Shown: one piece after another, positions 1 to 64,000 of the stretch | Numbering within the stretch: position 1 is the first letter of the stretch | Layout of the letters: each line of letters opens with the position of its first letter | NCBI RefSeq assembly: GCF_026427355.1 | Contig: NZ_CP102664.1 | Location: forward strand, 3,227,501 to 3,291,500 | Length of the DNA stretch: 64,000 bases | Source of the DNA: Sphingobium sp. JS3065 | Lineage (GTDB): Bacteria; Pseudomonadota; Alphaproteobacteria; Sphingomonadales; Sphingomonadaceae | Reading direction: 5' to 3' | Position numbers and translations under genes: made by a program | Notes under the pieces: generated by a model | The model's input: the letters and a program-made list of their open reading frames with translations, nothing else | Told to the model about the DNA's origin: nothing | Databases searched by the model: none

Positions 1-2346
1 GTCGATGCGACGATCAACACCACCAACGTGACCGTGACTTCGGTTGCCGCTTCGCAGACCTACACTGTCGATCAGAACGGTGTTTCGGGTGGCTTCGCTG
101 TAACGGGTGCGGTTTCCACGCAGAGCGAGGTGGCGTCCGCGCTGTCTTCGCTGCTTTCGCCAGCGGTGCCACTCGATGCCTCGCAGGTCGATCCGGCTGC
201 GTTCAACCTGACCGTGGGTGGCGAGGCTGCCGTCAAGACTGCTGCCATCAAGTCGACGATCAACCTCAACAATGGTTCGATCACGCTTGGCGACATCGAC
301 GCACAGCGTGACGATAGCGGCGCCTTCCTCACCGACACGACCGTCAACCTGAATGGCAGCGGTTTCCTGGGCGCGAGCGAACTGCGTTCGGCTACCTCGA
401 CCTCGCCTGCCATCTTCACGCCGGCCGCCACGCTGCCGGAAGAAGCTGAAGGCCTGTTCGGCCCGACCGCCGTCCGCGTCCTGGGCGTCAACACGGTCAA
501 CAAGACCGGTGCAGGCACCTTCGTCGTAACGGGCGCCGAATATGTTCCGGCTGAAGGGGCTGCCCCGGCAGCTTGGACGATGGATGTCGGCAACTTCAAC
601 GTGCAGGCTGGCGAAGTTCAGCTGGACGTTGATGGCACCGACGCCGTGTTCGGCATCAAGGGCAACATCAACAATGATGCTACCCTGGTCCTCGGCCGTC
701 GTGCACCGACCTTCGTTCAGACGGTTGGCAACAGCATCGTCACGCCGGGACCCGAAGCGATCAAGGGCATTGAGCTCTATCAGCAGGGCAACTACACCCA
801 GACTGCCAACGGTACGACGGTTGTGGGCGTCAATCCCTCGCTGGTCCGCTTTGGCAACCTGTCCGTCAACGATGGCGGCGCAGCGCCCGAGGTGCTGGGT
901 CCGATCACTGGCGGCGTCAGTGTTCCCTACTTCACCACCCCGACCAATGCCGGTGTCTTCTCGATCCCGTCGTCGGTCACTGTGGACGGTAACCTGAACC
1001 TGGCCGGCAAGGTCGCGGTGACGGTGTCGAAGGATAGCCTCTATTCGACGGGCGATGGCTATACGCTCTTCACCTATACCGGCACCGGCAACGTCACCGC
1101 CACGGCGGCGCCGACGCTGGCCTCGCAGTTCGTGACCTTCGGCCTGAAGCATGATGCGACCGCCAAGACCGTTTCGATCGAGGCGACCCGCAACAGCTAC
1201 GCCACGGGCGCAACCAATCCCAATGCCGCTTCGGCAGCCGTGGGTCTGGACAGCGCGCTGGCTGACGTCATCGCCCGGGTGAAGACGGACGCCGCTGGCG
1301 GCAATGGCTTTGCTTCGGTTACGGAGATCGCCAATGCGCAGGACATCGCCAACATCGCAGCGGGTCTCGACTGGCGCCTGAACAGCGCACAGGCGGCGCA
1401 GGTCTTCAACGAGCTTTCCTCGGCGGAGATCTATGGTTCGCTGGCCGCGGTTGATCAGAACGCGGTTTTCAACACCACCGTCAACCGTCTGGCTGCTCGC
1501 CGTGGCTATGGTGAGGCGCTGGGCACGCAGATCTGGTTCAATCCGTCGGCGAACTTCGCCAAGACGGGCGGCACCAGCTCGGGTGCGTCGAAGATCAAGA
1601 CCAACAGCTATGGCGGCGCCTTTGGTCTCGACGTGGCCTATCAGGAAGACGGCGCCTTCGGCATCGGCTTCGGCTATGGCCAGCATGACGTCACTGCGCA
1701 GGGTTCGCAGGAAGATGCCCAGGTTCGCACCTACACCATCGGTGCCTATGCGACCCAGGGCTTTGGCCCCTTCTACGGCAGCTTCCAGCTGGCGTACGGC
1801 TTCTCGAAATTTGAAGTCGAACGCGACCTGGACATCCTCGCTCGCACCATTGAAGCCGACTTCAAGGGCAAACAGTTGGATGCCAGCCTGGAACTGGGCT
1901 ATGACTTTGCCGCCGGTAGCGGTCTGGTCGTGACCCCTTATGGTAAGCTGGCGCTGCGTCGCTGGTCGATGAACGGCTTCACTGAAGAAGGTGGTGCTGG
2001 CATCGGATTGAACGTGGATCACGCCTCCAAGACCGTCTTCTCGCCCGTTCTGGGTGTGAAGGCCGGGGCTCTGCTCGGTGATGCCGATGGGATCGCCTAT
2101 CGCCCCTATGCCAAGGTCCAGTACAGCTTCCAGGGCAGCATCGGCAGCGATCGCACGGTCCAGTATCTGGGCGGCGGCGATGCCTTCCGCCTGAAGGGTG
2201 TGGATCCGGACGGTAACGGGCTGATCGAACTGGGTATCGATGCCTCGGTCAACAAGCGCGTCAACCTGTTCCTCTCTGGCGGTTACGGCTTCGGTGGCCA
2301 TAACAGCCTCGGCCAGGTCCGTGGTGGCATTAGCTTCGGCTTCTGA
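1..2346 (+). CDS. Autotransporter outer-membrane protein, C-terminal part (5' end outside window)
   Basis: The reading frame is open from base 1, so the gene begins upstream. About the first 500 visible residues are Gly/Ala/Thr/Val-rich, low-complexity, beta-helix-like passenger sequence (repeated VTV, GNL, NLNG segments). From about base 1540 (YGEALGTQIWFNPSANF) to the end lies a typical autotransporter beta-barrel: alternating aromatic/hydrophobic strands such as GIGFGYGQHD, YGSFQLAYGF and LELGYDF. It closes with GGISFGF, a C-terminal Phe of the kind recognised by the BAM machinery. By family knowledge the barrel inserts in the outer membrane and exports the passenger. The passenger function cannot be read from sequence. 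A strong hairpin terminator follows the stop. Confidence 0.9.
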   Translation, partial: VDATINTTNVTVTSVAASQTYTVDQNGVSGGFAVTGAVSTQSEVASALSSLLSPAVPLDASQVDPAAFNLTVGGEAAVKTAAIKSTINLNNGSITLGDIDAQRDDSGAFLTDTTVNLNGSGFLGASELRSATSTSPAIFTPAATLPEEAEGLFGPTAVRVLGVNTVNKTGAGTFVVTGAEYVPAEGAAPAAWTMDVGNFNVQAGEVQLDVDGTDAVFGIKGNINNDATLVLGRRAPTFVQTVGNSIVTPGPEAIKGIELYQQGNYTQTANGTTVVGVNPSLVRFGNLSVNDGGAAPEVLGPITGGVSVPYFTTPTNAGVFSIPSSVTVDGNLNLAGKVAVTVSKDSLYSTGDGYTLFTYTGTGNVTATAAPTLASQFVTFGLKHDATAKTVSIEATRNSYATGATNPNAASAAVGLDSALADVIARVKTDAAGGNGFASVTEIANAQDIANIAAGLDWRLNSAQAAQVFNELSSAEIYGSLAAVDQNAVFNTTVNRLAARRGYGEALGTQIWFNPSANFAKTGGTSSGASKIKTNSYGGAFGLDVAYQEDGAFGIGFGYGQHDVTAQGSQEDAQVRTYTIGAYATQGFGPFYGSFQLAYGFSKFEVERDLDILARTIEADFKGKQLDASLELGYDFAAGSGLVVTPYGKLALRRWSMNGFTEEGGAGIGLNVDHASKTVFSPVLGVKAGALLGDADGIAYRPYAKVQYSFQGSIGSDRTVQYLGGGDAFRLKGVDPDGNGLIELGIDASVNKRVNLFLSGGYGFGGHNSLGQVRGGISFGF

Positions 2347-2365
2347 CGCACCAGGGTAGAAATGG

Positions 2366-2393
2366 AAGGGCGCGGCGGTTTCGACGCGCCCTT
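2366..2393 (+). terminator. Rho-independent terminator after the autotransporter
   Basis: AAGGGCGCG at 2366-2374 pairs perfectly with CGCGCCCTT at 2385-2393 around a 10-base loop and is followed by TTCGTTT. It lies 20 bases after the autotransporter stop. Confidence 0.8.
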
Positions 2394-2465
2394 TCGTTTG
2401 CTTGGCAGCATTGCTCTCATGCCCTTGCGCGCGATGGACGATAGCTATGTCGACCGCGGCACTAG

Positions 2466-2849
2466 ATGTGGAAGATTCTGCTGCGTCCAAATCTGTCGCG
2501 CCGCTTATTCACATCCCACCGGAGAAATATTGGCGCAGAATCAACGAGTAAACATAACGTGAACAACTTTGGAACAGGCGCAGAACCGCTCAAAACGATT
2601 GCCGGTCTGATTATGGCAAGGCTGGCACATTATGGGGTTCAGATTTTGACTAACGAAAATGGAGCTCTGTGCTTTTTCACGCCATCCTCCGGTAACGTCG
2701 GTCGCCCTTGGGTGGCAGGTGAATACGCGCAAGGTTTGGAAGACGGGGCGATACGGGAGCTGCAGCAACTCGTGAAGGTCTCGCCAATGGTTGCCGAGGC
2801 CATTGTAGCGGAGCTTGCGGATTCCGGACTGCCCTCGGCCTCTGACTGA
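2466..2849 (+). CDS. Hypothetical small protein
   Basis: Open frame of 127 codons. The N-terminal third looks like non-coding translation. From Met50 (ATG at 2613) the protein becomes credible: a short beta-rich segment (GVQILTNENGALCFF), then a helical tail (IRELQQLVKVSPMVAEAIVAELADSG). The real start may therefore be 2613, giving 78 residues, although no clear ribosome-binding site precedes either ATG. I recognise no family. It sits at the start of the accessory stretch after the autotransporter terminator and has no obvious operon partner. Confidence 0.4.
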   Translation: MWKILLRPNLSRRLFTSHRRNIGAESTSKHNVNNFGTGAEPLKTIAGLIMARLAHYGVQILTNENGALCFFTPSSGNVGRPWVAGEYAQGLEDGAIRELQQLVKVSPMVAEAIVAELADSGLPSASD

Positions 2850-3029
2850 ACGGCAATGCACAGGGTGACGCCGAGCAGGGCCGGCCCGGATTGCGGGACA
2901 ATCCCGATCCGCCCTGGAACTTCAAACGCCGACGAAAGCGACGAAAGCGGCAATCGGAGGAACAGGGGTGCTTGATTCAGAGCAGCGTCTGACTCTCGAT
3001 TTCTTTCACGCGCTCGTATCAATCGGGTC

Positions 3030-3458
3030 CTATTTGATGCCGGCCGACTTCAATCTCGCAAAGGGATCGGCATTCTCATCTTCGAACGACCAACCCTCTG
3101 GCATATTCACCTTGAGACCCAACTCGAAATCGAGGCGTTGGCGTTCAGCTTTGGAGATCATCACAATCTTCAAATGTCTTTCCAACAGCTTCGCGACGGC
3201 GGACACATCTGCTCCCGACGAAAACATCTCTTCGCACTGGTTGCGAATGAGCGCCAGCGGCACAACATGTTCACGATGCTCTGCAGATGTCCGTGAGCGT
3301 CCAGCTATGATAATATAGCTTGGGATCAACGGCTCATCGAGCAAGCGCGAGTGGCGCCAGTTTTCTTCCCATGACTGGTCCATTACCCAAGCAGCTCGTT
3401 CAAATACGCGTCGGGTAATTTCTTTCTTGTCGAGCTCAGGTCGCATACTTTCCGCCAC
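3030..3458 (-). CDS. Hypothetical protein with HNH-like EHVVP segment
   Basis: 142 residues, mixed helical (EITRRVFERAAWVMDQSWEEN), with a central GRSRTSAEHREHVVPLALI segment. The EHVVPLALI string resembles the first beta-strand/His region of HNH-type nucleases, but I cannot find the remaining HNH residues, so this is only a hint. The start is GTG at 3458 or ATG at 3446 (Met5). It lies 3 bases downstream of another small minus-strand frame (3462-3665), suggesting a two-gene unit divergent from the nuclease gene at 3689. Function unknown. Confidence 0.6.
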   Translation of the reverse strand: MAESMRPELDKKEITRRVFERAAWVMDQSWEENWRHSRLLDEPLIPSYIIIAGRSRTSAEHREHVVPLALIRNQCEEMFSSGADVSAVAKLLERHLKIVMISKAERQRLDFELGLKVNMPEGWSFEDENADPFARLKSAGIK

Positions 3459-3461
3459 GAT

Positions 3462-3665
3462 TCAGAAATGATGCCCATTGGAAGTTTGTGTTGGGTTACG
3501 CAAGCTGCCGCCCAGCCTCGGCCCTTTTTCGACATGCTGCTTCAGAAAAGTCACGAGTAGCTTGACGGACTTGATCTTTCCTAGGGCAACCTGCTTGCCA
3601 ATGTGTTGACTTATCATTGACGAAGCTGCCTGTCCCCGCGATGGCCACCTTCCCTTGGCATCCAT
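3462..3665 (-). CDS. Hypothetical 67-residue protein
   Basis: A short basic protein beginning MDAKGRWPSRGQ with a helix-forming middle (IGKQVALGKIKSVKLLVTFLKQHVEKG). Its stop lies 3 bases before the GTG start of the downstream 142-residue gene, so the two may be co-translated. The frame continues further upstream, but that part overlaps the oppositely oriented nuclease gene and looks like its shadow, hence the ATG at 3665 is preferred. No family recognised; support is only composition and spacing. Confidence 0.35.
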   Translation of the reverse strand: MDAKGRWPSRGQAASSMISQHIGKQVALGKIKSVKLLVTFLKQHVEKGPRLGGSLRNPTQTSNGHHF

Positions 3666-3688
3666 AATGAATCCGGTAAGGAATATAG

Positions 3689-4396
3689 ATGGCGCGCCTT
3701 TCACTTGCCCCCGACCTTGCTGCGGAGAGGCTCCGGGCCGCGTTTCAGTCGTTGCAGCCTCACCTATCGCCCCCAGCCTCAGCAGCCAGACAGTTTTACG
3801 ATTTGGAATCACTGAAGGCTGCCTTCGTTGCGCTGAAGACTCCGCTCGCTGCGGCCAGAGCAGAGGGCGATCTCATCAACCCTTGGGCGATCGCGGGGCT
3901 GGGACGGGACGAGGTCCGCAATGCTGCGACGCTTGCCGGCCTTTGGATGGCTGATTTTGGGGGGAGCAGCTCGAAGCTTTTCATCAGCAGCTTTCTTGAA
4001 GAGACCCTTCCCGGCATCGACTGGATGGCCGAGATCGCGGCCGGCTATCATGTCGAGACGGAGATTTGCCCTCTGGGCGAAAGGTCCGATCGCGTAGATC
4101 TTGTTGTCGAGACCGGGAAACATCTGGTGGCCATTGAGGTCAAGATCGGAGCACGTCTGGCGCCTCAGCAGCTACAACGGTACGAGGTGGCGATCGCGCG
4201 CCGTGCCCGTCTGCGCGACCGGACGCCTCATGTTATCCTGCTGGCGCCGTTCCCGGGAAAGCTTGCGTCGGTTGCCGATAGCTGCTGGCGCGACATCTAT
4301 CGCGCCGCATCACGGGCGGCACAAGCCTCTGCAGAAAAACGAACTTTCGTCCAACATCTGATCGCAGCATTCGGCGATCATGTTGCCGAGTTTTAG
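3689..4396 (+). CDS. PD-(D/E)XK superfamily nuclease-like protein
   Basis: 235 residues. The C-terminal half carries a PD-(D/E)XK core: RSDRVDLVV with Asp137, then after a short loop HLVAIEVKIG with Glu150 and Lys152, followed by QLQRYE on the next helix. This arrangement is that of the PDDEXK_4-type nucleases. The N-terminal 120 residues are helical, including GRDEVRNAATLAGLWM. The ATG at 3689 has an AAGGAA ribosome-binding site 8 bases upstream. The gene following at 4408 starts 11 bases after the stop behind a GGGGGT box, so both are probably one transcript. DNA cleavage is inferred from the motif; the biological role (defence, toxin, repair) is unknown. Confidence 0.75.
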   Translation: MARLSLAPDLAAERLRAAFQSLQPHLSPPASAARQFYDLESLKAAFVALKTPLAAARAEGDLINPWAIAGLGRDEVRNAATLAGLWMADFGGSSSKLFISSFLEETLPGIDWMAEIAAGYHVETEICPLGERSDRVDLVVETGKHLVAIEVKIGARLAPQQLQRYEVAIARRARLRDRTPHVILLAPFPGKLASVADSCWRDIYRAASRAAQASAEKRTFVQHLIAAFGDHVAEF

Positions 4397-4407
4397 GGGG
4401 TAAGAAT

Positions 4408-5049
4408 ATGACCGATCCTGTAGTAGGCGCTGTCATCGTTCAGCATATTGATGAACTTGAGGCAGCTCTACGATATGCGCGCCGCTCCCTCACGCCGATG
4501 CTGGAAAAGGCAACGGCTGCGATCATTGATGAGAGGCGCAAAATCTATGGCTGGGAGGGCGAAGCGCCGACCGATTTCGACGACATGCTTTGGCTGGCGC
4601 CCGCCGAGTGGCGCATGGCTGGCGATGCCGATGATGGATTCGATCTCTATCTCAGCTTCTCTACGACGGATTGCATCGACGGTGAAGAACCCGACACATG
4701 GGTCGGTTATTTCTGCGGCTTTGCAGGCGCCACCATACGCTTTGAATTCGCTACCGACGCGATCGGGCAGCGAGACTGGAAGGCGGTGCTGAGAGCGCAG
4801 ACGAAGCTCGCTGAGGGGCTGGTAGATCAAGGCTTTCTTTGCGACCCCAAAACGGGAGAGCTCGCGCTTCGCATTCCAGTAGACCGCGAAGCGCTTGCGA
4901 TCGGCTTCGAGGACAATGATCTGGAGGCAGCGCTCGCGCCGGTCGCAAAGACTCTTGACCGCATCAGGGCTGCCCGCGCTCTGCTTGATGAACTGGTGAC
5001 AGCCATACGCGAGAAGTCTTCCTTCAGGCCGGTTTCCAACGGCGGGTAG
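4408..5049 (+). CDS. Hypothetical partner of the PD-(D/E)XK nuclease
   Basis: 213 residues, acidic, no family recognised. There is an N-terminal helical segment (IDELEAALRYARRSLTPMLEKATAAI), a central beta-rich part (GFDLYLSFSTTDCIDGEEPDTWVGYFCGFAGATIRFEF) and a C-terminal helical part ending LDELVTAIREKS. It begins 11 bases after the nuclease stop with GGGGGT as ribosome-binding site, so it is almost certainly co-expressed. The acidic character would fit a binding partner or inhibitor of the basic nuclease, but that is inference only. No membrane segment or signal peptide. Confidence 0.7.
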   Translation: MTDPVVGAVIVQHIDELEAALRYARRSLTPMLEKATAAIIDERRKIYGWEGEAPTDFDDMLWLAPAEWRMAGDADDGFDLYLSFSTTDCIDGEEPDTWVGYFCGFAGATIRFEFATDAIGQRDWKAVLRAQTKLAEGLVDQGFLCDPKTGELALRIPVDREALAIGFEDNDLEAALAPVAKTLDRIRAARALLDELVTAIREKSSFRPVSNGG

Positions 5050-5211
5050 GAGTGAGAGGAACCCGCGGATTGGCGCGGACAATGCTGTCTCGGGCGTCAG
5101 TCCCCGCCGACCCTTTTGATGGACTGCAACGACGACCAACGGCCCGAAGAATTTTCAACTGCACATCAGCTCAGACGCAAATCAGCGATTGGGAAGGCGA
5201 AACAGCGAAAT

Positions 5212-5814
5212 ATGGACGTGAATTTGTCAAAGGCTGTCGAGCGCTCGGAGTGGGTTGATCACCAGCTGTCGCGGCTCATACAGAATCTGGAGTTGATTGC
5301 CACGGACCGTCATCGGTTGGCCGGGGGCGCCTTCATGGTGGCGCTGGACGTTCATTCCGCAATCGCAGCGCTGACCCGGAGGAATAACCTCCCGTCGGCA
5401 TTTATGCTCTCGAGGTCGATTTGGGAGGCCATAGTTCGCGGTTTCTGGTTGCTCGAATGTGCGAGCGACGAGCAGATCAAGAAGTTCATCGACGACACCT
5501 CTAACCAAAAGACCTGGAATATGATCCAGGATCTGGAAGCAAAAGGCTCTTTCGATTCGGACACGCTCTCCAGCATCCACGCTCATAATTCCAGAAGATT
5601 GAACGCGATGAACCATGTCGGCGGTCCGCTGCTAGTGCGTTGCAATTCAGAGAGAGGTATCGAGTTCAATTTTGATAGCGACGAGATAGGAGAATGCCTC
5701 GGCAATGCATGCGCAAATGCCCTTTTAGCTGCCTTGGGCCTCGCGCAGGCCGCAGCCGACGAAGAACTGGGGAAGGCTGTATTTAAGGTTCAGACCGACG
5801 CGTTCGCAAATTAG
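5212..5814 (+). CDS. DUF6988-like protein of unknown function
   Basis: About 200 residues from ATG 5212 (MDVNLSKAVERSEW). The frame extends upstream to TTG 5116, but that extension is atypical. The core, AGGAFMVALDVHSAIAALTRR followed by LPSAFMLSRSIWEAIVRGFWLLECASDEQIKKF, resembles proteins annotated as DUF6988/DUF5677-like: a helical bundle with a conserved Arg-x3-Glu-x3-RGxWL segment. I name this from memory of the family, so the assignment is tentative. Such genes are common as lone accessory genes in proteobacterial islands. No neighbour suggests its role. Confidence 0.65.
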   Translation: MDVNLSKAVERSEWVDHQLSRLIQNLELIATDRHRLAGGAFMVALDVHSAIAALTRRNNLPSAFMLSRSIWEAIVRGFWLLECASDEQIKKFIDDTSNQKTWNMIQDLEAKGSFDSDTLSSIHAHNSRRLNAMNHVGGPLLVRCNSERGIEFNFDSDEIGECLGNACANALLAALGLAQAAADEELGKAVFKVQTDAFAN

Positions 5815-6108
5815 GATCTTGCGACACGGCACCGTCAGCTGATCTATGGAAGTCAGAGGCATTTTGGCAGAATTCCAGGGTACATCCGGGGCATGCGTGG
5901 CAACGGTGCGCCACTTGGAGCCGTTAAGCATTAAGCTCGTCATGCCCAAAAATGGAATCGTCACCTCGATTGCCTTAATTCATTCTGAGGCTCGCGAATT
6001 TGGCAAAGCAATGGAAATTGGCACAAGCCCATCCTAGCCCGATTGCGAAAATTCTTCGTCTTTGCCAGGAAATTGGCTGCAACTGAGTGGGTGGGTGTTC
6101 CAAGGTTT

Positions 6109-7818
6109 ATGCGCAGAGTGATCGGATGGCTGGGGCGGAAGGCGGTCCTTTACATCTTATTGGTTGCAGCTATCGCGGCCAGCACCTTTTTCATTCCTTG
6201 GGTGAAGCAGGTCGCTTTGGGTCGGTCGCCGACTCTAGTACGCATGCAGGTGCTGGAGGACGCGAAAAGCAGAATCGAATCGAAACGCGACGTTGAGGAG
6301 AAATCGTTCAGGCAGGCCGCTGTCGCTTTGCGCAGCGAGAGTATCGGTGAGCTCGATGATCGACGCCGTGCCTTGAACGAGGAACGCGCTCGGCTGATGC
6401 AACGTATCAACGATGCTAGATTGCCGTGGGCGCTCGCCCTCATCAATCAGAAGGCGCTGCTGGCTATCGAACTTAGCAGATTGCGAGTTGCGGTGATCGA
6501 CCAGGAACTAGCAGCGATCTCTACAGCGCGTGATGCGGCCACGAGCGACGGTGCTTCCATCGCAGCAAAGGCGGATCTCGCTCGACAGAAGCGCGAAGTT
6601 GCTCGCCTAAATTCAATGTGCAATCGGGCGAAATCCAATGTCGATATGTACGAGCAGCGGTGGGGTTGGAAGCTGCGGCAATGGTGGGAGAGTGCCGAAC
6701 ACAAAGCGCTCGTCGCTGCGCGGGACAATCGGTGCAAAGCAGTCGAGGCAGCGATCAAACATCGCGATCGATTGGTTGCCGTGGCTAACCAAAAGGACGC
6801 GGTAAACCGTCGTGCGAAGGATGCATTTGCAAGGGCCACCGCTTCAACCGAAATGATCCGGGAAGCGGGTGTTGCTCTCGCCAAGGATGCGGAACGCGCT
6901 CGCATTGAGTTTTCGGGCTCCCTTCCCGAAAGGCTGCGGGTTTGGGCCGAACGTTCGAAGCTTACGAAAATCCTGCGCACTGCGGCCCTTGCCCTCGCGC
7001 TCATCATTGCCATGCCATTCCTCATTCGCCTGTTCTGCTTCTCCGTTCTCGCGCCGATCGCGATGCGTCGTCCTGCAATCCGCCTCACGGTGCCGCAGCG
7101 CATTGCCATAGCTGTCCCGCCCGCAGCGCCTTCCACCACCTCTGTCGCGGTGCGGCTGGAGCCGCGGGAGGAGCTGCTCGTGCGGCAGGATTATCTCCAG
7201 ACCAGTAGTCATCCTGGCGCGAAGGGCACGCAATGGCTGCTTGATTGGAAAAAGCCGATCACCAGCATCGCGACCGGTCTCACCTTCCTCACCCGCATCC
7301 GTGACGAAGGCGAGGTCACGACTGTCTCGGCGGTCCGCGACGGGTTCGCCGAGGTCACGATCCTGACGCTACCTGAGGACGCCGCCTGCGTGCTCCAGCC
7401 GCGCGCCCTTGCCGCCGTCGTGCAGCCGATTCGCTGTCCAATACGGATCACGCGCCATTGGCGGCTCGGTTCACTCAACGCTTGGCTGACGCTGCAACTG
7501 CGATACCTTGTTTTCCACGGCCCTGCGCGGCTCGTACTCAAGGGCGGACGTGGGGTGCGCGTCGAGGCGGCGCAGCAGGGGAGGGTCTTTGGGCAGGACC
7601 AACTTATCGGTTTCTCCGCCGACCTCGCCTATTCGGTCACGCGCGCGGAGACGTTTTGGCCCTATTTCCTCGGCCGCGAACCGCTGTTCAAGGATAGCGT
7701 CACAGCGGGTGAAGGGGTACTGATCGTCGAGGAAGCCCCGCTCACTGCCCGCGACGGCGATGTACGCCGTGGCATAGAAGGATTGATAGACGCTGGAATG
7801 AAAGTAGTCGGGATGTAG
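6109..7818 (+). CDS. Coiled-coil inner-membrane protein, unknown function
   Basis: About 569 residues from ATG 6109, which has AAGG a few bases upstream; the frame also offers a TTG at 6043 without a ribosome-binding site. Order of parts: N-terminal membrane segment VLYILLVAAIAASTFFI; about 230 residues of charged heptad-like helix (QVLEDAKSRIESKRDVEEK through AKDAERARIEF); a second membrane segment AALALALIIAMPFLIRLFCFSVLAPIAM; and a C-terminal cytoplasmic beta-rich region with WLLDWKKPITSIATGLTFLTRI. The topology implies a periplasmic coiled coil between two membrane helices. No family recognised. It belongs to the accessory stretch before the tRNA fragment at 7986. Confidence 0.75.
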   Translation: MRRVIGWLGRKAVLYILLVAAIAASTFFIPWVKQVALGRSPTLVRMQVLEDAKSRIESKRDVEEKSFRQAAVALRSESIGELDDRRRALNEERARLMQRINDARLPWALALINQKALLAIELSRLRVAVIDQELAAISTARDAATSDGASIAAKADLARQKREVARLNSMCNRAKSNVDMYEQRWGWKLRQWWESAEHKALVAARDNRCKAVEAAIKHRDRLVAVANQKDAVNRRAKDAFARATASTEMIREAGVALAKDAERARIEFSGSLPERLRVWAERSKLTKILRTAALALALIIAMPFLIRLFCFSVLAPIAMRRPAIRLTVPQRIAIAVPPAAPSTTSVAVRLEPREELLVRQDYLQTSSHPGAKGTQWLLDWKKPITSIATGLTFLTRIRDEGEVTTVSAVRDGFAEVTILTLPEDAACVLQPRALAAVVQPIRCPIRITRHWRLGSLNAWLTLQLRYLVFHGPARLVLKGGRGVRVEAAQQGRVFGQDQLIGFSADLAYSVTRAETFWPYFLGREPLFKDSVTAGEGVLIVEEAPLTARDGDVRRGIEGLIDAGMKVVGM

Positions 7819-7908
7819 GAGCCACCTGCCGTTACGCGATTCTGCCCGCTAATTTTCGGCAAGCCGACTGGACGGCTTCGGTCATCCTAGATTGTTCGAC
7901 GTGAAAGT

Positions 7909-7928
7909 GGGGGCATTGAAGGGGGCAT
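7909..7928 (-). repeat. Paired GGGGGCAT repeat, 12-bp phase
   Basis: GGGGGCAT occurs at 7909-7916 and 7921-7928. On the minus strand this reads ATGCCCCC-TTCA-ATGCCCCC. The same pair with the same 12-base phase occurs at 38195-38214 upstream of the prophage integrase remnant, so both may be integrase arm-type sites or leader repeats (inference). Confidence 0.6.
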
Positions 7929-7985
7929 GCTGAACAAAGTTGCATTATTTGATGTAATGAAATCAAGGGCTTGTAAGAAATGTTT

Positions 7986-8005
7986 GGTTCCCTCCCTCTC
8001 CGCCA
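7986..8005 (+). other. tRNA-Ser 3'-end fragment (possible att site)
   Basis: CCCTCCCTCTCCGCCA ends this segment and matches the acceptor-stem/CCA end usual for alphaproteobacterial tRNA-Ser. The rest of a tRNA is absent: upstream is AT-rich sequence, and the T-arm GGTTCGAATC is cut to GGTT. Such fragments are typically left as the distal att copy of an element integrated in a tRNA gene. Confidence 0.5.
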
Positions 8006-8318
8006 ATTATCCTTGAAATCATTGGGCTTTATAGCGGAGTTCAAGGGGTACCCGCCAATAAACCCGCCATCGTGAAATGTGCTTGATTGCAACAGCATGG
8101 CGTTAGTTGGATCAGCTACGATGCAGAGTTTTCAGCAGCATCGGCGAACGCATCAGCAGCTTTGCGCAGAGCATCGCGCGCCTCGTTCAACGCTTGCCGG
8201 GCAACGGGCGGCGCATCGACCGGCAGAGCGGTCAGCATGTCGTCAACACGGTTCGCGATCTCCAGGCTCGTCATCTCAGCTTCAACGCTCGTCATGATGT
8301 CCCTGTCTGTTGCACCGT

Positions 8319-8819
8319 TCAGCGTGTGAGTGACGATCGAGGCGGGATCGTGGCGGGCTTGCGCTCCCGCATGTTCGACGTGTTTAAGCGCGCCAGTCCC
8401 GCCGCGATCTCCTGATCCGTCGCGATCGGCACGGCGAATATGAGCCCTGCTGGCGGCTCGATCGGCCGAGAGAAGCCGACCACGATGTCGCCGGTCGCGC
8501 CCTCATACCAGTGGTCGAAGCCCCAACGCGTCAGTCGATCCCGCCTGTCCTGCCGATCGATCCGCACCGCCGCGCCGACGACCGGGGCGCTGTCCCGAAT
8601 ATGTGTGACGAAGGAGCGGGCGACCCGCATCCCTTGGAAATCCTCTCGCACCGCTCCGGCCATCATACGCAACGACAGATCGCGAACGGCGCATGAGCAG
8701 ATCGTCGCGGCAATAAGCTCGCCGTGGCGGCGCACGGTCCAGATCGGGTTATGCGCTCGGCTCAGCACGAACTCAACGGCCTCGACGCGATCGAGAAAAT
8801 CCACAGCCTCGACGATCAT
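8319..8819 (-). CDS. Hypothetical protein coupled to the efflux operon
   Basis: 166 residues from ATG 8819, which overlaps the stop of the upstream HxlR-like gene (ATGA). The sequence begins MIVEAVDFLDRVEAVEFVL, contains WTVRRHGELIAATICSCAVRDLSLR and ends in a basic tail (RERKPATIPPRSSLTR). No membrane segment or signal peptide, and no family recognised. The tail past about residue 150 looks disordered and may reflect a local sequence change near the island border. The chain of four ATGA overlaps from the adaptor gene to here says it is translated with the pump. Confidence 0.6.
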   Translation of the reverse strand: MIVEAVDFLDRVEAVEFVLSRAHNPIWTVRRHGELIAATICSCAVRDLSLRMMAGAVREDFQGMRVARSFVTHIRDSAPVVGAAVRIDRQDRRDRLTRWGFDHWYEGATGDIVVGFSRPIEPPAGLIFAVPIATDQEIAAGLARLNTSNMRERKPATIPPRSSLTR

Positions 8820-9241
8820 GCGGCTTCCGCGCGCTGCAAGGCTCGAAGCTCGATTGTCCACCCGCGCGGCCGGGCTTTCCTCATGATGCGAAGCGGCGAG
8901 CCGAGCAGCTTCTCATTCAGTTCGGCCAGTGCGGTGTTCAGGGCTTTCCGCATAGAGCTTTCGGACGGCCCGCCCTCCGCATCATCATGAACATAGCTGA
9001 ATATCTCATAGGCTGAGACGACCCGAGGGGGCATGATCGACCGTCGAATAACATCCTGCTCCTCCAGGTAGCGAAGCCGAGAGGTCAAGATGTTGGCAGA
9101 GATTGCCGGATTCGCTGCTCTTATTCGCGAGAAGCGAGCAGGCCCTTCCAGGAGCGTTCTTATAATCGCGACAGTCCACTTCGTGGAAATGATCGCGTCG
9201 GCAATTGCCTGGGGATCGTCGGAAGGCGGGCGCCGCTTCAT
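8816..9241 (-). CDS. HxlR-type winged-helix regulator
   Basis: 141 residues from ATG 9241, overlapping the RND permease stop (ATGA). IISTKWTVAIIRTLLEGPARFSRIRAANPAISANILTSRLRYLEEQDVIRRS is a textbook HxlR/MarR-like winged helix, where the W-x3-I-x2-L-L-x-G-x-x-RF pattern is characteristic. The C-terminal half (EGGPSESSMRKALNTALAELNEKLLGSPL) departs from the family, so ligand or partner binding may differ. Its place inside the pump transcript, distal to the permease, suggests feedback control or control of a linked regulon; the divergent TetR is the likelier primary regulator. Confidence 0.75.
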   Translation of the reverse strand: MKRRPPSDDPQAIADAIISTKWTVAIIRTLLEGPARFSRIRAANPAISANILTSRLRYLEEQDVIRRSIMPPRVVSAYEIFSYVHDDAEGGPSESSMRKALNTALAELNEKLLGSPLRIMRKARPRGWTIELRALQRAEAA

Positions 9242-12200
9242 CCGCCCGGTGCCGCGTTCGCCGGACCCGAGCGCGCAACCAGTTCGCCCTCCTCGCGCGC
9301 CGGCGGCTTGATCCGGAACCATAACGCATACAGAGCGGGCAGGAACACGAGCGTCAGGATCGTCCCGCCCAGCGTGCCGCCGATGAGCGTGATCGCCATA
9401 GACCCCCAGAACACCGACTGGATAAGCGGGACGAAGGCCAGCACCGCTGCGAGAGCCGTGAGGATGACCGGACGCGAGCGCTGCACGGTGGCTTCGACGA
9501 CCGCCGCATAAGGGTCCGCTCCCGCCCTCTCATTGTCGTGGATCTGGCCGATCAGGATCAGCGTGTTGCGCATCAGGATACCGGCAAGCGAGATCAGCCC
9601 CAGGATGGCGTTGAAGCCGAACGGCGTGCCGGTGACGAGCAAGGTCGGCACGACGCCGATCAGCCCCAACGGCGCCGTCAGCAGTACGATCGCCATAGCC
9701 GACAGGCTGCGGACCTGCAGGATGATGACGACCATCATCAGCACGATCATGATCGGGAAGATCGGCGCGAGCGCCGCGTTCGCCTTGTTCGCCTCCTCGA
9801 TCGAGCCGGCCATGTCGATGCGGTATCCGCTCGGCAGATTCTTGATGATCGGCTGCAGCTTTTCAAGCATCGCGGTGGAGACATCCGGCGGCTGAAGTCC
9901 GTCGGCGATGTCGCCGCGCACGGTGATGGTCGGCACGCGGTCGCGGCGCTGGAGAATGGGATCTTCCATCCGCACTTCGAGCTTGCCGATCTGGCTGACC
10001 GGCACCCGTTCGCCATTCGCCCCGGTCAGCATATAATCGCCGATGCGGGCGGGATCGAGGCGGTCGGCGCCGCCGGACCGCGCGACCACATCAACGGTGC
10101 GGATATCCTCCCGTGCCTGACTGACCGTTGCGCCGGTCAGCAGGAACTGCATTTGTTCGGCGACGTCGGCTGAGGTCAGTCCCAGCGCGCGAAGGCGGTC
10201 CTGATCCAGAATGAAGCGTAGCGCCGGCGCACGATCGCCCCAATCGCTGTTGACCGTGCGCATCATCGGATCGCCTTCCATCACCTTCTGCACCCGCGCG
10301 GCGACGCTGCGGACGGTGTCGATGTCCGGGCCGTTGACGCGGAAGGCGACCGGGAACGGCGAAGGCGGCCCAAACACCAGTTGGGTGGCGCGGACGCGCG
10401 CGGCGGGCGCGAGACCGTCGGCAGCCGCCTGGCGTAGTTTGCGTTTCAGTGCCTCACGCTCATCCTCGTTGCGGGTGCGGACGATGATCTTGGCAAAGGA
10501 AGGGTCAGGCAGTTCGGGAGAAAGCGACATGTAGAAGCGGGGCGCGCCCTGACCGACATAGGTGGTGACGATCGCCGACTCCGACTGTCTGCGCAGCCAG
10601 GTCTCGACCTCGCGCGCGGCTTCGCTTGTGCGGCCGATCGCCGTGCCCTTCGGCATCTGCACTTCGACCAGCAGCTCGGGCCGGTCGGATGTGGGGAAGA
10701 ACTGCTTCTTTACCGGCCCCATGCCGACGCCCGCGATGAGGAAAGCGCCGAGCGTACTCAGCACGACCAGCTTCTTGCGGTGCACCGCCCAGGCGATGAT
10801 CCCCCGAACCTTCTCGTAGCGCGGCGTCCGATAGATGGCGGCATGGCCACCCTCCACGGGCTTGATCGCGGGCAGCAGCTTTACGCCCATATAGGGCGTA
10901 AAGATTACCGCCACGAACCAAGAGGCTATGAGCGCGAAGCCGACGACCCAAAAGATGTTACCGGCATATTCGCCGGCGCTCGATTGCGCGAAGCCCACGG
11001 GCATGAGACCAATGACCGTCACCAGCGTGCCCGCCAACATCGGTGCCGCGGTGTGGCTCCAGGCATAGGCCGAGGCACGGATGCGGTCGTAGCCCTCCTC
11101 CATCTTCACGACCATCATCTCGATCGCGATGATCGCGTCGTCGACCAGCAATCCCAGTGCGAGGATGAGGGCGCCAAGCGTGATGCGGTCGAACACGCGG
11201 TCGGTCGCCCACATGATCACGATCACGATCGCCAACGTCAGCGGCACCGCGGCGGCGACGACGATGCCGACGCGCCAGCCCAGGCTGATGAGGCTGACGA
11301 TCATCACGATCGCCAGCGCCTCCAGAAAGGTGTGCATGAACTGGTCGACGGCATCGCTGATGTTGACCGACTGGTCCGTCACGGTGCTCAGAGTCATGCC
11401 CAACGGGAGCTCTTCCCGAATCTTGTCGACCTCGGCGTTCAACGCTTTTCCAAGATCAAGGCCGTTCGAGCCGTCACGCATGACGACGCTGAGCAGAAGC
11501 GCCGGCTCACCTTCGCTACGGATCAGGAAGGAAGCGGGATCTTCGTAGCCACGCTTCACCTTCGCGACCTCGGACAAGCGCAGCGTGTTGCCGTTTGCGA
11601 CGATGGGCAGGTCCCTGATCTTCGACAGATCGTCGAATGCGCCATCGAGGCGCACCACGACCGACGGCCCCTTCGTCTCGATCGATCCGGCGGGCGTTAT
11701 GAGGTTTTGCTTTCCGAGCGCATCGAGGATCGCGCGAGGGGACACTCCCAGCGTGGCAAGCCGCTCCTCCGCAAACTCCACGTAGATGCGTTCGGGACGT
11801 TCCCCCAGAATCTTGATCTTGTTGACACCGGGAACGTGGAGCAGGCGTTGACGCAGGCTTTCGGCTTCGCGCGCCAGGTTGCGCTGCGGCTCGCCCTTTG
11901 CCTTCAGTGCGTAGAGCGCGAAGCTGACGTCGCCATATTCGTCGTCGACGAATGGCCCAATCACCCCACGCGGAAGCCTGGCCGTCTCGTCCTGGAGTTT
12001 TTTGCGCGCCTGATAGAATTGCTCGGGCACGTCCTTCGGCGGCGTCTGGTCGCGCAACGTCAGGGTCGTGAAGGCTAGCCCAGGGCGTGTGAACGTCTCG
12101 CTGCGGTCATACCAGCGCAGCTCCTGTAGCCGCTTTTCCAGCGGCTCGGCGACCTGATCCTGCATTTCCTGCGCGGTGGCGCCCGGCCAGGCCGTGACGA

Positions 12201-12369
12201 CGGTCAGGTTCTTGATCGTGAAGCTGGGATCTTCGGCTCGCCCGATCTGCAGGAAGGCGAAGACACCCGCGAGGATGATCATGATGAGGAAGAACAAGGT
12301 GACCGGCCTCTCGCGAACGGCCAGGGCGGAGAGATTGAAACGGCCAGGGCCTTCCGAAGGCGCGCTCAT
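9238..12369 (-). CDS. Efflux RND transporter permease (HAE family)
   Basis: 1043 residues, the usual length for a proton-driven RND drug pump. Visible parts: first transmembrane helix VTLFFLIMIILAGVFAFLQIGRAEDPSF, the porter domain with WPGATAQEMQDQVAEPLEKRL, the central helix TM4 with ALILALGLLVDDAIIAIEMM (the GxxxDDA proton-relay Asp pair), a second TM7-12 block starting KKLVVLSTLGAFLIAGVGM, and C-terminal AITLIGGTLGGTILTLVFLPALYALWF. It overlaps the adaptor stop by ATGA and the HxlR-like start by ATGA. With the adaptor and the divergent outer-membrane factor it forms a tripartite pump; substrates cannot be told from sequence. Confidence 0.95.
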   Translation of the reverse strand: MSAPSEGPGRFNLSALAVRERPVTLFFLIMIILAGVFAFLQIGRAEDPSFTIKNLTVVTAWPGATAQEMQDQVAEPLEKRLQELRWYDRSETFTRPGLAFTTLTLRDQTPPKDVPEQFYQARKKLQDETARLPRGVIGPFVDDEYGDVSFALYALKAKGEPQRNLAREAESLRQRLLHVPGVNKIKILGERPERIYVEFAEERLATLGVSPRAILDALGKQNLITPAGSIETKGPSVVVRLDGAFDDLSKIRDLPIVANGNTLRLSEVAKVKRGYEDPASFLIRSEGEPALLLSVVMRDGSNGLDLGKALNAEVDKIREELPLGMTLSTVTDQSVNISDAVDQFMHTFLEALAIVMIVSLISLGWRVGIVVAAAVPLTLAIVIVIMWATDRVFDRITLGALILALGLLVDDAIIAIEMMVVKMEEGYDRIRASAYAWSHTAAPMLAGTLVTVIGLMPVGFAQSSAGEYAGNIFWVVGFALIASWFVAVIFTPYMGVKLLPAIKPVEGGHAAIYRTPRYEKVRGIIAWAVHRKKLVVLSTLGAFLIAGVGMGPVKKQFFPTSDRPELLVEVQMPKGTAIGRTSEAAREVETWLRRQSESAIVTTYVGQGAPRFYMSLSPELPDPSFAKIIVRTRNEDEREALKRKLRQAAADGLAPAARVRATQLVFGPPSPFPVAFRVNGPDIDTVRSVAARVQKVMEGDPMMRTVNSDWGDRAPALRFILDQDRLRALGLTSADVAEQMQFLLTGATVSQAREDIRTVDVVARSGGADRLDPARIGDYMLTGANGERVPVSQIGKLEVRMEDPILQRRDRVPTITVRGDIADGLQPPDVSTAMLEKLQPIIKNLPSGYRIDMAGSIEEANKANAALAPIFPIMIVLMMVVIILQVRSLSAMAIVLLTAPLGLIGVVPTLLVTGTPFGFNAILGLISLAGILMRNTLILIGQIHDNERAGADPYAAVVEATVQRSRPVILTALAAVLAFVPLIQSVFWGSMAITLIGGTLGGTILTLVFLPALYALWFRIKPPAREEGELVARSGPANAAPGG

Positions 12370-13436
12370 CGGGCGGCAATCCGAACGGGCTGGCCTTCAT
12401 GCAGCATGTGCGCACCCATCGCCACGAAGCGCTCGCCGGGCTTCAATCCGCCACTGATGGTGGCGGTCTCTTCACCCAGCGCCGCGATGCGCACAGGACG
12501 CCATGTCACCTTGGGCTGCGCGCCTGATTGCACCACCCATATGCCCGGTCCTTTGCCCACGTCGCGGATCGCGCCGAGCGGCACTTGGGTCCCACCGGCA
12601 TCACCGGGCATCGTGAGCGCTATGGTCACCGTCGATCCGAGCGGCGCACGGGCCGGCGCGCCGGCAAGGACGTAGCGTGCCTCGAAAGTGCGCGTGGCCG
12701 GATTGGCGGCATCGGAGAGCTGACGGAGCGTCGCGTCTCCGTTCGCACCCTGATAGGTTCGTGCCCGCGCTGAAGATCCGATGACGGGACGGACCGTTTC
12801 GGGAAGCTGCACCAGCGCCTCGCGCGGCCCCGAACGGGCGACGCGCACGACGACTTGTCCAGCGCCCACGACCTGCCCCGGCTCGGCCAGGGTTTCGACA
12901 ACCGTCCCGTCCGCATCCGCTACCAGCACGCTGTAGCCAGCTTCGTTCCGCGACACGCGCGCCTGCGCTTGTGCTGCGGAAAGCTCGGCACGGGCCGCGT
13001 CGGCGGCCGCCTTGGCCTGATCGTAAGACGAGGCCGAGATGGCCCCGGCCGCGACAAGATCACGCAAGCGGCGCTCATCGGCCGTCGTCTGCTGCGCGCG
13101 CGCCCGCGCGGCCTCGACCGTGCCGAGCGTGGCGCGCGTCGCCAGCGCAAGATCGGTCTGGTCGAGGCGCATAAGCGGCTGCCCCTGGCGCACGACATCG
13201 CCGGCATTTACGAGGCGTTCGATGATCTTCCCGCCGACCCGAAAGCCGAGGTCGCTCTGCACCCGCGCCGCGACGACGCCGGTAAACTCACGGTTCGCCT
13301 CACTTTCGGCCACCGGCGTCATCACGCGCACCAGCGGCGGTTTCGTGCGCGGATCGGTCTCCTGCTTCTGGCAGGCAGTAAGGGACGCAGAAAGCGACAG
13401 GGCGACGCACGCGATCTGGATTGGCCGACTCGACAC
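12366..13436 (-). CDS. RND efflux adaptor (membrane fusion lipoprotein)
   Basis: 356 residues. GTG start at 13436 with GGAGG 7 bases upstream. N-terminal lipoprotein signal ending SLTAC (Cys22). Domains in order: beta-barrel/lipoyl half (QSDLGFRVGGKIIERLVNAGDVVRQGQPLMRLDQTDL), an alpha-hairpin of about 70 residues rich in Ala/Gln/Arg, the second lipoyl half (SVLVADADGTVVETLAEPGQVVGAGQVVVRVA), then the barrel and membrane-proximal domain. It bridges the inner-membrane permease to the outer-membrane factor. The operator at 13479-13500 sits just upstream, between this gene and tetR. Confidence 0.93.
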   Translation of the reverse strand: MSSRPIQIACVALSLSASLTACQKQETDPRTKPPLVRVMTPVAESEANREFTGVVAARVQSDLGFRVGGKIIERLVNAGDVVRQGQPLMRLDQTDLALATRATLGTVEAARARAQQTTADERRLRDLVAAGAISASSYDQAKAAADAARAELSAAQAQARVSRNEAGYSVLVADADGTVVETLAEPGQVVGAGQVVVRVARSGPREALVQLPETVRPVIGSSARARTYQGANGDATLRQLSDAANPATRTFEARYVLAGAPARAPLGSTVTIALTMPGDAGGTQVPLGAIRDVGKGPGIWVVQSGAQPKVTWRPVRIAALGEETATISGGLKPGERFVAMGAHMLHEGQPVRIAAR

Positions 13437-13478
13437 AGAGAACCTCCAAGGGAATTTGGAGGACTATCTGTTGTCGTA

Positions 13479-13500
13479 TGACCGATTAGTCAACCGGTCA
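13479..13500. promoter_or_regulatory. Candidate TetR operator upstream of the adaptor gene
   Basis: TGACCG-N10-CGGTCA, a 22-bp inverted repeat in the 72-base gap between tetR and the adaptor. It has the same half-site and the same 10-base spacer as the site at 14166-14187, so both probably bind the TetR encoded between them. Confidence 0.6.
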
Positions 13501-13508
13501 CAGCGATT

Positions 13509-14126
13509 TTATGATGCCAGGCTGCGCAGGACGAGGCCCGTGACCTCAGTTTGGGCATCGGGCAGAAGCTCGAGATTTTGTTCCAGATGAAGGGGATGTA
13601 TGAACGGTGACATGGCATAGAAGATCGCGCGGCAGGTCTCGTCGAGCGGCGTCTTGCGCTCGAATTCACCGCTGTCCCGCCCGCTTTTGACGATCTCCTC
13701 AAGCATCTGCTTGAGCGTCTCTTGGTAACGGATGGTGGAACTCCACCGCTCGGTAGTCGCGTGTGTCGTAATGTCGTAGATTTTCCGATCCTGGAAAAGC
13801 AGCTCGAGTGTCAAGGTAGTTATCACTCTGAACATACGGCGCAACCGCTCGCTGGCGCTTCCGCCTTCATCAATAGCGACTCGTGTTTCGGCGACGATGT
13901 GTTCTAGGCGCGAACTGCAGATCGCCTCCCCGATCGCCTGTTTCGATTCGAAGAAGCGGTAGATGTAGGCCTTGGAGAAACCAATCTCCCGAGCCAGGTC
14001 GGCTACGGTCGTCTTGCCATAGCCGTAACGGGCAAAATACTCGTTGGCAGCCTCGACGATCTGGTCGCGGACAGCATGCTCGGCCGGGCCACGTCCAGAT
14101 GGTGGGGGAGGAGTCTTGTCTTTCAT
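13509..14126 (-). CDS. TetR/AcrR-family repressor of the RND pump
   Basis: 205 residues. The N-terminal DNA-binding domain AANEYFARYGYGKTTVADLAREIGFSKAYIYRFFESKQAIGEAI has the classical TetR helix-turn-helix with the Y-x-Y-R/K-F-F ending. The C-terminal helical domain (RMFRVITTLTLELLFQDRKIYDI and later) is the usual ligand/dimer domain. It lies between the divergent outer-membrane factor and the pump genes and is flanked by two matching 22-bp inverted repeats, so autoregulation plus control of both transcripts is likely. Ligand unknown. Confidence 0.9.
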   Translation of the reverse strand: MKDKTPPPPSGRGPAEHAVRDQIVEAANEYFARYGYGKTTVADLAREIGFSKAYIYRFFESKQAIGEAICSSRLEHIVAETRVAIDEGGSASERLRRMFRVITTLTLELLFQDRKIYDITTHATTERWSSTIRYQETLKQMLEEIVKSGRDSGEFERKTPLDETCRAIFYAMSPFIHPLHLEQNLELLPDAQTEVTGLVLRSLAS

Positions 14127-14165
14127 GCTGGCTATATAACGCCACCCTTGCTGATTGACAAACGG

Positions 14166-14187
14166 TGACCATATCGACCATTGGTCA
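14166..14187. promoter_or_regulatory. Candidate TetR operator between tetR and the outer-membrane factor
   Basis: TGACCA-N10-TGGTCA, a perfect 22-bp inverted repeat 27 bases before the outer-membrane factor start. A nested GACCA-T-TGGTC palindrome occupies 14176-14186. Half-site and spacing match 13479-13500. Confidence 0.6.
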
Positions 14188-14214
14188 TATGTGCTTCAAC
14201 GAGTCGATCCGCCT

Positions 14215-15663
14215 ATGCGCTTCCAAACCATGCTGTCACCAACGCTGCTTGCCGTCCTGCTGGGCGGCTGTGCGGTAAGTCCGCGCTATGTTGAGCCAGC
14301 CTCCCATGCACCCGCTGCCTTCGTGACCGGCCCTGCCGTCGAGGCGCGGACCGCCTCGGCGGCGACTGCCGATCTTGTCGATTGGTGGCGCTCCTTCGAC
14401 GATCCGCTGCTCACCAGCCTCGTCGAGCGGGCGCTCGCGGAGAATCTCGATCTGCAACAGGCCGTCGCCCGGGTGTCGCAGGCGCGCGCTGCGCTAAAGG
14501 GCGCCAATGCCGCCTTGCTACCGTCGGGTCAGATCAGCGGGCAAGCGGGCGAGACCTACCAATCGCTTGAAACCCCCATTGGCCGCATTGGCAGCGCCTT
14601 TCCGCAGTTCGAGCGCTCGACCGAACTTTATGGGCTTGACCTCGGCGCAAGCTGGGAACTCGACCTGTTCGGTGGGCGCGATGCGGCGCGCGATGCGGCA
14701 CGGGCGGAGTGGCAGGCCTCGGCCGCTGGCGCGGTCGCTGCCCGGCTTGCCGTCGCGGCCCAGACCGCCGACACTTACATCATGATACGGGCGCTGCAGG
14801 CGCGCCTCGCCATCGCCCGCTCGCAGACCGAGACCCAGCAACGCCTGACAGACCTGGTGGCGCTCCAATATCGCAAAGGCGTGGCGGCCGAGTTGCAGCT
14901 GCGCCAGTCCGAAGGCGCACTGGCGCAGGTTCGGGCTTCGGTGCCGGCGCTTCAGAACGAACTCGATATCGCCATGAATGCGCTCGATGTGCTGATCGGC
15001 GTTCAGCCGGGCTCGACCCGATCGGAACTGGCACAATCCTCCCCGATACCGCTCGCCCCCGCGGTATCGACGGCGGGCGGACCGGCATCGCTGCTGCGAC
15101 GCCGGCCCGACATCATCGCGGCGGAGCGAACGCTCGCGGCTTCCAATGCCCGGATCGGTGCGGCGATGTCGGAATATTATCCCAAATTCTCGCTCAGCGG
15201 CCTGCTGGGCACGGCGACGACTGCTGCGGGCGGCCTCTTCACTGGCAACGCGACGCAGGCCAACGGGATATTCGGCCTGCGCTGGCGGTTGTTCGACTTC
15301 GGCCGCGTCGATGCCGAGATCAAGGCCGCCAAGGGCCGCAATGCCGAGGCGCTCGCAGCCTACCGCCAGACGGTATTGCGCGCCTCCCAGGACGTGGAGG
15401 ATGCCTTCTCCACGCTGGTGCAGCAGGAACAGCGCGCGGCGGTGCTGGGACAGGGTGAAACCTCGCTTACCCGGGCTCAGCAAGCGTCGCTTGCCGCCTA
15501 CAAGGGCGGCGCGGTCAGCCTGATCGAAGTGCTCGATGCGGATCGCCGGCTCCTGGAAACCCGCGATGGTGCGGTGCAGGCGCGAGCGGCCGCCGCTCGT
15601 GGCGCCGTCGCCTCATTCCGCGCGCTGGGTGGTGGATGGGCTGCGGCTTCGACGCAGAGATAA
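14215..15663 (+). CDS. RND outer-membrane factor lipoprotein (NodT/OprM family)
   Basis: 482 residues from ATG 14215; the frame extends to a TTG at 14155, but that would put the operator inside the gene and bury the signal peptide. MRFQTMLSPTLLAVLLGGC is a lipoprotein signal with LGGC lipobox. Two structural repeats of the TolC-like fold follow: VDWWRSFDDPLLTSLVERALAENLDLQQAVARV and later RRPDIIAAERTLAASNARIGAAMSEYYPKFSLSGLLG, the signature of the NodT family. It forms the outer-membrane exit duct of the pump encoded divergently. Confidence 0.93.
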   Translation: MRFQTMLSPTLLAVLLGGCAVSPRYVEPASHAPAAFVTGPAVEARTASAATADLVDWWRSFDDPLLTSLVERALAENLDLQQAVARVSQARAALKGANAALLPSGQISGQAGETYQSLETPIGRIGSAFPQFERSTELYGLDLGASWELDLFGGRDAARDAARAEWQASAAGAVAARLAVAAQTADTYIMIRALQARLAIARSQTETQQRLTDLVALQYRKGVAAELQLRQSEGALAQVRASVPALQNELDIAMNALDVLIGVQPGSTRSELAQSSPIPLAPAVSTAGGPASLLRRRPDIIAAERTLAASNARIGAAMSEYYPKFSLSGLLGTATTAAGGLFTGNATQANGIFGLRWRLFDFGRVDAEIKAAKGRNAEALAAYRQTVLRASQDVEDAFSTLVQQEQRAAVLGQGETSLTRAQQASLAAYKGGAVSLIEVLDADRRLLETRDGAVQARAAAARGAVASFRALGGGWAAASTQR

Positions 15664-15753
15664 ATCCAAAAACAGTGAGATGCAGCGATGGCACGCGCCG
15701 CCTCTCGGCCCGCTCTGCTCGCGGTAAACAAGGTGAGCATCCCGAGGGTACAT

Positions 15754-16650
15754 CTAATACGCCATAGCCACCGCCGGCGTGGCGTGCAGCCGTTCGATAT
15801 CCTGCCTTGGGGGTGCACCGAACATCCGCCGATATTCGCGGCTGAACTGGGATGGGCTTTCGTAACCGACCGTGAAGCCCGCCGTGCCTGCTGTCGCACC
15901 CTCGACAAGCATAAGACGGCGCGCTTCCTGTAGTCGCAACTGCTTCTGATATTCGAGCGGCGTCATCCGCGTGATCGCCTTGAAATGCGCGTGCAGCGAG
16001 GAAGGGCTCATGCCGGCTTCCGCAGCTATGTCATCGATGCGGATTTGGCTGTCGTAACGCTGGCGGATCGCAGCAATGGCGCGGCTTACCTGATCGAGGT
16101 GACTGCCCAAGGTCGCGAGGTGGCGTAATATCTGCCCATGTGGGCCGTGGAGCAGGCGATAAAGTATTTCGCGTTCGATGAGCGGCGCCAGCGCATCGAT
16201 AGTGTCGGGACGGTCGAGTAGCCGGACCAGTCGGCAAGCCGCGTCGATGAGATCAGGGTCGCTTGGATAGACCCCCAGCACCGGCAGATCGGTGCGTCGG
16301 GCCGCGTCGCCATCTTCCACCATCAGTTCCGCGAAGATTGTGGGATCGAAGTCGATCTTGCAGCAGAGATAGGGTTTGTCTGCACTGGCCTCGGTGATGT
16401 TGCACACCAGCGGCATGTCCACCGAAACGACCAGATAGTGCGCGGCATCGTACACTACGCTGTGATCACCAATCGACACCCGGTTCGATCCTTGGGCAAT
16501 CAGGCACAATCCGGCTTCATAGATGACCGGCATCGGAATAACCGGCTGATCGGCGTGAACCAGTGACAGGCGAGGCATAGCGGTGGCGCAAAGGCCCGGG
16601 CCAGCCACGTGACGTTCAATAGCTTGCGCCAGTTCGGCAATTCTATCCAT
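15754..16650 (-). CDS. AraC-family regulator (AraC_N cupin type)
   Basis: 298 residues. The N-terminal AraC_N domain has PMPVIYEAGLCLIAQGSNRVSIGDHSVVYDAAHYLVVSVDMPL. The C-terminal AraC/XylS double helix-turn-helix has RIDDIAAEAGMSPSSLHAHFKAITRMTPLEYQKQLRLQEARRLML and VGYESPSQFSREYRRMFG. It is divergent from an SDR gene across a 150-base gap holding a 9-bp direct repeat in 21-bp phase, the usual geometry for AraC half-sites. It is a close relative in layout of the AraC/SDR pair at 33813/34880. Inducer unknown. Confidence 0.92.
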   Translation of the reverse strand: MDRIAELAQAIERHVAGPGLCATAMPRLSLVHADQPVIPMPVIYEAGLCLIAQGSNRVSIGDHSVVYDAAHYLVVSVDMPLVCNITEASADKPYLCCKIDFDPTIFAELMVEDGDAARRTDLPVLGVYPSDPDLIDAACRLVRLLDRPDTIDALAPLIEREILYRLLHGPHGQILRHLATLGSHLDQVSRAIAAIRQRYDSQIRIDDIAAEAGMSPSSLHAHFKAITRMTPLEYQKQLRLQEARRLMLVEGATAGTAGFTVGYESPSQFSREYRRMFGAPPRQDIERLHATPAVAMAY

Positions 16651-16704
16651 AGGTCCATATTCGACGATGCCGTTCCGTCGCGCAAGCAGCGCGCCATCAA
16701 TCCT

Positions 16705-16734
16705 GGAGGATCGTGCAAATCATTCGGAGGATCG
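16705..16734. promoter_or_regulatory. Direct repeat, candidate AraC binding site
   Basis: GGAGGATCG at 16705-16713 and again at 16726-16734, 21 bases start to start (two helical turns, same face), between the divergent AraC and SDR genes. Confidence 0.55.
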
Positions 16735-16800
16735 CTCTATCGCCCCATACCAATGCTGCGCCATTTGTATGCCATCACTTAAGAACGGAAAAGAAGCATC

Positions 16801-17526
16801 ATGATGCATACTATCGACAAGGTTGTGCTGATCACCGGGGCATCGAGCGGCATCGGCGAAGCGACCACACGTGAGTTGGTGGCAGCAGGCGCACGGCTGT
16901 TTATCGGTGCCCGCCGCACCGAGCGGCTGAAGGCGCTGGCGAACGAACTGGGCGAGAACGTCGCATGGCAGGAGCTCGACGTCACCGATGGCGCCGCGTT
17001 CGATGCGTTCGCTGATGCGGCGGAAGAACGGTTCGGTCGGATCGACGCGTTGGTCAACAACGCCGGCATCATGCCGCTTTCGATGCTTGCTTCCCTGAAG
17101 CGGGATGAGTGGAAGCGCATGATCGACGTGAACATTCACGGGGTTCTGAACGGCATTGCTGCAGTGCTGCCGCGCTTCGTTACACAGGAAAACGGGCATG
17201 TCATCAATGTCGCCTCGGTCGCCGCGCGCATCGTGACGCCCGCCTCGTCGGTCTACTCCGCGACCAAGCATGCCGTCCGCGTCATCACCGATGGTTTGCG
17301 TCAGGAACATAACAACATTCGCGCGACCCTCATATCGCCCGGGCCTACCACCAGCGAACTCGGTCACGACGTCTCTGATCCCGACATCGCGGCCTGGATC
17401 CAGCAAGGCATGCCGGACGCACAATCCCCTTTCGCGATCGCCCAGGCGATCCGCTATGCGCTTGAACAGCCTGACAACGTCGATGTCAGCGAGATGGTCG
17501 TCCGCCCGACGGCATCGCCGTTCTAG
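16801..17526 (+). CDS. SDR-family oxidoreductase
   Basis: 241 residues. Rossmann cofactor motif TGASSGIG near residue 12, NNAG at about 88, catalytic Ser (INVASVA region) and YSATK Tyr-x3-Lys, all as in classical short-chain dehydrogenases. Arg in GARRTER after the second strand suggests NADP preference (inference). Substrate unknown. Start is ATG 16801, or the next codon ATG 16804. It is divergent from the AraC gene and probably its target, and is followed by a large palindrome. Confidence 0.92.
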   Translation: MMHTIDKVVLITGASSGIGEATTRELVAAGARLFIGARRTERLKALANELGENVAWQELDVTDGAAFDAFADAAEERFGRIDALVNNAGIMPLSMLASLKRDEWKRMIDVNIHGVLNGIAAVLPRFVTQENGHVINVASVAARIVTPASSVYSATKHAVRVITDGLRQEHNNIRATLISPGPTTSELGHDVSDPDIAAWIQQGMPDAQSPFAIAQAIRYALEQPDNVDVSEMVVRPTASPF

Positions 17527-17561
17527 AGCGGTCGATCTGATTGAATCAGATCGACCGCTCT
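17525..17561. repeat. Intergenic palindrome, terminator/REP-like
   Basis: An 18-bp arm (17525-17542) is perfectly repeated inverted at 17544-17561, overlapping the SDR stop region, and is followed by TTCCTTTGTTTTACCGCGA. The arrangement resembles a dispersed alphaproteobacterial intergenic element (hairpin, then a TTTGTTTTA(C/G)CGC tract, then a conserved GGAAATCGCT end at about 17611). It can also act as a terminator for the SDR. Confidence 0.6.
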
Positions 17562-17765
17562 ATTCCTTTGTTTTACCGCGATTTCTTAAACGTCAGACAA
17601 TGCCATCTGACTGGAAATCGCTAAGCTTCCGTCAAGCCTCAGCCTTCGGTCCAAGACGGCCGAAGGCTGGCGACCGCCCACAAAACAGCGATCAGTCTCG
17701 GCAATTTCGGCAACTTATCAAGAGACGGCCTGCGTACCGACCATGTCGGCCTCCATCGCATTTTT

Positions 17766-18377
17766 GTGCTGATGACCGGAGAAATCAAATGCTTATCTGT
17801 CCGCGTGGTCGTTGCCACCGTGTGCGGCGATGAACATGGCGACGGCAGACCGGCAATAGGATTCGATTTCGTTTTCGTCCGCTGCTCTCGCCTCGGGTCG
17901 TTCGCGACGCCCGCCCGGTTCGCCGATGTGAGGGAGGGTGAACGCCTGCGCTACGGACCCGCCGGTCTCTCCGCGCCTGAACGGATCGAGGCAGCGCCGT
18001 CGCCCGTTCCGGTTCCCATGCCGCCGCCCGCCCCGCCCGCATCCGATGGCCCGGACAGTTGGGAAGGCCGCGTGCTCGCCGCACTGAACAGACATCTTCG
18101 CTATCCGCGCGACTCGCTGGCGCGCCGCGAACAGGGCGCGCCGCTGATCCGTTTCGTGATGGATCGCGACGGCAGGGTGATGTCGGTGCGATTGCGCCGC
18201 ACCTCAGGATCGCCGGACCTCGATCGCGAGGCGCTGTCGCTGCCGATGCGGGCCATGCCGCTGCCGAAGCCTCCCGACGATCGGCCGGGCGCCACGCTGG
18301 AGCTGGTCGTTCCCATCCAGTTCTTCCTGCACGATCGGCCATCCAGCCCTAATCGGCGTCCGGATCGCGGAAATTGA
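17766..18377 (+). CDS. TonB-like C-terminal domain protein
   Basis: The C-terminal half is a TonB_C domain: [74 protein letters not shown], with the YP motif and the RxSGSxxLDxEAL signature. It is preceded by a Pro-rich spacer ([12 protein letters not shown]). No N-terminal membrane anchor is visible in the first 70 residues, which look atypical. Either the true start is internal (for example GTG 17929) or the anchor-coding region has been lost. The last residues overlap the opposite-strand synthase gene tail-to-tail by 29 bases. Role in energising outer-membrane receptors is inferred from family. Confidence 0.7.
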
Positions 18378-19635
18378 GGCGGCGGGTCACGGTATAGTCC
18401 AGCACGCCGACCAGAAAATAGCTGATCCACTGCTTGATCAGCGTCGGCAGGCTGCGCTGGGCACGGTGGGTTTCCAGCGTGATCCGGCGGCTTTCCGCGA
18501 CGCGCCGGTCGATGAAGGCGCGCATCGCCTGGGCGAAGCCCGCATCCTCCACCCGCAACATGACCTCCAGGTTCAGGAACAGGCTGCGCATGTCGAAATT
18601 GGCCGATCCGATATAGACCGCGTCGTCCACGACGATCAGCTTCATATGCAGCTTGCAGGGCTGATATTCCCAAATCTCCACCCCCCGCTTGAGCAGTGGG
18701 CCGTAGAGCAGCCGCGCCGCCGCGACGGTCGCGCCATTGTCGGACCTGGATGGCAGGACCAGGCGCGATCCCGTCCGCCGCGCGGCATTGGCAAGCCGCT
18801 TCAGCATTCCCCGGCCCGGCGAGAAATAGGCCGCCACCATGTCCAGCCGCCGCGCCCGCTCCAGATCATGCTTCACCATCTGCGCCCAGGGGCTGAGCCG
18901 CCGGGTCGGGCCGCCGATCACCCAGCGCATCGGATCGCCCGGAGCGATATGGAGGGGGCTGTGCCAGTTGCGCACCATGCGGCGCAGCGTGCGGAAGCGC
19001 TGCTTGCGCGTCGACACCCAGCGCCAGAGCTGGCCGTACCAGCTCGCCATCGCCTGCACCTGCGGCCCTTCCACCAGCAGGCCAAGGTCGTACCAGCAAT
19101 CCTCCGCCGGAATCCCGAAATAGCCGTCCTCGACATTGAAGCCGCCCATCAACAGCCGCCGGTCGTCGGCAATCGCCAGTTTCTGATGGTTGCGGATCAG
19201 ATAGCGCGTCGAGCGGCGCGCGCCGAAGCGGCCGAAATGCCCGCCCGCCGCCGCCAGCGGATCGAAGAAGGCGAGCGGCGTGGCCGCCGATCCGAAGGCG
19301 TCGACCATCAGCGTGACGGCCACCCCCCGCGCCCGCGCCGCGACCAGCCGGTCCAGGATCAACTGCCCGCTGCCGTCCGCGGCGAAGATGTAATAATAAA
19401 GTTTCAGGCTCTCATCCGCGCCGTCGATCAGGTCGACCAACGCCTGCCGCAGCGCAGGGCCGGTCTCGATCAGGCGCAGGCGGTTGGCGTGCAGGGACAG
19501 GCCGATCTGACCCTCGCCCTGCCCTTCGCCCGGCCTCTCGCCCGACCCTTCGCCCGACCCTTCGCCACGCCCCGGCTCTGCCTGCTGGATGCTCGCCATC
19601 TTCCGTTCATGCCCGCATTCGGGGCGGCTGGCCAC
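18349..19635 (-). CDS. Phospholipase D-type (cardiolipin synthase-like) enzyme
   Basis: Two HKD catalytic motifs, [20 protein letters not shown] and [20 protein letters not shown], each with His-x-Lys-x4-Asp followed by G-G/S, place it in the PLD superfamily. The length (about 416-428) and [22 protein letters not shown] resemble bacterial cardiolipin synthases. No N-terminal membrane helices are present; instead there is a short Gly-Glu repeat ([20 protein letters not shown]) encoded by near-tandem 12-base units. Start ATG 19635 or 19599 (Met13). It may make phospholipids by phosphatidyl transfer; the exact substrate is inferred. Confidence 0.85.
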
Positions 19636-19719
19636 GACTTTATGGGCTTTTCATTGACTCTTGAGAGCTGCGCTGTTAGGCGCGCCTTTCACCATTTCTC
19701 TTGGTTCAGGAGCGCCCGT

Positions 19720-20064
19720 TTGGCCCGCGTTACCGTCGAAGATTGCGTCGACAAGGTTACCAACCGTTTTGACCTCGTCCTGCTTGCCGCGCAGCGCGCC
19801 CGTGAGATTTCGGGCGGCGCCGAACTGACTCTGGACCGCGACCGCGATAAAAATCCGGTCGTCGCCCTGCGCGAGATCGCGGAGGAAACCGTCCTGCCGG
19901 ATGAGCTGCATGATTCGCTCGTCGCTTCGCTGCAGAAGGTGCAGATCGACGATGACGATACGCCGGACGAAATCGGTTCGATCGCCCAGTCGGCGGAGGC
20001 CCTGCGCCTGACCGCCGCAGCCCCGCCGCGCAACCAGAATATCGGCGGCGACTACGACGGCTGA
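19720..20064 (+). CDS. rpoZ: RNA polymerase omega subunit
   Basis: 114 residues beginning (M)[32 protein letters not shown], with [13 protein letters not shown]: the alphaproteobacterial RpoZ signature from its very first residues. The start is TTG at 19720, preceded by CAGGAG 8 bases upstream; no ATG or GTG is available in frame nearby, so a TTG start is needed to give the normal N-terminus. Omega binds the beta-prime subunit and aids core polymerase assembly. A GC-rich hairpin with a T-tract follows at 20090. Confidence 0.93.
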
Positions 20065-20089
20065 TCCGTTGCCAGTTTGGAGAGGGAAT

Positions 20090-20122
20090 GAGGCTCGGCC
20101 TGCGCAAGCAGGACCGGGCCTC
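20090..20122 (+). terminator. Terminator after rpoZ
   Basis: GAGGCTCGGCCTGC (20090-20103) pairs with GCAGGACCGGGCCTC (20108-20122) with one bulge around a GCAA loop, followed by ACCGTTTT. It lies between rpoZ and the convergent nitroreductase gene. Confidence 0.7.
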
Positions 20123-20171
20123 ACCGTTTTGGGGAAGGGGCCGCAGGTCGTTCAGGCGGCCCCATCCTGCT

Positions 20172-20765
20172 TTACGCGGGGAAATTGCCCGCCGTGACGA
20201 ATTCCGAAATGTCCTTCCGCCCGCTCGGCTCTTCGCGGGACTGGAGCGCTTCGGGCAGGGTCGCCTTGTCGCCGATGCGGCCGAGCGCGACGGCGGCTTC
20301 GATGCGGAAACGGTCGGGCACGCCCAGTTCCACCCGCGCCTTGTCGAACTCGACGCCGGTCATGGCATGGCTGTGATAGCCGAGCCGCGTCGCCTGCAAC
20401 GCCAGCAGCGCCCAGGCCGCGCCCGCGTCGAAGCTGTGACTGTGGGAGGGCTTGAAATCCTCCGAACCCGGCGCGGCGATCAGCGTGTCGGACAGGATGT
20501 AGACCAGCGCGGAGGCGTTCTGCACCCATGCCTGGTTGAAGGGCAGCAGCAGACCCAGGAACCGGCTCCAGTCGGCGCTGTCGCGCGTGGCGTAGAGCAG
20601 GCGCCAGGGCTGATAGTTGAAGGCCGATGGCGCCCAGCGGGCGGCGTCGAAGATCGTGTTCAGATCCTCCTGCGGGATGGCGGAGGAATCGAAGGCGCGG
20701 GGCGACCAGCGGTCCAGGAAAAGCGGTTCGACGGCGCGGGTCACGGCGCGGGTGGTGGCTGACAT
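20172..20765 (-). CDS. Nitroreductase-family protein
   Basis: 197 residues. RWSPRAFDSSAIPQEDLNTIFDAARWAPSAFNYQPWRLLYA is the FMN-binding N-terminal segment of the nitroreductase fold (R-S-x-R-x-F, APS-x-x-N-x-QPW). DAGAAWALLALQATRLGYHSHAMTGVEFDKAR is the second conserved block, and VALGRIGD the C-terminal strand. This is the short subgroup lacking an extra insertion. It probably uses FMN and NAD(P)H; substrate unknown. Convergent with rpoZ and not in an operon. Confidence 0.9.
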   Translation of the reverse strand: MSATTRAVTRAVEPLFLDRWSPRAFDSSAIPQEDLNTIFDAARWAPSAFNYQPWRLLYATRDSADWSRFLGLLLPFNQAWVQNASALVYILSDTLIAAPGSEDFKPSHSHSFDAGAAWALLALQATRLGYHSHAMTGVEFDKARVELGVPDRFRIEAAVALGRIGDKATLPEALQSREEPSGRKDISEFVTAGNFPA

Positions 20766-20863
20766 GGAAACTCCCTGAAAACTGGGGAACGACGTGAAAG
20801 CCGTTCGGCCGATGGCCGCGATATCGGGAACCGGGTGGGAAGGGCAAGCCTGTCAGCGCATTT

Positions 20864-21058
20864 TCACCGCAGATCGAGCGACGGCTCCAAAATCTCCGTC
20901 CTGTCCGTGGCGCCCCGGTCGAGCGCGACGGCGTCAGGCCCGCGTTCGAGCAGGACGCGGTCCGGCTCCCGCAGCAACTCGCGCTTCAAGGCCTCGCTCC
21001 AGAGACCCCAATGCCGACCGATTGCCGAGAGCCATTCCATATCTCCTCTCCCCCACAT
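20864..21058 (-). CDS. Hypothetical small protein
   Basis: Up to 64 residues; ATG 21040 (MEWLSAIGRHWGLWSEALKRELLREPDRVLLERG) is a plausible internal start. Amphipathic and Trp-rich at the N-terminus, no family recognised. It occupies the gap between the nitroreductase and kdpE with the orientation of both. Coding support is only composition. Confidence 0.35.
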   Translation of the reverse strand: MWGRGDMEWLSAIGRHWGLWSEALKRELLREPDRVLLERGPDAVALDRGATDRTEILEPSLDLR

Positions 21059-21194
21059 GTCCTCTCCCCGCCGAATCGGGACGGCTTCTTATCTAGTTTG
21101 CAGGTAGAGATTTGTCTTTCAAGCTTTGCTGATCGCGGGGGTAGAAAAGCTTGATCGGGCGCAGGGTGCTTCTCGCGCATGGCGCCGAACGGCG

Positions 21195-21905
21195 TTACGC
21201 CTGACTTGAAAATGCCTTGATGAAGAGGAGCCGATAGCCGATCCCCAGTTCGTTGCCGATAATCTGCGGATGCTGCGGGTCATCCTCCAGTTTCTGACGC
21301 AAGGTGCGGATCAGCACGCGCAGATATTCGACATGATGCTCATGCTCCTTGGGCCAGACCTCCTTCATGATCTGGCCGTGCGTGATCACCCGCCCCGGAA
21401 ATTTGGCGAGCTGGGCGAGCACGGCATATTCCTTGGGCGTCAGATGCACCTCTTTCCCGGCTTTCTTCACGACCCGGTTCAGCAGATCGACCTCGACGTC
21501 GCCGGCATGGACGGAAGGGACGCCTCCGTCCCTCGTCATGCGATTGCGCAGCGCCACGCGCACCCGGGCGAGCAATTCATCCGTGTCGAACGGCTTCGTC
21601 AGATAATCGTCCGCGCCCAGGTCGAGCGCGGCGACCTTCTCCTCCGTCGCTTCCCGCGCGGACACGATGATCAGGGTCGTATCGCTCTGTTGCTTGAACA
21701 GGGGCACCAGCTCCAGGCCGTCGCGGTCGGGCAGGCCCAGGTCGAGCAGGCTGATGTCCGGTCGTTCGGACCGCAGCCTGTCCAGCGCTTCGCGGGCGTT
21801 CCCGGCCTCCACCGTCGCATAGCCCGCGCGGGTGAGCGCCGCGCCGATCAGCCTGCGTATCTGCGGTTCGTCATCGATGATCAGAACCTTGTGGCGGATC
21901 GTCAT
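21195..21905 (-). CDS. kdpE: Response regulator KdpE
   Basis: 236 residues. The receiver domain has acidic pair DDE (VLIIDDEPQIRR), phosphoacceptor Asp in ISLLDLGLPDRDG, Thr/Ser in IIVSARE and Lys in YLTKPFD. The C-terminal OmpR-type winged helix has VHLTPKEYAVLAQLAKFPGRVITHGQIMKEVW and HHVEYLRVLIRTLRQKLEDDP, which is diagnostic for KdpE. It is the last gene of the kdp operon, overlapping kdpD by ATGA. By family it is phosphorylated by KdpD and activates kdp transcription under K+ limitation. Confidence 0.96.
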   Translation of the reverse strand: MTIRHKVLIIDDEPQIRRLIGAALTRAGYATVEAGNAREALDRLRSERPDISLLDLGLPDRDGLELVPLFKQQSDTTLIIVSAREATEEKVAALDLGADDYLTKPFDTDELLARVRVALRNRMTRDGGVPSVHAGDVEVDLLNRVVKKAGKEVHLTPKEYAVLAQLAKFPGRVITHGQIMKEVWPKEHEHHVEYLRVLIRTLRQKLEDDPQHPQIIGNELGIGYRLLFIKAFSSQA

Positions 21906-24571
21906 GATAGTGCCTCGCCGGGAAAATCGCTGATGACAAGATGTTCCGGAATGCGCAGCGTAAAGCGGGCGCCGCGGGGTTCGACATTGTTCGACGCATC
22001 GACGCTCAGGCCCATCGCCTCGGCAAATCCCTTGACGATGGCAAGGCCAAGGCCGGTGCCATGCTTGACCCGATCCGATCCTTCGAGACGCGAGAAGGTG
22101 TCGAACACCTTCTTCTCCGCACCGTCCGGGATGCCAGGCCCTTCGTCGATGACGGATAGCAGGATGGCGCCGTTCTCGCGCCTGCCGCCGATCGTGACCG
22201 GCGTTTCCGGCTCTCCGTAGCGGCCCGCATTATCCAGCAGGTTGATCAGGCAATGGTGCAGCAGCACCGGATCGACGCGCACCAGCGGAATGTCCGGCGG
22301 GATGTCGACCTTTACCTCATGGCCGGCGAGCGACTGGCGGGTGTCCCGGACCGCGCTGCCGACCGCGTCGAACAGGTCGGTCGGTTCGATCTTCATGGGC
22401 AGGGCGCCCGCTTCGACCCTGGCCATGTCGAGCAGGTTGGCGACGAAACGGTTGAGGCGCCGCGCTTCGCCCTCGACCGTGTCGAGCAAGGCGGACGGCT
22501 GCTGTTTGCGCAGCTCCTGCGTCGCGGACATGATCGTCGTCAGGGGCGTGCGCAAATCGTGGCTGACCGAGGAAAGCAGGGCGGACCGCAACCGGTCGCG
22601 CTCGTGAATCTGGCGCGCGCCCTGCATCTCCTCCTCCAGCGCCGACCGGTCTAGGGCAATCGCCGCCTGGTCGAGAAGACTCATGAGCAAAGGCACCTGA
22701 TCGGAGCGCAGCGGTTCGCGGGCGTCGTCGCGGGCCAGCCCAAGCACGCCCAGGACGCCCCGCTGGGTACGCAGCGGATGGAAGAGCCAGTCGGACGCCG
22801 TCAGCGTCGACGATCCGCGACCGGCGGGCTGGGCGTTGTTCATCGCCCATCGCGCCGCCGCCCGCTCTATTTCCCCCAGCCTGTCCTCAGGCGGGTAGGC
22901 GGCCCGCAATGCGGGACCGGTATCCGACGGCAACAGCATCACGGTGTGCACGTCCAGGAGCCGGGCAATCTCCGCACAGATCGCCTGCATCAGTTCGGCC
23001 TGGCTGGCGGCGGAGGTCAATTGCCGGGAAAAACCGGCGAGCGCCGCATTCTGACGGGCGCTGGATTGGGCGAGGTCAGCCTGCCCCCGCACGCGCGCGG
23101 CAAACTGGCTGGTGACGACGGCGACGCCCAGCAGCACGAATATGGAGACGACATTCTCCGGGTTGCTGACGGTCAAGGTGCCGGTCGGCGGCAGGAAGAA
23201 GAAATTATAGGCAAGGCTGGAGACAAGGCCGGCAAAGAGTCCGGCGCGCAGGCTGTACGTCGCGGCGGCGAACATGACCGGGATGAGATAAAGCAGGGCG
23301 ATATTGCCGAGGTCGATGACTTCCAGCAGGAGCCGGCCCGCCGCTGTCATCGCGGCGATCATCAGCGCCGACCAGAGATAGTCGGTCGGCTTGCCCCAGG
23401 CGGCGCGGGTCGAATGCCTGGCGCGCGGCCGCGCGAGATCTTCGTCCGACGGGAGGACATGGACGGCGACGGAACCGATGTCGCGAACCAGGCGGTCGAC
23501 AACCGAACCGTGGCGAAGCTCGAACCACCAGGATCGGTTCGACTTGCCGATGACGATCTGGGTCGCGTGCGCATCGGCCGCGAAACTGCGCAGACCATCG
23601 GCGACATTCTCGGCCGGAATGCTCGCTGTCGCGCCGCCAAGCCGCGACGCCAGGGCCAATGTATCCGCGAGCGCCTTGCGCTCCTCGTCGGAAAAGCCCT
23701 GCGCCCGCCGGGTCTCTATATGGACGGCGGTCCAGGGCGCTTTCAGCGCGTCGGCCAGGCGTTTGGCGGCGCGCACCAGGCCCGGCGCGCCCGGCTGCTC
23801 GCTGACGGCGACCACCACGCGCTCGCCCACCGCGAAACTGCCCGCAAGGGCGTGGGCGCGGACATGGTCGAGCATCTGCGTATCGATCGCCTGCGCGGCG
23901 CGGCGCAGCGCGAGTTCGCGCAAGGCGGTGAGATTGGATTTGGAGAAGAAGTGGGTGAGCGCGCGCGCCGCCTCGTCCGGGATGTAGACCTTGCCTTCCT
24001 TCAGGCGCTCGATCAGTTCGTCGGGCAGGATATCGACGACCTCGATCTCCGCGGCCTCCAGGATGGAATCGGGGACGGTTTCACGCACGCGCACGCGCGT
24101 GAAAGAGGCGACGATATCGTTGAGGCTTTCAATGTGCTGGATGTTGATCGTCGAATAGACGTCTATGCCGGCGTCCAGCAGTTCCTCGACATCCTGATAG
24201 CGCTTGGGGTGCCGGCTGCCCGGCGCATTGCTGTGCGCCAGTTCGTCGACCAGGACGAGCTTGGGGCGCCGTTCCAATATGGCGTCCAGATCCATTTCGC
24301 CAAGACTGTGGCCGGCATGGTCGACATGCCGCCGCGGGATTAGCTCATGACCGGCGATCAACGCCTCGGTCTCGCGCCGGCCATGGGTTTCGACGACGCC
24401 GATGACCACGTCCACGCCCGACTTCAGCCGCCGCATGCCGTCGGTCAACATCTCATAGGTCTTGCCGACACCGGGCGCCGCGCCGAGGAACAGCTTGAGG
24501 CGGCCTCGTCCTTCCTGCGTGGCTGCCCGCAGGAAGGACTCGGGCGAAGGGCGTTTGTCGGCGGCGTTCAC
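21902..24571 (-). CDS. kdpD: Osmosensitive K+ sensor histidine kinase KdpD
   Basis: 889 residues, full length. Parts in order: the N-terminal KdpD domain with Walker-type GAAPGVGKTYEML and PRRHVDHAGHSLGEMDLDAILERRPKLVLVDELAHSN; a USP-like domain; four membrane helices of the DUF4118 block (YLWSALMIAAMTAAGRLLLEVIDLGNIALLYLIPVMFAAATY); GAF-like region; HisKA with SSVSHDLRTPLTTI (phospho-His); and HATPase with NLLDNAGRYG, DEGPGIPDG and GTGLGLAIVKGFAEAMG. It overlaps kdpC upstream and kdpE downstream by ATGA. Inner-membrane sensor of K+ and turgor. Confidence 0.97.
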   Translation of the reverse strand: MNAADKRPSPESFLRAATQEGRGRLKLFLGAAPGVGKTYEMLTDGMRRLKSGVDVVIGVVETHGRRETEALIAGHELIPRRHVDHAGHSLGEMDLDAILERRPKLVLVDELAHSNAPGSRHPKRYQDVEELLDAGIDVYSTINIQHIESLNDIVASFTRVRVRETVPDSILEAAEIEVVDILPDELIERLKEGKVYIPDEAARALTHFFSKSNLTALRELALRRAAQAIDTQMLDHVRAHALAGSFAVGERVVVAVSEQPGAPGLVRAAKRLADALKAPWTAVHIETRRAQGFSDEERKALADTLALASRLGGATASIPAENVADGLRSFAADAHATQIVIGKSNRSWWFELRHGSVVDRLVRDIGSVAVHVLPSDEDLARPRARHSTRAAWGKPTDYLWSALMIAAMTAAGRLLLEVIDLGNIALLYLIPVMFAAATYSLRAGLFAGLVSSLAYNFFFLPPTGTLTVSNPENVVSIFVLLGVAVVTSQFAARVRGQADLAQSSARQNAALAGFSRQLTSAASQAELMQAICAEIARLLDVHTVMLLPSDTGPALRAAYPPEDRLGEIERAAARWAMNNAQPAGRGSSTLTASDWLFHPLRTQRGVLGVLGLARDDAREPLRSDQVPLLMSLLDQAAIALDRSALEEEMQGARQIHERDRLRSALLSSVSHDLRTPLTTIMSATQELRKQQPSALLDTVEGEARRLNRFVANLLDMARVEAGALPMKIEPTDLFDAVGSAVRDTRQSLAGHEVKVDIPPDIPLVRVDPVLLHHCLINLLDNAGRYGEPETPVTIGGRRENGAILLSVIDEGPGIPDGAEKKVFDTFSRLEGSDRVKHGTGLGLAIVKGFAEAMGLSVDASNNVEPRGARFTLRIPEHLVISDFPGEALS

Positions 24572-25158
24572 CGTGCGTTATTAGCGCTTATACGATCCAG
24601 CCGTCGATTAAGATCGAGCACGTTGACGGTCGGTTCCCCAAGCACCCCGAGGAAAGGATAGCGGATGGTTTCCTGCACGGAAGATCGGACCCGCGCCACG
24701 GGAAGGCCGCGAGCCGCCGCGACATGGGCCGCCTGATAAAATGCCGCCTCAGGCGAGATGTCGGGATCGAGACCGGAGGCGGAGGCCGTCGCCAGATCGG
24801 CCGGAACGGGGCGACCGGGGGACATTCGCTGAAATTTCGCGACATCGGCCCTGGTGCGGTCGACCAGCGCCTGGCTCGTCGGGCCAAGATTGGACCCGGA
24901 CGAAGCGAGGCCGTCATAGCCCTTGCCGGCAGCCGATGGCCGCGAAGAGAAATAGCGCGGGTCGGTAAAGCCCTGACCGATGAGGGAGGAGCCGACGATC
25001 TTGCCCTTGTCCACGATCAGGCTGCCATTCGCCTGATGCGGGAAGAGGGCCTGGCCGATTCCGGTCATCGCAAGCGGATAGGCGATGCCGAGCAGGACCG
25101 CGAACAGGATGGTCAGCACGATGGCCGGCCGCAGCGAAGTGAGGATATCCTTGCCCAT
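24568..25158 (-). CDS. kdpC: K+-transporting ATPase subunit KdpC
   Basis: 196 residues from ATG 25158 (MGKDILTSLRPAIVLTILFAVLLGIAYPLAMTGIGQALFP). This is the single-membrane-anchor start of KdpC; the same frame runs further upstream only as a kdpB shadow. GSSLIGQGFTDPRYFSSRPSAAG and the terminal RYPFLGVLGEPTVNVLDLNRRLD are KdpC signatures. KdpC stabilises the KdpFABC complex and increases ATP affinity. It starts 11 bases after kdpB and ends in an ATGA overlap with kdpD. Confidence 0.96.
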   Translation of the reverse strand: MGKDILTSLRPAIVLTILFAVLLGIAYPLAMTGIGQALFPHQANGSLIVDKGKIVGSSLIGQGFTDPRYFSSRPSAAGKGYDGLASSGSNLGPTSQALVDRTRADVAKFQRMSPGRPVPADLATASASGLDPDISPEAAFYQAAHVAAARGLPVARVRSSVQETIRYPFLGVLGEPTVNVLDLNRRLDRISANNAR

Positions 25159-25169
25159 GATAAATCCCT

Positions 25170-27206
25170 CTAAACCAGGCCCAGGCCGCTGACGGCCAGG
25201 TCGATGAGTTTGATGCCGATGAACGGCGAGACGAGGCCGCCAAGGCCGTAGATGGCGAGGTTGCGCGCAAGCAGCGGTCCGGCGCCGATCGGGCGGTAGG
25301 TCACGCCCTTCAAGGCCAGCGGAACAAGCAGGGGGATGATCAGCGCGTTGAAGATGATCGCCGACAGGATCGCGCTTTGCGGCGTCGCAAGTCCCATCAC
25401 GTTGAGGATGCCCAGACCGGGATAGAGCGCCACGAACATGGCCGGAATGATCGCGAAATATTTGGCGACATCGTTGGCGACCGAGAAGGTGGTCAGCGCG
25501 CCGCGGGTCATCAGCAGTTGCTTTCCCAGGCCGACAACCTCGATAAGCTTGGTCGGGTCGCTGTCCAGGTCGATCATGTTGCCCGCTTCGCGCGCCGCCT
25601 GGGTGCCGGTGTTCATGGCGACGCCGACATCCGCCTGGGCCAGGGCCGGTGCGTCGTTGGTGCCATCGCCGCACATCGCGACCAGGCGGCCGCCTTCCTG
25701 CTCCTGGCGGATCAGCGCCAGCTTGTCTTCCGGTGTCGCCTGGGCAAGGAAATCGTCGACCCCCGCCTCAGCCGCGATCGAGGCGGCGGTCAGCGGGTTG
25801 TCGCCAGTGATCATCACGGTGCGGATGCCCATGGCGCGCAATTCGCCGAAGCGTTCGCGAATGCCAGCCTTGACGATGTCCTTCAGGAAGATGGCGCCCA
25901 GCAGCTTGCCGTCCTTCGCGACCGCCAGCGGCGTACCGCCTGAGCGCGCGATTTCGTCGGTGATCCTGCGCAGTTCCTGCGCCGCAGGCTCCTTGTCCAG
26001 GCCGGGATTGGCGCGCAGGATGGCGTCGACCGCGCCTTTCTGGATCTCGGCGCCGCCGATCTTCACGCCGGATAGCCGGGTCTGGGCGGTAAAGGGGATG
26101 ACCTGGGCGCCGTCGGGCAAGGCGTCGGCCGACTGGCCGAACCTGTCCCGGGCGAGGAGGACGATCGAACGGCCTTCGGGCGTCTCGTCGGCCAGGCTGG
26201 CGAGCAAAGCCGCCTCGGCAAGCATGGCTGGCGTCGCGCCGCCGACCGGGCGGAACTCGGCCGCCTGCCGGTCGCCCACCGTGATCGTGCCGGTCTTGTC
26301 GAGCAGCAGCACGTCGATGTCGCCCGCGGCTTCGACCGCGCGGCCGGACTTTGCGAGCACGTTGAAGCGCACGAGCCGATCCATGCCGGCGATGCCGATC
26401 GCCGACAGCAATGCGGCGATGGTGGTCGGGATCAGGGTGATCAGCAATGCCGCCAGGATCGCGACCGGGATCGATCCTCCGGCGTAGCTGGCAAAGCCGG
26501 GGATGGTGCCGACCGCGATCAAGAAGATGATCGTCAGCCCGACCAGCAGGAGCGTCAGCGCGATCTCATTGGGCGTCTTCTGCCGCTCGGCCCCCTCGAC
26601 CAGCGCGATCATGCGGTCGAGAAAGCCTTGACCGGGATTGACGGTGACGCGAACCCGGATTTCGTCCGACAGGACGCGCGTGCCCGCCGTAACCGCCGAC
26701 CGGTCGCCACCCGCCTCGCGGATGACTGGCGCGCTTTCGCCCGTGATCGCCGCTTCGTTGACCGAAGCGACACCGGAAACCACCTCGCCATCGGCCGGGA
26801 TGAGGTCGCCGGTCTCGATCAGCACGATGTCGCCCATCCTGAGCGCACTCGCGGGCACATTTTCCTTCTCCCGTCCGTCGCCTTTCAGGCGCTTGGCGGT
26901 CAGATCGGCCTTGGCCGCGCGCAGTGAGGCGGCCTGCGCCTTGCCCCGCCCCTCGGCGATGGCTTCGGCGAAGGTGCCGAACAAGACGGTCAGCCACAAC
27001 CAGACGACCAGCTGAAGCTTGAAGGCGACCGACAGGCCGTCCTGGCCGATAACCAGCAGGACGGTCAGCAGGACAGCCACGACCGCGGTCGTGAACATCA
27101 CCGGATTGCGGATCAGCTCCCTGGGGTTGAGCTTGCGGAAGGCGTCGCCGATCGCGGGAAGGATCAGGTCGGCGGTAAAGAGCGATTTGGACGCGGTGCG
27201 TGCCAT
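25170..27206 (-). CDS. kdpB: K+-transporting P-type ATPase subunit KdpB
   Basis: 678 residues. The phosphorylation motif [12 protein letters not shown], the TGES actuator loop ([10 protein letters not shown]), the [10 protein letters not shown] and [21 protein letters not shown] hinge motifs, and the KdpB-specific [46 protein letters not shown] are all present and intact. It is the ATP-hydrolysing subunit driving K+ import in the inner membrane. It sits 13 bases after kdpA. Confidence 0.97.
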
Positions 27207-27219
27207 TTTTGTGCTCCGA

Positions 27220-28923
27220 TCAGAAAAGCTGGCCGCGGATCATCGCAAGATGATCGGCGACAGGGCCAAGCGCGAGGCCAGGCAGGAAGGTGAGGCCGCC
27301 CACGATCAGCACGATGCCGATGAGCAGCCCGGTCCAGAGCGGTCCGGTGGTCGGGAAGCTGCCTGCCGTCGCCGGCGTGTGCTTCTTCGCCGCGAGGCTG
27401 CCGGCAATCGCCAGCATCGGGACGATCACGAAGAAGCGCCCAAGCCACATCGCGATGCCGAGCAGGCCATTGTAGAAGGGCGTGTTCGCGGTGATGCCTG
27501 CAAAGGCCGACCCGTTGTTCCCGACCGCGCTGGTGAAGGCGTAGAGAATCTCCGAAAAGCCGTGCGGCCCCTTGTTGAGCGGCCCCGCCAGTCCGGCATC
27601 CGTCACCGAGGCGATGGCGGCGAACCCAAGGATGATGAGCGGCAGCACGGCGATCGCCAGCACCGCAAGCTTCACTTCGCGGCTCTCGATCTTCTTGCCG
27701 ACATATTCCGGCGTGCGGCCCACCATGAGTCCAGCGACGAAAACGGCGAGGATCGCGAAGAGCAGAAAGCCGTAGATGCCCGCGCCCACGCCACCCACCA
27801 CGACCTCGCCAAGCTGGATGTTGAACAGCGGGATCATGCCGCCAAGCGCGGTGAAACTGTCATGCATCGCATTGACCGCGCCGCAGCTCGCCGCCGTGGT
27901 GATGGCCGAGAACAGCGCCGAAGCGGCGATGCCGAAGCGGACCTCCTTGCCCTCCATGTTGCCGCCAGCGACGCCGATGCCGTGGAGGATCGGATTGCCT
28001 GCGGCCTCCTGCGCGTAGATGACCGTCACGCCTATCAGGAAAATGGTGAGCATCGCGGCAAGGATCGCCCAGCCCTGGCGGGTGTTGCCCACCGCCTTGC
28101 CGAAGGTCCAGCAAAGGCCGAAGCCGATCAGGAAGATCGACAGCATCTGCATGAAATTCGTGAGCGCGGTCGGATTCTCGAACGGATGCGCCGAGTTCGC
28201 GTTGAAGAAGCCGCCCCCGTTCGTGCCGAGCATCTTGATCGCTTCCTGGCTGGCGACCGGCCCCAGGGCGAGCGTCTGCTTCGCGCCTTCCAGCGTCGTC
28301 ACGTCGACCGAACCCGCCAATGTCTGCGGCACGCCGCTGGCGATCAGGAACAGCGCGTAGACGATGCAGATCGGCAACAGCAGGTAGAGCGTCACCCGCG
28401 TCACGTCGGCCCAGAAATTGCCGATCCCCGTGGCGCTCCGCCGGGCGAATCCGCGGAAGAAGGCGAACGCCAACGCGATGCCGGTCGCGGCAGACAGGAA
28501 GTTATGGATGGTCAGGCCAAGCATCTGGCTGAGGTTCGACATGGTCGATTCCCCCGCATAGCTTTGCCAGTTGGTGTTGGTCGCGAAGCTGACCGCCGTA
28601 TTGAACGACAGATGTTCGCTCAGGCCCGCATAACCCAGGGGATTGAGCGGCAACCCCGCTTGCGACCGCAGGACCGCATAGGTCAGCAACAACAGCGCGG
28701 CATTGAAGATCAGCATGTTGACGGCATAGCGCCGCCAGCTATGGTCCTCGTCCGGATCGATGCCCGACAGCTTGTAGAAGCCGCGTTCGACGGGGCCGAG
28801 CACGGCATGGAGCGGCGTGCGCCGTCCCTCGTACAAGGCGAACAGCCACAGGCCGATCGGCTTGGCAAGCGCCAGCAAGATGCCGATAAAGGCCGCGATG
28901 AGCAGCCATCCCTGAAATGTCAT
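27220..28923 (-). CDS. kdpA: K+-transporting ATPase subunit KdpA
   Basis: 567 residues with about ten membrane helices and the selectivity-filter-like loops related to K+ channels: [49 protein letters not shown] and [31 protein letters not shown]. Binds and translocates K+ in the KdpFABC complex. Complete, with normal length and ends. Confidence 0.97.
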
Positions 28924-28937
28924 GGTGGCTTCCTTTG

Positions 28938-29027
28938 TCAGAAGCGTTCGGGCCGCGCGAGGACCGCGACCAGATAGAGGAGGAGGCCGAAGGCGGTGAT
29001 CGCCGCGAGCCAGAGATCGATGGTCAT
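28938..29027 (-). CDS. kdpF: K+-transporting ATPase small subunit KdpF
   Basis: 29 codons from ATG 29027. The peptide starts [20 protein letters not shown] and ends AVLARPERF, a single membrane helix followed by RPE-(K/R)-F, the hallmark of KdpF. It lies 14 bases upstream of kdpA and stabilises the Kdp complex as a lipid-like peptide. Confidence 0.9.
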
Positions 29028-29040
29028 GATCGGGCCATCC

Positions 29041-29124
29041 TCATGCATTGTCGCACAGCGCGGCATAGCCAAGGCTGGCCGCCAGCAAGGCGAGGATGAG
29101 GCCGATCCAGAAAATGTCCTGCAT
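29041..29124 (-). CDS. 27-residue membrane peptide at the head of the kdp operon
   Basis: ATG 29124 is preceded by GCAGGAGC (GGAG 8 bases upstream). The product starts MQDIFWIGLILALLAASLGY and ends AALCDNA, one hydrophobic helix with an acidic tail. The stop lies 13 bases before kdpF, so it is the first gene of the kdp transcript. It is not KdpF itself, which follows intact. A role as an additional accessory peptide of the Kdp pump is inferred from position. I have an impression that similar peptides occur near kdp in related bacteria, but cannot verify it. Confidence 0.65.
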   Translation of the reverse strand: MQDIFWIGLILALLAASLGYAALCDNA

Positions 29125-29853
29125 GGGTTTGCTCCTGCAGTGCGCGCGCGCGGGAAGCGGCATGAGTCGCCTGCAGTCGCTCAGATAATGCAGGGCGCCG
29201 TTGGAATTCGAGACGGAGGAAGTGGGGAACGCATAGTATTTGCGTATGAAATGGCCGGGCCTGCGGCGTCTGCGTTCCACCCTCGATTGCCCTGCAAGCC
29301 GACCGTCATGCGGTCAGCAAGGCTGGATGGCATAGCGGCCGCGGTTTTGGAGCTGGCAGCGGCGGCAAACGTTGGCATATGGGTAAATGGCGGGCAGCGC
29401 CGGATGAAGATGAGAACTATGAAATCTTCATAACCCTTTGATAATTATTAAGATACTTGGCCTTGTGCGGTTATCGGCGGGTTTCGGCGGCATTTGGGTG
29501 GCTAACGGCGGCCAATTCGGACATTTGACTGAACATTTCCATTCCGCCCGCTGTTTTAGGCGATGCACCTACTCGCTGGATACCTCGGTTCTTCCAATAG
29601 GCCCAATTGCTGAAAAAAGCCGTGAGAACTGGGACACTGCGTAATTGATTTAGCCACCCTCGTGCATAGCGCGAAGTCGCCTTGGCGCTTTAATGGAGGA
29701 GGACCGATGTCGATCTACTCAAGGATTGGATGCGAGTGATAAGACAACGCATATCTGCGTAGTCAATGTCGAGGGGCATGTGCCGAGGACCTCTCATATC
29801 ATTCGAATCGCTCATCGCTTGCATGCCGCGCTGGCCTACGCTAGGTGTACTGA
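29125..29853. other. Long intergenic region: kdp promoter region plus IS remnant
   Basis: No intact gene. The kdp promoter must lie in the left part. Candidate control elements are TTCATA-type hexamers: TATGAA at 29245-29250 and an inverted pair TATGAA-ATC-TTCATA at 29418-29432, in an AT-rich stretch running to about 29455. I cannot assign -35/-10 boxes with confidence. The right part (about 29717-29790) holds a transposase remnant, followed directly by the TetR gene. Confidence 0.5.
29717..29790 (+). pseudogene. IS110-family transposase remnant (N-terminal fragment)
   Basis: In frame from about 29723 the translation is GLDASDKTTHICVVNVEGHV, which matches the DEDD-type N-terminus of IS110-family transposases (GLD-x-S-x-K-T-x-x-x-CVV). 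It is preceded by GGAGGAGG. Similarity stops after about 25 codons, so only a fragment remains. Confidence 0.55.
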
Positions 29854-30525
29854 ATGGTCACTAACTCCCGCCTCCGCCGGCTGTCCAAAGAAGATCGACG
29901 CACAAATATTATAGAGGTGGCTCACCAGGTTTTCGCCCGGGATGGCTATGGCGGTACATCTATGTCGGGGATCGCCGCCGCGCTCGGCGGCTCAAAGGCG
30001 ACCCTGTACAAATATTTCGACGCTAAGGAGCCGCTGTTCGAGGCGGTCATGCTGGAATGCTGCAAGGGTCTGTTCGCTGATTTTCAGTCGGCTTCCTTCA
30101 ATCAGGAAGATGTCCGGACCTATCTGATCGAGGCTGGATCGAGACTGTTGGCGGCAATGCTGAAAGGAAGCGCACTAGACATCAGCCGGCTGATTTTCAG
30201 TGAGGGAGCCAGGCACCCAGAGATCGCTCGCATCTTCTATGTAAACGGCCTCGATCCAGCCTATGCAGCCGTCGCGGAAAGGCTGGCCTACTTCCACTCG
30301 TCTGGGCAGATAAGCTGCCCCGAACCCATTATAGCAGCGAAGCAATTCATCGCCTTGGTACGCGGTGACATCCACCTGCGCGCGATCTGCGGACTGGGTG
30401 TTCCGATTGATCACGCGCAGTTGCGCGCACACGTCGAACAGTCCGTGTCAATCTTTCTCGCAGGAGTTGCGCCGGGCGCAATCGGCAATGTCATAAACAA
30501 CATTCATAGAAAGGCAGTTTCATGA
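29854..30525 (+). CDS. TetR-family transcriptional regulator
   Basis: 223 residues. N-terminal TetR domain IIEVAHQVFARDGYGGTSMSGIAAALGGSKATLYKYFDAKEPLFEAV, then a C-terminal TetR_C-type helical domain (RLIFSEGARHPEIARIFY is typical of the AcrR C33-like group). Its stop overlaps the ATG of the SDR gene (ATGA at 30522), so regulator and enzyme form one operon. The ATG at 29854 lacks a clear ribosome-binding site. The upstream DNA is an IS110 remnant, so the native promoter may have been replaced. Confidence 0.88.
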   Translation: MVTNSRLRRLSKEDRRTNIIEVAHQVFARDGYGGTSMSGIAAALGGSKATLYKYFDAKEPLFEAVMLECCKGLFADFQSASFNQEDVRTYLIEAGSRLLAAMLKGSALDISRLIFSEGARHPEIARIFYVNGLDPAYAAVAERLAYFHSSGQISCPEPIIAAKQFIALVRGDIHLRAICGLGVPIDHAQLRAHVEQSVSIFLAGVAPGAIGNVINNIHRKAVS

Positions 30526-31262
30526 CCGAGCGAATCCTCGACGGAAAGATTGCGCTAGTGACGGGCGGATCAGGCGGTATCGGGCAGGCGATCGCCACCC
30601 ACCTTGCCGAGGCTGGTGCCGAAATTCTGGTCCACTATGCGAAGAACGAAGCGGCGGCGCAAAAGACTGCGTTGAAGATCACCAATTCCGGCGGCAGGGC
30701 TCGCGCCGTTCAGGCGGATCTGCGCGACAAGGCAGCGATCGGGGGCCTGGCTGCCCAGATCGACAAGCTGGATATCCTGGTCAACAATGCCGGCATCGCG
30801 GATGGCAGCGACCTCGCCTCAACGACCGAGGCAGCGTATGACAACGTTTTCGACACTAACGTCAAAGCGACGTTCTTCCTGACCCAAGCGCTTCTGGCGA
30901 AGATCAACGATGGCGGCGCCATCGTCAACATCTCGTCCACGGTGTCGATCGCCGCATATCCCGACCTGATCGTGTATTCCATGTCTAAGACGGCGATAAA
31001 TGGCTTCACCCGGTCTCTCGCCGCAGGACTTGGCTCGCGGAAGATCACGGTAAACGCTGTCCTGCCTGGCGCAACTGACACCGATTTTATCGCTTCCGTG
31101 AAGGATTATCCAAGCGCGATGGAAGGCATCATCAGCGCGACGGCCCTGAGCCGGTTGGGTACGCCCGATGATATCGCGCGCGTCGTCACGTTCCTTGCAT
31201 CCCCTGCGGGCGCGTGGATCACCGGGCAACTTATTCAGGCCAATGGCGGGATGCACCTGTGA
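30522..31262 (+). CDS. SDR-family oxidoreductase (FabG-like)
   Basis: 246 residues with TGGSGGIGQAI (cofactor loop), NNAG, INISSTVS (catalytic Ser), YSMSKTAINGFTRSLA (Tyr-x3-Lys) and PGATDTDF: the classical SDR set. The C-terminus GAWITGQLIQANGGMHL matches FabG-like enzymes. Translationally coupled to the upstream TetR gene, which probably controls it in response to its substrate. Substrate unknown. Confidence 0.9.
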   Translation: MTERILDGKIALVTGGSGGIGQAIATHLAEAGAEILVHYAKNEAAAQKTALKITNSGGRARAVQADLRDKAAIGGLAAQIDKLDILVNNAGIADGSDLASTTEAAYDNVFDTNVKATFFLTQALLAKINDGGAIVNISSTVSIAAYPDLIVYSMSKTAINGFTRSLAAGLGSRKITVNAVLPGATDTDFIASVKDYPSAMEGIISATALSRLGTPDDIARVVTFLASPAGAWITGQLIQANGGMHL

Positions 31263-31382
31263 ATACCCAACCCGGATATCACAGGTGTTATTGCACCACA
31301 TAGGTAGTCAGGATGCTGGGACGCTCTTCTATCTTAAATGCGCTGAGAGACGCAATTTTCCGGCGCCATATCTGACAGGCCC

Positions 31383-32070
31383 TCACCCGGGCCGGCGGGC
31401 TGCATCTTCAGGTCGGAACTGCTGTCCGCCGTGAAACTTCACAGAGGGGATCTCTGCGACCTTTGTCCGCCATTCCAGCAGCGCGGTATGATCGTCGGCG
31501 ATCGGCACGCCGACGAGATCAGCAAAGTAGAGACCGCAATAGAGGGGGAGATCGGCCATCGAAAAACTATCGACGGCAAGGAAGGGCTGGCGCGACAGAA
31601 GTTCATTGAAATAGGCCATGTTCTTGACGGCATAGTCACCGCGCCGTTTTCCCCACTCGCGGGCGCCTTCCCAGTCAGGCATCCGCCATGGACGTAGCGC
31701 CGGGCCGAGCCCTCGGGTGCCGTAGTGAAAATAATCTTCGACCGCGTCGATCAACATCATCTCTGCGCGGCGCTGCATCATATGAATAAGCCCCTTCTCA
31801 CGCGGCGAGACGCCGGTGAGCGTGGGGTGGCCGTCAAGATTGTCGAGATACATGGTGATGGCGGTCGATTCGGAGATGATGGTTCCATCATCGAGCACCA
31901 GCACCGGAATCTTGCCGATCGGGTTCATCCCCAAAAAGGCGCCCTGCTTCTGCTCGGCCGCCATCAAATCAACGCTGACGAACTCGACCTGATCCTCAAG
32001 CCCCTTTTCCGCGAGCACGATACGAACACGCGCCGGGTGAGGGCCTCCTTCTCGATCGTAGATTTTTCAT
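31383..32070 (-). pseudogene. Glutathione S-transferase, frameshifted right after the start codon
   Basis: The body (VRIVLAEKGLEDQVEFVSVDLMAAEQKQ, ESTAITMYLD, and a C-terminal helical domain with FLAVDSFSMADLPLYCGLYFAD) is a GST. The frame is intact back to KIYDREGGPHPAR. The natural start is ATG 32070-32068, preceded by GGAAGGA 7 bases upstream, but it is followed by five A's where four would give MKIYDREGG. As written, the ATG frame runs elsewhere and the GST frame has TGA before Lys2. Translation could only begin at GTG 32018, losing part of the thioredoxin-fold N-terminus. So it is inactive, slippage-dependent, or a sequencing error. Confidence 0.75.
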
Positions 32071-32095
32071 GAAACGGTCCTTCCAACAATGAGGT

Positions 32096-32533
32096 TCACT
32101 CCTGCGCCGCGCGTGCCAGCGCGTCGAGCGTATGGCTAAGGTCATCCATGTCCCGGTCAGTGAGCTGACAAGCGGACTTGATCTTGCCCGTCACGGCCCG
32201 AACTTCCGCTTCCAGTCCGCGTCCCTTAGGGGTGAGGTCGACCAGCACCCGGCGCTCGTCATCCGCGTCGCGCGTCCGCGTGACGATGCCGGCAGCCTGG
32301 AGGCGCTTCACCAGCGGCGTGATCGTTCCTGTATCCATATCGGTGCGAGCGCCGAGCGCGCCGACGGAGCATGGTGTATCATCCAGCAAAGCGAGGACCA
32401 CCAGATATTGCGGGAATGTGAGGCCGAGGGGCGCGAGAAACGGCTTGTGCAACCGGATCATCCGGTTGGCCGCCCCGTACAGCGAAAACGACAGATGCCT
32501 TCCGGCTTTACGACGGTTTCTTTCGGCGTCCAT
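32096..32533 (-). CDS. MarR-family regulator (OhrR-like)
   Basis: 145 residues. LTFPQYLVVLALLDDTPCSVGALGARTDMDTGTITPLVKRLQAAGIVTRTRDADDERRVLVDLTPKG is a full MarR winged helix with the DxRxxxxxLT wing. The layout resembles peroxide-sensing OhrR, but the usual N-terminal sensing Cys is Ser/Phe here (HLSFSLYGAANRM). Cys residues remain at PCSVG and at SACQL, so if it senses oxidants the chemistry differs. Divergent from a nitroreductase across a 90-base gap with an inverted repeat. Confidence 0.9.
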   Translation of the reverse strand: MDAERNRRKAGRHLSFSLYGAANRMIRLHKPFLAPLGLTFPQYLVVLALLDDTPCSVGALGARTDMDTGTITPLVKRLQAAGIVTRTRDADDERRVLVDLTPKGRGLEAEVRAVTGKIKSACQLTDRDMDDLSHTLDALARAAQE

Positions 32534-32541
32534 GCGGAACC

Positions 32542-32570
32542 CCTAGCGCACATTCATCTTGCGCGCTAGG
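32542..32570. promoter_or_regulatory. Candidate MarR operator
   Basis: CCTAGCGC at 32542-32549 and its exact inverted copy GCGCTAGG at 32563-32570, separated by 13 bases, immediately upstream of the marR start and within the shared promoter region with the nitroreductase. Confidence 0.55.
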
Positions 32571-32623
32571 TAAAATGCAATTGCGTTGATTCGCTTCCCC
32601 TTGTTCGACAGGAAATCTGCAAG

Positions 32624-33304
32624 ATGCCCCAATCCCCGCTGTTCCATGACGTTGTGCGTGACCGTCATTCCGTTCGCCGCTTTTTGCCGACTCCGGTTTC
32701 CGATGCGGTGATCCGCCGGGTGGTCGAGGATGCCCAGCACGCCCCGTCAAACTGCAATACCCAGCCCTGGCAGGTTCACATCGTATCTGGCGGCGCGCGA
32801 GATACCCTCAGCCAGGCCCTGCTCGCCGCCGACGAAGCGGGGCGGTGGACGCCCGATTTCAGCTTCGCGACGGCTGACTTTCACGGCATCTATAGTGAGC
32901 GATCCAGAGCGCAGGGAGCTGCCTATTACCAGGCAATCGGCGTGTCGCGAGACGCCTTCGATGAGCGCCGTACCGCCTCGCTGTTCAACCTGGAATTCTT
33001 CGGCGCGCCGCATGTCGCCCTTCTTTTCATGCCGGCGTTTGGCGACTCCGTTCGCGTCGCTGGCGACATCGGCATGTATGCGCAGACGTTCCTGTTGTCG
33101 CTCACCGCGCATGGCCTTGGCGGAATTCCCCAGACCATGCTCGGCTTCTACGCCGAGACGATCCGGGAGTCGCTTGGGATCGATCCGTCTTTGAAGATGC
33201 TGTTCGGCATTTCCTTTGGTTATCCCGATGAGTCATCTGACGCCAATAGCTATCGGATCGGCAAGGCGCCGCTCGAAGAGAGCGTTACGTTCCATTGGCA
33301 ATGA
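32624..33304 (+). CDS. Nitroreductase-family oxidoreductase
   Basis: 226 residues. RHSVRRFLPTPVSDAVIRRVVEDAQHAPSNCNTQPWQVHIVSG is the FMN-binding R-x-S-x-R-x-F ... APS-x-x-N-x-QPW start; GGIPQTMLGFYAETIRESLGI and LFGISFGYPD are the C-terminal conserved blocks (G-x-P in the PD-x2 position, typical of NfnB/BluB-like members). Likely an FMN-dependent NAD(P)H enzyme acting on nitroaromatics, quinones or enones. Probably repressed by the divergent MarR. Confidence 0.92.
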   Translation: MPQSPLFHDVVRDRHSVRRFLPTPVSDAVIRRVVEDAQHAPSNCNTQPWQVHIVSGGARDTLSQALLAADEAGRWTPDFSFATADFHGIYSERSRAQGAAYYQAIGVSRDAFDERRTASLFNLEFFGAPHVALLFMPAFGDSVRVAGDIGMYAQTFLLSLTAHGLGGIPQTMLGFYAETIRESLGIDPSLKMLFGISFGYPDESSDANSYRIGKAPLEESVTFHWQ

Positions 33305-33355
33305 GGGACCATCAAATCCATCGGTCCTCTCCATTAGGAACCATCGAATGAAGGA

Positions 33356-33770
33356 TAGTCAGCCATGCCGAGATCGATGTCAGCGACGTACTGCCCGGCA
33401 CCACCTTTACGCTGGCGGCTACATTGAAATGATGCGGGGCAAGGATGGTGCTGGTGGAGGTCTTGACGCGGATTTTCGCGTCTGGGCGCATCTGGAGCAT
33501 CCCGTCCGGATAAAGATTGAGGGCGATCGGGCATCCAGTGTGTCTCTCCACATCAATACGCACGAAACGAAAGACTCGACAGGGAGTAGATCGGCGGTGG
33601 GTTACTGGTTCGACACCTGGAAGCGCACGAGCGACGGCTGGCGCATTGCGCACCGGCGCATCAAACAGATATATTTCAATACTGCTCTGCTAAAGGACAA
33701 CCCCCGCATGATAGAGGGCGTCGAGCATCCTTTCCGGGTGAAGGAAGAGGGCTTTGGCGAACAGGCATAG
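33356..33770 (+). pseudogene. SnoaL/NTF2-like protein remnant with frameshift
   Basis: The 3' part encodes GGYIEMMRGKDGAGGG ... HLEHPVRIKIEGDRASSVSLHINTHETKD ... VGYWFDTWKRTSDGWRIAHRRIKQIYF, the end of a SnoaL-like (NTF2-fold) protein. The preceding homologous piece, EIDVSDVLPGTTFTLA, is in another frame, so one frameshift lies near 33412. No start-proximal third is found. It follows the nitroreductase and is probably a decayed companion gene. Confidence 0.6.
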
Positions 33771-33812
33771 GTAAAACCTTCCTCAGTTCGCGTTACCGTC
33801 GCTTATCGATTG

Positions 33813-34712
33813 TCAGCTCATTGCCAGGTGGCCGATCGATTGCCTGAGCTGCCGCACATCGCGGACCGGGGGGGCGCCGAACTGGCGGAGATATTCGCGG
33901 CTGAACTGCGAGGCGCTCTCGTAGCCGACCGCATAGGCCACGTCCGAGGCGCTGTGATCGCCCGCGAGCAGCAGTTGCCGCGCTTCCTGCAGACGCAGCT
34001 GCTTTTGATACTGGATCGGGCTGAGGCCAGTCAGCGCGACGAAGTGTCGGTGGAGGCTGGCGCGGCTCATGCCCGCCGCTGCGCACAGTGCCTCGATGCG
34101 CAGCCGCCCATTGTGATGGTCACGAATCCATTCGACCGCGCGGCGGATGCGTCCAAGCGCGCCTTCCGGCTGCGCGATGTGGCGCAGCAGTCGGCCCTGT
34201 GGACCCTGCAGCAAACGATAGAGCAGTTCGCGTTCAGCCATCGGCGCGAGCGCCGGGATGTCCCCGGGTGTGTCGAGCAATGCCAGCAAACGTAACAGCG
34301 TGTCGCGCAGCGGAGGCGTCAACGGATTGATGGCGATCCCACTGTCCAAGGTTTCGGCATCGCGAGCCGCCGGCAGCGTCGCTGCGACATCCGCCAGCAG
34401 CGCGGGGTCGAGGACCAGCGACACCGCGACATAAGGACTGCCGTCCTCGGCATCATGGATTTGCCCGCTCAACGGGAGATCCAGGGCGCTGATCAGATAC
34501 TGCGATGCATCGTAACGCAGAAGGTTGTCGTGGATGGCAACTTCCTTCGATCCCTGCAGAATGAAACAGATCATCGAGCGGTAGAGACAGGGTGACGTTC
34601 CCGAGGTTGCCTGTCCGATGCCGATTTCCAGGCGCGGGATGGACGTCAAACTCATTCCGGGCCGCCCGTGGCGGAGCGCTATGTCGCGATGCGGGGTCAG
34701 GTCTTCGTTCAT
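33813..34712 (-). CDS. AraC-family regulator (AraC_N type)
   Basis: 299 residues. AraC_N domain with YRSMICFILQGSKEVAIHDNLLRYDASQYLISALDLPLSG, then the double helix-turn-helix RIEALCAAAGMSRASLHRHFVALTGLSPIQYQKQLRLQEARQLLL and VGYESASQFSREYLRQFGAPP. It has the same architecture and family as the regulator at 15754-16650 and, like it, is divergent from an SDR gene. The 167-base gap contains a 10-bp imperfect direct repeat in 21-bp phase. It probably activates the SDR-GST-hydrolase operon. Confidence 0.92.
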   Translation of the reverse strand: MNEDLTPHRDIALRHGRPGMSLTSIPRLEIGIGQATSGTSPCLYRSMICFILQGSKEVAIHDNLLRYDASQYLISALDLPLSGQIHDAEDGSPYVAVSLVLDPALLADVAATLPAARDAETLDSGIAINPLTPPLRDTLLRLLALLDTPGDIPALAPMAERELLYRLLQGPQGRLLRHIAQPEGALGRIRRAVEWIRDHHNGRLRIEALCAAAGMSRASLHRHFVALTGLSPIQYQKQLRLQEARQLLLAGDHSASDVAYAVGYESASQFSREYLRQFGAPPVRDVRQLRQSIGHLAMS

Positions 34713-34752
34713 CAGTTATGTATGGCATCATTCTTCACCTCTGCAAAGTGCG

Positions 34753-34783
34753 TGAGACAATCAGGCAAAGAATTGAGAGCATC
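34753..34783. promoter_or_regulatory. Direct repeat, candidate AraC binding site
   Basis: TGAGACAATC (34753-34762) and TGAGAGCATC (34774-34783), 8 of 10 identical and 21 bases apart, between the divergent AraC and SDR genes. The phase equals that of the repeat at 16705-16734. Confidence 0.5.
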
Positions 34784-34879
34784 CGGCGGGGCGTTGAACA
34801 CGCCCATCGCCTATCTGGATGACATCGAGAGGACGCCGGGTGGTGTCGCCCTCGCACCCGCTTCAAAAAGGATGACCCC

Positions 34880-35638
34880 ATGACCCAGAAGATCGCAATC
34901 ATCACTGGCGCCAGCCGCGGCCTCGGCCGCAACATGGCACTCCACCTCGCCCGTCGCGGCGTCGGCGTCATCGGAACCTATCGCAGCAGTGCGGCTGAAG
35001 CCGAAACGCTGGTCGCTGAGATCGAAGCAGCGGGCGGGACGGTCGCGATGCTGAAGCTCGACGTGGCGGATTCATCCAGCTTTTCCGCCTTCGCGGCCAG
35101 CGTCGCCGACACTTTGAAGACGCGCTTCGGTGTCGAGCGCTTCGACTATCTGGTCAACAACGCCGGTGAGGGCGTCTATGCTCCCGTCGCTGAGGCCACC
35201 GAGGCGCAGCTCGACGCTATGATCGACATGCACCTGCGCGGGCCGCTGTTCCTGTCGCAGAAGTTGCTGCCGATCTTGAACGACGGCGGGCGCATCCTCA
35301 ACGTGTCGTCGGGCTTCGTGCGCTTCACGATGGCGGGATACGGGCTCTACGCTTCGGCGAAGGCGGCAATCCAGACGCTGACCAAGTTCATGGCGATCGA
35401 GCTTGGCGCTCGCGGCATCCGTGTCAACGCCATCGCACCTGGCGCGATTGCCACCGATTTCGGCGGCGGCGTCGTGCGCGACGACGAGGGCGTCAATGCT
35501 TTCATCGCTCAGAGCATCGCGCTGGGCCGTGTCGGCCAGGCCGACGACATCGGCAGCGCAGTCGCGGCGATCCTCTCCGACGATCTGCATTGGGCCAACG
35601 GCACGACCTTCGACGTGTCGGGCGGCCAGTCGCTCTGA
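34880..35638 (+). CDS. SDR-family oxidoreductase
   Basis: 252 residues with TGASRGLG cofactor loop, NNAG, LNVSSG (Ser), YGLYASAKAAIQTLTKFMA (Tyr-x3-Lys) and PGAIATDF. The C-terminus (WANGTTFDVSGGQSL) is FabG-like. First gene of an operon with a GST (start 24 bases after the stop) and a cysteine hydrolase, divergent from the AraC regulator. Substrate unknown. Confidence 0.93.
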   Translation: MTQKIAIITGASRGLGRNMALHLARRGVGVIGTYRSSAAEAETLVAEIEAAGGTVAMLKLDVADSSSFSAFAASVADTLKTRFGVERFDYLVNNAGEGVYAPVAEATEAQLDAMIDMHLRGPLFLSQKLLPILNDGGRILNVSSGFVRFTMAGYGLYASAKAAIQTLTKFMAIELGARGIRVNAIAPGAIATDFGGGVVRDDEGVNAFIAQSIALGRVGQADDIGSAVAAILSDDLHWANGTTFDVSGGQSL

Positions 35639-35661
35639 ACGCCTTTCATCGGAGACTGACC

Positions 35662-36336
35662 ATGACCGATACCACCCTCACCCTCATCAGCCACCCGCTG
35701 TGTCCCTTCGTCCAGCGCGCCGCTATCCTGCTCCTCGAGAAGGACGTGCCGTTTGAACGGATCAACGTCGACCTGTCGGCCAAGCCCGACTGGTTCCTGG
35801 CGCTGTCGCCGACAGGCAAGGTGCCGTTGCTGAAAGTTCGCCAGCCGGACGGCAGCGACGCCATTCTGTTAGAAAGCATGGTGATCTGCGAATATCTGGA
35901 CGAGACGCAGACCGGCGCACCGATGTATCCCGACGATGCGCTGTCTCGCGCAAGGCAACGGGCCTGGATCGAATTTGCCACGCAGACGCAGACCGAAGGC
36001 TGGATGTTCCTCCACGCCGTCGATTCTGCCACGGCCGAAACCCGTCGCAGCGCCTTCCGGGACAAGCTGCGCAAACTTGAAGCGGAGCTGGGCGACGGCC
36101 CCTATTTCGCCGGCGCCGACTTCGGCATGGTCGATGCCGTATTTGCGCCGATGTTCCGCTACTTCGGCATCATCGATTCCGCGGCGGCCAAGCCGATCTT
36201 CGACGGCCTGCCGCGCGCCAACGCCTGGCGCGCCGCGCTCGCCGAGCGTCCCAGTGTCCGCAACGCGGTCGTCGCCGACTATGCCGACCGTTTCCGCGAC
36301 CATCTGCGCCAGCACGGCGCGCTGGTCGCAGCCTGA
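35662..36336 (+). CDS. Glutathione S-transferase family protein
   Basis: 224 residues from ATG 35662 with GGAGA 7 bases upstream; the frame runs further 5' only as a shadow of the SDR. SHPLCPFVQRAAILLLEKDVPFE has the CPF(V/C)QR active-site motif of omega/beta-like GSTs, with Cys in place of Ser/Tyr. LSPTGKVPLLKV has the cis-Pro, and ESMVICEYLDE the Glu-Ser glutathione contact. The C-terminal domain is helical, with FAGADFGMVDAVFAPMF. Second gene of the AraC-controlled cluster; may detoxify or process the SDR product with glutathione (inference). Confidence 0.92.
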   Translation: MTDTTLTLISHPLCPFVQRAAILLLEKDVPFERINVDLSAKPDWFLALSPTGKVPLLKVRQPDGSDAILLESMVICEYLDETQTGAPMYPDDALSRARQRAWIEFATQTQTEGWMFLHAVDSATAETRRSAFRDKLRKLEAELGDGPYFAGADFGMVDAVFAPMFRYFGIIDSAAAKPIFDGLPRANAWRAALAERPSVRNAVVADYADRFRDHLRQHGALVAA

Positions 36337-36366
36337 AATCCACGCAATACAGAAAGGAACCATGAC

Positions 36367-36963
36367 ATGACCGAAGCATCCAAAAGCGCGCTGATCCTGA
36401 TTGAATATGTCAACGACTGGCTCTCGCCGACCGGCGGCATCTACCCGCAGTTCCAGGACCGCGAGCAGGTTGACACCGCTATCGCCAATTCGAAGATCGC
36501 TTTGGCCGAGGCGCGCCGCCGCGGCATGCACGTGATCCACGCTTCGCTGAAGTTCGAGCCGACCTACAAGGTACTGGGCGAGGGCAAATACGGCCTGCGC
36601 GCCATGATGCGCTCCTATGGCTCGTTCCTTGGTGAACAGGCCGATTTCTTCCCCGGCTTCGAGCCGGCCGAAGGCGAGCATGTCGTGCGTGAACGCGCCG
36701 GCGGCAGCAGCGTGTTCGTCGGCACCACGCTCGACGGCTATCTGCGCAACAACGGCATCTTCGACATCTATCTGTCGGGCTTTTCGCTGCGCCAGTGCGT
36801 GGAATCCTCGATGCGCAACGCGCATGACCTCGGCTACCACACCAACGTCATCTATGACGCATCGGCGGGCTACACCCGCAAACAGCAGGACGATTTTCTG
36901 ACCGAGATCGCGCCATTCTACGCCAATGCCATCACGACCAGGGACTTCGTGGCCCAGGCGTAA
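36367..36963 (+). CDS. Isochorismatase-like cysteine hydrolase
   Basis: 198 residues of the isochorismatase/nicotinamidase fold: first strand ALILIEYVNDWLSP, nucleophile region SGFSLRQCVESSMRNAHDLGYHTNVIYDAS with Cys in the (V/L)-x-x-CVxxT-like motif, and the final ITTRDFV strand. The usual first-strand catalytic Asp (xxxD-x-QND) is Glu here (LIEYVND), a substitution known in some subgroups. Third gene of the SDR-GST operon. Followed by a strong terminator. Confidence 0.88.
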   Translation: MTEASKSALILIEYVNDWLSPTGGIYPQFQDREQVDTAIANSKIALAEARRRGMHVIHASLKFEPTYKVLGEGKYGLRAMMRSYGSFLGEQADFFPGFEPAEGEHVVRERAGGSSVFVGTTLDGYLRNNGIFDIYLSGFSLRQCVESSMRNAHDLGYHTNVIYDASAGYTRKQQDDFLTEIAPFYANAITTRDFVAQA

Positions 36964-36974
36964 GCCGCCGCGAT

Positions 36975-37005
36975 CCGTGCCCGGCGCGCCCCACGCCGGG
37001 CACGG
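36975..37005 (+). terminator. Terminator after the hydrolase gene
   Basis: CCGTGCCCGGCG (36975-36986) pairs perfectly with CGCCGGGCACGG (36994-37005) around 7 bases, followed by CCTTTACG. Confidence 0.65.
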
Positions 37006-37034
37006 CCTTTACGAGCTAATCGAGGTGACAGGCG

Positions 37035-37140
37035 ATGATCGGAATAACGGTCGAACTCACTATCACACCCGGCAGTGGCGATGACTTCGAGCGTGCCTTC
37101 GCGGTGCAGGTCGCCGCAGTGCGCGCGAATGAACCGGGTA
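37035..37140 (+). pseudogene. Antibiotic biosynthesis monooxygenase-like gene, truncated at the prophage junction
   Basis: ATG 37035 behind GAGGTG starts MIGITVELTITPGSGDDFER followed by AFAVQVAAVRANEPG, the N-terminal third of an ABM-domain (quinol monooxygenase-like) protein. At about 37138 the ABM similarity ends exactly where minus-strand integrase sequence begins, so the rest of the gene has been replaced by prophage DNA. It was probably the fourth gene of the SDR-GST-hydrolase cluster. Confidence 0.65.
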
Positions 37141-37974
37141 AGAATTGCAAGCGCCGGTGCAGACAGGGGAATGACATGTTCGCGCGACGCTTTCATGCGT
37201 GTTGCCGGTATGGTCCAGAGCTTCTCGCCCAGGTCGAATTCTTCCCATACCGCGCCTCGAACTTCGCCGGATCGCACGGCCGTGAGAATGGCAAAGCGCA
37301 GTGCAAGCCGACTAAAGGATTCTCGCTCCGTCAGTTTCACCATGAACGCGGATACCTTCGTATAAGGCATAGCCGCGAAGTGCCCATCCAGCTTGGGCTG
37401 TCGTGGAAGCCCCTTCGTGATCGCGCGCATCGGCGCTTTCTGTGTCACGATAGCCCGAAGCGTAAGCCCAATCGAGAACGGTGCCGATACGCTGCCGGAC
37501 CCGTCGCGCTGTCTCTGGCTTGGTGAGCCAGATGTCGGATAACAGGTTCCGGATCATCGGGCCGGTGATCTCATGAACCTGTAAGTCGCCGATCTGAGGA
37601 AACGCATAGGCTTCGAGCGTCTGAAGCCATTGTTTCTCATGCTTCTCGTTCCGCCATGTCTTGCTGTGGGCGGCAATCACTCTGGCGGAAGCCTGCCGGA
37701 AAGTGGGAATTCCCCGCACTTTGCGCCGTTCAAATATCGGGTCCAGGCCAAGCTCAACCCAAGTGCGGATTTCCCGAGCGCGTTCCCGGGCTGTCGCCAG
37801 CGAAACCTTGGATACACTGCCCAGACCAAAGTCGCGCCGGTTGCCATTCTTCTGCACCCGACACACCCAGCTCTTGCCGCCGCCGGGCTGAATCATAAGT
37901 AACAGGCCGTCGCCATCGCCGAGCCGCCCAAGGCGCGTTGCTGCTTTCACAGCGGTAGCGGAGAGCTTTCCCAT
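37140..37974 (-). pseudogene. Prophage tyrosine integrase, frameshifted and truncated
   Basis: From ATG 37974 the product MGKLSATAVKAATRLGRLGDGDGLLLMI ... WVCRVQKNGNRRDFGLG ... LDWAYASGYR is a P4-type integrase N-terminus and core-binding domain. Near 37440 the frame shifts: GYRDTES continues out of frame, while APMRAITKGLPRQPKLDGHFAAMPY lies in the next frame. The catalytic domain continues with FAILTAVRSGEVRGAVWEEFDL (catalytic Arg) and TRMKASREHVIPLS (Lys region), then stops at about 37140 in the monooxygenase gene. The H-x-x-R box and nucleophilic Tyr are missing, so it cannot catalyse excision. Confidence 0.85.
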
Positions 37975-38194
37975 GCCGCAAATTCTCCCACATTCTTTCC
38001 CACATTTCCAATCGATCACCGGTGGACGGGCAGGGATGCAAGTGGATACGAATCACGCTGAAAGCCGCAGAAATGCTGGGCTTTAGTGATTCGGAACGGA
38101 TGCGAAAGGACAGGTTGGTGGCGGAGCGGGAGGCAGTCGAAAAGACCGCAACAAATGGCGGAATTGCGTCGTTATCGGCGATCCTTGCGTTTCG

Positions 38195-38214
38195 ATGCCC
38201 CCAAGAATGCCCCC
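38195..38214 (+). repeat. Paired ATGCCCCC repeat upstream of the integrase
   Basis: ATGCCCCC at 38195-38202 and 38207-38214 (12-base phase), about 220 bases upstream of the integrase start. The same pair is seen on the minus strand at 7909-7928. A single inverted GGGGGCAT follows at about 38246-38253. Confidence 0.55.
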
Positions 38215-38228
38215 TCTTTAATTTGCGC

Positions 38229-38687
38229 CTACCCGTCTGTCGGAATGGGGGCATTGTCCTGATGCTGGGCGCCGAACACCTTACGCTGCTCGGCTTCATA
38301 TTCTCCATACGTGTTCCAGTTGGCGACTGGACTGCGAACCTCTCCAGTCGGGAACAGGATCGGCTCATTCCCCGGGCCACCATCATTGATGCCGTTATTG
38401 GTGATGGGGGCCATGATGCCGTCGGCGGAAAGCGCCCAGGCGATCACCGGCTCCTTCACGATCTCAAACGGAGGGTCGAAGCAGGGGCTAAGCATATAGG
38501 TGCCGCTCTGCGCAGGGATCATTTGCTGCGGCGTCCGTGCCAAAGCATCCTCCCATACCGAAAGCTCGACGGTGAACCGATCATTGTCGACCAGGTCAAC
38601 CTCAACCAGCCATTTCTCCTCGATCAGACGCTGGCGCGCCTGCTGGATGGATGAAAGCGGAACGTAACGAGCACCGAGCTTCAGCAT
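38229..38687 (-). CDS. Hypothetical prophage protein
   Basis: 152 residues, MLKLGARYVPLSSIQQARQRLIEEKWLVEVDLVDNDRFTVELSVWED ..., with a C-terminal acidic, Pro/Asn-rich tail. No family recognised. It ends the leftward early operon, 8 bases after the AlpA-like gene, before the integrase remnant. Confidence 0.65.
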   Translation of the reverse strand: MLKLGARYVPLSSIQQARQRLIEEKWLVEVDLVDNDRFTVELSVWEDALARTPQQMIPAQSGTYMLSPCFDPPFEIVKEPVIAWALSADGIMAPITNNGINDGGPGNEPILFPTGEVRSPVANWNTYGEYEAEQRKVFGAQHQDNAPIPTDG

Positions 38688-38695
38688 AGTTTCTC

Positions 38696-38923
38696 CTATT
38701 GTGGCGCGCTAATCCAATCATTGATCTGTGATTCGCGCCAGCCCACGCAATTGCGGCTGAGCTTGATTTGCTTCGGAAATGAACCGTCTGCGATCTTTCG
38801 GTACACAGTGCTCTGCTTCAAGCCAGTTCGTGACAGAACTTCAGGCAGACGGATGATGCGGTCAGCCGCAGATGCGGAACCGTGCCGCGCGGAACTGCTC
38901 ATGGTCTGTGTCGAATTACCCAT
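38696..38923 (-). CDS. AlpA-like excisionase/regulator
   Basis: 75 residues from ATG 38923, chosen because GGAGGTGA lies 5-6 bases upstream. DRIIRLPEVLSRTGLKQSTVYRKIADGSFPKQIKLSRNCVGWRESQINDWISA is a complete AlpA/MerR-like winged helix, usual for prophage excisionases and integrase activators. Its start lies inside the 3' end of the large helix-turn-helix array gene, so the two are coupled. Normally it would act with the integrase, which here is broken. Confidence 0.88.
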   Translation of the reverse strand: MGNSTQTMSSSARHGSASAADRIIRLPEVLSRTGLKQSTVYRKIADGSFPKQIKLSRNCVGWRESQINDWISAPQ

Positions 38924-40967
38924 TTCTGTCACCTCCGATCTGGATTTCATCAATGATGTCGCCTGCAGTTCCGTCGCCGATCACGTCTGCGAGGTTCCTA
39001 TCTGTGCTGCCGACAGTCCCATCGAGAGAGCGCGGGCCGAACATGCTTGCCCAGCGAGTGAATGCCCTGCTTGTGAAGGTGCGCGCGGCTGGCCTCAGCT
39101 TCGCCATCTCCAGCCGTCCTTCGAGGATGGCGAGACAGAGCTCGGCCACAACCTCGTCCCTGATCGACGGATCAATCGAGCGGCTGACAGCGGCCTGAAC
39201 CTCGCTGATGATCAAAGCATGAGGATCATCCTTCGAAGCGCGGCGATGAGCCAATGCCGCCCGGCGCGTGGCCTTGTCGTCGGCCGACAACTGTCCCCTG
39301 ATACGGAAAACGGTGGCGGCGGGCGCGCCCGTGATCAGCTTAATTTGGTCGGCGCCCTCTCCATTCACCAAGAGAGCCCGGACCCGCTCACTCAGGCCTG
39401 TGTCCACCGGCTTGGGACCTCGCCTGCGCGCGCCACGCTCCCAGGTGGCAGAGCATGTTCCGGCATGCCCCTTCAGCCGTCCGCACTCGCACGCGTCTCC
39501 ACGCTGGGCGATGCGCGAGCGGGCTATAACCGCATGCCTGAGCACCGTATCGGCGTTGATGCTGCACTCCCGCGAAATGTCGCTCACGGTCAGGCCTTCC
39601 ATAAGCATCTGCTCAATCCTCCTGGTCCATCGCTTGCCAAGAGACCCTGGAGTGTTCTTGATGCATCCACCGGCGTGGCCGATGGGCTTCCCGCAGACGC
39701 AGGAATGCACTGGGCCGCCGCCCCGCCCGCGCCAATGAGCGGTAATCCGCTTTGCTGTGCCGCTCGACACGCCAGCCTTCTTTGCGATGCTGGAAGTCGA
39801 ATAGCCTAACGAGAACATCCTGCGCATTCGCCGCAGCGTCGGCTGGGGCAGGGTGGATGTGACATCATTCCACGCTCCTCGCTGAATGGTCTTCTTTGCC
39901 TGCCGTGCCCGCCGCGCTGCGCAGGGGCCTGCATGCCCGGCTTGTCGGCCGCACGGACAGTCGGCGAACCGCTCCCCAGAGGCCAGCGCTTTGCGGGCGA
40001 TGGTGGCAGTAATATCCCTGGAAAGCTCGAGCATGCGGGCCACAGTCCGGACGCCGTGACCGACCCGGAGCAGCTTCAGCACCTGCTTTTCAAGCTTGGC
40101 CTTCCCGCCTGCCTCCGAGCTCCGGAATATCTCTCGCGCTGTTCTGATGGCGGTCAGAGGCGACAAGTTCAGCTGGCGACCTGCTTCACGGGCACTGCAT
40201 CCCCGTTGGAGCAGTTCGCTCATCGCGGTGATAGTCTTCTCTCGAAACTCAGGGCGAAGCCTCATCTCGCACGGCCCCTCATGCCCTGCCGGTAGCCCGC
40301 ACGAGCAAAGCAGGCCCTCTTCGATCATGGCAGCGCGAACAGTAGACAGCCTCGACCGGAGCGCGGCCAAACTGCAGCCTAAGCTCCGCGACATCTCAGA
40401 CGCTTGCTTGCCAGCAAGGATGAGGGATCTGATCGCCTTCTCCGACGCTGGTGAGCAAGCACCAGGATGGCCATTTCGCTTGCCGCAGTCGCAAGGTGGG
40501 CGCGACGCAACAGCGGCCGCCTGCGCTCTCAGCTCATCCTGAGCATGCCTCCTGATTGTAGCCTCACTGAGGCCAAGCGCTCGAGCAATCTGCCTGGCGC
40601 TTTCGCCGAGGGCCGCCCGGCGCTTGATCTCGGAAGCTTCCGGTGCGGTGACATTGATCTGGCGGGTAGAGAGCGGCATCAGCCTGTTCAGCACCCACTG
40701 AACATATTGGACCTTTCGGCCAATAGCTTCGGCAATTTCCCGGGGCTGCTCGCCGGCCGCGGTGCGTGCCGTGATGTCTGCCCAGACGCGCTTACGGCGC
40801 TCGGTGCTGGTCGGTATGCCAGTTGCCTTGGAAATCTTGCGGCACAGCTTTGCAGCGGCGCTGTCCTTTATCCCGACGGCGCGCGCAATCGCGTTCGACC
40901 CTTCTCCGGCGGCCATCCTTCGCGCAACCTCGCGCAAGAGGGCGTCGCCATAGGTCGGCAGGTTCAT
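38916..40967 (-). CDS. Giant array protein: about nine HTH units, five Cys/His knuckles, sigma-like C-terminus
   Basis: 683 residues from ATG 40967 (GGAGG upstream, ATGA overlap with the preceding gene). Helix-turn-helix units of the form x-A-G-x5-I-A-x3-G-x4-T-(V/A)-x3 lie at about residues 9-45, 62-97, 112-146, 176-212, 243-280, 292-328, 377-412, 447-482 and 525-560. Five knuckles obey C-x-C-G-x3-G-H-x-G-x-C exactly: 159-171, 221-233, 337-349, 423-435, 493-505. Residues 598-665 (RDEVVAELCLAILEG ... SRAFTRW ... RSLDGTVGSTDRNLADVIGD) resemble sigma-70-type region 2 with its linker. It probably binds an extended repeated DNA target and may touch RNA polymerase (inference). Family not known to me. 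Confidence 0.85.
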   Translation of the reverse strand: MNLPTYGDALLREVARRMAAGEGSNAIARAVGIKDSAAAKLCRKISKATGIPTSTERRKRVWADITARTAAGEQPREIAEAIGRKVQYVQWVLNRLMPLSTRQINVTAPEASEIKRRAALGESARQIARALGLSEATIRRHAQDELRAQAAAVASRPPCDCGKRNGHPGACSPASEKAIRSLILAGKQASEMSRSLGCSLAALRSRLSTVRAAMIEEGLLCSCGLPAGHEGPCEMRLRPEFREKTITAMSELLQRGCSAREAGRQLNLSPLTAIRTAREIFRSSEAGGKAKLEKQVLKLLRVGHGVRTVARMLELSRDITATIARKALASGERFADCPCGRQAGHAGPCAARRARQAKKTIQRGAWNDVTSTLPQPTLRRMRRMFSLGYSTSSIAKKAGVSSGTAKRITAHWRGRGGGPVHSCVCGKPIGHAGGCIKNTPGSLGKRWTRRIEQMLMEGLTVSDISRECSINADTVLRHAVIARSRIAQRGDACECGRLKGHAGTCSATWERGARRRGPKPVDTGLSERVRALLVNGEGADQIKLITGAPAATVFRIRGQLSADDKATRRAALAHRRASKDDPHALIISEVQAAVSRSIDPSIRDEVVAELCLAILEGRLEMAKLRPAARTFTSRAFTRWASMFGPRSLDGTVGSTDRNLADVIGDGTAGDIIDEIQIGGDRNG

Positions 40968-41107
40968 GACTTTTTGCCTCCAGCGGCAATCTTTGCAGGC
41001 CCATGCTGCACCTTGACGCCAGCGCCGCCGCAAGGATGGCACTGCCAGATATTGGGAAACACGCCGATGTTTCCGGACCCGCGGCAGACCACGCAGAGAT
41101 TGCTCAT
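40964..41107 (-). CDS. 47-residue zinc-finger peptide (DnaJ-type CxxCxGxG)
   Basis: ATG 41107 overlaps the stop of the upstream gene, and its TGA overlaps the ATG of the array protein (ATGA). The product begins MSNLCVVCRGSGNIGVF and carries CVVCRGSG and CHPCGGAG, two CxxCxGxG motifs 14 residues apart, as in one DnaJ zinc module. The basic C-terminus is KIAAGGKKS. Such mini zinc-finger proteins are common in phage early regions. Likely a nucleic-acid or protein adaptor for the array protein it is coupled to (inference). Confidence 0.75.
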   Translation of the reverse strand: MSNLCVVCRGSGNIGVFPNIWQCHPCGGAGVKVQHGPAKIAAGGKKS

Positions 41108-41460
41108 CGGCTCGCCCGTTTAACGCTCGGTGCATTCGGATCCGCGGCCGGCGTTTGATCCCAGTTTGCGCTGATCGCCGCCACCGGGCCCGCTTCGGCA
41201 GACCGCATCAACAGTTGTCCGCGATCGCCGGACAACTGCTCAATTCCTTTTTCGCCGACGGCTGGACCTGACTTCGTGCCGACGCGAGCGATCTCCTGCA
41301 GGACCAGGAAGGTGCTACCCGGCCGTCGCATACTCTGAGCAGCCGCATCCTCGATTGCATCATCAGCAGAAGAGTGCCGAAAGCGCGGGAGCTTGCCGCC
41401 GCTGTTGCGGCATACGATGAAAGCGTAGCTCTCGCGCTTCTTGATGATCGTCTCGCTCAT
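41104..41460 (-). CDS. Hypothetical prophage early protein
   Basis: 118 residues, MSETIIKKRESYAFIVCRNSGGKLPRFRHSSADDAIEDAAAQSMRRPGSTFLVLQEIARV, then a Gly/Ala-rich tail. No family recognised. The first 65 residues look like a compact alpha/beta fold. Start and stop overlap neighbours by ATGA, showing tight coupling in the leftward operon. Confidence 0.65.
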   Translation of the reverse strand: MSETIIKKRESYAFIVCRNSGGKLPRFRHSSADDAIEDAAAQSMRRPGSTFLVLQEIARVGTKSGPAVGEKGIEQLSGDRGQLLMRSAEAGPVAAISANWDQTPAADPNAPSVKRASR

Positions 41461-41855
41461 TCCGCCAGCGCCTCACCAAGAGCATTGCAAAGGACCGCCT
41501 CAGCGTCAGCCATCAGCGCGGCCACGGCGTGCTCGTTGACGGTGAGCGCCCGTCCGAAACCCTGGCCGATCGCGTTCGCTCCCAGGATCATGGCATGGGC
41601 ACTCCGAGCCGCCTGCATGAGATCGCGGAGCCGGGACAGCGCGCTGCCCTCCGTAAGGTCGGGTATACCGGTGCATTTCAGGAATTCGCGCCAACGATCC
41701 GTGATGTCGAGCGCCGCTGATACGCGATCCTCAGCCGACATCTTCGGATCGGCGCATGCGATGGTGTGAGTGGCTATGGCATCTATGTAGCGGTTATAGG
41801 CCGCCTGCGCTTCCGCGCTCGTGCCTTCCAGTTTTACGGTGGTCATGACTGTCAT
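41457..41855 (-). CDS. Hypothetical prophage early protein
   Basis: 132 residues, mostly helical (SAEAQAAYNRYIDAIATHTIACADPKMSAEDRVSAALDITDRWREFL and AVAALMADAEAVLCNALGEALAE). ATG 41855, or Met5 at 41843. Its stop overlaps the next gene (ATGA). No family recognised. Confidence 0.65.
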   Translation of the reverse strand: MTVMTTVKLEGTSAEAQAAYNRYIDAIATHTIACADPKMSAEDRVSAALDITDRWREFLKCTGIPDLTEGSALSRLRDLMQAARSAHAMILGANAIGQGFGRALTVNEHAVAALMADAEAVLCNALGEALAE

Positions 41856-41865
41856 GTCGCAATCC

Positions 41866-42201
41866 TCAAGCTACGCGCGAGCGGTTGGTGGGGAAAAGCT
41901 GGTGGACCGTGCCTTCGGCTGGTGACGGCTGGCGTTCACCGTCGTCTGGGTCATCCGGATCATCGTCGTCGTCAGGAAGGTGGGCGTGAGGCGACGGCTG
42001 AAAATCAGCGCAGGACCTGCTGTGATGTGTGATAGCCTGGAGAGCGACCCATTCGCCCTCGATCTCTCTCATGGTCAGGGGTTCCATCTCGCAGGCGCCG
42101 ACGTCTGACGTGTCGATCGCAGAAGCAGGTTTCCTCATGTCCGCCGGTGCCCCTTGGCGCCAATGACGGCAGTTGTTGCAGGTCTGGAAGAACTTGATCA
42201 T
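41866..42201 (-). CDS. Hypothetical protein with N-terminal Cys cluster
   Basis: 111 residues beginning MIKFFQTCNNCRHWRQ, with further Cys in GACEME and SCADF. This C-x2-C-x2-HW ... C ... C pattern is typical of small phage zinc-binding proteins. The C-terminus is strongly acidic (DDDDDPDDPDDG). ATG 42201 overlaps the stop of the preceding gene. Function unknown. Confidence 0.65.
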   Translation of the reverse strand: MIKFFQTCNNCRHWRQGAPADMRKPASAIDTSDVGACEMEPLTMREIEGEWVALQAITHHSRSCADFQPSPHAHLPDDDDDPDDPDDGERQPSPAEGTVHQLFPTNRSRVA

Positions 42202-42620
42202 TGCGGCAGAACCAGAGCTGCGGGATCGTAGCCGTTTTCGGCGAGAAGGCGCTTTGCTTCGCCGCTCAGCCCTTCTTGTTGGTCGTTGAGATCGCGACCG
42301 TTAGCGAAGCAGATGAGATACTTTATCGCGAAAGCCGAAAGGTCAGGCGAAGGAGTGTTCAGGAGCTGGCCTTCGGCCTGGTACCGAGCGTCGGCAAGCC
42401 GGTCCATCTCGTCATCGAAAGGGGTGACCGGGCAAAGATCACCCGAGGTGCTCTTCGCATTCTGGTATGCTGGAAACCAAGAGCGCTGATGGAACGTCCG
42501 CTCGGCCGCCAATGTTTTTTCATATCGCCAGCGGGCGAAAAGCCACCTCACCTTCACCAGGAACAGCGAGCCAGCGCCGTGCTCAGTGGCTCCGTAAAGC
42601 GGGGCATCTGACATGATCAT
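42198..42620 (-). CDS. Hypothetical prophage early protein
   Basis: 140 residues from ATG 42620. The start is chosen because the junction sequence GAGGGCTGCTGAG-ATG is identical to that before the next gene upstream (42903) and gives a GAGGG ribosome-binding site overlapping the previous gene's Glu-Gly-Cys-stop. The product is MIMSDAPLYGATEHGAGSLFLVKVRWLFARWRYEKTLAAERTFH ..., with C-terminal helices. No family recognised. Confidence 0.6.
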   Translation of the reverse strand: MIMSDAPLYGATEHGAGSLFLVKVRWLFARWRYEKTLAAERTFHQRSWFPAYQNAKSTSGDLCPVTPFDDEMDRLADARYQAEGQLLNTPSPDLSAFAIKYLICFANGRDLNDQQEGLSGEAKRLLAENGYDPAALVLPQ

Positions 42621-42917
42621 CTCAGCAGCCCTCCGCGGCGATAGTCGCACTTGATGCGGCTGGATCCCGTGGGAGAAGCTCGGAAAGGTCGATCAGGTTC
42701 TGGACCGCCTCAAGCGTATCAGCATGAACCCGCGGCGAAAGCAGCGCGAAATCTGTCTTGACCCCGCCTGGCGAGCCAAAGTCCTGTACTAGGCACTCGG
42801 CATGCCAAGAGGCCGACATCATCCTGAGTATGGCCCGCGCATAGTGGAGCGGCCCATCAGCATACTCGCCGAAAGCGAGAGCCGGGTTGCGCGTATTGCT
42901 CATCTCAGCAGCCCTCC
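42617..42917. repeat. 18-bp direct repeat at two gene junctions
   Basis: TCATCTCAGCAGCCCTCC occurs at 42617-42634 and again at 42900-42917. Both copies encode the same Glu-Gly-Cys-stop gene end, ribosome-binding site and overlapping ATG of the next gene, suggesting a duplicated translational-coupling module. Confidence 0.7.
42622..42903 (-). CDS. Hypothetical prophage early protein
   Basis: 93 residues from ATG 42903: MSNTRNPALAFGEYADGPLHYARAILRMMSASWHAECLVQDFG ..., ending AAEGC. The C-terminal part (ADTLEAVQNLIDLSELLP) is helical. No family recognised. Coupled to both neighbours through the repeated EGC-stop/ATG junction. Confidence 0.6.
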   Translation of the reverse strand: MSNTRNPALAFGEYADGPLHYARAILRMMSASWHAECLVQDFGSPGGVKTDFALLSPRVHADTLEAVQNLIDLSELLPRDPAASSATIAAEGC

Positions 42918-43411
42918 ATGTCAGCACGGCGGGCGTCGGTAATCATGATGTCGCGGCGAATAGACCGAGCGAGGTCGGGATAGAGTGTGGCCACGCTGTC
43001 AACCGCTTGCGGGGATCGCCGAGCGAGGGTGGCGCTGATGGTTGTCAGCGCCTGCGCAATGCCTTCGCACAACTTGCGCCCGCTTTTGTCGTGCTTTGCC
43101 ACCATGTCGGGCAGCTGGTCCGCCAGAGACGCAGTGAACCCTGCCAAGATCATAAGGTCCTGCCCATCATCTTCAGGGATGAGGTCAAACATGGCAGCAT
43201 TGCTATTCGACAGCAGATCCAGCGCTGCATCCTGAAGGATGCGAAAAGCTGGCCATTTGCGCGTGCTTGCCAGGATGTCCGCGTCGGTGAAAATGGCATC
43301 CACCCTGCCGAACAGGGCTGCCATGGTCATCATGGAAGAGCCGGCATCTGCCGGGCGCAGTTCTTCGTTCCGCGAAGCGTCATCGCTCCGCGCCTTGGTG
43401 GCGTTGGCCAT
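42905..43411 (-). CDS. Hypothetical prophage early protein, first of the leftward operon
   Basis: 168 residues from ATG 43411 (GGAG 8 bases upstream; the frame extends to TTG 43432). Helical, with ILQDAALDLLSNSNAAMFDLIPEDDGQDLMILAGFTASLADQLP and a C-terminal IRRDIMITDARRADMEGC. No family recognised. The candidate promoter with an operator in its spacer lies at 43527-43555. Confidence 0.6.
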   Translation of the reverse strand: MANATKARSDDASRNEELRPADAGSSMMTMAALFGRVDAIFTDADILASTRKWPAFRILQDAALDLLSNSNAAMFDLIPEDDGQDLMILAGFTASLADQLPDMVAKHDKSGRKLCEGIAQALTTISATLARRSPQAVDSVATLYPDLARSIRRDIMITDARRADMEGC

Positions 43412-43526
43412 ATCGGGGTCTCCTGTGCTCAATAACAGGATCGGCCGGGGCTATTACATCGTCATGCCGCGACTATTCCTGCCTGCTTCACCGTCTTCGG
43501 CCCGGAGGCGATCAGGTGATGAGGCA

Positions 43527-43555
43527 GAGATAGTGCGGTATAATTACCGCGTCAA
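43527..43555 (-). promoter_or_regulatory. Candidate leftward early promoter with embedded CI operator O1
   Basis: On the minus strand, TTGACG (43555-43550) and TATCTC (43532-43527) are separated by 17 bases, and the spacer is filled by the perfect 16-bp operator GCGGTATAATTACCGC at 43535-43550. Repressor binding there would block the leftward operon. Confidence 0.6.
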
Positions 43556-43563
43556 CATCTATT

Positions 43564-43579
43564 AAGGAATATTTACCGC
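43564..43579. promoter_or_regulatory. Candidate CI operator O2 (one good half-site)
   Basis: AAGGAATATTTACCGC: the right half TTTACCGC matches the operators at 43535 and 44355-44428; the left half is degenerate. It lies just past the repressor stop codon, upstream of the leftward promoter. Confidence 0.45.
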
Positions 43580-43580
43580 A

Positions 43581-44354
43581 CTAGCCCCCGAGCATTTCCG
43601 CAGTTGGGACAATGCGGTGGATTTCCCGCACCCTGTGAGCCGCGATGCTCAAGGTTTCCCGTGGTTCGAACAGCTCGATAGTCACCTCATCCCGCGTGCG
43701 ATCAAGCAGGCGGCCGATGATCGCAGGCTTCACCGGATCATCTTGCATGTTCTCCCATATGTAGTGGCGATAAACCACGACATAGTCTCGCACGGCGGCA
43801 GGTCGAGCGGGGTCGACGATTACAAGATCCCCGATATCATAACGGGGCGCCAAGGCGGATACCGTAGCGTAGAAACCGTAAATCATCTTCCGGTTCGAAA
43901 GGCCAGCTGGAAGGGGCAGGATTGACGAGATGAAGACACGAGGCATGTTGAAATAAGGCATGTCGTCGCGGGCATCTACAGCACTGCGCTTATCTGCCGG
44001 AACGTCGTCAGCCTGATAGATACTGATACCATCGACGGTGTCGACCGGACGAATTGTGTACTCATTGGATTTCTCGTCGGGAGGAAAAACGCCGATCCGA
44101 CGGTCTTTGGCTTTCGTGAAGACCTCAGCTAACGGCGAAGGATCGTCGGTTGCGCCTAATAAATAGCTCGGCGTGGTCATCAGAACGCGCGCGATCGCTT
44201 CCAGGCGCTCCGCTGAAGGCATCGACCGCCCACTCAGGATGAAGCGGATGGCATCCGGCTTGCCAGTTGCTTCCATTGATGCCTTACGCGCGGTGATGGG
44301 AAGCACGTCGAGCATCTTCTGGATGCGTTCCCGCAGTATTTCGCTGGTGTCCAT
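43581..44354 (-). CDS. CI-type phage repressor (HTH plus S24 peptidase-like domain)
   Basis: 257 residues from ATG 44354 (MDTSEILRERIQKMLDVLPITARKASMEATGKPDAIRFILSGRSMPSAERLEAIARVLMT). The N-terminus is a helix-turn-helix of the lambda-repressor type; the C-terminal half (MIYGFYATVSALAPRYDIGDLVIVDPARPAAVRDYVVVYRH) is the S24/LexA-like dimerisation domain. The normal catalytic Ser position reads SALAPRY, so a Ser (in TVSAL) is present but the motif is atypical. Divergent from the Cro-like gene, with operators on both sides of the gene. Maintains lysogeny. Confidence 0.88.
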   Translation of the reverse strand: MDTSEILRERIQKMLDVLPITARKASMEATGKPDAIRFILSGRSMPSAERLEAIARVLMTTPSYLLGATDDPSPLAEVFTKAKDRRIGVFPPDEKSNEYTIRPVDTVDGISIYQADDVPADKRSAVDARDDMPYFNMPRVFISSILPLPAGLSNRKMIYGFYATVSALAPRYDIGDLVIVDPARPAAVRDYVVVYRHYIWENMQDDPVKPAIIGRLLDRTRDEVTIELFEPRETLSIAAHRVREIHRIVPTAEMLGG

Positions 44355-44428
44355 GCGGGATATGTACCGCATAGAAGTTAAGAAATCATGCGGTAAATAT
44401 CCCGTTGTTTGTGCGGGACATATACCGT
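44355..44428. promoter_or_regulatory. Three CI/Cro operators between repressor and cro-like gene
   Basis: GCGGGATATGTACCGC (44355-44370), GCGGTAAATATCCCGT (44390-44405) and GCGGGACATATACCGT (44413-44428): three 16-bp near-palindromes of consensus GCGG(G/T)A-N4-TACCG(C/T) or its inverse. They are the same motif as O1 at 43535. The first abuts the repressor ATG and the third fills the spacer of the rightward promoter. Confidence 0.75.
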
Positions 44429-44433
44429 ATTGA
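44405..44433 (+). promoter_or_regulatory. Candidate rightward early promoter
   Basis: TTGTTT (44405-44410), 17-base spacer containing the third operator, TATTGA (44428-44433). Predicted transcription start falls at about 44440, which is the ATG of the Cro-like gene, so the mRNA would be leaderless. Confidence 0.5.
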
Positions 44434-44439
44434 TGCGGC

Positions 44440-44751
44440 ATGAGCACATTCGAACAGTCATTGCTGGCCGTATCACGCATTTACGTGCGTGCTGTGGCAG
44501 CCCGAGGAGGCAAGTCGCTGGCGCGGGTTGCAACCATCGTAGTCAATCATGGGTCTTTCTTTGATCGCCTTGAGCGGGGAGCGACATGCACCGTCCGCAA
44601 CCTGGACAAGTTCGCAGCCTACTTCAGCGACGCTGCGAACTGGCCGGAAGGCGTGGTTCCTGATGACGCTGCCGACGTCCTCGCTGGCATTGGCCGCCCG
44701 GTGAAGGCGGGGCAGCCGCTGAGTGAAGCATTCGGCTCTACCTCCGTTTGA
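44440..44751 (+). CDS. Cro-like DNA-binding protein
   Basis: 103 residues: MSTFEQSLLAVSRIYVRAVAARGGKSLARVATIVVNHGSFFDRLERGATCTVRNLDKFAAYFSDAANWP. LARVATIVVNHGSFFDRLERG matches the layout of small phage HTH proteins that read the same operators as the repressor. First gene of the rightward operon, ATG at 44440 with no ribosome-binding site (see leaderless prediction). Its stop lies 12 bases before the helicase start. Confidence 0.75.
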   Translation: MSTFEQSLLAVSRIYVRAVAARGGKSLARVATIVVNHGSFFDRLERGATCTVRNLDKFAAYFSDAANWPEGVVPDDAADVLAGIGRPVKAGQPLSEAFGSTSV

Positions 44752-44762
44752 AGGCGTTGCCG

Positions 44763-46172
44763 ATGACGCCCAATCTCCCATCAACGGCCGATGAGGAGGC
44801 CGCAATCCTTGCTGCGATCATGATGATCGAGGGGGGATATGATAGAGTGGCGGCCAAGCTTCGGCCGCATCATTTTTCCGAGCCCCTGTTCGGCCGTATG
44901 TTTGAGGAAATGGGCGCGCTCGCAGACGCTGGGGAAGCAATAAACGTCTTCACCATGTCTCGAGCCATGGCAGGCGAACCATCGTTCGAGGACCTTGGTG
45001 GTCACCGTTATTGGATCCAGCTAGCGAACCAGCCGTACGTAATGGCTGCACTCGGCTTTGCCGACGACCTGATTAGCCAGTCACGCCGCCGCTTGCTGCT
45101 ACAGTCGCTCCAGGCAGCGAGCTCGTCCGCCTCGGATCTGTCCGTTGATCTGAATGACACGATGGAGATGGTGGAGCAGGGCTTGGCAGACGCCATGCCG
45201 GCAGAGTTCGGACGGCGCACCCGCCGCCTCGGTGACGCCTATGGCGACGCCATTGAGCGGATTGAGGCCATTCGCCGCGGTGATGTTGATCCGGGACTCA
45301 AGGTCTACGGCTGGTCGGACTGGAACGATCTCACTGGGGGCATGCGTCCTGGTGACTATGTCCTGATCGGCGGCCGTCCTAGCATGGGCAAGACCGCGCT
45401 CTCGCTCGGCTTGGCCCGCCGGGCGGCACAGGCCGGAAAGGGTGTGCTCTACATCAGTCGTGAAATGGAAACGCCTGCGCTGATGGAGCGCATGGTTGCA
45501 GACCTCCTGTTCGAGCAGGGCGGGCGGGCTGGAATGTCCGACGTCAAGGCGGGCAATGTGGATGATGCTGACCTTCAACGCCTTTGGCGCGCTAAGCGGG
45601 AAGTAGACGGCTGGCCGCTCGTCATCGATGACCCAGAGCACTTGGGCCTGGGGCAAATCGGTCCACTGATCCGCCGTCATCGGCAGGCGTTCCAGCGGCG
45701 CGGTGAGGAACTCGCCATGGTCATCATCGACTATCTCGGCCTGATCGACCCACCGCAGAAGGGCAACCGCGAGCAGGAAGTTTCTGCGATCAGTCGGACG
45801 ATCAAGAGCATCGCCAAGGCCCAGGGTATCCCGATCGTCGTGCTTTCGCAGCTGAGCCGGGCTGTTGAGCAAAGGGAGGATAAGCGACCTCAGCTCTCCG
45901 ATCTGCGCGACAGCGGCTCGCTCGAACAGGACGCCGACATCATCGTGTTTGTCTATCGCGACGAATACTACCTGCAGCGCGCTGAGCCTGACCCTTCCGA
46001 CGCGCAGAAGCGGAGCCAATGGGAGCTGGATATGCAGGCCGCGCGCGATCGCGTCGAGATATACACGGCGAAGAACCGGAATGGCGAGCTAACGCGGCGG
46101 AAAGGTTATTTCTTCGGCGCCCGCCAAGCAATCCGCAATTCTGATTTCTACAGGAGTGGGCACGATGGCTGA
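44763..46172 (+). CDS. DnaB-like replicative helicase of the prophage
   Basis: 469 residues from ATG 44763 (AAGGCG upstream). The N-terminal DnaB domain has ADEEAAILAAIMMIEGGYDRVAAKLRPHHFSEPLFGRMFEEM; the C-terminal RecA-like ATPase has Walker A GGRPSMGKTALSLGLA, REMETPALMERM, Walker B MVIIDYLGLI, QLSRAVEQREDKRPQLSDLRDSGSLEQDADIIVFVYRDEYY and a C-terminal KNRNGELTRRKGYFFG. This is full DnaB organisation with all ATPase motifs. It would unwind phage DNA during replication with the two following gene products. Confidence 0.93.
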   Translation: MTPNLPSTADEEAAILAAIMMIEGGYDRVAAKLRPHHFSEPLFGRMFEEMGALADAGEAINVFTMSRAMAGEPSFEDLGGHRYWIQLANQPYVMAALGFADDLISQSRRRLLLQSLQAASSSASDLSVDLNDTMEMVEQGLADAMPAEFGRRTRRLGDAYGDAIERIEAIRRGDVDPGLKVYGWSDWNDLTGGMRPGDYVLIGGRPSMGKTALSLGLARRAAQAGKGVLYISREMETPALMERMVADLLFEQGGRAGMSDVKAGNVDDADLQRLWRAKREVDGWPLVIDDPEHLGLGQIGPLIRRHRQAFQRRGEELAMVIIDYLGLIDPPQKGNREQEVSAISRTIKSIAKAQGIPIVVLSQLSRAVEQREDKRPQLSDLRDSGSLEQDADIIVFVYRDEYYLQRAEPDPSDAQKRSQWELDMQAARDRVEIYTAKNRNGELTRRKGYFFGARQAIRNSDFYRSGHDG

Positions 46173-46989
46173 GTTCCCAGCGCTGCCCATCTGGACCGAT
46201 GCATACCTGGCTGACACGCGGCACCTGTCCACGCTGGAACATGGCGCATACTTCCTTCTGATGATGGAGGCGTGGCGACGCCCGACATGTTCGCTGCCCG
46301 ACGACGACGCAATGCTGGCCCGGCTGGCCGGCCTTGATGCTGCTGATTGGGCGGCCGTGAAGCCCGTGATCATGTCCCTCTGGAAGCTCGACCGTCGCAG
46401 CAAAACTTGGACACAAAAACGGCTTTCGAAAGAGAAGCAGTATGTTCGGAAGAAGAGCAAGTCCCAGAAGGAAAAAGCAGCAAAGCGTTGGAATAAAGCC
46501 AAAAAAGCCGATGCCGTGGCATTGCCGGACGAATGCCCCGAGCATGCCCCCACACCCACACCCACACCCACAGTTATTATAGAGGAACCTATCGGTTCCT
46601 CTCGTCCGCCAGCCCCTGATCACGTTTCGGAGGCCTTCGGCGCATACGAGGCCATGCGGCGCGAGATCGTCCACGGCGCCCGCCCGCTGCAACTGGGGGC
46701 AGACCGCCGCAAGAAACTAGCTCTTCGGTTGGGTGAGATCGGGGGACTTCGCCAGTGGGACGACGTCCTCAGCGCTGTCCGGCGCTCCCCGTTCCTCCGT
46801 GGGGAGAAATCCCGCAGCGGCCTGGTCGCGACAATCGACTGGCTGCTCGAACCCAAAAACCTGCGCAAAGTGATGGAAGGAAATTACGATGAGCCAGCTG
46901 CAACATGCTCAGGTGGGAGGCTCGCTGTTCGAAACAGCCCCATCGATGCCCTCAGTTTCGCAATCTCTGCTTCAGGCCTTGACCGATAG
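46165..46989 (+). CDS. DUF1376-type (YdaU-like) replication-region protein
   Basis: 274 residues from ATG 46165 (GGAG upstream), overlapping the helicase by 8 bases. FPALPIWTDAYLADTRHLSTLEHGAYFLLMMEAWRRPTCSLPDDDAMLARLAG is the DUF1376 fold found in lambdoid-type prophage replication modules. It is followed by a Lys-rich segment, an ATT-free PTPTPTPT linker encoded by a 6-base tandem repeat, and a C-terminal domain (DVLSAVRRSPFLRGEKSRSGLVATIDWLLEPKNLRKVMEGNYDE) typical of replication initiator proteins. Probably the origin-binding or helicase-recruiting component. Confidence 0.85.
   Translation: MAEFPALPIWTDAYLADTRHLSTLEHGAYFLLMMEAWRRPTCSLPDDDAMLARLAGLDAADWAAVKPVIMSLWKLDRRSKTWTQKRLSKEKQYVRKKSKSQKEKAAKRWNKAKKADAVALPDECPEHAPTPTPTPTVIIEEPIGSSRPPAPDHVSEAFGAYEAMRREIVHGARPLQLGADRRKKLALRLGEIGGLRQWDDVLSAVRRSPFLRGEKSRSGLVATIDWLLEPKNLRKVMEGNYDEPAATCSGGRLAVRNSPIDALSFAISASGLDR
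46549..46572 (+). repeat. Tandem hexanucleotide tract (CACCCA)
   Basis: About four copies of CACCCA/CCCACA in the linker of the DUF1376-type gene, encoding alternating Pro-Thr. Length change by slippage would keep the reading frame. Confidence 0.75.
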
Positions 46990-47485
46990 CGAGTTTGTTT
47001 TCGACGGCGGACCAAAGTGGCGCCCGGAGCGGGCGCTTGATCACGCCGATAAGCTGGGTGTTGAGGGTGAGATCACTGCCGCACTCGAGGCCCTGCATCG
47101 CGCCAATTCCCCGGCGCCCAGCCGCTGGTTTGGCCAGAGGCTGCCGGTTCTCTGGACGATGTTCATGGCGGCAAGGAGTGCGGATCCCCGAGCGCTGACC
47201 ATCTGGATGGCTGAAACAGCACGCCTGCTCGCGGATCTGCCCCATGATATTCTGGCAGCATCGCTCGACGAAGCGATCAAGCATAGCTGCCACGGGTTTC
47301 TTCCGAGCGTTGGCGAAATACGATCCTTCGCCAAGCCAATGCTGATTGAGCGCGCCAAGTACATCGAACGGCTATCAGCCATGAAGGCTGCGCTTGAGGA
47401 CCCCGCAGCGAGCGCGGAGCGGGAGACGCGCCGCCAAGAGATGGCGATGCGTGCAGCGCACTCAGGCGATGGGGGGTTGGCGTGA
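46889..47485 (+). CDS. Hypothetical prophage replication-region protein (helicase-loader position)
   Basis: 198 residues from ATG 46889 (GGAAGGAA upstream), overlapping the DUF1376-type gene by 101 bases in another frame. Mostly helical: PSRWFGQRLPVLWTMFMAARSADPRALTIWMAETARLLADLPHDILAASLDEAIKHSCHGFLPSVGEIRSFAKPMLIERAKYIERL. The FLPSVGEIR and AxxxP-x-x-I segments recall phage P-like loaders or GTA-adjacent proteins, but the match is loose. Position after the helicase and DUF1376 gene suggests a helicase loader (inference). Confidence 0.7.
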   Translation: MSQLQHAQVGGSLFETAPSMPSVSQSLLQALTDSEFVFDGGPKWRPERALDHADKLGVEGEITAALEALHRANSPAPSRWFGQRLPVLWTMFMAARSADPRALTIWMAETARLLADLPHDILAASLDEAIKHSCHGFLPSVGEIRSFAKPMLIERAKYIERLSAMKAALEDPAASAERETRRQEMAMRAAHSGDGGLA

Positions 47486-47652
47486 GGAGGAGGAGGCCAG
47501 CGCCAGCCGATATCGTCGCCTCACTCGCGGCCGTGAAGCTGCTGATCAAAGGCATGAACGGCGCAATGCCGACGCTTCAGCGCGAAATCCAACGCGATGC
47601 CTGTGAGCGCATCGATGACATCATCAGTGACCTAGGGAGCATTCTGCGGTGA
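47482..47652 (+). CDS. Hypothetical 56-residue protein
   Basis: GTG 47482 overlaps the stop of the previous gene (GTGA), and its TGA overlaps the GTG of the next (GTGA). Product starts with four Arg (VRRRRPAPADIVASLAAVKL) and contains EIQRDACERIDDIISDLGSILR, an amphipathic helix. No family recognised; support comes from the double overlap in the operon. Confidence 0.6.
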   Translation: MRRRRPAPADIVASLAAVKLLIKGMNGAMPTLQREIQRDACERIDDIISDLGSILR

Positions 47653-48545
47653 AAAATCGCAATCGTCGACGAGCAGCTGCGGCTGGAAAGGCTGAGCAGA
47701 AAAAGAAGGCTGCGGCACCGGGCATCGAGGCTCCGACGGAAGAGCTTCAGCATCGCGTCAACTTCTCCGTTCGCCAGGTCACGACAGAGGCAGGGCAGGT
47801 GCTCGGGTTGGCCTATCGCAGGACGCCGTTGATCGAGACAATGGCAGCGCGAAACATGATCAGCGCGGAAGAGCTGGCTGTGCTGCGTTTCTATCGCACC
47901 GCATTTGATCGGTGCGAACGGTCGCCGGTGAAGTGCGCGCTCAACATATCCGGTGTTAGCTCGAGCAGCCCCGCCCATGCGCTTTTCCATGCAACGCCGT
48001 CTATGCTGGACGCAAAGAAGCGACTGAGGATTTGCGAGAACAGCTTCGGCAAGGAATTGGAGACGATGCGCGGCGTAGTGCTCGCCGACAAGTCCTTCAG
48101 TGACCTTGCGATTGAGCGGTTCGGGTCGCGCATTGTGAAGCCAGCCAGGCACATGGACAGGGCTGCTCGCCAGCGCGGCGAACATCAGGAGAGGATCCTG
48201 CCCAAGTCCGGCCGCCATCGGGAAATCGTTCGGCAAGAGTTTCTTTCGGGGCTTCGTAGTTTGGCTGAGACAGTACGTGGCATGGTGGCGCGCAGCGCGA
48301 TCGAGGAGATATGGGTACAGCCGCTCCAGGATGGAAAGGCGCGCATCCGCCGCGGATCGATTGCACCACAGGGCACCTATTGGTGTTGGGGCGATCCCGA
48401 ATTGGTGGACATGATCATGGGCGAACTGCATCGGCTTCACGGAGATGATCTCATGTTCTCCTCTGCGGCTGGCGCTATCGACGCGCTCAAGTCGGCCGAG
48501 AAGGATCGACTTAAAAGCTTGGAAGCTGAAGAACTCGCGGCTTAG
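47649..48545 (+). CDS. Hypothetical prophage protein
   Basis: 298 residues from GTG 47649. Basic, Lys/Arg-rich N-terminus (KNRNRRRAAAAGKAEQKKKA), then RVNFSVRQVTTEAGQVLGLAYRRTPLIETMAARNMISAEELAVLRFYRTAFDRCERSPVKCALN. Further helical regions follow (LSGLRSLAETVRGMVARSAIEEIWVQ). A conserved phage gene type in the slot between replication and packaging modules, where late regulators often sit; I cannot name the family. A hairpin terminator follows about 90 bases downstream. Confidence 0.7.
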   Translation: MKNRNRRRAAAAGKAEQKKKAAAPGIEAPTEELQHRVNFSVRQVTTEAGQVLGLAYRRTPLIETMAARNMISAEELAVLRFYRTAFDRCERSPVKCALNISGVSSSSPAHALFHATPSMLDAKKRLRICENSFGKELETMRGVVLADKSFSDLAIERFGSRIVKPARHMDRAARQRGEHQERILPKSGRHREIVRQEFLSGLRSLAETVRGMVARSAIEEIWVQPLQDGKARIRRGSIAPQGTYWCWGDPELVDMIMGELHRLHGDDLMFSSAAGAIDALKSAEKDRLKSLEAEELAA

Positions 48546-48943
48546 AGATCATCGAATAATGTCTTCAAAACTGGAGACATTGACCAGCCGAGCACTTGAC
48601 GGGGGCACTAGATATAGGTACCTCAACACCATCAACAAATGCGCCCGGAGCCAATCGGCTTTCGGGCGTTTGTTATTTAAGGAATCGGCGGCTGCAATCG
48701 AGAAGGTAGTCGCTGATAGTGGCGCGGCGCGCTTGCGCGGGCAGACCTGTACTTGTCCGACTGCCATAGTCTAGGCAGTTGCTGCGCCACTCTTGATCAC
48801 GAAGGCGGAACCGCCTGCGCCTGACAAGTGGGCTGGGTGGGGCAACTACAGAGGGACGCCCGCTAAGTGCCCTCGTAGCCGGGTGGCGGTACAAGTTCAC
48901 CGTATGGGGACCGGCCGTCACCCACGATTTTAAGGAGCAGGGT
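48546..48943. other. Intergenic region before the packaging genes
   Basis: No gene seen in these 398 bases. It contains the terminator at 48641-48670 and, from about 48780 to 48935, GC-rich sequence with several potential stems, for example GGGTGGCGG near 48880 with CCGTCACCC near 48925. This could be the leader of the late transcript. The HNH gene follows with AAGGAG before its ATG. Confidence 0.5.
48641..48670 (+). terminator. Rho-independent terminator
   Basis: GCGCCCGGAGCC pairs with GGCTTTCGGGCGT (one mismatch/bulge) around AATC, followed by TTGTTATTT. It ends the early/replication transcript. Confidence 0.7.
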
Positions 48944-49291
48944 ATGAGCAAGCTGAAGGCTCTCCGCTCCGCCCTGCCGTCGCTGCCCAGCACAGTAGCG
49001 TACGCGCCGAAGGATGAGCGCGAATACGACCGGCATCGCGATCAGCAGCACTGGCGCAAGTGGTATCACACCGCTCGTTGGAAGAAGCTGCGCTGGGCAG
49101 TGCTGGTGCGAGACCTGTTCACATGCACCCGGTGCGGCCGGCTGGAGAATGACACGTCGCAGTTGGTGGCTGACCATAAGCGCCCGCATCGTGGTGACGA
49201 GGCGCTGTTCTGGGATGAGGACAATCTGACCACGCTGTGCAAGCCCTGCCATGACGGGGCGAAGCAGCGCGAGGAGCAAGGCCTGATATGA
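48944..49291 (+). CDS. HNH endonuclease (phage packaging-associated)
   Basis: 115 residues, ATG 48944 after AAGGAG. WYHTARWKKLRWAVLVRDLFTCTRCGRLENDTSQLVADHKRPHRGDEALFWDEDNLTTLCKPCHDGAKQ is a complete HNH: CxxC ... ADHK (His) ... DEDNL (Asn) ... CKPCH (final His) with the four-Cys zinc frame. Small HNH proteins of this kind lie next to terminases in HK97-type phages and stimulate cleavage of concatemers by the large terminase. Its stop overlaps the next ATG. Confidence 0.92.
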   Translation: MSKLKALRSALPSLPSTVAYAPKDEREYDRHRDQQHWRKWYHTARWKKLRWAVLVRDLFTCTRCGRLENDTSQLVADHKRPHRGDEALFWDEDNLTTLCKPCHDGAKQREEQGLI

Positions 49292-49668
49292 AGCTCATCG
49301 TCAAGATCGTGGACGCTGCGGGTGCGCCCGGAGGCCGGGCCCTTCTGTTGTGCGATGAAAGAGGAGAGAGCCTGCCGAACCAGGTAGCCCTGTCGCTCAA
49401 CCAGTCTGGGCCCGCGGATTTGTCCAGAGTCAGCGTCGAGTTCGTCATCGACGGCAAGCAGATCGCCTTCGATGACGGCAAGGTCATGGTTTCATTTGAG
49501 CATGAGGCTTCCTTGTTTTGGGCACGAGAGCTGATCGCCGACGCGGTTGCATATGGGGCAGGCATCGTGGGTGATCCAGAGCGCAAGAGGCCAGCCGATT
49601 TCCGCACTGGCGATTGCGACAACGGAGATCTGATCCGTCGTGCCATCTCCGGCCCGACCAGCCGGTGA
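49288..49668 (+). CDS. Hypothetical prophage protein
   Basis: 126 residues, ATG 49288 overlapping the HNH stop. The sequence MKLIVKIVDAAGAPGGRALLLCDERGESLPNQVALSLNQSGPADLSRVSVEFVIDGKQIAF is beta-rich, then KVMVSFEHEASLFWARELIADAVAYGAG. No family recognised. Lies between HNH and the small terminase. Confidence 0.65.
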   Translation: MKLIVKIVDAAGAPGGRALLLCDERGESLPNQVALSLNQSGPADLSRVSVEFVIDGKQIAFDDGKVMVSFEHEASLFWARELIADAVAYGAGIVGDPERKRPADFRTGDCDNGDLIRRAISGPTSR

Positions 49669-49732
49669 AATAGGTGGCGAACATGTTCAGGCATAGGTGC
49701 AACGAGGGAGTGGGCGGCTGATGCTCATCCGC

Positions 49733-49758
49733 AGGTCCATCGGAATGTCGATGGACCT
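49733..49758. promoter_or_regulatory. Perfect hairpin upstream of the small terminase
   Basis: AGGTCCATCG (49733-49742) and CGATGGACCT (49749-49758), 10-bp perfect arms around GAATGT, no T-tract. Possibly part of the packaging (cos/pac) region or an mRNA structure. Confidence 0.45.
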
Positions 49759-49861
49759 CTCAGGTGCCTGGCGGTGCCGGGAAGGGGGGGTAGGTTCGAT
49801 CAGAAAAAGGGCGCGCTTTCAGACACCGGCGTCCCCGGCATGCAGAGATTTTTTTCCAACG

Positions 49862-49895
49862 TGCGCAAATGGAGTGCGCACAGAGACATGCGCAC
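49862..49895. repeat. Three TGCGCA iterons before the small terminase
   Basis: TGCGCAA (49862-49868), TGCGCAC (49875-49881) and TGCGCAC (49889-49895), 13 and 14 bases apart, ending 9 bases before the terS ATG. Repeated short boxes at this place are what a small terminase binding (cos/pac) site looks like (inference). Confidence 0.5.
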
Positions 49896-49904
49896 AGGAG
49901 CGTT

Positions 49905-50465
49905 ATGACGGCACAGACTGATTGGGTCGCCGTCGAGGGCGACTATCGCGAAACCCGCAAGAGCGTTCGCGAAATCGGGCGCCAGCACGGGGTCCCCGAG
50001 GCTTCGATCCGTAAGCGGGCGAAGCAGGAAGGGTGGACCCGCCCCGACATGAAGAAGGTCCGGGCTGCGCATAAGGAGGTTCGAACGGCCGCCAAAGCCC
50101 TGTCGACCCCCGCGTCATCCGAGCCTGAAGACCTGGTAACCCGGGGACGAGACATAGTCGGACGGCTGATGGACGAGCTGTCATCGGTGACGGCGAACTA
50201 TGGCGAGATCGAGGAGATGATCCTCGCCGAAACGGAAAGCGACGAGAACGACAAGCGGCGCGACGCGATGCTGAAGGCTGTCAGCCTGAGTTCGCGCGCT
50301 GGTGTTGCCCGGAATTTGGCGACCGCATTCAAGACGCTGCAGGAGAGCGGCGCTGGCGGGAAGAAGGGGAAGAAGGAGCAGCAGGCGGAAGCTGCCCAGG
50401 AGATCGCATCGGCTGGACGGTTCGCGCCCCGCCGCACGCCGAAGCTGGTCGTGGATAACGGCTGA
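49905..50465 (+). CDS. Terminase small subunit
   Basis: 186 residues from ATG 49905 (GGAG 4-5 bases upstream; an in-frame ATG at 49869 would read through the iterons). DWVAVEGDYRETRKSVREIGRQHGVPEASIRKRAKQEGWTRPD is the N-terminal helix-turn-helix of TerS; a central helical oligomerisation region and a Gly/Lys-rich C-terminus (GAGGKKGKKEQQAEAAQE) follow. It recognises phage DNA and hands it to TerL. Its TGA overlaps the TerL ATG. Confidence 0.88.
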   Translation: MTAQTDWVAVEGDYRETRKSVREIGRQHGVPEASIRKRAKQEGWTRPDMKKVRAAHKEVRTAAKALSTPASSEPEDLVTRGRDIVGRLMDELSSVTANYGEIEEMILAETESDENDKRRDAMLKAVSLSSRAGVARNLATAFKTLQESGAGGKKGKKEQQAEAAQEIASAGRFAPRRTPKLVVDNG

Positions 50466-52141
50466 TGGACTGGACGACTGCCTGTCCCGACTGGCGCGAG
50501 CGCATCGTGGCCAGGGAGAGCCTGATCCCGTGCCCGCCGCTGTTCCCCGAAGAGGCGACGGCATCAATGGACGTGTTCGACGCGCTGCGAATCGTGGACG
50601 CGCCGGGCCAGCCTACCATGGGTGAGGCTGCTCGCCCTTGGGTCCGTGACTTCGCGTCGAGCATCTTCGGCGCGCTGAACCCGGAGACGGGCCGCAGGGA
50701 GATTCGCGAGTTCTTCATGCTCATCAGCAAGAAGAACGGCAAATCGACGGACGCCGCGGCGATCATGCTGACCGAGCTCATCCGGAATGAGCGCCGGTCG
50801 GCGGAGTTCCTGATCCTTGCACCGACGATCGAAGTGGCCAACAACAGTTACGGTCCAGCGCGGGACATGGTGAAGGCGGACCCGATCTTGCGGGATCTTC
50901 TTCACACCCGCGACCATTTGCGGACGATCGAGCACCGGGAGACCGGCGCAACGCTGAAGGTTGTAGCCGCCGACAGCAACACTGTGTCGGGCAAGAAGGC
51001 GACCGGCGTCCTGATCGATGAACTGTGGCTGCTGGGGAAGAACAGCCGCGCCGACGCTATGCTTCGGGAGGCGACGGGCGGCCAGGTATCGCGGCCGGAA
51101 GGCTTCACGATCTACCTGACGACGCAGGCGGATGAAGCGCCTGCCGGGGTGTTCAAGACAAAGCTGCAATATTTCCGCGACGTTCGGGACGGCAAAATCA
51201 AGGATCGCAAAAGCCTGGGCGTCCTCTATGAGTTTCCGGAAGAGATGGTGGAGCGCCGGGAGTTCCTGAAGCCGTCCAACTTCTACGTCACAAATCCCAA
51301 CCTCGGCCTTTCGGTCGATCAGGAATGGTTGGAAGACGAGTATCGGAAGATCGCGAACGCGGACGATGGTTCGCGGCAGGTCTTCTTCGCGAAGCATCTC
51401 AATGTCGAGATTGGTTTAGCGCTCAGCAACGACGCCTGGGCGGGCGCCCGGCACTGGGAAGATGCGGCGGATCCTGAACTGGTTTCGCTCGAAGCGCTGC
51501 TGTCCCGCTCCGAAGTGGTCGTGGTGGGGATTGACGGGGGTGGGTTGGACGATTTGCTCGGCTTGGCAGTGCTCGGCCGTGACAAGGTGACCCGCGATTG
51601 GCTGCTCTGGTCGCGCGCCTGGGCCCATGCGGACGTTCTGGAGCGCCGCAAGGAAATCGCGCCGAAGCTGCGTGACTTCGTCAGCGCCGGTGAGATGGTG
51701 ATCTGCGACATGCCCACGCAAGACGTCATCGATGTAGCCGATATCGTGGAGCATGTGAAAGACAGCGGCCTCCTGCCTGACATTGCGGGCGTCGGCGTCG
51801 ACGCAGCAGGGATCACTGCGATCGTGGACGAACTCGCAGCCCGAGGCATCGGCGGCGAGCAGGTCGTTGCAGTCCAGCAGGGCTATAAGCTCAACGGCGC
51901 CATCTTGGGCGCAGAGCGCAAGCTGAAGGACGGCACGCTGTGGCATGCGGGTCAGGCGCTGATGGCCTGGTGCGTGGGCAATGCCAAGGTCGAGATGCGC
52001 GGCAGCGCTGTGCTCATCACGAAGCAGGCGGCAGGGCGGGCGAAGATCGACCCTCTCGCCGCCATGTTCAACGCCGTCATGCTGATGGCGCGCAACCCCG
52101 AGGCCAAGACCGAGAAGGCCTACCAGATGATTATCGTCTGA
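50465..52141 (+). CDS. Terminase large subunit
   Basis: 558 residues. ATPase: FFMLISKKNGKSTDAAAI (Walker A-like KKNGKS), GVLIDELWLLG (Walker B with catalytic Glu), YLTTQADEAPAG (coupling motif). Nuclease: VVVGIDGGGLDDLLGLAV (first Asp), GVGVDAAGI and KIDPLAAMFNAVMLM (last Asp). This is a complete HK97-type TerL of Terminase_1 organisation. It cuts concatemers and pumps DNA into proheads. Followed 11 bases later by the broken prohead protease gene. Confidence 0.95.
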   Translation: MDWTTACPDWRERIVARESLIPCPPLFPEEATASMDVFDALRIVDAPGQPTMGEAARPWVRDFASSIFGALNPETGRREIREFFMLISKKNGKSTDAAAIMLTELIRNERRSAEFLILAPTIEVANNSYGPARDMVKADPILRDLLHTRDHLRTIEHRETGATLKVVAADSNTVSGKKATGVLIDELWLLGKNSRADAMLREATGGQVSRPEGFTIYLTTQADEAPAGVFKTKLQYFRDVRDGKIKDRKSLGVLYEFPEEMVERREFLKPSNFYVTNPNLGLSVDQEWLEDEYRKIANADDGSRQVFFAKHLNVEIGLALSNDAWAGARHWEDAADPELVSLEALLSRSEVVVVGIDGGGLDDLLGLAVLGRDKVTRDWLLWSRAWAHADVLERRKEIAPKLRDFVSAGEMVICDMPTQDVIDVADIVEHVKDSGLLPDIAGVGVDAAGITAIVDELAARGIGGEQVVAVQQGYKLNGAILGAERKLKDGTLWHAGQALMAWCVGNAKVEMRGSAVLITKQAAGRAKIDPLAAMFNAVMLMARNPEAKTEKAYQMIIV

Positions 52142-52152
52142 TTGGAGTGACC

Positions 52153-52215
52153 ATGCAGAATCGAGCCTATTCGTTCATCACCATCAAGGCGCTGGACGAG
52201 CAAGAGCGCGTCATC
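52153..52215 (+). pseudogene. Prohead protease 5' fragment (21 codons), cut by the IS21 element
   Basis: ATG 52153 begins MQNRAYSFITIKALDEQERV followed by Ile, where the TCATC target duplication ends and IS DNA begins. Joined to the sequence after the right duplication it continues EGIATTPAPDRVGD, giving an uninterrupted 212-residue HK97-type prohead protease. In the present state this frame runs 14 codons into the IS and stops. Confidence 0.88.
52211..52215. repeat. Target-site duplication, left copy
   Basis: TCATC immediately before the IS left end TGTCA; the right copy is at 54562-54566. Confidence 0.85.
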
Positions 52216-52278
52216 TGTCATCGGTCATGCAATTCTCCGCAAAAGTGGGCTTTGAAAATTCCCTAGTTGGTGGCCCCT

Positions 52279-52320
52279 TCATCTCATTCTGCCGGGGCTA
52301 GCCCCGGCAGAATGAGATGA
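52279..52320. repeat. 42-bp perfect palindrome inside the IS21 left end
   Basis: Perfect 21+21 inverted repeat without spacer, centred on CTAG between 52299 and 52300, GC-rich in the middle (GCCGGGGCTAGCCCCGGC). It lies between the terminal repeat and istA and could stop read-through transcription from the host gene or hide the istA leader. Confidence 0.85.
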
Positions 52321-52365
52321 GCCGACATTGTCCTCATCTCCTTTGCAGACGCGGAGACGGGGCCG

Positions 52366-53628
52366 ATGATCCGACTTGGAGAATTGATGATGATCCTCGA
52401 ATTACATCGGCAGGGCGTATCGATATCCGCCATTGCCCGACGCACTGGTCGCGATCCCAAGACCATCCGAAAATATATCGAACGGGGTGTCGAGGCCCCG
52501 GTTTACGGCCCACGCATGCTGGGTCGACCGAACAAACTGGCACCCTATCTAGAATTTTTGCGTGAGCGAGTGGTGGCCTTTCCCGATCTGACGGCGGCGC
52601 GTCTGACGCGGGAAATCCGTGAGCTGGGGTATATGGGCGCCTATACTGCGGTAAAGCGGTTCCTGGCAGCGATTCGACCGGAAAACGGCCCCAAGCCCTT
52701 CGAGGTTCGGTTCGAGACGCCGCCTGGCGTGCAGGCACAGGTCGACTTTGCCCGGTTCGTCGTCGAATTTACCGATGAGCCCGGCGTCAGCCGGATCGTC
52801 TGGCTATTCAGCTTGGTGCTGGGACATTCGCGCTTCCTGTTTGCACGCTACGTCATGCACCAGGATCTCCAAACTCTGTTGCGCTGTCATATGCAGGCCT
52901 TTGAAGCGCTCGGTGGCGTCCCGATCGAAATCCTCTACGATCGCATGAAAACCGCCGTAACCGGCGAAGATGATCAGGGCCATATCATCTACAATCGATC
53001 ATTGCTGGCCCTGGCGGGGCATTACCGCTTCGTGCCACGCGCCTGCCGTCCCTATCGGGCCAAGACCAAGGGAAAGGTCGAGCGGCCGTTCAGCTATATC
53101 CGCAAGGACTTCTTCCTGGGCCGCAGCTTCCGCAATCTGGACGATCTCAATGTCCAGCTAATCGACTGGCTCGATACCGTCGCCAATGTCCGTGTCCACG
53201 GGACGACGCAGCGGATTATTGTTGAAGCCTTCGCCGCCGAGCAGCCTGAGTTGCAGCTGCTCCCGGCGGGTCGCTTTGACGCCGTTCTGAAGCTGGAGCG
53301 CCGCGTCAGCCATGATGGGATGGTCTCTGTCGGCGGCAATTACTACAGCGTTCCCGATCGCACTCGGCGCGTCGTCGAAATCCAGCAGTTGCCTGACAAG
53401 ATCAGGATCGTAGACCTGGGCCAGGTCATTGCCGAGCACCCGGTTCTTGAGGGGCGTCGGCAGTGTAGGATCGATCCTGCGCATCGGACAGGCGGCAGCG
53501 GCGCCAAGCGCCGTATCCATGGCAAAGAGGTAATCGCCATCGGTCGTATAGGCGAGCATGTCGCTGTGCGCTCCCTGGCCATCTATCAGGCGATCGGCAG
53601 CCAACTGGCGCGGGGAGAACGGCCATGA
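52366..53628 (+). CDS. istA: IS21 transposase IstA
   Basis: 420 residues. N-terminal helix-turn-helix GELMMILELHRQGVSISAIARRTGRDPKTIRKYIERG; DDE catalytic core with VQAQVDFARFVVEF (Asp), EILYDRMKTAV (Asp) and the KGKVERPFSYIRKDFFLGR segment (Glu); C-terminal VGGNYYSVPDRTRRVVEI. Length and order are those of IstA. The last 4 bases overlap istB. Confidence 0.95.
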   Translation: MIRLGELMMILELHRQGVSISAIARRTGRDPKTIRKYIERGVEAPVYGPRMLGRPNKLAPYLEFLRERVVAFPDLTAARLTREIRELGYMGAYTAVKRFLAAIRPENGPKPFEVRFETPPGVQAQVDFARFVVEFTDEPGVSRIVWLFSLVLGHSRFLFARYVMHQDLQTLLRCHMQAFEALGGVPIEILYDRMKTAVTGEDDQGHIIYNRSLLALAGHYRFVPRACRPYRAKTKGKVERPFSYIRKDFFLGRSFRNLDDLNVQLIDWLDTVANVRVHGTTQRIIVEAFAAEQPELQLLPAGRFDAVLKLERRVSHDGMVSVGGNYYSVPDRTRRVVEIQQLPDKIRIVDLGQVIAEHPVLEGRRQCRIDPAHRTGGSGAKRRIHGKEVIAIGRIGEHVAVRSLAIYQAIGSQLARGERP

Positions 53629-54485
53629 ACCAAGGGGGTGCCGCATCCCGCGTCGATAATATCCGCCGCAGCCTGGTCCATCTCAAAATGCCACGCGCTC
53701 TGGAGATGCTCGACGCCACCCTGCGCGGCATAGAGCAGGGCAAAATCGATGGCATCGAGGCCATCGACATATTGCTGAACGAAGAACTATCGCTCCGGGA
53801 GAACCGCAGGATCAAGGCGGCCCTGCGCATGGCAAGGCTGCCGATCATCAAGACGCTGGACGGATATGACTTCTCCTTCCAGCCATCGCTCGACCGGAAC
53901 CGCATCCTGGCGCTCGCTGGCCTGGACTTCATCAACCGGGCCGAGGTGGTGCATCTGTTGGGTCCGCCCGGTACCGGAAAAAGCCATATCGCCACTGCTC
54001 TTGCAGTCGAGGCCGTGAAGGCGGGCAAGAGCGTCTACTTCATCCCGCTCGCCGATCTGATCGCTTCACTGACCAAGGCGGAACGGGAGGGCACGCTGCG
54101 CGAAAGGATCCGCTTCCTATGCCGATCCGCGCTGCTCGTCGTAGACGAGATCGGGTATCTCCCTGTTACGCCGGGCGGTGGCAACCTGTTCTTCCAACTC
54201 GTCAATGCCCGATACGAAAAGGGCGCTATGATCCTGACATCCAACCGCGGCTTTGCCGAATGGGGTGATGTCTTTGGCGATCCGGTGGTGGCCACCGCGC
54301 TGCTCGACCGCCTCCTTCACCACGCGGTGGTCATCCAGATCGAGGGCTCCAGCTATCGCATGCGACAGCACGCTGACCTGCTGCCCGAGCATGCGCGCAT
54401 GGCACCGTCCATCAACCCGCCGCCCTTGCCCAAACGGCGTGGCCGCCCGCCAGCAAAGGAAAATCCCGATCTCCATCACGGCTGA
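53625..54485 (+). CDS. istB: IS21 helper ATPase IstB
   Basis: 286 residues. AAA+ ATPase with Walker A LLGPPGTGKSHIATALAVEA, Walker B LLVVDEIGYLPV and sensor region LTSNRGFAEWGDVFGDPVVATALLDRLLHHAVVIQIEGSSYR; the usual N-terminal IstB helices (LEMLDATLRGIEQGKIDGIEAIDILLNEEL). It loads IstA on target DNA and controls target choice. Intact; the C-terminal NPPPLPKRRGRPPA tail is slightly longer than typical. Confidence 0.95.
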   Translation: MNQGGAASRVDNIRRSLVHLKMPRALEMLDATLRGIEQGKIDGIEAIDILLNEELSLRENRRIKAALRMARLPIIKTLDGYDFSFQPSLDRNRILALAGLDFINRAEVVHLLGPPGTGKSHIATALAVEAVKAGKSVYFIPLADLIASLTKAEREGTLRERIRFLCRSALLVVDEIGYLPVTPGGGNLFFQLVNARYEKGAMILTSNRGFAEWGDVFGDPVVATALLDRLLHHAVVIQIEGSSYRMRQHADLLPEHARMAPSINPPPLPKRRGRPPAKENPDLHHG

Positions 54486-54524
54486 TCACCGACACAACCG
54501 TCCCGCCAAACTAGGGAATTTTAG

Positions 54525-55142
54525 ATGCCCACTTTTGCGGAATCTTCGGCGCCCGTTGACATCATCGAAGGGATCGCGACGACCCCGGCGCCCGACCGCG
54601 TTGGCGACATAGTGAACCCGTTGGGCGCGAAGTTCGCGTTGCCCCTGCCGTTTCTCTGGCAGCACAATCACGATGAGCCGATCGGCCATGTGATCGAGGC
54701 AACGCCGACGAAGCAGGGTATCAAGTTCAAGGCGAAGATCGCCCAGACCGACGAGCCGGGCAAGCTGAAGGATCTGCTCGACTTCGCTTGGCAGTGTCTC
54801 AAGATGCAGTTGGTCGCGGCGGTATCAATCGGCTTCCGCCCGCTGAAATATTCCTACATCAATGATGGCGGCGTCGATTTTGAAGAGTGGGATTGGTTCG
54901 AGCTCAGCGCCGTAACCATCCCCGCCCAGGCCGAAGCCACCATCACCTCTGTGAAGTCGATCGACGCCGGACTGCGGAAGGCAGCTGGCGTTCCTGATCC
55001 AGAGCAGCCGATGAAACATATTCCTGTTTTCGACCCGCGTAAGCCGCGTCAGGCATCTAAAGCGCGCGTCGTCAAACTGGATGCACCTGCCCGCGATGGG
55101 GCGAAGCCCTTTGTCATCCGCGAAATAAAGCGGAACCGTTAA
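54525..55142 (+). CDS. HK97-family prohead protease, N-terminus supplied by the IS21 end
   Basis: 205 residues. AGGGA (54513-54517) and ATG 54525 both lie inside the right terminal repeat of the IS. The first 12 codons (MPTFAESSAPVD) are IS sequence, and from Ile13-Ile14 (target duplication) the protease frame continues EGIATTPAPDRVGDIVNPLG. Catalytic features are kept: FLWQHNHDEPIGHV (His) and LVAAVSIGFRPLKY (Ser); WFELSAVTIPAQAEA is the conserved last strand. By family it matures the capsid by cleaving the N-terminal region of the major capsid protein downstream. Activity of the hybrid is inferred. Confidence 0.85.
   Translation: MPTFAESSAPVDIIEGIATTPAPDRVGDIVNPLGAKFALPLPFLWQHNHDEPIGHVIEATPTKQGIKFKAKIAQTDEPGKLKDLLDFAWQCLKMQLVAAVSIGFRPLKYSYINDGGVDFEEWDWFELSAVTIPAQAEATITSVKSIDAGLRKAAGVPDPEQPMKHIPVFDPRKPRQASKARVVKLDAPARDGAKPFVIREIKRNR
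54562..54566. repeat. Target-site duplication, right copy
   Basis: TCATC immediately after the IS right end (TTGACA); matches 52211-52215. Confidence 0.85.
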
Positions 55143-55159
55143 TCAGAAAGGAATGCGCA

Positions 55160-56572
55160 ATGGTAGCCATTGCAGAGCAGATCGCCGCGTTTGAGGCGAA
55201 GCGAGCAACGCTCGTCGCCGCGAACGAAGGCATCATGACCAAGGCAGCCGACGACGGCGCCACGCTGGACGAACAGCAGGAAGAAGAGTTCGACGGCAAT
55301 CAGGCTGACATCGAGGCGATCGACAAGCACCTGAAGCGCCTGAAGGGCATGGAAAGCGCGCTCGCTTCCAAGGCCACGCCCGTCGCCGGGCAGAATGCCC
55401 GCGAAGGCAGTGACTCGCGCGCAGGCATCACCGTGAAGTCGCAGCCGAAGCTTCTGCCGGGCATCGCGTTCGCGCGCATCGCTCGTGTGAAGGCTCTGGC
55501 GAAGCTTGGCGGCGAAGGTGTCCGAGAGACGGCCCGTCAGCTGTATGGCGAGGACAGTGAGACCTATGGCGTCTTCGCCAAGGCTGCCGTTGGTGCTGCT
55601 ACCACGACCGGCGCGACGTGGGCGGGTCCGCTTGTAGGCGACGAGACCAGCGCCTTTGCTGATTTCGTCGAGTTCCTGCGCCCGCAGACAATCCTCGGCA
55701 AGTTCGGCGCGAACGGCGTTCCGTCGCTCCGCCGCGTTCCGTTCCGGGTTCCCCTAATTGGCCAGTCGTCCGGTGGCGACGGTTACTGGGTGGGTGAGGG
55801 TGCTGCGAAGCCCCTGACGAGGTTTGACTTCACCCGCACCACGCTGGATCCGCTGAAGGTCGCGAACATCGCGGTCGCCACGATGGAGACGCTGCGCGAT
55901 AGCTCGCCTTCCGCCGAAGCGATCATCCGCGACCAGCTGGCGGCTGCTCTGGTGGCTCGCCTGGACACGGACTTCATCAATCCGGCCAAGGCAGCGTCGG
56001 CTGGCGTGTCTCCCGCATCGATCACGAACGGCCTGACCTTCATCGAAGCGTCCGGCACCGATGCAGACGCGGTGCGCGCCGACATCAAGGCTCTGTTCGC
56101 GGCGTTCATCGCGGCCAACAATGCCCCGACCTCGGGCGTCTGGATCATGCCAGCAACCGTGGCCCTGTCCCTCTCGCTGATGTTCAACCCGATGGGTCAG
56201 CCTGAGTTTCCGGGGATCACTATGAACGGTGGCACCCTGTTCGGCCTGCCCGTGATCGTCTCGCAGTATGTGCCTACGGCATATGATGCGGATGGTGCTG
56301 GCACCGACTTCGCGGCTGGCGCGGTGGTCGCCCTGGTTAACGCCAGCGACATCTATCTGGCTGATGAAGGTGGAGTGTCGGTCGACATGTCGCAGGAAGC
56401 TTCGCTCCAGATGGATAATGCGCCGACCAACAACTCGGCCACGCCGACCGCGACGGAACTGGTCTCGATGTTCCAGACCAACAGCGTCGCGTTCCGTGCT
56501 GAGCGCACCATCAACTGGGCGAAGCGCCGTGCTTCGGCAGTGGCGGCGCTGGCCGGCGTCAACTGGGGCTAA
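55160..56572 (+). CDS. HK97-type major capsid protein
   Basis: 470 residues, ATG 55160 with AAGGA upstream. The first about 110 residues are a charged coiled-coil delta (scaffold) region (EQIAAFEAKRATLVAANEGIM ... AIDKHLKRLKGME), expected to be removed by the protease. The HK97 fold follows: SAFADFVEFLRPQTILGKFGANGVPSLRRVPFRVPLIG, GYWVGEGAAKPLTRFDFTRTTLDPLKVANIAVATMETLRDSSPSAEAIIRDQL, and LFGLPVIVSQYVP. It ends FQTNSVAFRAERTINWAKRR. Complete. Confidence 0.94.
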   Translation: MVAIAEQIAAFEAKRATLVAANEGIMTKAADDGATLDEQQEEEFDGNQADIEAIDKHLKRLKGMESALASKATPVAGQNAREGSDSRAGITVKSQPKLLPGIAFARIARVKALAKLGGEGVRETARQLYGEDSETYGVFAKAAVGAATTTGATWAGPLVGDETSAFADFVEFLRPQTILGKFGANGVPSLRRVPFRVPLIGQSSGGDGYWVGEGAAKPLTRFDFTRTTLDPLKVANIAVATMETLRDSSPSAEAIIRDQLAAALVARLDTDFINPAKAASAGVSPASITNGLTFIEASGTDADAVRADIKALFAAFIAANNAPTSGVWIMPATVALSLSLMFNPMGQPEFPGITMNGGTLFGLPVIVSQYVPTAYDADGAGTDFAAGAVVALVNASDIYLADEGGVSVDMSQEASLQMDNAPTNNSATPTATELVSMFQTNSVAFRAERTINWAKRRASAVAALAGVNWG

Positions 56573-56578
56573 CAGGGG

Positions 56579-56604
56579 TGGGCCGGGGCATACCCCCCGG
56601 CCCA
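56579..56604 (+). terminator. Hairpin after the capsid gene
   Basis: TGGGCCGGGG (56579-56588) and CCCCGGCCCA (56595-56604) form a 10-bp perfect stem, with no T-tract. Placed after the most abundant product, it probably attenuates transcription or protects the capsid mRNA. Confidence 0.6.
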
Positions 56605-56622
56605 AACTGACCGGAGGCAACG

Positions 56623-56856
56623 ATGAAGCATCAGTCTTATTATACCCGGGCCATGAAGGCCGGGGATCGCCGCTATGCTCGGATTTTCGGCAAGCTTGGC
56701 TATGACACGACGCAGATCGTCGCTGACGACGGTGAGCCGGATCTGGAAGCGCTCAGGTCTCTCTATCAGGAAGTCGTCGGCAAGCGCCCATATCACGGCT
56801 GGGACGCGGCTACACTGAGCGCGAAAATCGCTGAGAAGAAGGCGAACGGCGGATGA
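56623..56856 (+). CDS. Hypothetical prophage head-region protein
   Basis: 77 residues from ATG 56623 (GGAGG upstream): MKHQSYYTRAMKAGDRRYARIFGKLGYDTTQIVADDGEPDLEALRSLYQEVVGKRPYHGWDAATLSAKI. The C-terminal half is like a small LEM/SAP-type helical unit seen in phage proteins (YQEVVGKRPYHGWDAATLSAKI), a loose impression. Its stop overlaps the portal ATG. Confidence 0.7.
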   Translation: MKHQSYYTRAMKAGDRRYARIFGKLGYDTTQIVADDGEPDLEALRSLYQEVVGKRPYHGWDAATLSAKIAEKKANGG

Positions 56857-58220
56857 GATTTCTTGGGCTGACCATCTCGCGTGCTAAAGCCCCCACGGCT
56901 CTATCGTCCGTCGACAATCGCGGCGGCTGGTGGCCGGTCGTCCGGGAGGCGTTCGCGGGCGCATGGCAGCACAATGTCGAGGTAAAGGCGGAGAACGTGG
57001 TCGCGCATCATGCGGTCTTCGCCTGTCAGACGCTGATCGCCGGGGACATCGCGAAGCTACGTGTGCGCCTCGTCGCCCAGGATAGCGACGGCATCTGGTC
57101 CGAGGTGAAAAACCCGGCCTATAGCCCCGTCCTGCGCAAGCCGAACCACTACCAATCGCGCATCCAGTTCATCGAAAGCTGGGTGCTGTCCAAGCTCCAG
57201 CGCGGCAACGCTTATATCCTGAAGCAGCGCGACGGGCGCGGCGTGGTAGTTGCGCTCTATGTGCTGAATCCCGACCGCGTCACCCCGCTGGTCGCATCGG
57301 ATGGCACCGTCTTCTATGATCTGCATGCGGACCCGCTATCGGGCGTTTCGACACAAGTGATCGCTCCCGCCAGCGAGATCATCCACGATCGTTTTAACTG
57401 CCTCTTTCACCCGCTGGTCGGACTGTCGCCCATCTTCGCGAACGGGCTGGCAGCGACGCAGGGTCTCGCGATCCAGAACAGCAGCGCCCGCCTCTTCCTG
57501 AACGGCGCGCGGCCGAGCGGTATTCTCACCGCTCCCGGCGAAATCAGCGAGCCGACGGCCCAGCGCCTAAAGGAGCATTGGGACAACAACTATTCCGGCG
57601 AGAACGCGGGCAAGGTGGCCGTGCTGGGCGACGGCCTGAAGTTCGAAGCGATGGCCATGAAGTCCACGGACGCGCAGTTGGTCGAGCAACTGAAATGGTC
57701 GGCGGAAGTTGTCTGTTCGACGTTCCACGTCCCGCCCTACAAGGTCGGGATCGGTGCGCAGCCCACCTATAACAACGTGCAGGCACTCAACACGGAATAC
57801 TATTCCCAGTGCCTGCAGATCCTGATCGAGGCCATGGAGCTTTGCTTGGACGAAGGCTTGGGCATGGCGGACGGGATCGGCACGGAGTTCGATGTCGACA
57901 ACCTGCTGCGGATGGACAGCGTGTCCCAGATGGCGGCGCTGAAAGAGGGTGTCGGCGCTGGCATCCTGTCGCCGAACGAAGCCCGGGCGAAGATTGATCG
58001 CAAGCCCGTGGCGGGCGGTGAAAGCCCCTACCTCCAGGAGCAGAACTATTCGCTGGCGGCCCTGTCCAAGCGGGACGCGCAGGAGGATCCGTGGGCGGCT
58101 GGTCAGCCGAAGCCTCCGCCAGCGGCTTTGCCGGAACCATCGGCGGAAGATCAGGAAGAGGCAGAGCGCGCCATGGTGGCACTCTTCGAAAAGGACCTGC
58201 GGGAGGCACTGAATGCTTGA
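56853..58220 (+). CDS. Phage portal protein (HK97 family)
   Basis: 455 residues. HAVFACQTLIAGDIAKLRVRL, WVLSKLQRGNAYILKQRDGRGVVVALYVLNPDRV, NCLFHPLVGLSPIFANGLAATQGLAIQNSSARLFLNGARPSGIL and VPPYKVGIGAQPTYNNVQALNTEYYSQCLQILIEAMELCL are the serial conserved blocks of the HK97 portal family. It forms the dodecameric DNA gate at the capsid vertex. Unusually placed after the capsid gene. Confidence 0.94.
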   Translation: MRFLGLTISRAKAPTALSSVDNRGGWWPVVREAFAGAWQHNVEVKAENVVAHHAVFACQTLIAGDIAKLRVRLVAQDSDGIWSEVKNPAYSPVLRKPNHYQSRIQFIESWVLSKLQRGNAYILKQRDGRGVVVALYVLNPDRVTPLVASDGTVFYDLHADPLSGVSTQVIAPASEIIHDRFNCLFHPLVGLSPIFANGLAATQGLAIQNSSARLFLNGARPSGILTAPGEISEPTAQRLKEHWDNNYSGENAGKVAVLGDGLKFEAMAMKSTDAQLVEQLKWSAEVVCSTFHVPPYKVGIGAQPTYNNVQALNTEYYSQCLQILIEAMELCLDEGLGMADGIGTEFDVDNLLRMDSVSQMAALKEGVGAGILSPNEARAKIDRKPVAGGESPYLQEQNYSLAALSKRDAQEDPWAAGQPKPPPAALPEPSAEDQEEAERAMVALFEKDLREALNA

Positions 58221-58767
58221 TACCAAGGCGCTGGCCGCCGCAACCGCCACGATCGTGCGCGAGCATGTCGACAAGGCGCTGGCTCCGGTGCTGGCTGAAA
58301 GGGATGCGCTGGTTGAGCGCATCGCCGCCTTGGAGGCCCGACCTGCACCTGAAACCGTGAAGGGTGAAGATGGGGCGGGTATTGCTGACCTTGTGATCGA
58401 CCGCGAAGGCGGATTGGTTGCGACCTTTACTGATGGGCGCATGAAGGCTCTCGGGCGCGTCGTCGGCAAAGATGGCCGGGACGGCATGGGACCTGACGAT
58501 CTCAGTATGGAACTGCTGGAAGACGGCCGAACCGTCCGCATGGCATTCACCAAAGGCGAGACGGAGTTCGCGTTCAACATTCCATTCCCCGTGGTGCTGG
58601 ATCGCGGCGTCTTCGCCGAAGGAAAGGACTATGAGGAAGGTGACGCGGTGACGTGGGGCGGCAGCCTCTGGATCGCCCAGCGCTCGACCAGTCAAAAGCC
58701 CGACAGCGCCGACAGCGGCTGGCGGCTCGCTGTTAAGCGCGGCCGCGACGGAAAGGATGCACGCTGA
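58213..58767 (+). CDS. Hypothetical head protein with CBM-like C-terminus
   Basis: 184 residues overlapping the portal gene by 8 bases. N-terminal coiled coil (TATIVREHVDKALAPVLAERDALVERIAALEARP), a middle with collagen-like fragments (KGEDGAGIADL, KDGRDGMGPDDL), and a C-terminal segment FAEGKDYEEGDAVTWGGSLWIAQRSTSQKPDSADSGW that has the Y-x-x-GD-x-V-x-W-x-G-x-x-(Y/W)-x-A pattern of CBM5/12-like modules. Possibly a capsid decoration or fibre protein (inference). Confidence 0.75.
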   Translation: MLDTKALAAATATIVREHVDKALAPVLAERDALVERIAALEARPAPETVKGEDGAGIADLVIDREGGLVATFTDGRMKALGRVVGKDGRDGMGPDDLSMELLEDGRTVRMAFTKGETEFAFNIPFPVVLDRGVFAEGKDYEEGDAVTWGGSLWIAQRSTSQKPDSADSGWRLAVKRGRDGKDAR

Positions 58768-59051
58768 TGGTCGCCCTCATCACCCTCGACCAGGCCAAGG
58801 GCGATCTTGGCGTTCTGGACGACGATCATAATGCCGACATCACGCTCAAGATCGAAATGGCTAGCGATATAGTCATGGGCTACATCGAAAAGGATGCCGC
58901 TGAGCTCGGCTGGGACGCGGCGTCTGCTCCCGCTCGGATCCGTGCTGCCGCGATTCTCGTCCTGCGCGGCCTGTTCTTCGGGGAGACTGATCCTCTGAGC
59001 GAGGCGGTGAAGGCCGTTCTTCGCCGCGACCGGGACCCGGCGATCGCATGA
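58767..59051 (+). CDS. Head-tail connector protein (gp6-like)
   Basis: 94 residues: LITLDQAKGDLGVLDDDHNADITLKIEMASDIVMGYIEKDAAELGWDAASAPARIRAAAILVLRGLFF. The phage gp6-like fold: LDQAKxxL, then helices with xxxAIxxxxxxxYxx. Forms the first ring under the portal. Coupled to both neighbours by overlapping start/stop codons. Confidence 0.85.
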   Translation: MVALITLDQAKGDLGVLDDDHNADITLKIEMASDIVMGYIEKDAAELGWDAASAPARIRAAAILVLRGLFFGETDPLSEAVKAVLRRDRDPAIA

Positions 59052-59368
59052 AGGCCCGCAACCGCCCGCACCGGATAACGGTCGAGCGCTTCACCACCAC
59101 GCGCAACGCCTACAACGAGGTCATCGAGACTTGGGCGCCCTACTGCGAAGCCTATGCCGCCGTCTATTACGGCACCGGCGCGGAACAGCGGCAGGCGGCG
59201 CAGGAAGGCGCATCCCTGCCCGCCTCGTTTGAGGTGCTGGCGAACAGCAAGACGCGGGAGATCAGCGTGATGGACCGGATCAGCTTCAACGGCTTGTGGG
59301 ATATTCGCTCGGTCGCTCCGATGGGCCGGGACGGCATCAAGATCAATGCGGTGAGGGCAGCGTCATGA
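59048..59368 (+). CDS. Head closure / head-tail adaptor protein
   Basis: 106 residues: RPHRITVERFTTTRNAYNEVIETWAPYCEAYAAVYYGTGAEQRQAAQEGASLPASFEVLANSKTREISVMDRISFNGLWDIRSVAPMGRDGIKINAVR. Matches the head-tail joining protein family (SPP1 gp16/HK97 gp7-like) in length and in the W-x3-x-A-x(V/Y) and I-x-x-x-D-R-I-x-x-x-G-x-x-(W/Y)-x-I-x-x motifs. Confidence 0.85.
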   Translation: MKARNRPHRITVERFTTTRNAYNEVIETWAPYCEAYAAVYYGTGAEQRQAAQEGASLPASFEVLANSKTREISVMDRISFNGLWDIRSVAPMGRDGIKINAVRAAS

Positions 59369-59529
59369 AGGCAGATATTACCATGCCAAAGGTCATGTCT
59401 CAGGTTACAATCGAAGCGACCGTTACAGGCGTCCGCCGTACGCGCATCCGCATCTGGCTTGGTTGTAAGGTTATGATGCTCGCTGCTGCCATAATGGGCT
59501 GCAATGTCGAAATGGATATTCGGCCGTGA
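59365..59529 (+). CDS. Hypothetical 54-residue protein
   Basis: ATG 59365 overlaps the previous stop (ATGA), and the gene's TGA overlaps the next GTG. The product is MKADITMPKVMSQVTIEATVTG followed by basic VRRTRIRIWLG and CKVMMLAAAIMGCNVEMDIRP. No family recognised by name, but short proteins of this ending (MGCNVEV-like) are frequent between connector and tail genes in alphaproteobacterial phages, as I recall. Confidence 0.7.
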   Translation: MKADITMPKVMSQVTIEATVTGVRRTRIRIWLGCKVMMLAAAIMGCNVEMDIRP

Positions 59530-59786
59530 ACGCAAAGGTGATCAGCGGCGGTAAGGCTTTCGGCACGAAAGTCATCTTAGAGGATGGTGGCGAGCTTCGA
59601 GGCATAACGCACATTCAGTGGACCGCTGCTGTTGATGATGTTTGCCGTCTCGACGTTCAGGTCATCATGTCCAAGGTTGAGGCCGAGGGTGTCCTGAAGC
59701 TCTTTTCAGAGCATCCGACCGAGGGTGGTATCCGGGAGGTGGCGAAGGTCATTTACGCGGATGGCAGTGAGTGGGCGGCAGGCTGA
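59526..59786 (+). CDS. Hypothetical tail-region protein
   Basis: 86 residues from GTG 59526: NAKVISGGKAFGTKVILEDGGELRGITHIQWTAAVDDVCRLDVQVIMSKVEAEGVLKLFSEHP. Beta-rich, similar in size to small phage proteins near gp10; family not recognised. Overlaps both neighbours. Confidence 0.65.
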   Translation: MNAKVISGGKAFGTKVILEDGGELRGITHIQWTAAVDDVCRLDVQVIMSKVEAEGVLKLFSEHPTEGGIREVAKVIYADGSEWAAG

Positions 59787-60292
59787 TGGGGCAGACGTTC
59801 AAGCTGACCGGCATGAAGGAGCTTGAGCAAGCACTTGCCCAGATCGGGGATGTGCCCAAGCGTCGCCGCGTCGGCCTCAAGGCCCTGCGGGCTGGCGGCG
59901 AGGCTGTTGCGCAAGCGGCGCGCGCGATGGTTCCGGTGGATCATGGCGACCTGCGCGAAAGCATCGGTGTCAGCACATCGCTCGCCCGTTCCCAGCGCGG
60001 AGACCAGGGCGCTGTCGCGCCACTGGAAATACATGTCGGCCCTGGTCAGCATCCGCAAGCGATCGCCATGGAGTTTGGCACGGCCCCGCACTGGATCAAG
60101 GCGAAGGCGGGCGGTGTTCTGGCTGCGGGCACGTCTATCTTCGGATATCAGGTTGCCCACCCCGGAACGGCTCCCCAGCCATTCATGCGGCCAGCGTGGG
60201 AAGCCGAGCGCATGACCGCGCTCGACCTGATCGGCGCAACGCTCGGGATTGAGATCGCCAAGGCAGCCGCGAGGGCTCCGAAAGGGCAATAA
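59786..60292 (+). CDS. HK97 gp10-family tail component
   Basis: 168 residues from ATG 59786 (TGATG overlap with the previous stop). FKLTGMKELEQALAQIGDVPKRRRVGLKALRAGGEAVAQAARAMVPVDHGDLRESI ... IAMEFGTAPHWIKAK ... HPGTAPQPFMRPAWEAERMTAL is the complete HK97-gp10_like pattern (VP-x-x-x-G-x-L-x-x-SI, E-FG-T, PQPFMRPA). Tail-head joining. Confidence 0.93.
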   Translation: MGQTFKLTGMKELEQALAQIGDVPKRRRVGLKALRAGGEAVAQAARAMVPVDHGDLRESIGVSTSLARSQRGDQGAVAPLEIHVGPGQHPQAIAMEFGTAPHWIKAKAGGVLAAGTSIFGYQVAHPGTAPQPFMRPAWEAERMTALDLIGATLGIEIAKAAARAPKGQ

Positions 60293-60684
60293 TGGAAGCT
60301 GATCTTATCGCTCGCCTGCTGGCTGACAGCGGGCTGATGTCGCTCGTCGGTAACAGGGTAAACCCGCTGTCCCGGGTGGATGGAGAGGACCTGCCAGCCA
60401 TCACATTGATGAAGGTGAGCTCAGGGCGCTCCTACACGTTCGACGGCCCGGACGATTCTGCGGGCGGGCTGTTCCAGTTCGATATCTGGGCGAGGACTGT
60501 GGCCGCCGCAAAGGCCATAATGGCTGCACTGCTCAACGCATTAGAAAAACCTGCCGCAGTCGGCGGGACACAGTTCGGCATGTCCTTTCTCCAGTCGGAG
60601 CGGGACAGCCTCGAAGAAGTGCCCGGGGAAGGCACGATTTACCGCACCAGCGCGGATTTCCTCATCTGGAGCCACCCTCTCTGA
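60292..60684 (+). CDS. Tail completion protein (DUF3168)
   Basis: 130 residues: EADLIARLLADSGLMSLVGNRVNPLSRVDGEDLPAITLMKVSSGRSYTFDGPDDSAGGLFQFDIWARTVAAAKAIMAALLNALE. This is the DUF3168 fold (HK97 gp11/SPP1 gp17-like): L-x-x-x-G-x-R-V ... LPAIT ... FQ-x-D-x-W-A. Terminates the tail tube at the head side. Confidence 0.9.
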   Translation: MEADLIARLLADSGLMSLVGNRVNPLSRVDGEDLPAITLMKVSSGRSYTFDGPDDSAGGLFQFDIWARTVAAAKAIMAALLNALEKPAAVGGTQFGMSFLQSERDSLEEVPGEGTIYRTSADFLIWSHPL

Positions 60685-60697
60685 AAGGTTGAATGCA

Positions 60698-61138
60698 ATG
60701 GCTAACGTAAAGATCGGCTATGGTGCCGGGCTTTGGATCGCGGATGATACCGACGAGCTCACCGAAATCGCGGAGGTGATCTCGATCGCCCTGCCGAACC
60801 CGCAGCAGAATGATGTCGTCGCAACACACTTCAAGTCGCCGGGCCGCTCGAATGAATATGTCGCTGGCCTCATCGACCAGGGCGAAGTCTCGTTCGGGAT
60901 CAACTATATCGCTGGCAGCGCTAGCGATATGCTGATCAATGACGCGCTGGAAGCTGGCGAACCCCGCGATGTCGTGGTTGCCATTCCTGCGGGCGCTTCG
61001 TTCCAGTATTTCGAGTTCTCGGCCATCATCAAAGGCTACGAGAAGGAAATCCCGATCGATGACCGCCAGACCGCGACCATCACCATGCGGGTGAACGGCG
61101 CCGTCACGCAGTCTAGCACCAATCCGGTGACCCCATAA
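60698..61138 (+). CDS. Major tail tube protein
   Basis: 146 residues from ATG 60698 (or ATG 60689). VKIGYGAGLWIADDTDELTEIAEVISIALPNPQQNDVVATHFKSPGRSNEYVAGLIDQGEVSFGINYIAGSASDMLINDALEAGEPRDVVVAIPAG ... GYEKEIPIDDRQTATITMRVNGAV. Matches the lambda gpV/HK97 tail-tube type: xxEVxxxxLPxxxxDxVxxTHxxSP, G-EVSFxxxxxP ... ATITxxVxG. Confidence 0.9.
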   Translation: MANVKIGYGAGLWIADDTDELTEIAEVISIALPNPQQNDVVATHFKSPGRSNEYVAGLIDQGEVSFGINYIAGSASDMLINDALEAGEPRDVVVAIPAGASFQYFEFSAIIKGYEKEIPIDDRQTATITMRVNGAVTQSSTNPVTP

Positions 61139-61494
61139 TGGGGAACGCAATTCGTGGAGAGACCGATTTCCAGGTTGGGGATCGGTCCTTCTCGCTGCTG
61201 CTCGATGTCAACGCGTTCTGCGCGCTTGAGGCAGAGCTGGATCTGACGACGGACCTGATCCTTGCTCAATATTCGACGGGAGCGAGCCTCACCATGACCC
61301 GCGCGCTTATGTGGGCGGCGCTGCGGGGATCGCACCCCTGCACGCTGGAAGAGGCTGGGCGCATCGTCAATCAGGCGGGCGTGGCGGCGACGAAGGAAGC
61401 GATCGAACGGGCGATGGCCAATGCGCTGCCGGAGCCTTACACGGCAAACCCTCCGAAGCGGGATCGGACGAAGAAAGCGGATGGCGCTGGCTAA
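61138..61494 (+). CDS. Tail assembly chaperone (GTA gp10-like)
   Basis: 118 residues, ATG overlapping the tail-tube stop. NAIRGETDFQVGDRSFSLLLDVNAFCALEAELDLTTDLILAQYSTGASLTMTRALMWAALRGSHPCTLEEAGRIVNQAGVAATKEAIERAMANAL is the GTA-gp10/tail chaperone family. The next frame (61470-61769) lies in the -1 register with no start codon near the junction, as in lambda gpG/gpGT, so a frameshift product is expected. Confidence 0.88.
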   Translation: MGNAIRGETDFQVGDRSFSLLLDVNAFCALEAELDLTTDLILAQYSTGASLTMTRALMWAALRGSHPCTLEEAGRIVNQAGVAATKEAIERAMANALPEPYTANPPKRDRTKKADGAG

Positions 61495-61769
61495 AGCTCT
61501 TTGAGCTCTGGTGCGAAGCCGGGTTCGATCCCGACACATTCTGGAGGCAGACGCCGCGCCTCGTGAGGGCGGCGATCGACGGCTATGGCCAGAGAATACG
61601 GTGGCAACATCGGGACCGCATGGCGGCGGCTTGGCATGGTGCGGCGTTCAACAGGGTGAAGAAGATCCCTGCGCTGGACAAGGTGCTGGGCGACCGCCCT
61701 AAGGTGCTGGTGCAGTCTCACGACGAGATGCTGGCAGCTATGCAGTCGTTAGCCCGATCGAGTGCGTGA
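61470..61769 (+). CDS. Tail chaperone extension reached by -1 frameshift
   Basis: The frame downstream of gp10-like encodes WLKLFELWCEAGFDPDTFWRQTPRLVRAAIDGYGQRIRWQHRDRMAAAWHGAAFNRVKKIPALDKVLG, a conserved phage tail-chaperone C-terminal segment (W-x-x-A-x-x-x-P-xxFW-x-x-T-P). There is no ATG, GTG or TTG between the family start and the previous gene's end. The only in-frame starts lie deep inside the gp10-like gene (from 61311). Candidate slip site is AAGAAAG at 61471-61477; the heptamer is not ideal, so the exact point is uncertain. Confidence 0.7.
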   Translation, partial: EESGWRWLKLFELWCEAGFDPDTFWRQTPRLVRAAIDGYGQRIRWQHRDRMAAAWHGAAFNRVKKIPALDKVLGDRPKVLVQSHDEMLAAMQSLARSSA

Positions 61770-61771
61770 TT

Positions 61772-61793
61772 GAGGGAGGGTAAGCCCTCCCTC
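61772..61793. terminator. Hairpin between convergent genes
   Basis: GAGGGAGGG (61772-61780) pairs perfectly with CCCTCCCTC (61785-61793), loop TAAG, followed by TTC. It lies between the tail chaperone and the oppositely oriented membrane-protein gene and may serve either strand. Confidence 0.6.
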
Positions 61794-61802
61794 TTCATCG
61801 CA

Positions 61803-62018
61803 TCAGAAGTTGGACGGCGGCGTCGGAAATGAATTGCCCTGGGCGATCGAGAGAATGAAGAAGATGACAGCGACAGCGTACGCTGCCCGGGCCCACGTCT
61901 TCGCTGACTTCAGGTTTTCATCACGGCTTTCGTGAGTTGACGAAGCTGCGATGAACTGAAGCTCCTTTCCTTTGAAAACCAAGTAGGCGCACAGCAGCCA
62001 TATCGCGATCTGGATCAT
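61803..62018 (-). CDS. Small two-helix membrane protein, opposite to the late operon
   Basis: 71 residues from ATG 62018 with AAGGGAAG 4-9 bases upstream. Two hydrophobic helices, IQIAIWLLCAYLVF and WARAAYAVAVIFFILSIA, separated by a charged loop (KGKELQFIAASSTHESRDENLKSAKT). It sits backwards in the tail operon between the chaperone and the tape measure, the position of a lysogenic-conversion (moron) gene. Superinfection exclusion or host-envelope effect is possible but not shown. Confidence 0.7.
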   Translation of the reverse strand: MIQIAIWLLCAYLVFKGKELQFIAASSTHESRDENLKSAKTWARAAYAVAVIFFILSIAQGNSFPTPPSNF

Positions 62019-62150
62019 AGTCTTCCCTTTCGGCAGCGGCTCCACCACCCTGTGGCCCGCAAGCATCGGATGCTGTCATCCCGAAAATATGTCCAGAAAT
62101 GATTAAGATGGGCCGTGCGTCACGCGACGGCGATACTTTGGAGAACTCCC

Positions 62151-64000
62151 ATCGCTAAGTCGGTCGTAGGCGCACTGCGCGTCACATTGGGGCTGGACTC
62201 CGCTCAATTTGAAAGCGGGATCAAGCGCTCCCAGAAATCGGTCCAGACGGTGTCCCGCAGCATGGGCATCGTCGCGAAGGACGTGCAGGGTGTGGAGCGC
62301 CAGATCCGGCAATCCGCCACCAATATCAATCAGTCGATGAAGGGGCTGGCGGCATCGCTCGCCACCTACTTCACCGGCCAGGAATTGATGAAGCTCGCGG
62401 ATGGCTTCACTCGCGTGCAGAACTCGCTGAAGGTCGCGGGGCTGGAAGGCAAGAACCTCGCCGCCGTGCAGTCGCAGTTGCTCGACCTATCGTCGCGCTA
62501 TGGCGTCGGGCTGGAATCCCTCGCTTCATTGTTCGGCAACGCTACGCAGGCGGGGCAGGAACTCGGGGCGGGTCAGCAGCAGATCGTGCAGCTGACAGAG
62601 GCCACCAGTCAGGCGCTGCTCATCACAGGCACGAACGCGACGCAGGCATCTGGGGCCATCCTCGGGCTGACGCAGGCGCTTGCGGCTGGAACCGTCCGGG
62701 CAGAAGAATTTAACCAGATCAATGAGGGCGGCCTTCGCCCCCTGCTACAGGCTGCTGCGAACTCCGAGAAGTTCGGCGGGTCCGTGGCGAAGCTGCGCGC
62801 CGCCGTCCTGGACGGCAAGGTCAGCAGTCAGGAGTTTTTCGCCGCCATCCTTGCTGGAGCGAGCGGGCTAGAGGGTCAGGCATCGCGCGCCACGCTGACG
62901 CTGTCCGGCGCCCTCGAAGCATTGAACAGTCGGCTGATGGTTTACTTCGGCGAGGCCGACAAGGCGAACGGCGTTTCGGCGGCCTTCGCATCAGCGCTCA
63001 GCAAGCTGGGGGACAATCTCGACACGATCATCCCTGCGCTGGCCGTGGTCGGAACGGCGATCGGCGCGCGCTATGTGGCGTCGGTTGGCCTCGCTACCGC
63101 CGCTACAGTCAGCAAGGTGGCGGCCGATGTGCGGGCCACGCAGTCCGCCGCCGCCCTCGCCGCCGCACAGGCCCGCCTGGGGCCTTTGTTCACCACCAGT
63201 TCTGTCGCTGCCAATGCGGCCTCCGCGTCTGTGACTAGGCTAAGCGTCGCCATGGGTGTCGCGGGCAGAGGAGCGACCGCGCTGATGGCATCGCTCGGCC
63301 CCATGGCCTTGACCATCACCGCCATCGCTATGGGCTTCGAAGTGTTCAGCGCCGTCAGCAGTGAAGGCGAAGATCGCTTGCTGGCGAATGCGGACGCGGC
63401 AACCGAACTGGGCGTTGCCCTGGACGCATCCTCTACTCAGGCCGCCAATGCCGCGCGCGAGCAGAAGGGCCTTGGGTCGGCGGCGGCTGGCGCTGAACCG
63501 GAGATGTGGGGCTTCAAGAAGAGCGTCGACGGCCTCACGGAAAGTCTTTGGGAACAGGCGAAGGCCGCACGCGCCGCCCGGCTGGAGCTTGCGAAGCAGA
63601 GGTTGGCCGAAACCAGACAGCGTCAGAATGACGCGCTGAACGCGACGCCCGATGGCCGCCGCTTACTCGGCCAAGAAATGAGCGACGCCTTCAAGCGGGG
63701 CGATGTCGTTCGCGGTGTCGGTAAGCTCTGGGGCGGAATGGTTTCAGGAGCCTCTAACTTCTTCTCGGGCGGTCGCACCGGGAGGGAGGGCCATCGCGAC
63801 TTCCAGGACGCCAGCCGCATCGCTGGTGTGCTCGAAAGCGAGATTGACCGGATGGAAAACACTCCCATCGGGCGCGGCGATCTACCCGAGGCGACCGCTG
63901 GCGGCGGCGGCGGGATCAGCAAGCCGGACAAGGCGGCCGAGCGAGCAGCGGAGGCAGCGCGCAAACGTGCCCAGCGTGAAGCGGAGCGTGCCGCTGAGGC
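62151..64000 (+). CDS. Tape measure protein (3' end beyond window)
   Basis: Frame open from about 62112 to the window end. The natural N-terminus (x)AKSVVGALRVTLGLDSAQFE begins at ATC 62151, preceded by TTGGAG with 7 bases between GGAG and ATC; the only in-frame conventional start nearby is GTG 62115, with no ribosome-binding site. RSMGIVAKDVQGVERQIRQSATNI is followed by the TP901-type tape-measure domain (LLDLSSRYGVGLESLASLFGNATQAGQELG, EEFNQINEGGLRPLLQAAANSEKFGGSVAKLRAAVLDGKVSSQEFFAAI). Hydrophobic segments follow near 63000-63350 and a charged coiled coil near the end. It fixes tail length. Confidence 0.88.
   Translation, partial: MAKSVVGALRVTLGLDSAQFESGIKRSQKSVQTVSRSMGIVAKDVQGVERQIRQSATNINQSMKGLAASLATYFTGQELMKLADGFTRVQNSLKVAGLEGKNLAAVQSQLLDLSSRYGVGLESLASLFGNATQAGQELGAGQQQIVQLTEATSQALLITGTNATQASGAILGLTQALAAGTVRAEEFNQINEGGLRPLLQAAANSEKFGGSVAKLRAAVLDGKVSSQEFFAAILAGASGLEGQASRATLTLSGALEALNSRLMVYFGEADKANGVSAAFASALSKLGDNLDTIIPALAVVGTAIGARYVASVGLATAATVSKVAADVRATQSAAALAAAQARLGPLFTTSSVAANAASASVTRLSVAMGVAGRGATALMASLGPMALTITAIAMGFEVFSAVSSEGEDRLLANADAATELGVALDASSTQAANAAREQKGLGSAAAGAEPEMWGFKKSVDGLTESLWEQAKAARAARLELAKQRLAETRQRQNDALNATPDGRRLLGQEMSDAFKRGDVVRGVGKLWGGMVSGASNFFSGGRTGREGHRDFQDASRIAGVLESEIDRMENTPIGRGDLPEATAGGGGGISKPDKAAERAAEAARKRAQREAERAAE

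Follow-up and report, generated by a model that had tools for sequence, protein, structure and literature searches.

The window analyzed here, 64,000 nucleotides of Sphingobium sp. JS3065 DNA, includes prophage genes (DnaB, terminase, portal and head) together with a gene for a 683-residue protein in which helix-turn-helix (HTH) units and Cys/His knuckles are followed by a sigma-like tail. What could a phage do with such a protein, and does the tail bring an array of DNA-binding units to the RNA polymerase of the host? No published account of such a protein was found in titles and abstract openings, a search that covered few subscription papers.

The Array Gene, Its Operon, and Its Relatives

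The original prediction described the 683-residue protein without naming a strand. The reading frame was found intact on the minus strand, with an ATG start at 40967 and a TAA stop at 38918-38916, and the plus-strand frame of the same interval is broken by four stops. The coupling proposed for both neighbors proved real. The upstream gene, which encodes a 47-amino-acid Cys-rich protein, overlaps the array gene as ATGA, and the start of the downstream AlpA-like gene overlaps the array gene stop as ATGGGTAA. The coordinates of the genes and of the parts of the array protein are collected in Table 1. The likeness of the Cys-rich protein to the DnaJ CXXCXGXG domain (16.6 bits) is under the Pfam cut-off of 32.7. 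The array gene is located within a leftward run that leads from a repressor-like gene at 43581-44480, whose HTH_3 match is under its cut-off, to the AlpA-like gene and an integrase gene. Of the earlier designation "prophage early operon", the operon was retained and "early" was not; the unit is better described as a leftward operon between the repressor-like gene and the integrase. The tyrosine integrase gene (36918-38019, minus strand) is split over two overlapping frames, the second of which matches a 458-amino-acid relative only up to position 329, and judged by its sequence it looks broken. Elsewhere in the prophage, the large terminase gene is separated from the major head gene by genes for a transposase and a DnaC-like helper (52366-54482), which read as a pair of the IS21 type.

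Table 1. Genes of the array operon and parts of the array protein (window positions; residues are those of the array protein)
Feature	Position	Strand	Evidence
HTH-array/sigma-like protein gene, 683 aa	38916..40967	-	intact ORF; four relatives
47-aa Cys-rich gene, upstream of array gene	40964..41107	-	ATGA overlap with array gene
AlpA-like gene, downstream of array gene	38696..38923	-	PF05930, E 1.4e-19
HTH unit 1, residues 7-49	40821..40949	-	AlphaFold, three helices
HTH unit 2, residues 54-96	40680..40808	-	AlphaFold; fold matches DeoR, NarL-type HTHs
HTH unit 3, residues 108-154	40506..40646	-	AlphaFold; best stretch for GerE, HTH_7, Sigma70_r4_2
CCHC knuckle 1 (probable zinc site), residues 159-171	40455..40493	-	exact motif
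HTH unit 4, residues 173-216	40320..40451	-	AlphaFold
CCHC knuckle 2 (probable zinc site), residues 221-233	40269..40307	-	exact motif
HTH unit 5, residues 239-283	40119..40253	-	AlphaFold
HTH unit 6, residues 287-329	39981..40109	-	AlphaFold; fold matches DeoR, Tn3 resolvase
CCHC knuckle 3 (probable zinc site), residues 337-349	39921..39959	-	exact motif
HTH unit 7, residues 375-414	39726..39845	-	AlphaFold
CCHC knuckle 4 (probable zinc site), residues 423-435	39663..39701	-	exact motif; C, C, H, C invariant in 5-row alignment
HTH unit 8, residues 441-488	39504..39647	-	AlphaFold; unit comparison
CCHC knuckle 5 (probable zinc site), residues 493-505	39453..39491	-	exact motif; C, C, H, C invariant in 5-row alignment
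HTH unit 9, residues 523-558	39294..39401	-	AlphaFold
Three-helix domain, most like sigma region 2, residues 582-643	39039..39224	-	AlphaFold; fold rows; hhalign
Sigma region 3.2-like segment, RSLDG...LADVIGD, residues 645-669	38961..39035	-	PDB profile searches; hhalign to RpoD

Four relatives, 27-42% identical to the array protein, could be aligned. Long relatives are scarce. Of 7996 candidates scored in the whole-protein search, three were returned, namely the query protein itself, P0002 (494 amino acids) and P0003 (493 amino acids), the latter two about 40% identical to the query over half of its length. A tblastn search detected a single phage record, MT835519.1, an "unverified" metagenome record that encodes a 745-amino-acid relative with the same layout, six knuckles of a looser pattern and 27% identity over 97%. 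Four further queries found no match in the phage records, and two queries found none in the plasmid records. A similar frame of 458 codons is present at locus L055. The whole protein was matched in 3 of 298 genomes of its own family, its own genome counted.

The HTH Units and the Knuckles

An AlphaFold2 model, built on a four-row alignment, consists of nine three-helix units followed by a three-helix tail, in accordance with the "about nine" HTH units first proposed. The mean pLDDT was 64, with ten-residue means of about 55 to 86 within the units, and the pTM was 0.24; therefore, the order of the units is usable and the overall shape of the protein is not. Structure prediction had been suggested as the check for HTH folds, and such folds were indeed predicted, single units matching the solved HTH domains of DeoR, NarL and Tn3 resolvase. 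Several Pfam HTH families scored above their cut-offs on the array, among them Sigma70_r4_2 (34 bits, cut-off 25.7). A Foldseek search of the PDB with the full-length model gave nothing below E 0.001, the best match being the SelB winged helices (E 0.017). In a comparison with TnsD/TniQ-type targeting proteins, PF15978, which fits best on residues 443-479, scored 22.1 bits, below its cut-off of 32.4.

The nine units are unlike one another (pair scores 15-59 versus self scores 213-255), so that, if all of them bind, the DNA site would be composite rather than repeated. The notion of a repeat-reading binder found no support: the units differ, and no candidate for an array target appeared among the repeat families listed for 36800-46500 (20 of 44 direct, 25 of 60 inverted). 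Neither this listing nor a promoter scan, which stayed near the shuffle level (4 found versus a shuffle mean of 2.5, sd 1.4), revealed a promoter or operator. By best local match, units 1-3 have co-linear counterparts in P0003; for units 7 and 8, knuckle 4 and the tail, such counterparts exist in both P0003 and the phage relative. Units 4-6 had no co-linear partner by this criterion, and the middle of the array thus seems replaceable.

The predicted five copies of C-x-C-G-x3-G-H-x-G-x-C are all exact, and not one of 2000 composition shuffles contained even a single copy. The knuckle stretches are mostly of low confidence in the model. The spacing of the Cys and His residues is the same in all five copies and, on the strength of that spacing, the five knuckles probably bind zinc.

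The C-Terminal Tail

The first 68 or so positions of the tail are helical and are followed by a conserved segment of low model confidence built on SLD......D..L.D.I.D, with S, L and D kept in 66, 63 and 66 of 69 rows. Helix 2 carries two acidic residues four positions apart (66/69 and 57/69 rows), located where ECF sigmas have their "D..QE" motif.

Profiles of 8, 20 and 30 tails were compared with the PDB sequences, and a sigma factor came first each time (E 0.0015, 0.00049 and 0.00025). With 30 tails, 19 of the 26 rows were sigma factors, including the first 11, and the other seven were mucin-1 and an endosomal protein. The six rows below E 0.001 were all SigA, five of them near-equal in score, and the sigma rows besides these six had E values of 0.05 or more. 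The alignments cover region 3.2; those obtained with 20 and 30 tails begin at the third helix of the tail and also include, ahead of 3.2, the last part of region 3 in SigA. When the same genome was searched, the best place after the array gene went to RpoD, at the same 3.2 segment (E 0.28).

The tail was also cut into its helices and its finger segment for hhalign comparisons. The finger segment matched region 3.2 of the host RpoD (24.1 over 25 columns, P 1.5e-5, reached by none of 60 shuffles), one of ten comparisons made with a cut chosen after the earlier results, and it matched none of the other four sigma pieces. The helices matched ECF region 2 (22.5 over 14 columns, again reached by none of 60 shuffles). 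They matched neither RpoD region 3 nor ECF region 4; the RpoD pieces, region 3 included, were single sequences, and the ECF sets had 13 rows. The uncut tail beat its shuffles when compared with ECF sigmas and did not when compared with three RpoD-like sequences (17.9 vs. 18.7, 16.0 vs. 19.5 and 14.7 vs. 16.4). Fold comparison of the tail returned sigma region 2 rows; the Z values of TFIIB and MLLE domains and of the unrelated top row (6.4) were similar, and Foldseek gave nothing below E 0.001 (best, sigma-E at E 2.1).

Family databases gave little. At E 5, none of seven sequences, two of them window pieces, matched a sigma model of Pfam, and the window tail matched no Pfam model of any kind. 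Among 30 tails, four touched Sigma70_r3 (best 0.11) and one touched Sigma70_r2 (0.09), none passing the cut-off. The best NCBIfam match had an E value of 0.02, with no family common to more than two of the 30 tails, and the only PHROG match of the tail pieces was a weak one to phrog_24127, of unknown function (best E 0.0085).

These results indicate that the tail very probably derives from sigma parts or imitates them. The original prediction had compared the tail with sigma-70 region 2. Its sigma likeness was upheld by the profile tests and, less strongly, by the fold, whereas the RSLDG...LADVIGD part turned out to resemble region 3.2 instead, an assignment that is firm. The helices are best read as region 2, though less securely; the alternative that they correspond to region 3 is strengthened by the fact that four of the 30 tails touch Sigma70_r3 and only one touches Sigma70_r2. 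Region 4 is absent behind the tail, since the protein stops 14 residues past the 3.2-like segment as bounded here, and inspection by eye found no clear -10-reading residues.

Distribution of the Tail

In thin samples, the tail alone was detected more widely than the whole protein, in 10 of 397 genomes of the family, in 5 of 396 of the order (all five from the window's own family) and in 1 of 385 of the class, the own genome. A protein search with the tail profile yielded 49 proteins from 3866 candidates, 33 of them with a precomputed HTH-type Pfam domain. The tail is present in 56 of the 58 proteins collected (P0001-P0007, of which P0001 is the array protein itself, and P0010-P0058). Eight have 130 amino acids or fewer, 41 have 131-240, four have 241-360 and three are longer; three of 70-83 amino acids may be fragments. 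P0008, an HTH array, was left out, and the tail profile finds nothing in it. The named sources are all sphingomonads (Qipengyuania, Sphingomonas, Tsuneonella and Sphingopyxis).

The tail was at or near the C terminus in every member seen, and the part that precedes it varies. Locus L031 (the same element as L004) has a clear standalone tail gene of 108 amino acids, overlapped by an upstream gene of another kind, an arrangement that L002 resembles, and the 99-amino-acid tail proteins P0017 and P0023 have no DNA reader of their own. Scans of viral contigs found three loci (L031, L057 and L058), a scan of genome contigs found one (L010), and Foldseek on viral models found one 274-amino-acid protein, A0A6B9SWJ1 (E 2.2e-3, 29% identity). 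In L020 (3514-5859) and L015, the tail frame (781 amino acids) extends without a stop into upstream sequence that appears ABC transporter-like by eye, possibly a tail fusion by insertion.

Proposed Function

The likeness to the working parts of a sigma factor stands and formal sigma membership fails (region 4, Pfam cut-offs); therefore, the protein was classed as a sigma-like phage regulator. The acidic pair on helix 2 and the finger segment would equip the tail as a polymerase-docking module. We give roughly even chances to the reading that the array protein uses its tail to direct the host polymerase, as a phage sigma-like factor without region 4. In this mechanism, the region-2-like helices and the 3.2-like segment would dock on the host core enzyme. 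The most likely contact is with the beta-prime clamp helices, and the 3.2-like segment would extend into the path of the active site and RNA exit. By binding a long stretch of DNA, the nine HTH units, some of them joined by probable zinc knuckles, would set the position of the polymerase, in place of the -35 reading done by region 4. Encoded between the repressor and integrase genes, the protein would probably switch a few phage promoters. The anatomy proposed earlier, an array of DNA-binding units joined to a sigma-like domain, was thus right, and a role of the protein in transcription is presumed. Polymerase binding, zinc, a DNA target, and activation rather than repression are likewise predictions.

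Sigma region 2 contacts the beta-prime clamp helices and the -10 element and region 4 contacts the flap and the -35 element (PMC7892883). Sigma70 required region 4 in one initiation assay (PMC7948647), which counts against a factor that lacks it, and the region 3 alternative for the tail helices lowers confidence in the polymerase-directing reading further.

Sigma functions can be shared out between two small proteins, as in SigO-RsoA. Unlike this split sigma of Bacillus subtilis (PMC10141391), the array protein has its tail fused to an HTH/knuckle array. T4 gp55, a late sigma factor encoded by a phage, has a domain homologous to region 2 and contacts the clamp through acids of one helix (PMC7892883); it differs in having a helix-loop-helix and a sliding-clamp-binding tail where the array protein has its HTH array, and the PDB searches with tail profiles returned no gp55 row. 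ECF (group IV) sigmas resemble the array protein in that its tail helices match their region 2 and a linker-like segment directly follows, but the array protein has no C-terminal region 4, its nine HTH units are N-terminal and the window tail has no sigma Pfam match. Primary sigmas share the finger, region 3.2 (PDB profile E 2.5e-4 to SigA), but no separate region 3 domain was recognized between the tail helices and the finger, although the PDB alignments touch the end of region 3. The gene transfer agent activators GafA and GafY-GafZ are alphaproteobacterial and phage-derived, and combine DNA-binding units with the polymerase contact that is predicted for the array protein (PMC9638019 and PMC11150451); the array protein lacks DUF6456, and no sequence relation was found.

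More tentatively, and with somewhat less than even likelihood, the array protein may represent a new sigma-like class whose promoters are chosen not by region 4 but by a modular N-terminal HTH array, stiffened by zinc knuckles, that places the polymerase by reading a long site; judged by length and by eye, its relatives have from no HTH units to nine or more. If the tail docks on polymerase, the family would be a natural experiment in which a modular array took the place of a sigma factor's promoter reader, and its members, whose arrays differ greatly in length, could be compared. It would test whether region 2 and the finger suffice for initiation when the choice of DNA is delegated, and it would define a family of phage regulators whose tail has no clear Pfam or NCBIfam match.

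Alternative Functions and Gene Neighborhood

The same anatomy could serve a sigma mimic that blocks, with the tail occupying the clamp helices or RNA path and excluding the host sigma, and the array holding it near chosen sites, as a repressor or for host shut-off. The missing region 4, the lack of clear -10-reading residues and the standalone tails are consistent with this reading, but the HTH-type domains present in two-thirds of the proteins of the tail search (33/49) would be superfluous in a plain competitor, and nearly all rows keep the S, and as many the D, of the SLD motif; we consider blocking unlikely. There is likewise little probability that the protein is an antiterminator or elongation factor like GafZ or phage Q, which would bind near a promoter, load onto the polymerase and travel along with it. 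GafZ, from a phage-like cluster of Caulobacter, is an antiterminator that binds DNA (PMC11150451), and a 3.2-like segment would be near the RNA exit path (PMC7948647). However, DUF6456 is absent from the Pfam matches of 30 tails at E 5, and the 69-row tail profile does not match the DUF6456 protein of the host itself; for these reasons, identity with GafA/GafZ was rejected.

A third reading, also improbable, is that of a site-recognition factor for recombination or replication, in which the array would bind DNA at an att site or origin, next to AlpA and the integrase, and the sigma likeness would be a distant relic or chance. The HTH units do resemble those of transposases and resolvases, and the neighborhoods point partly in this direction. 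AlpA follows the array gene in the window and the tail-bearing gene in L006 (directly, with an ATGA overlap), abuts or overlaps it in L021 and is about 0.9 kb away in L023/L031. An integrase is near in the window, in L022 (same strand) and in L021 and L023/L031 (there on the opposite strand). On the other hand, L024 has a primase about 2 kb from the tail gene and no integrase match within the 16 kb fetched, and in L057 the neighbors of the tail gene include a DNA methyltransferase gene, with a major head gene roughly 4 kb away. These two loci speak against a fixed genomic place for the tail gene, and the constancy of the sigma-like tail would be left unexplained by a recombination factor.

Other features recur around the tail genes. 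L022 has a repressor at the head of the run, as in the window. A 298-amino-acid protein encoded at 47649-48542 of the window, with no Pfam or PHROG match, has one relative that adjoins the tail-bearing gene in L024 and a second in L006 (about 40% identical). A family of small Cys-containing proteins, with a member encoded in the window at 41866-42201, is also represented close to the tail gene in L021, L022 and L023/L031. In L006, a 415-amino-acid protein of repeated Myb/GcrA-like units (18556-19803; GcrA PF07750, 27.6 bits, cut-off 26.9) is encoded directly before the phage relative of the array gene and overlaps it, a second DNA-reader array adjoining the first.
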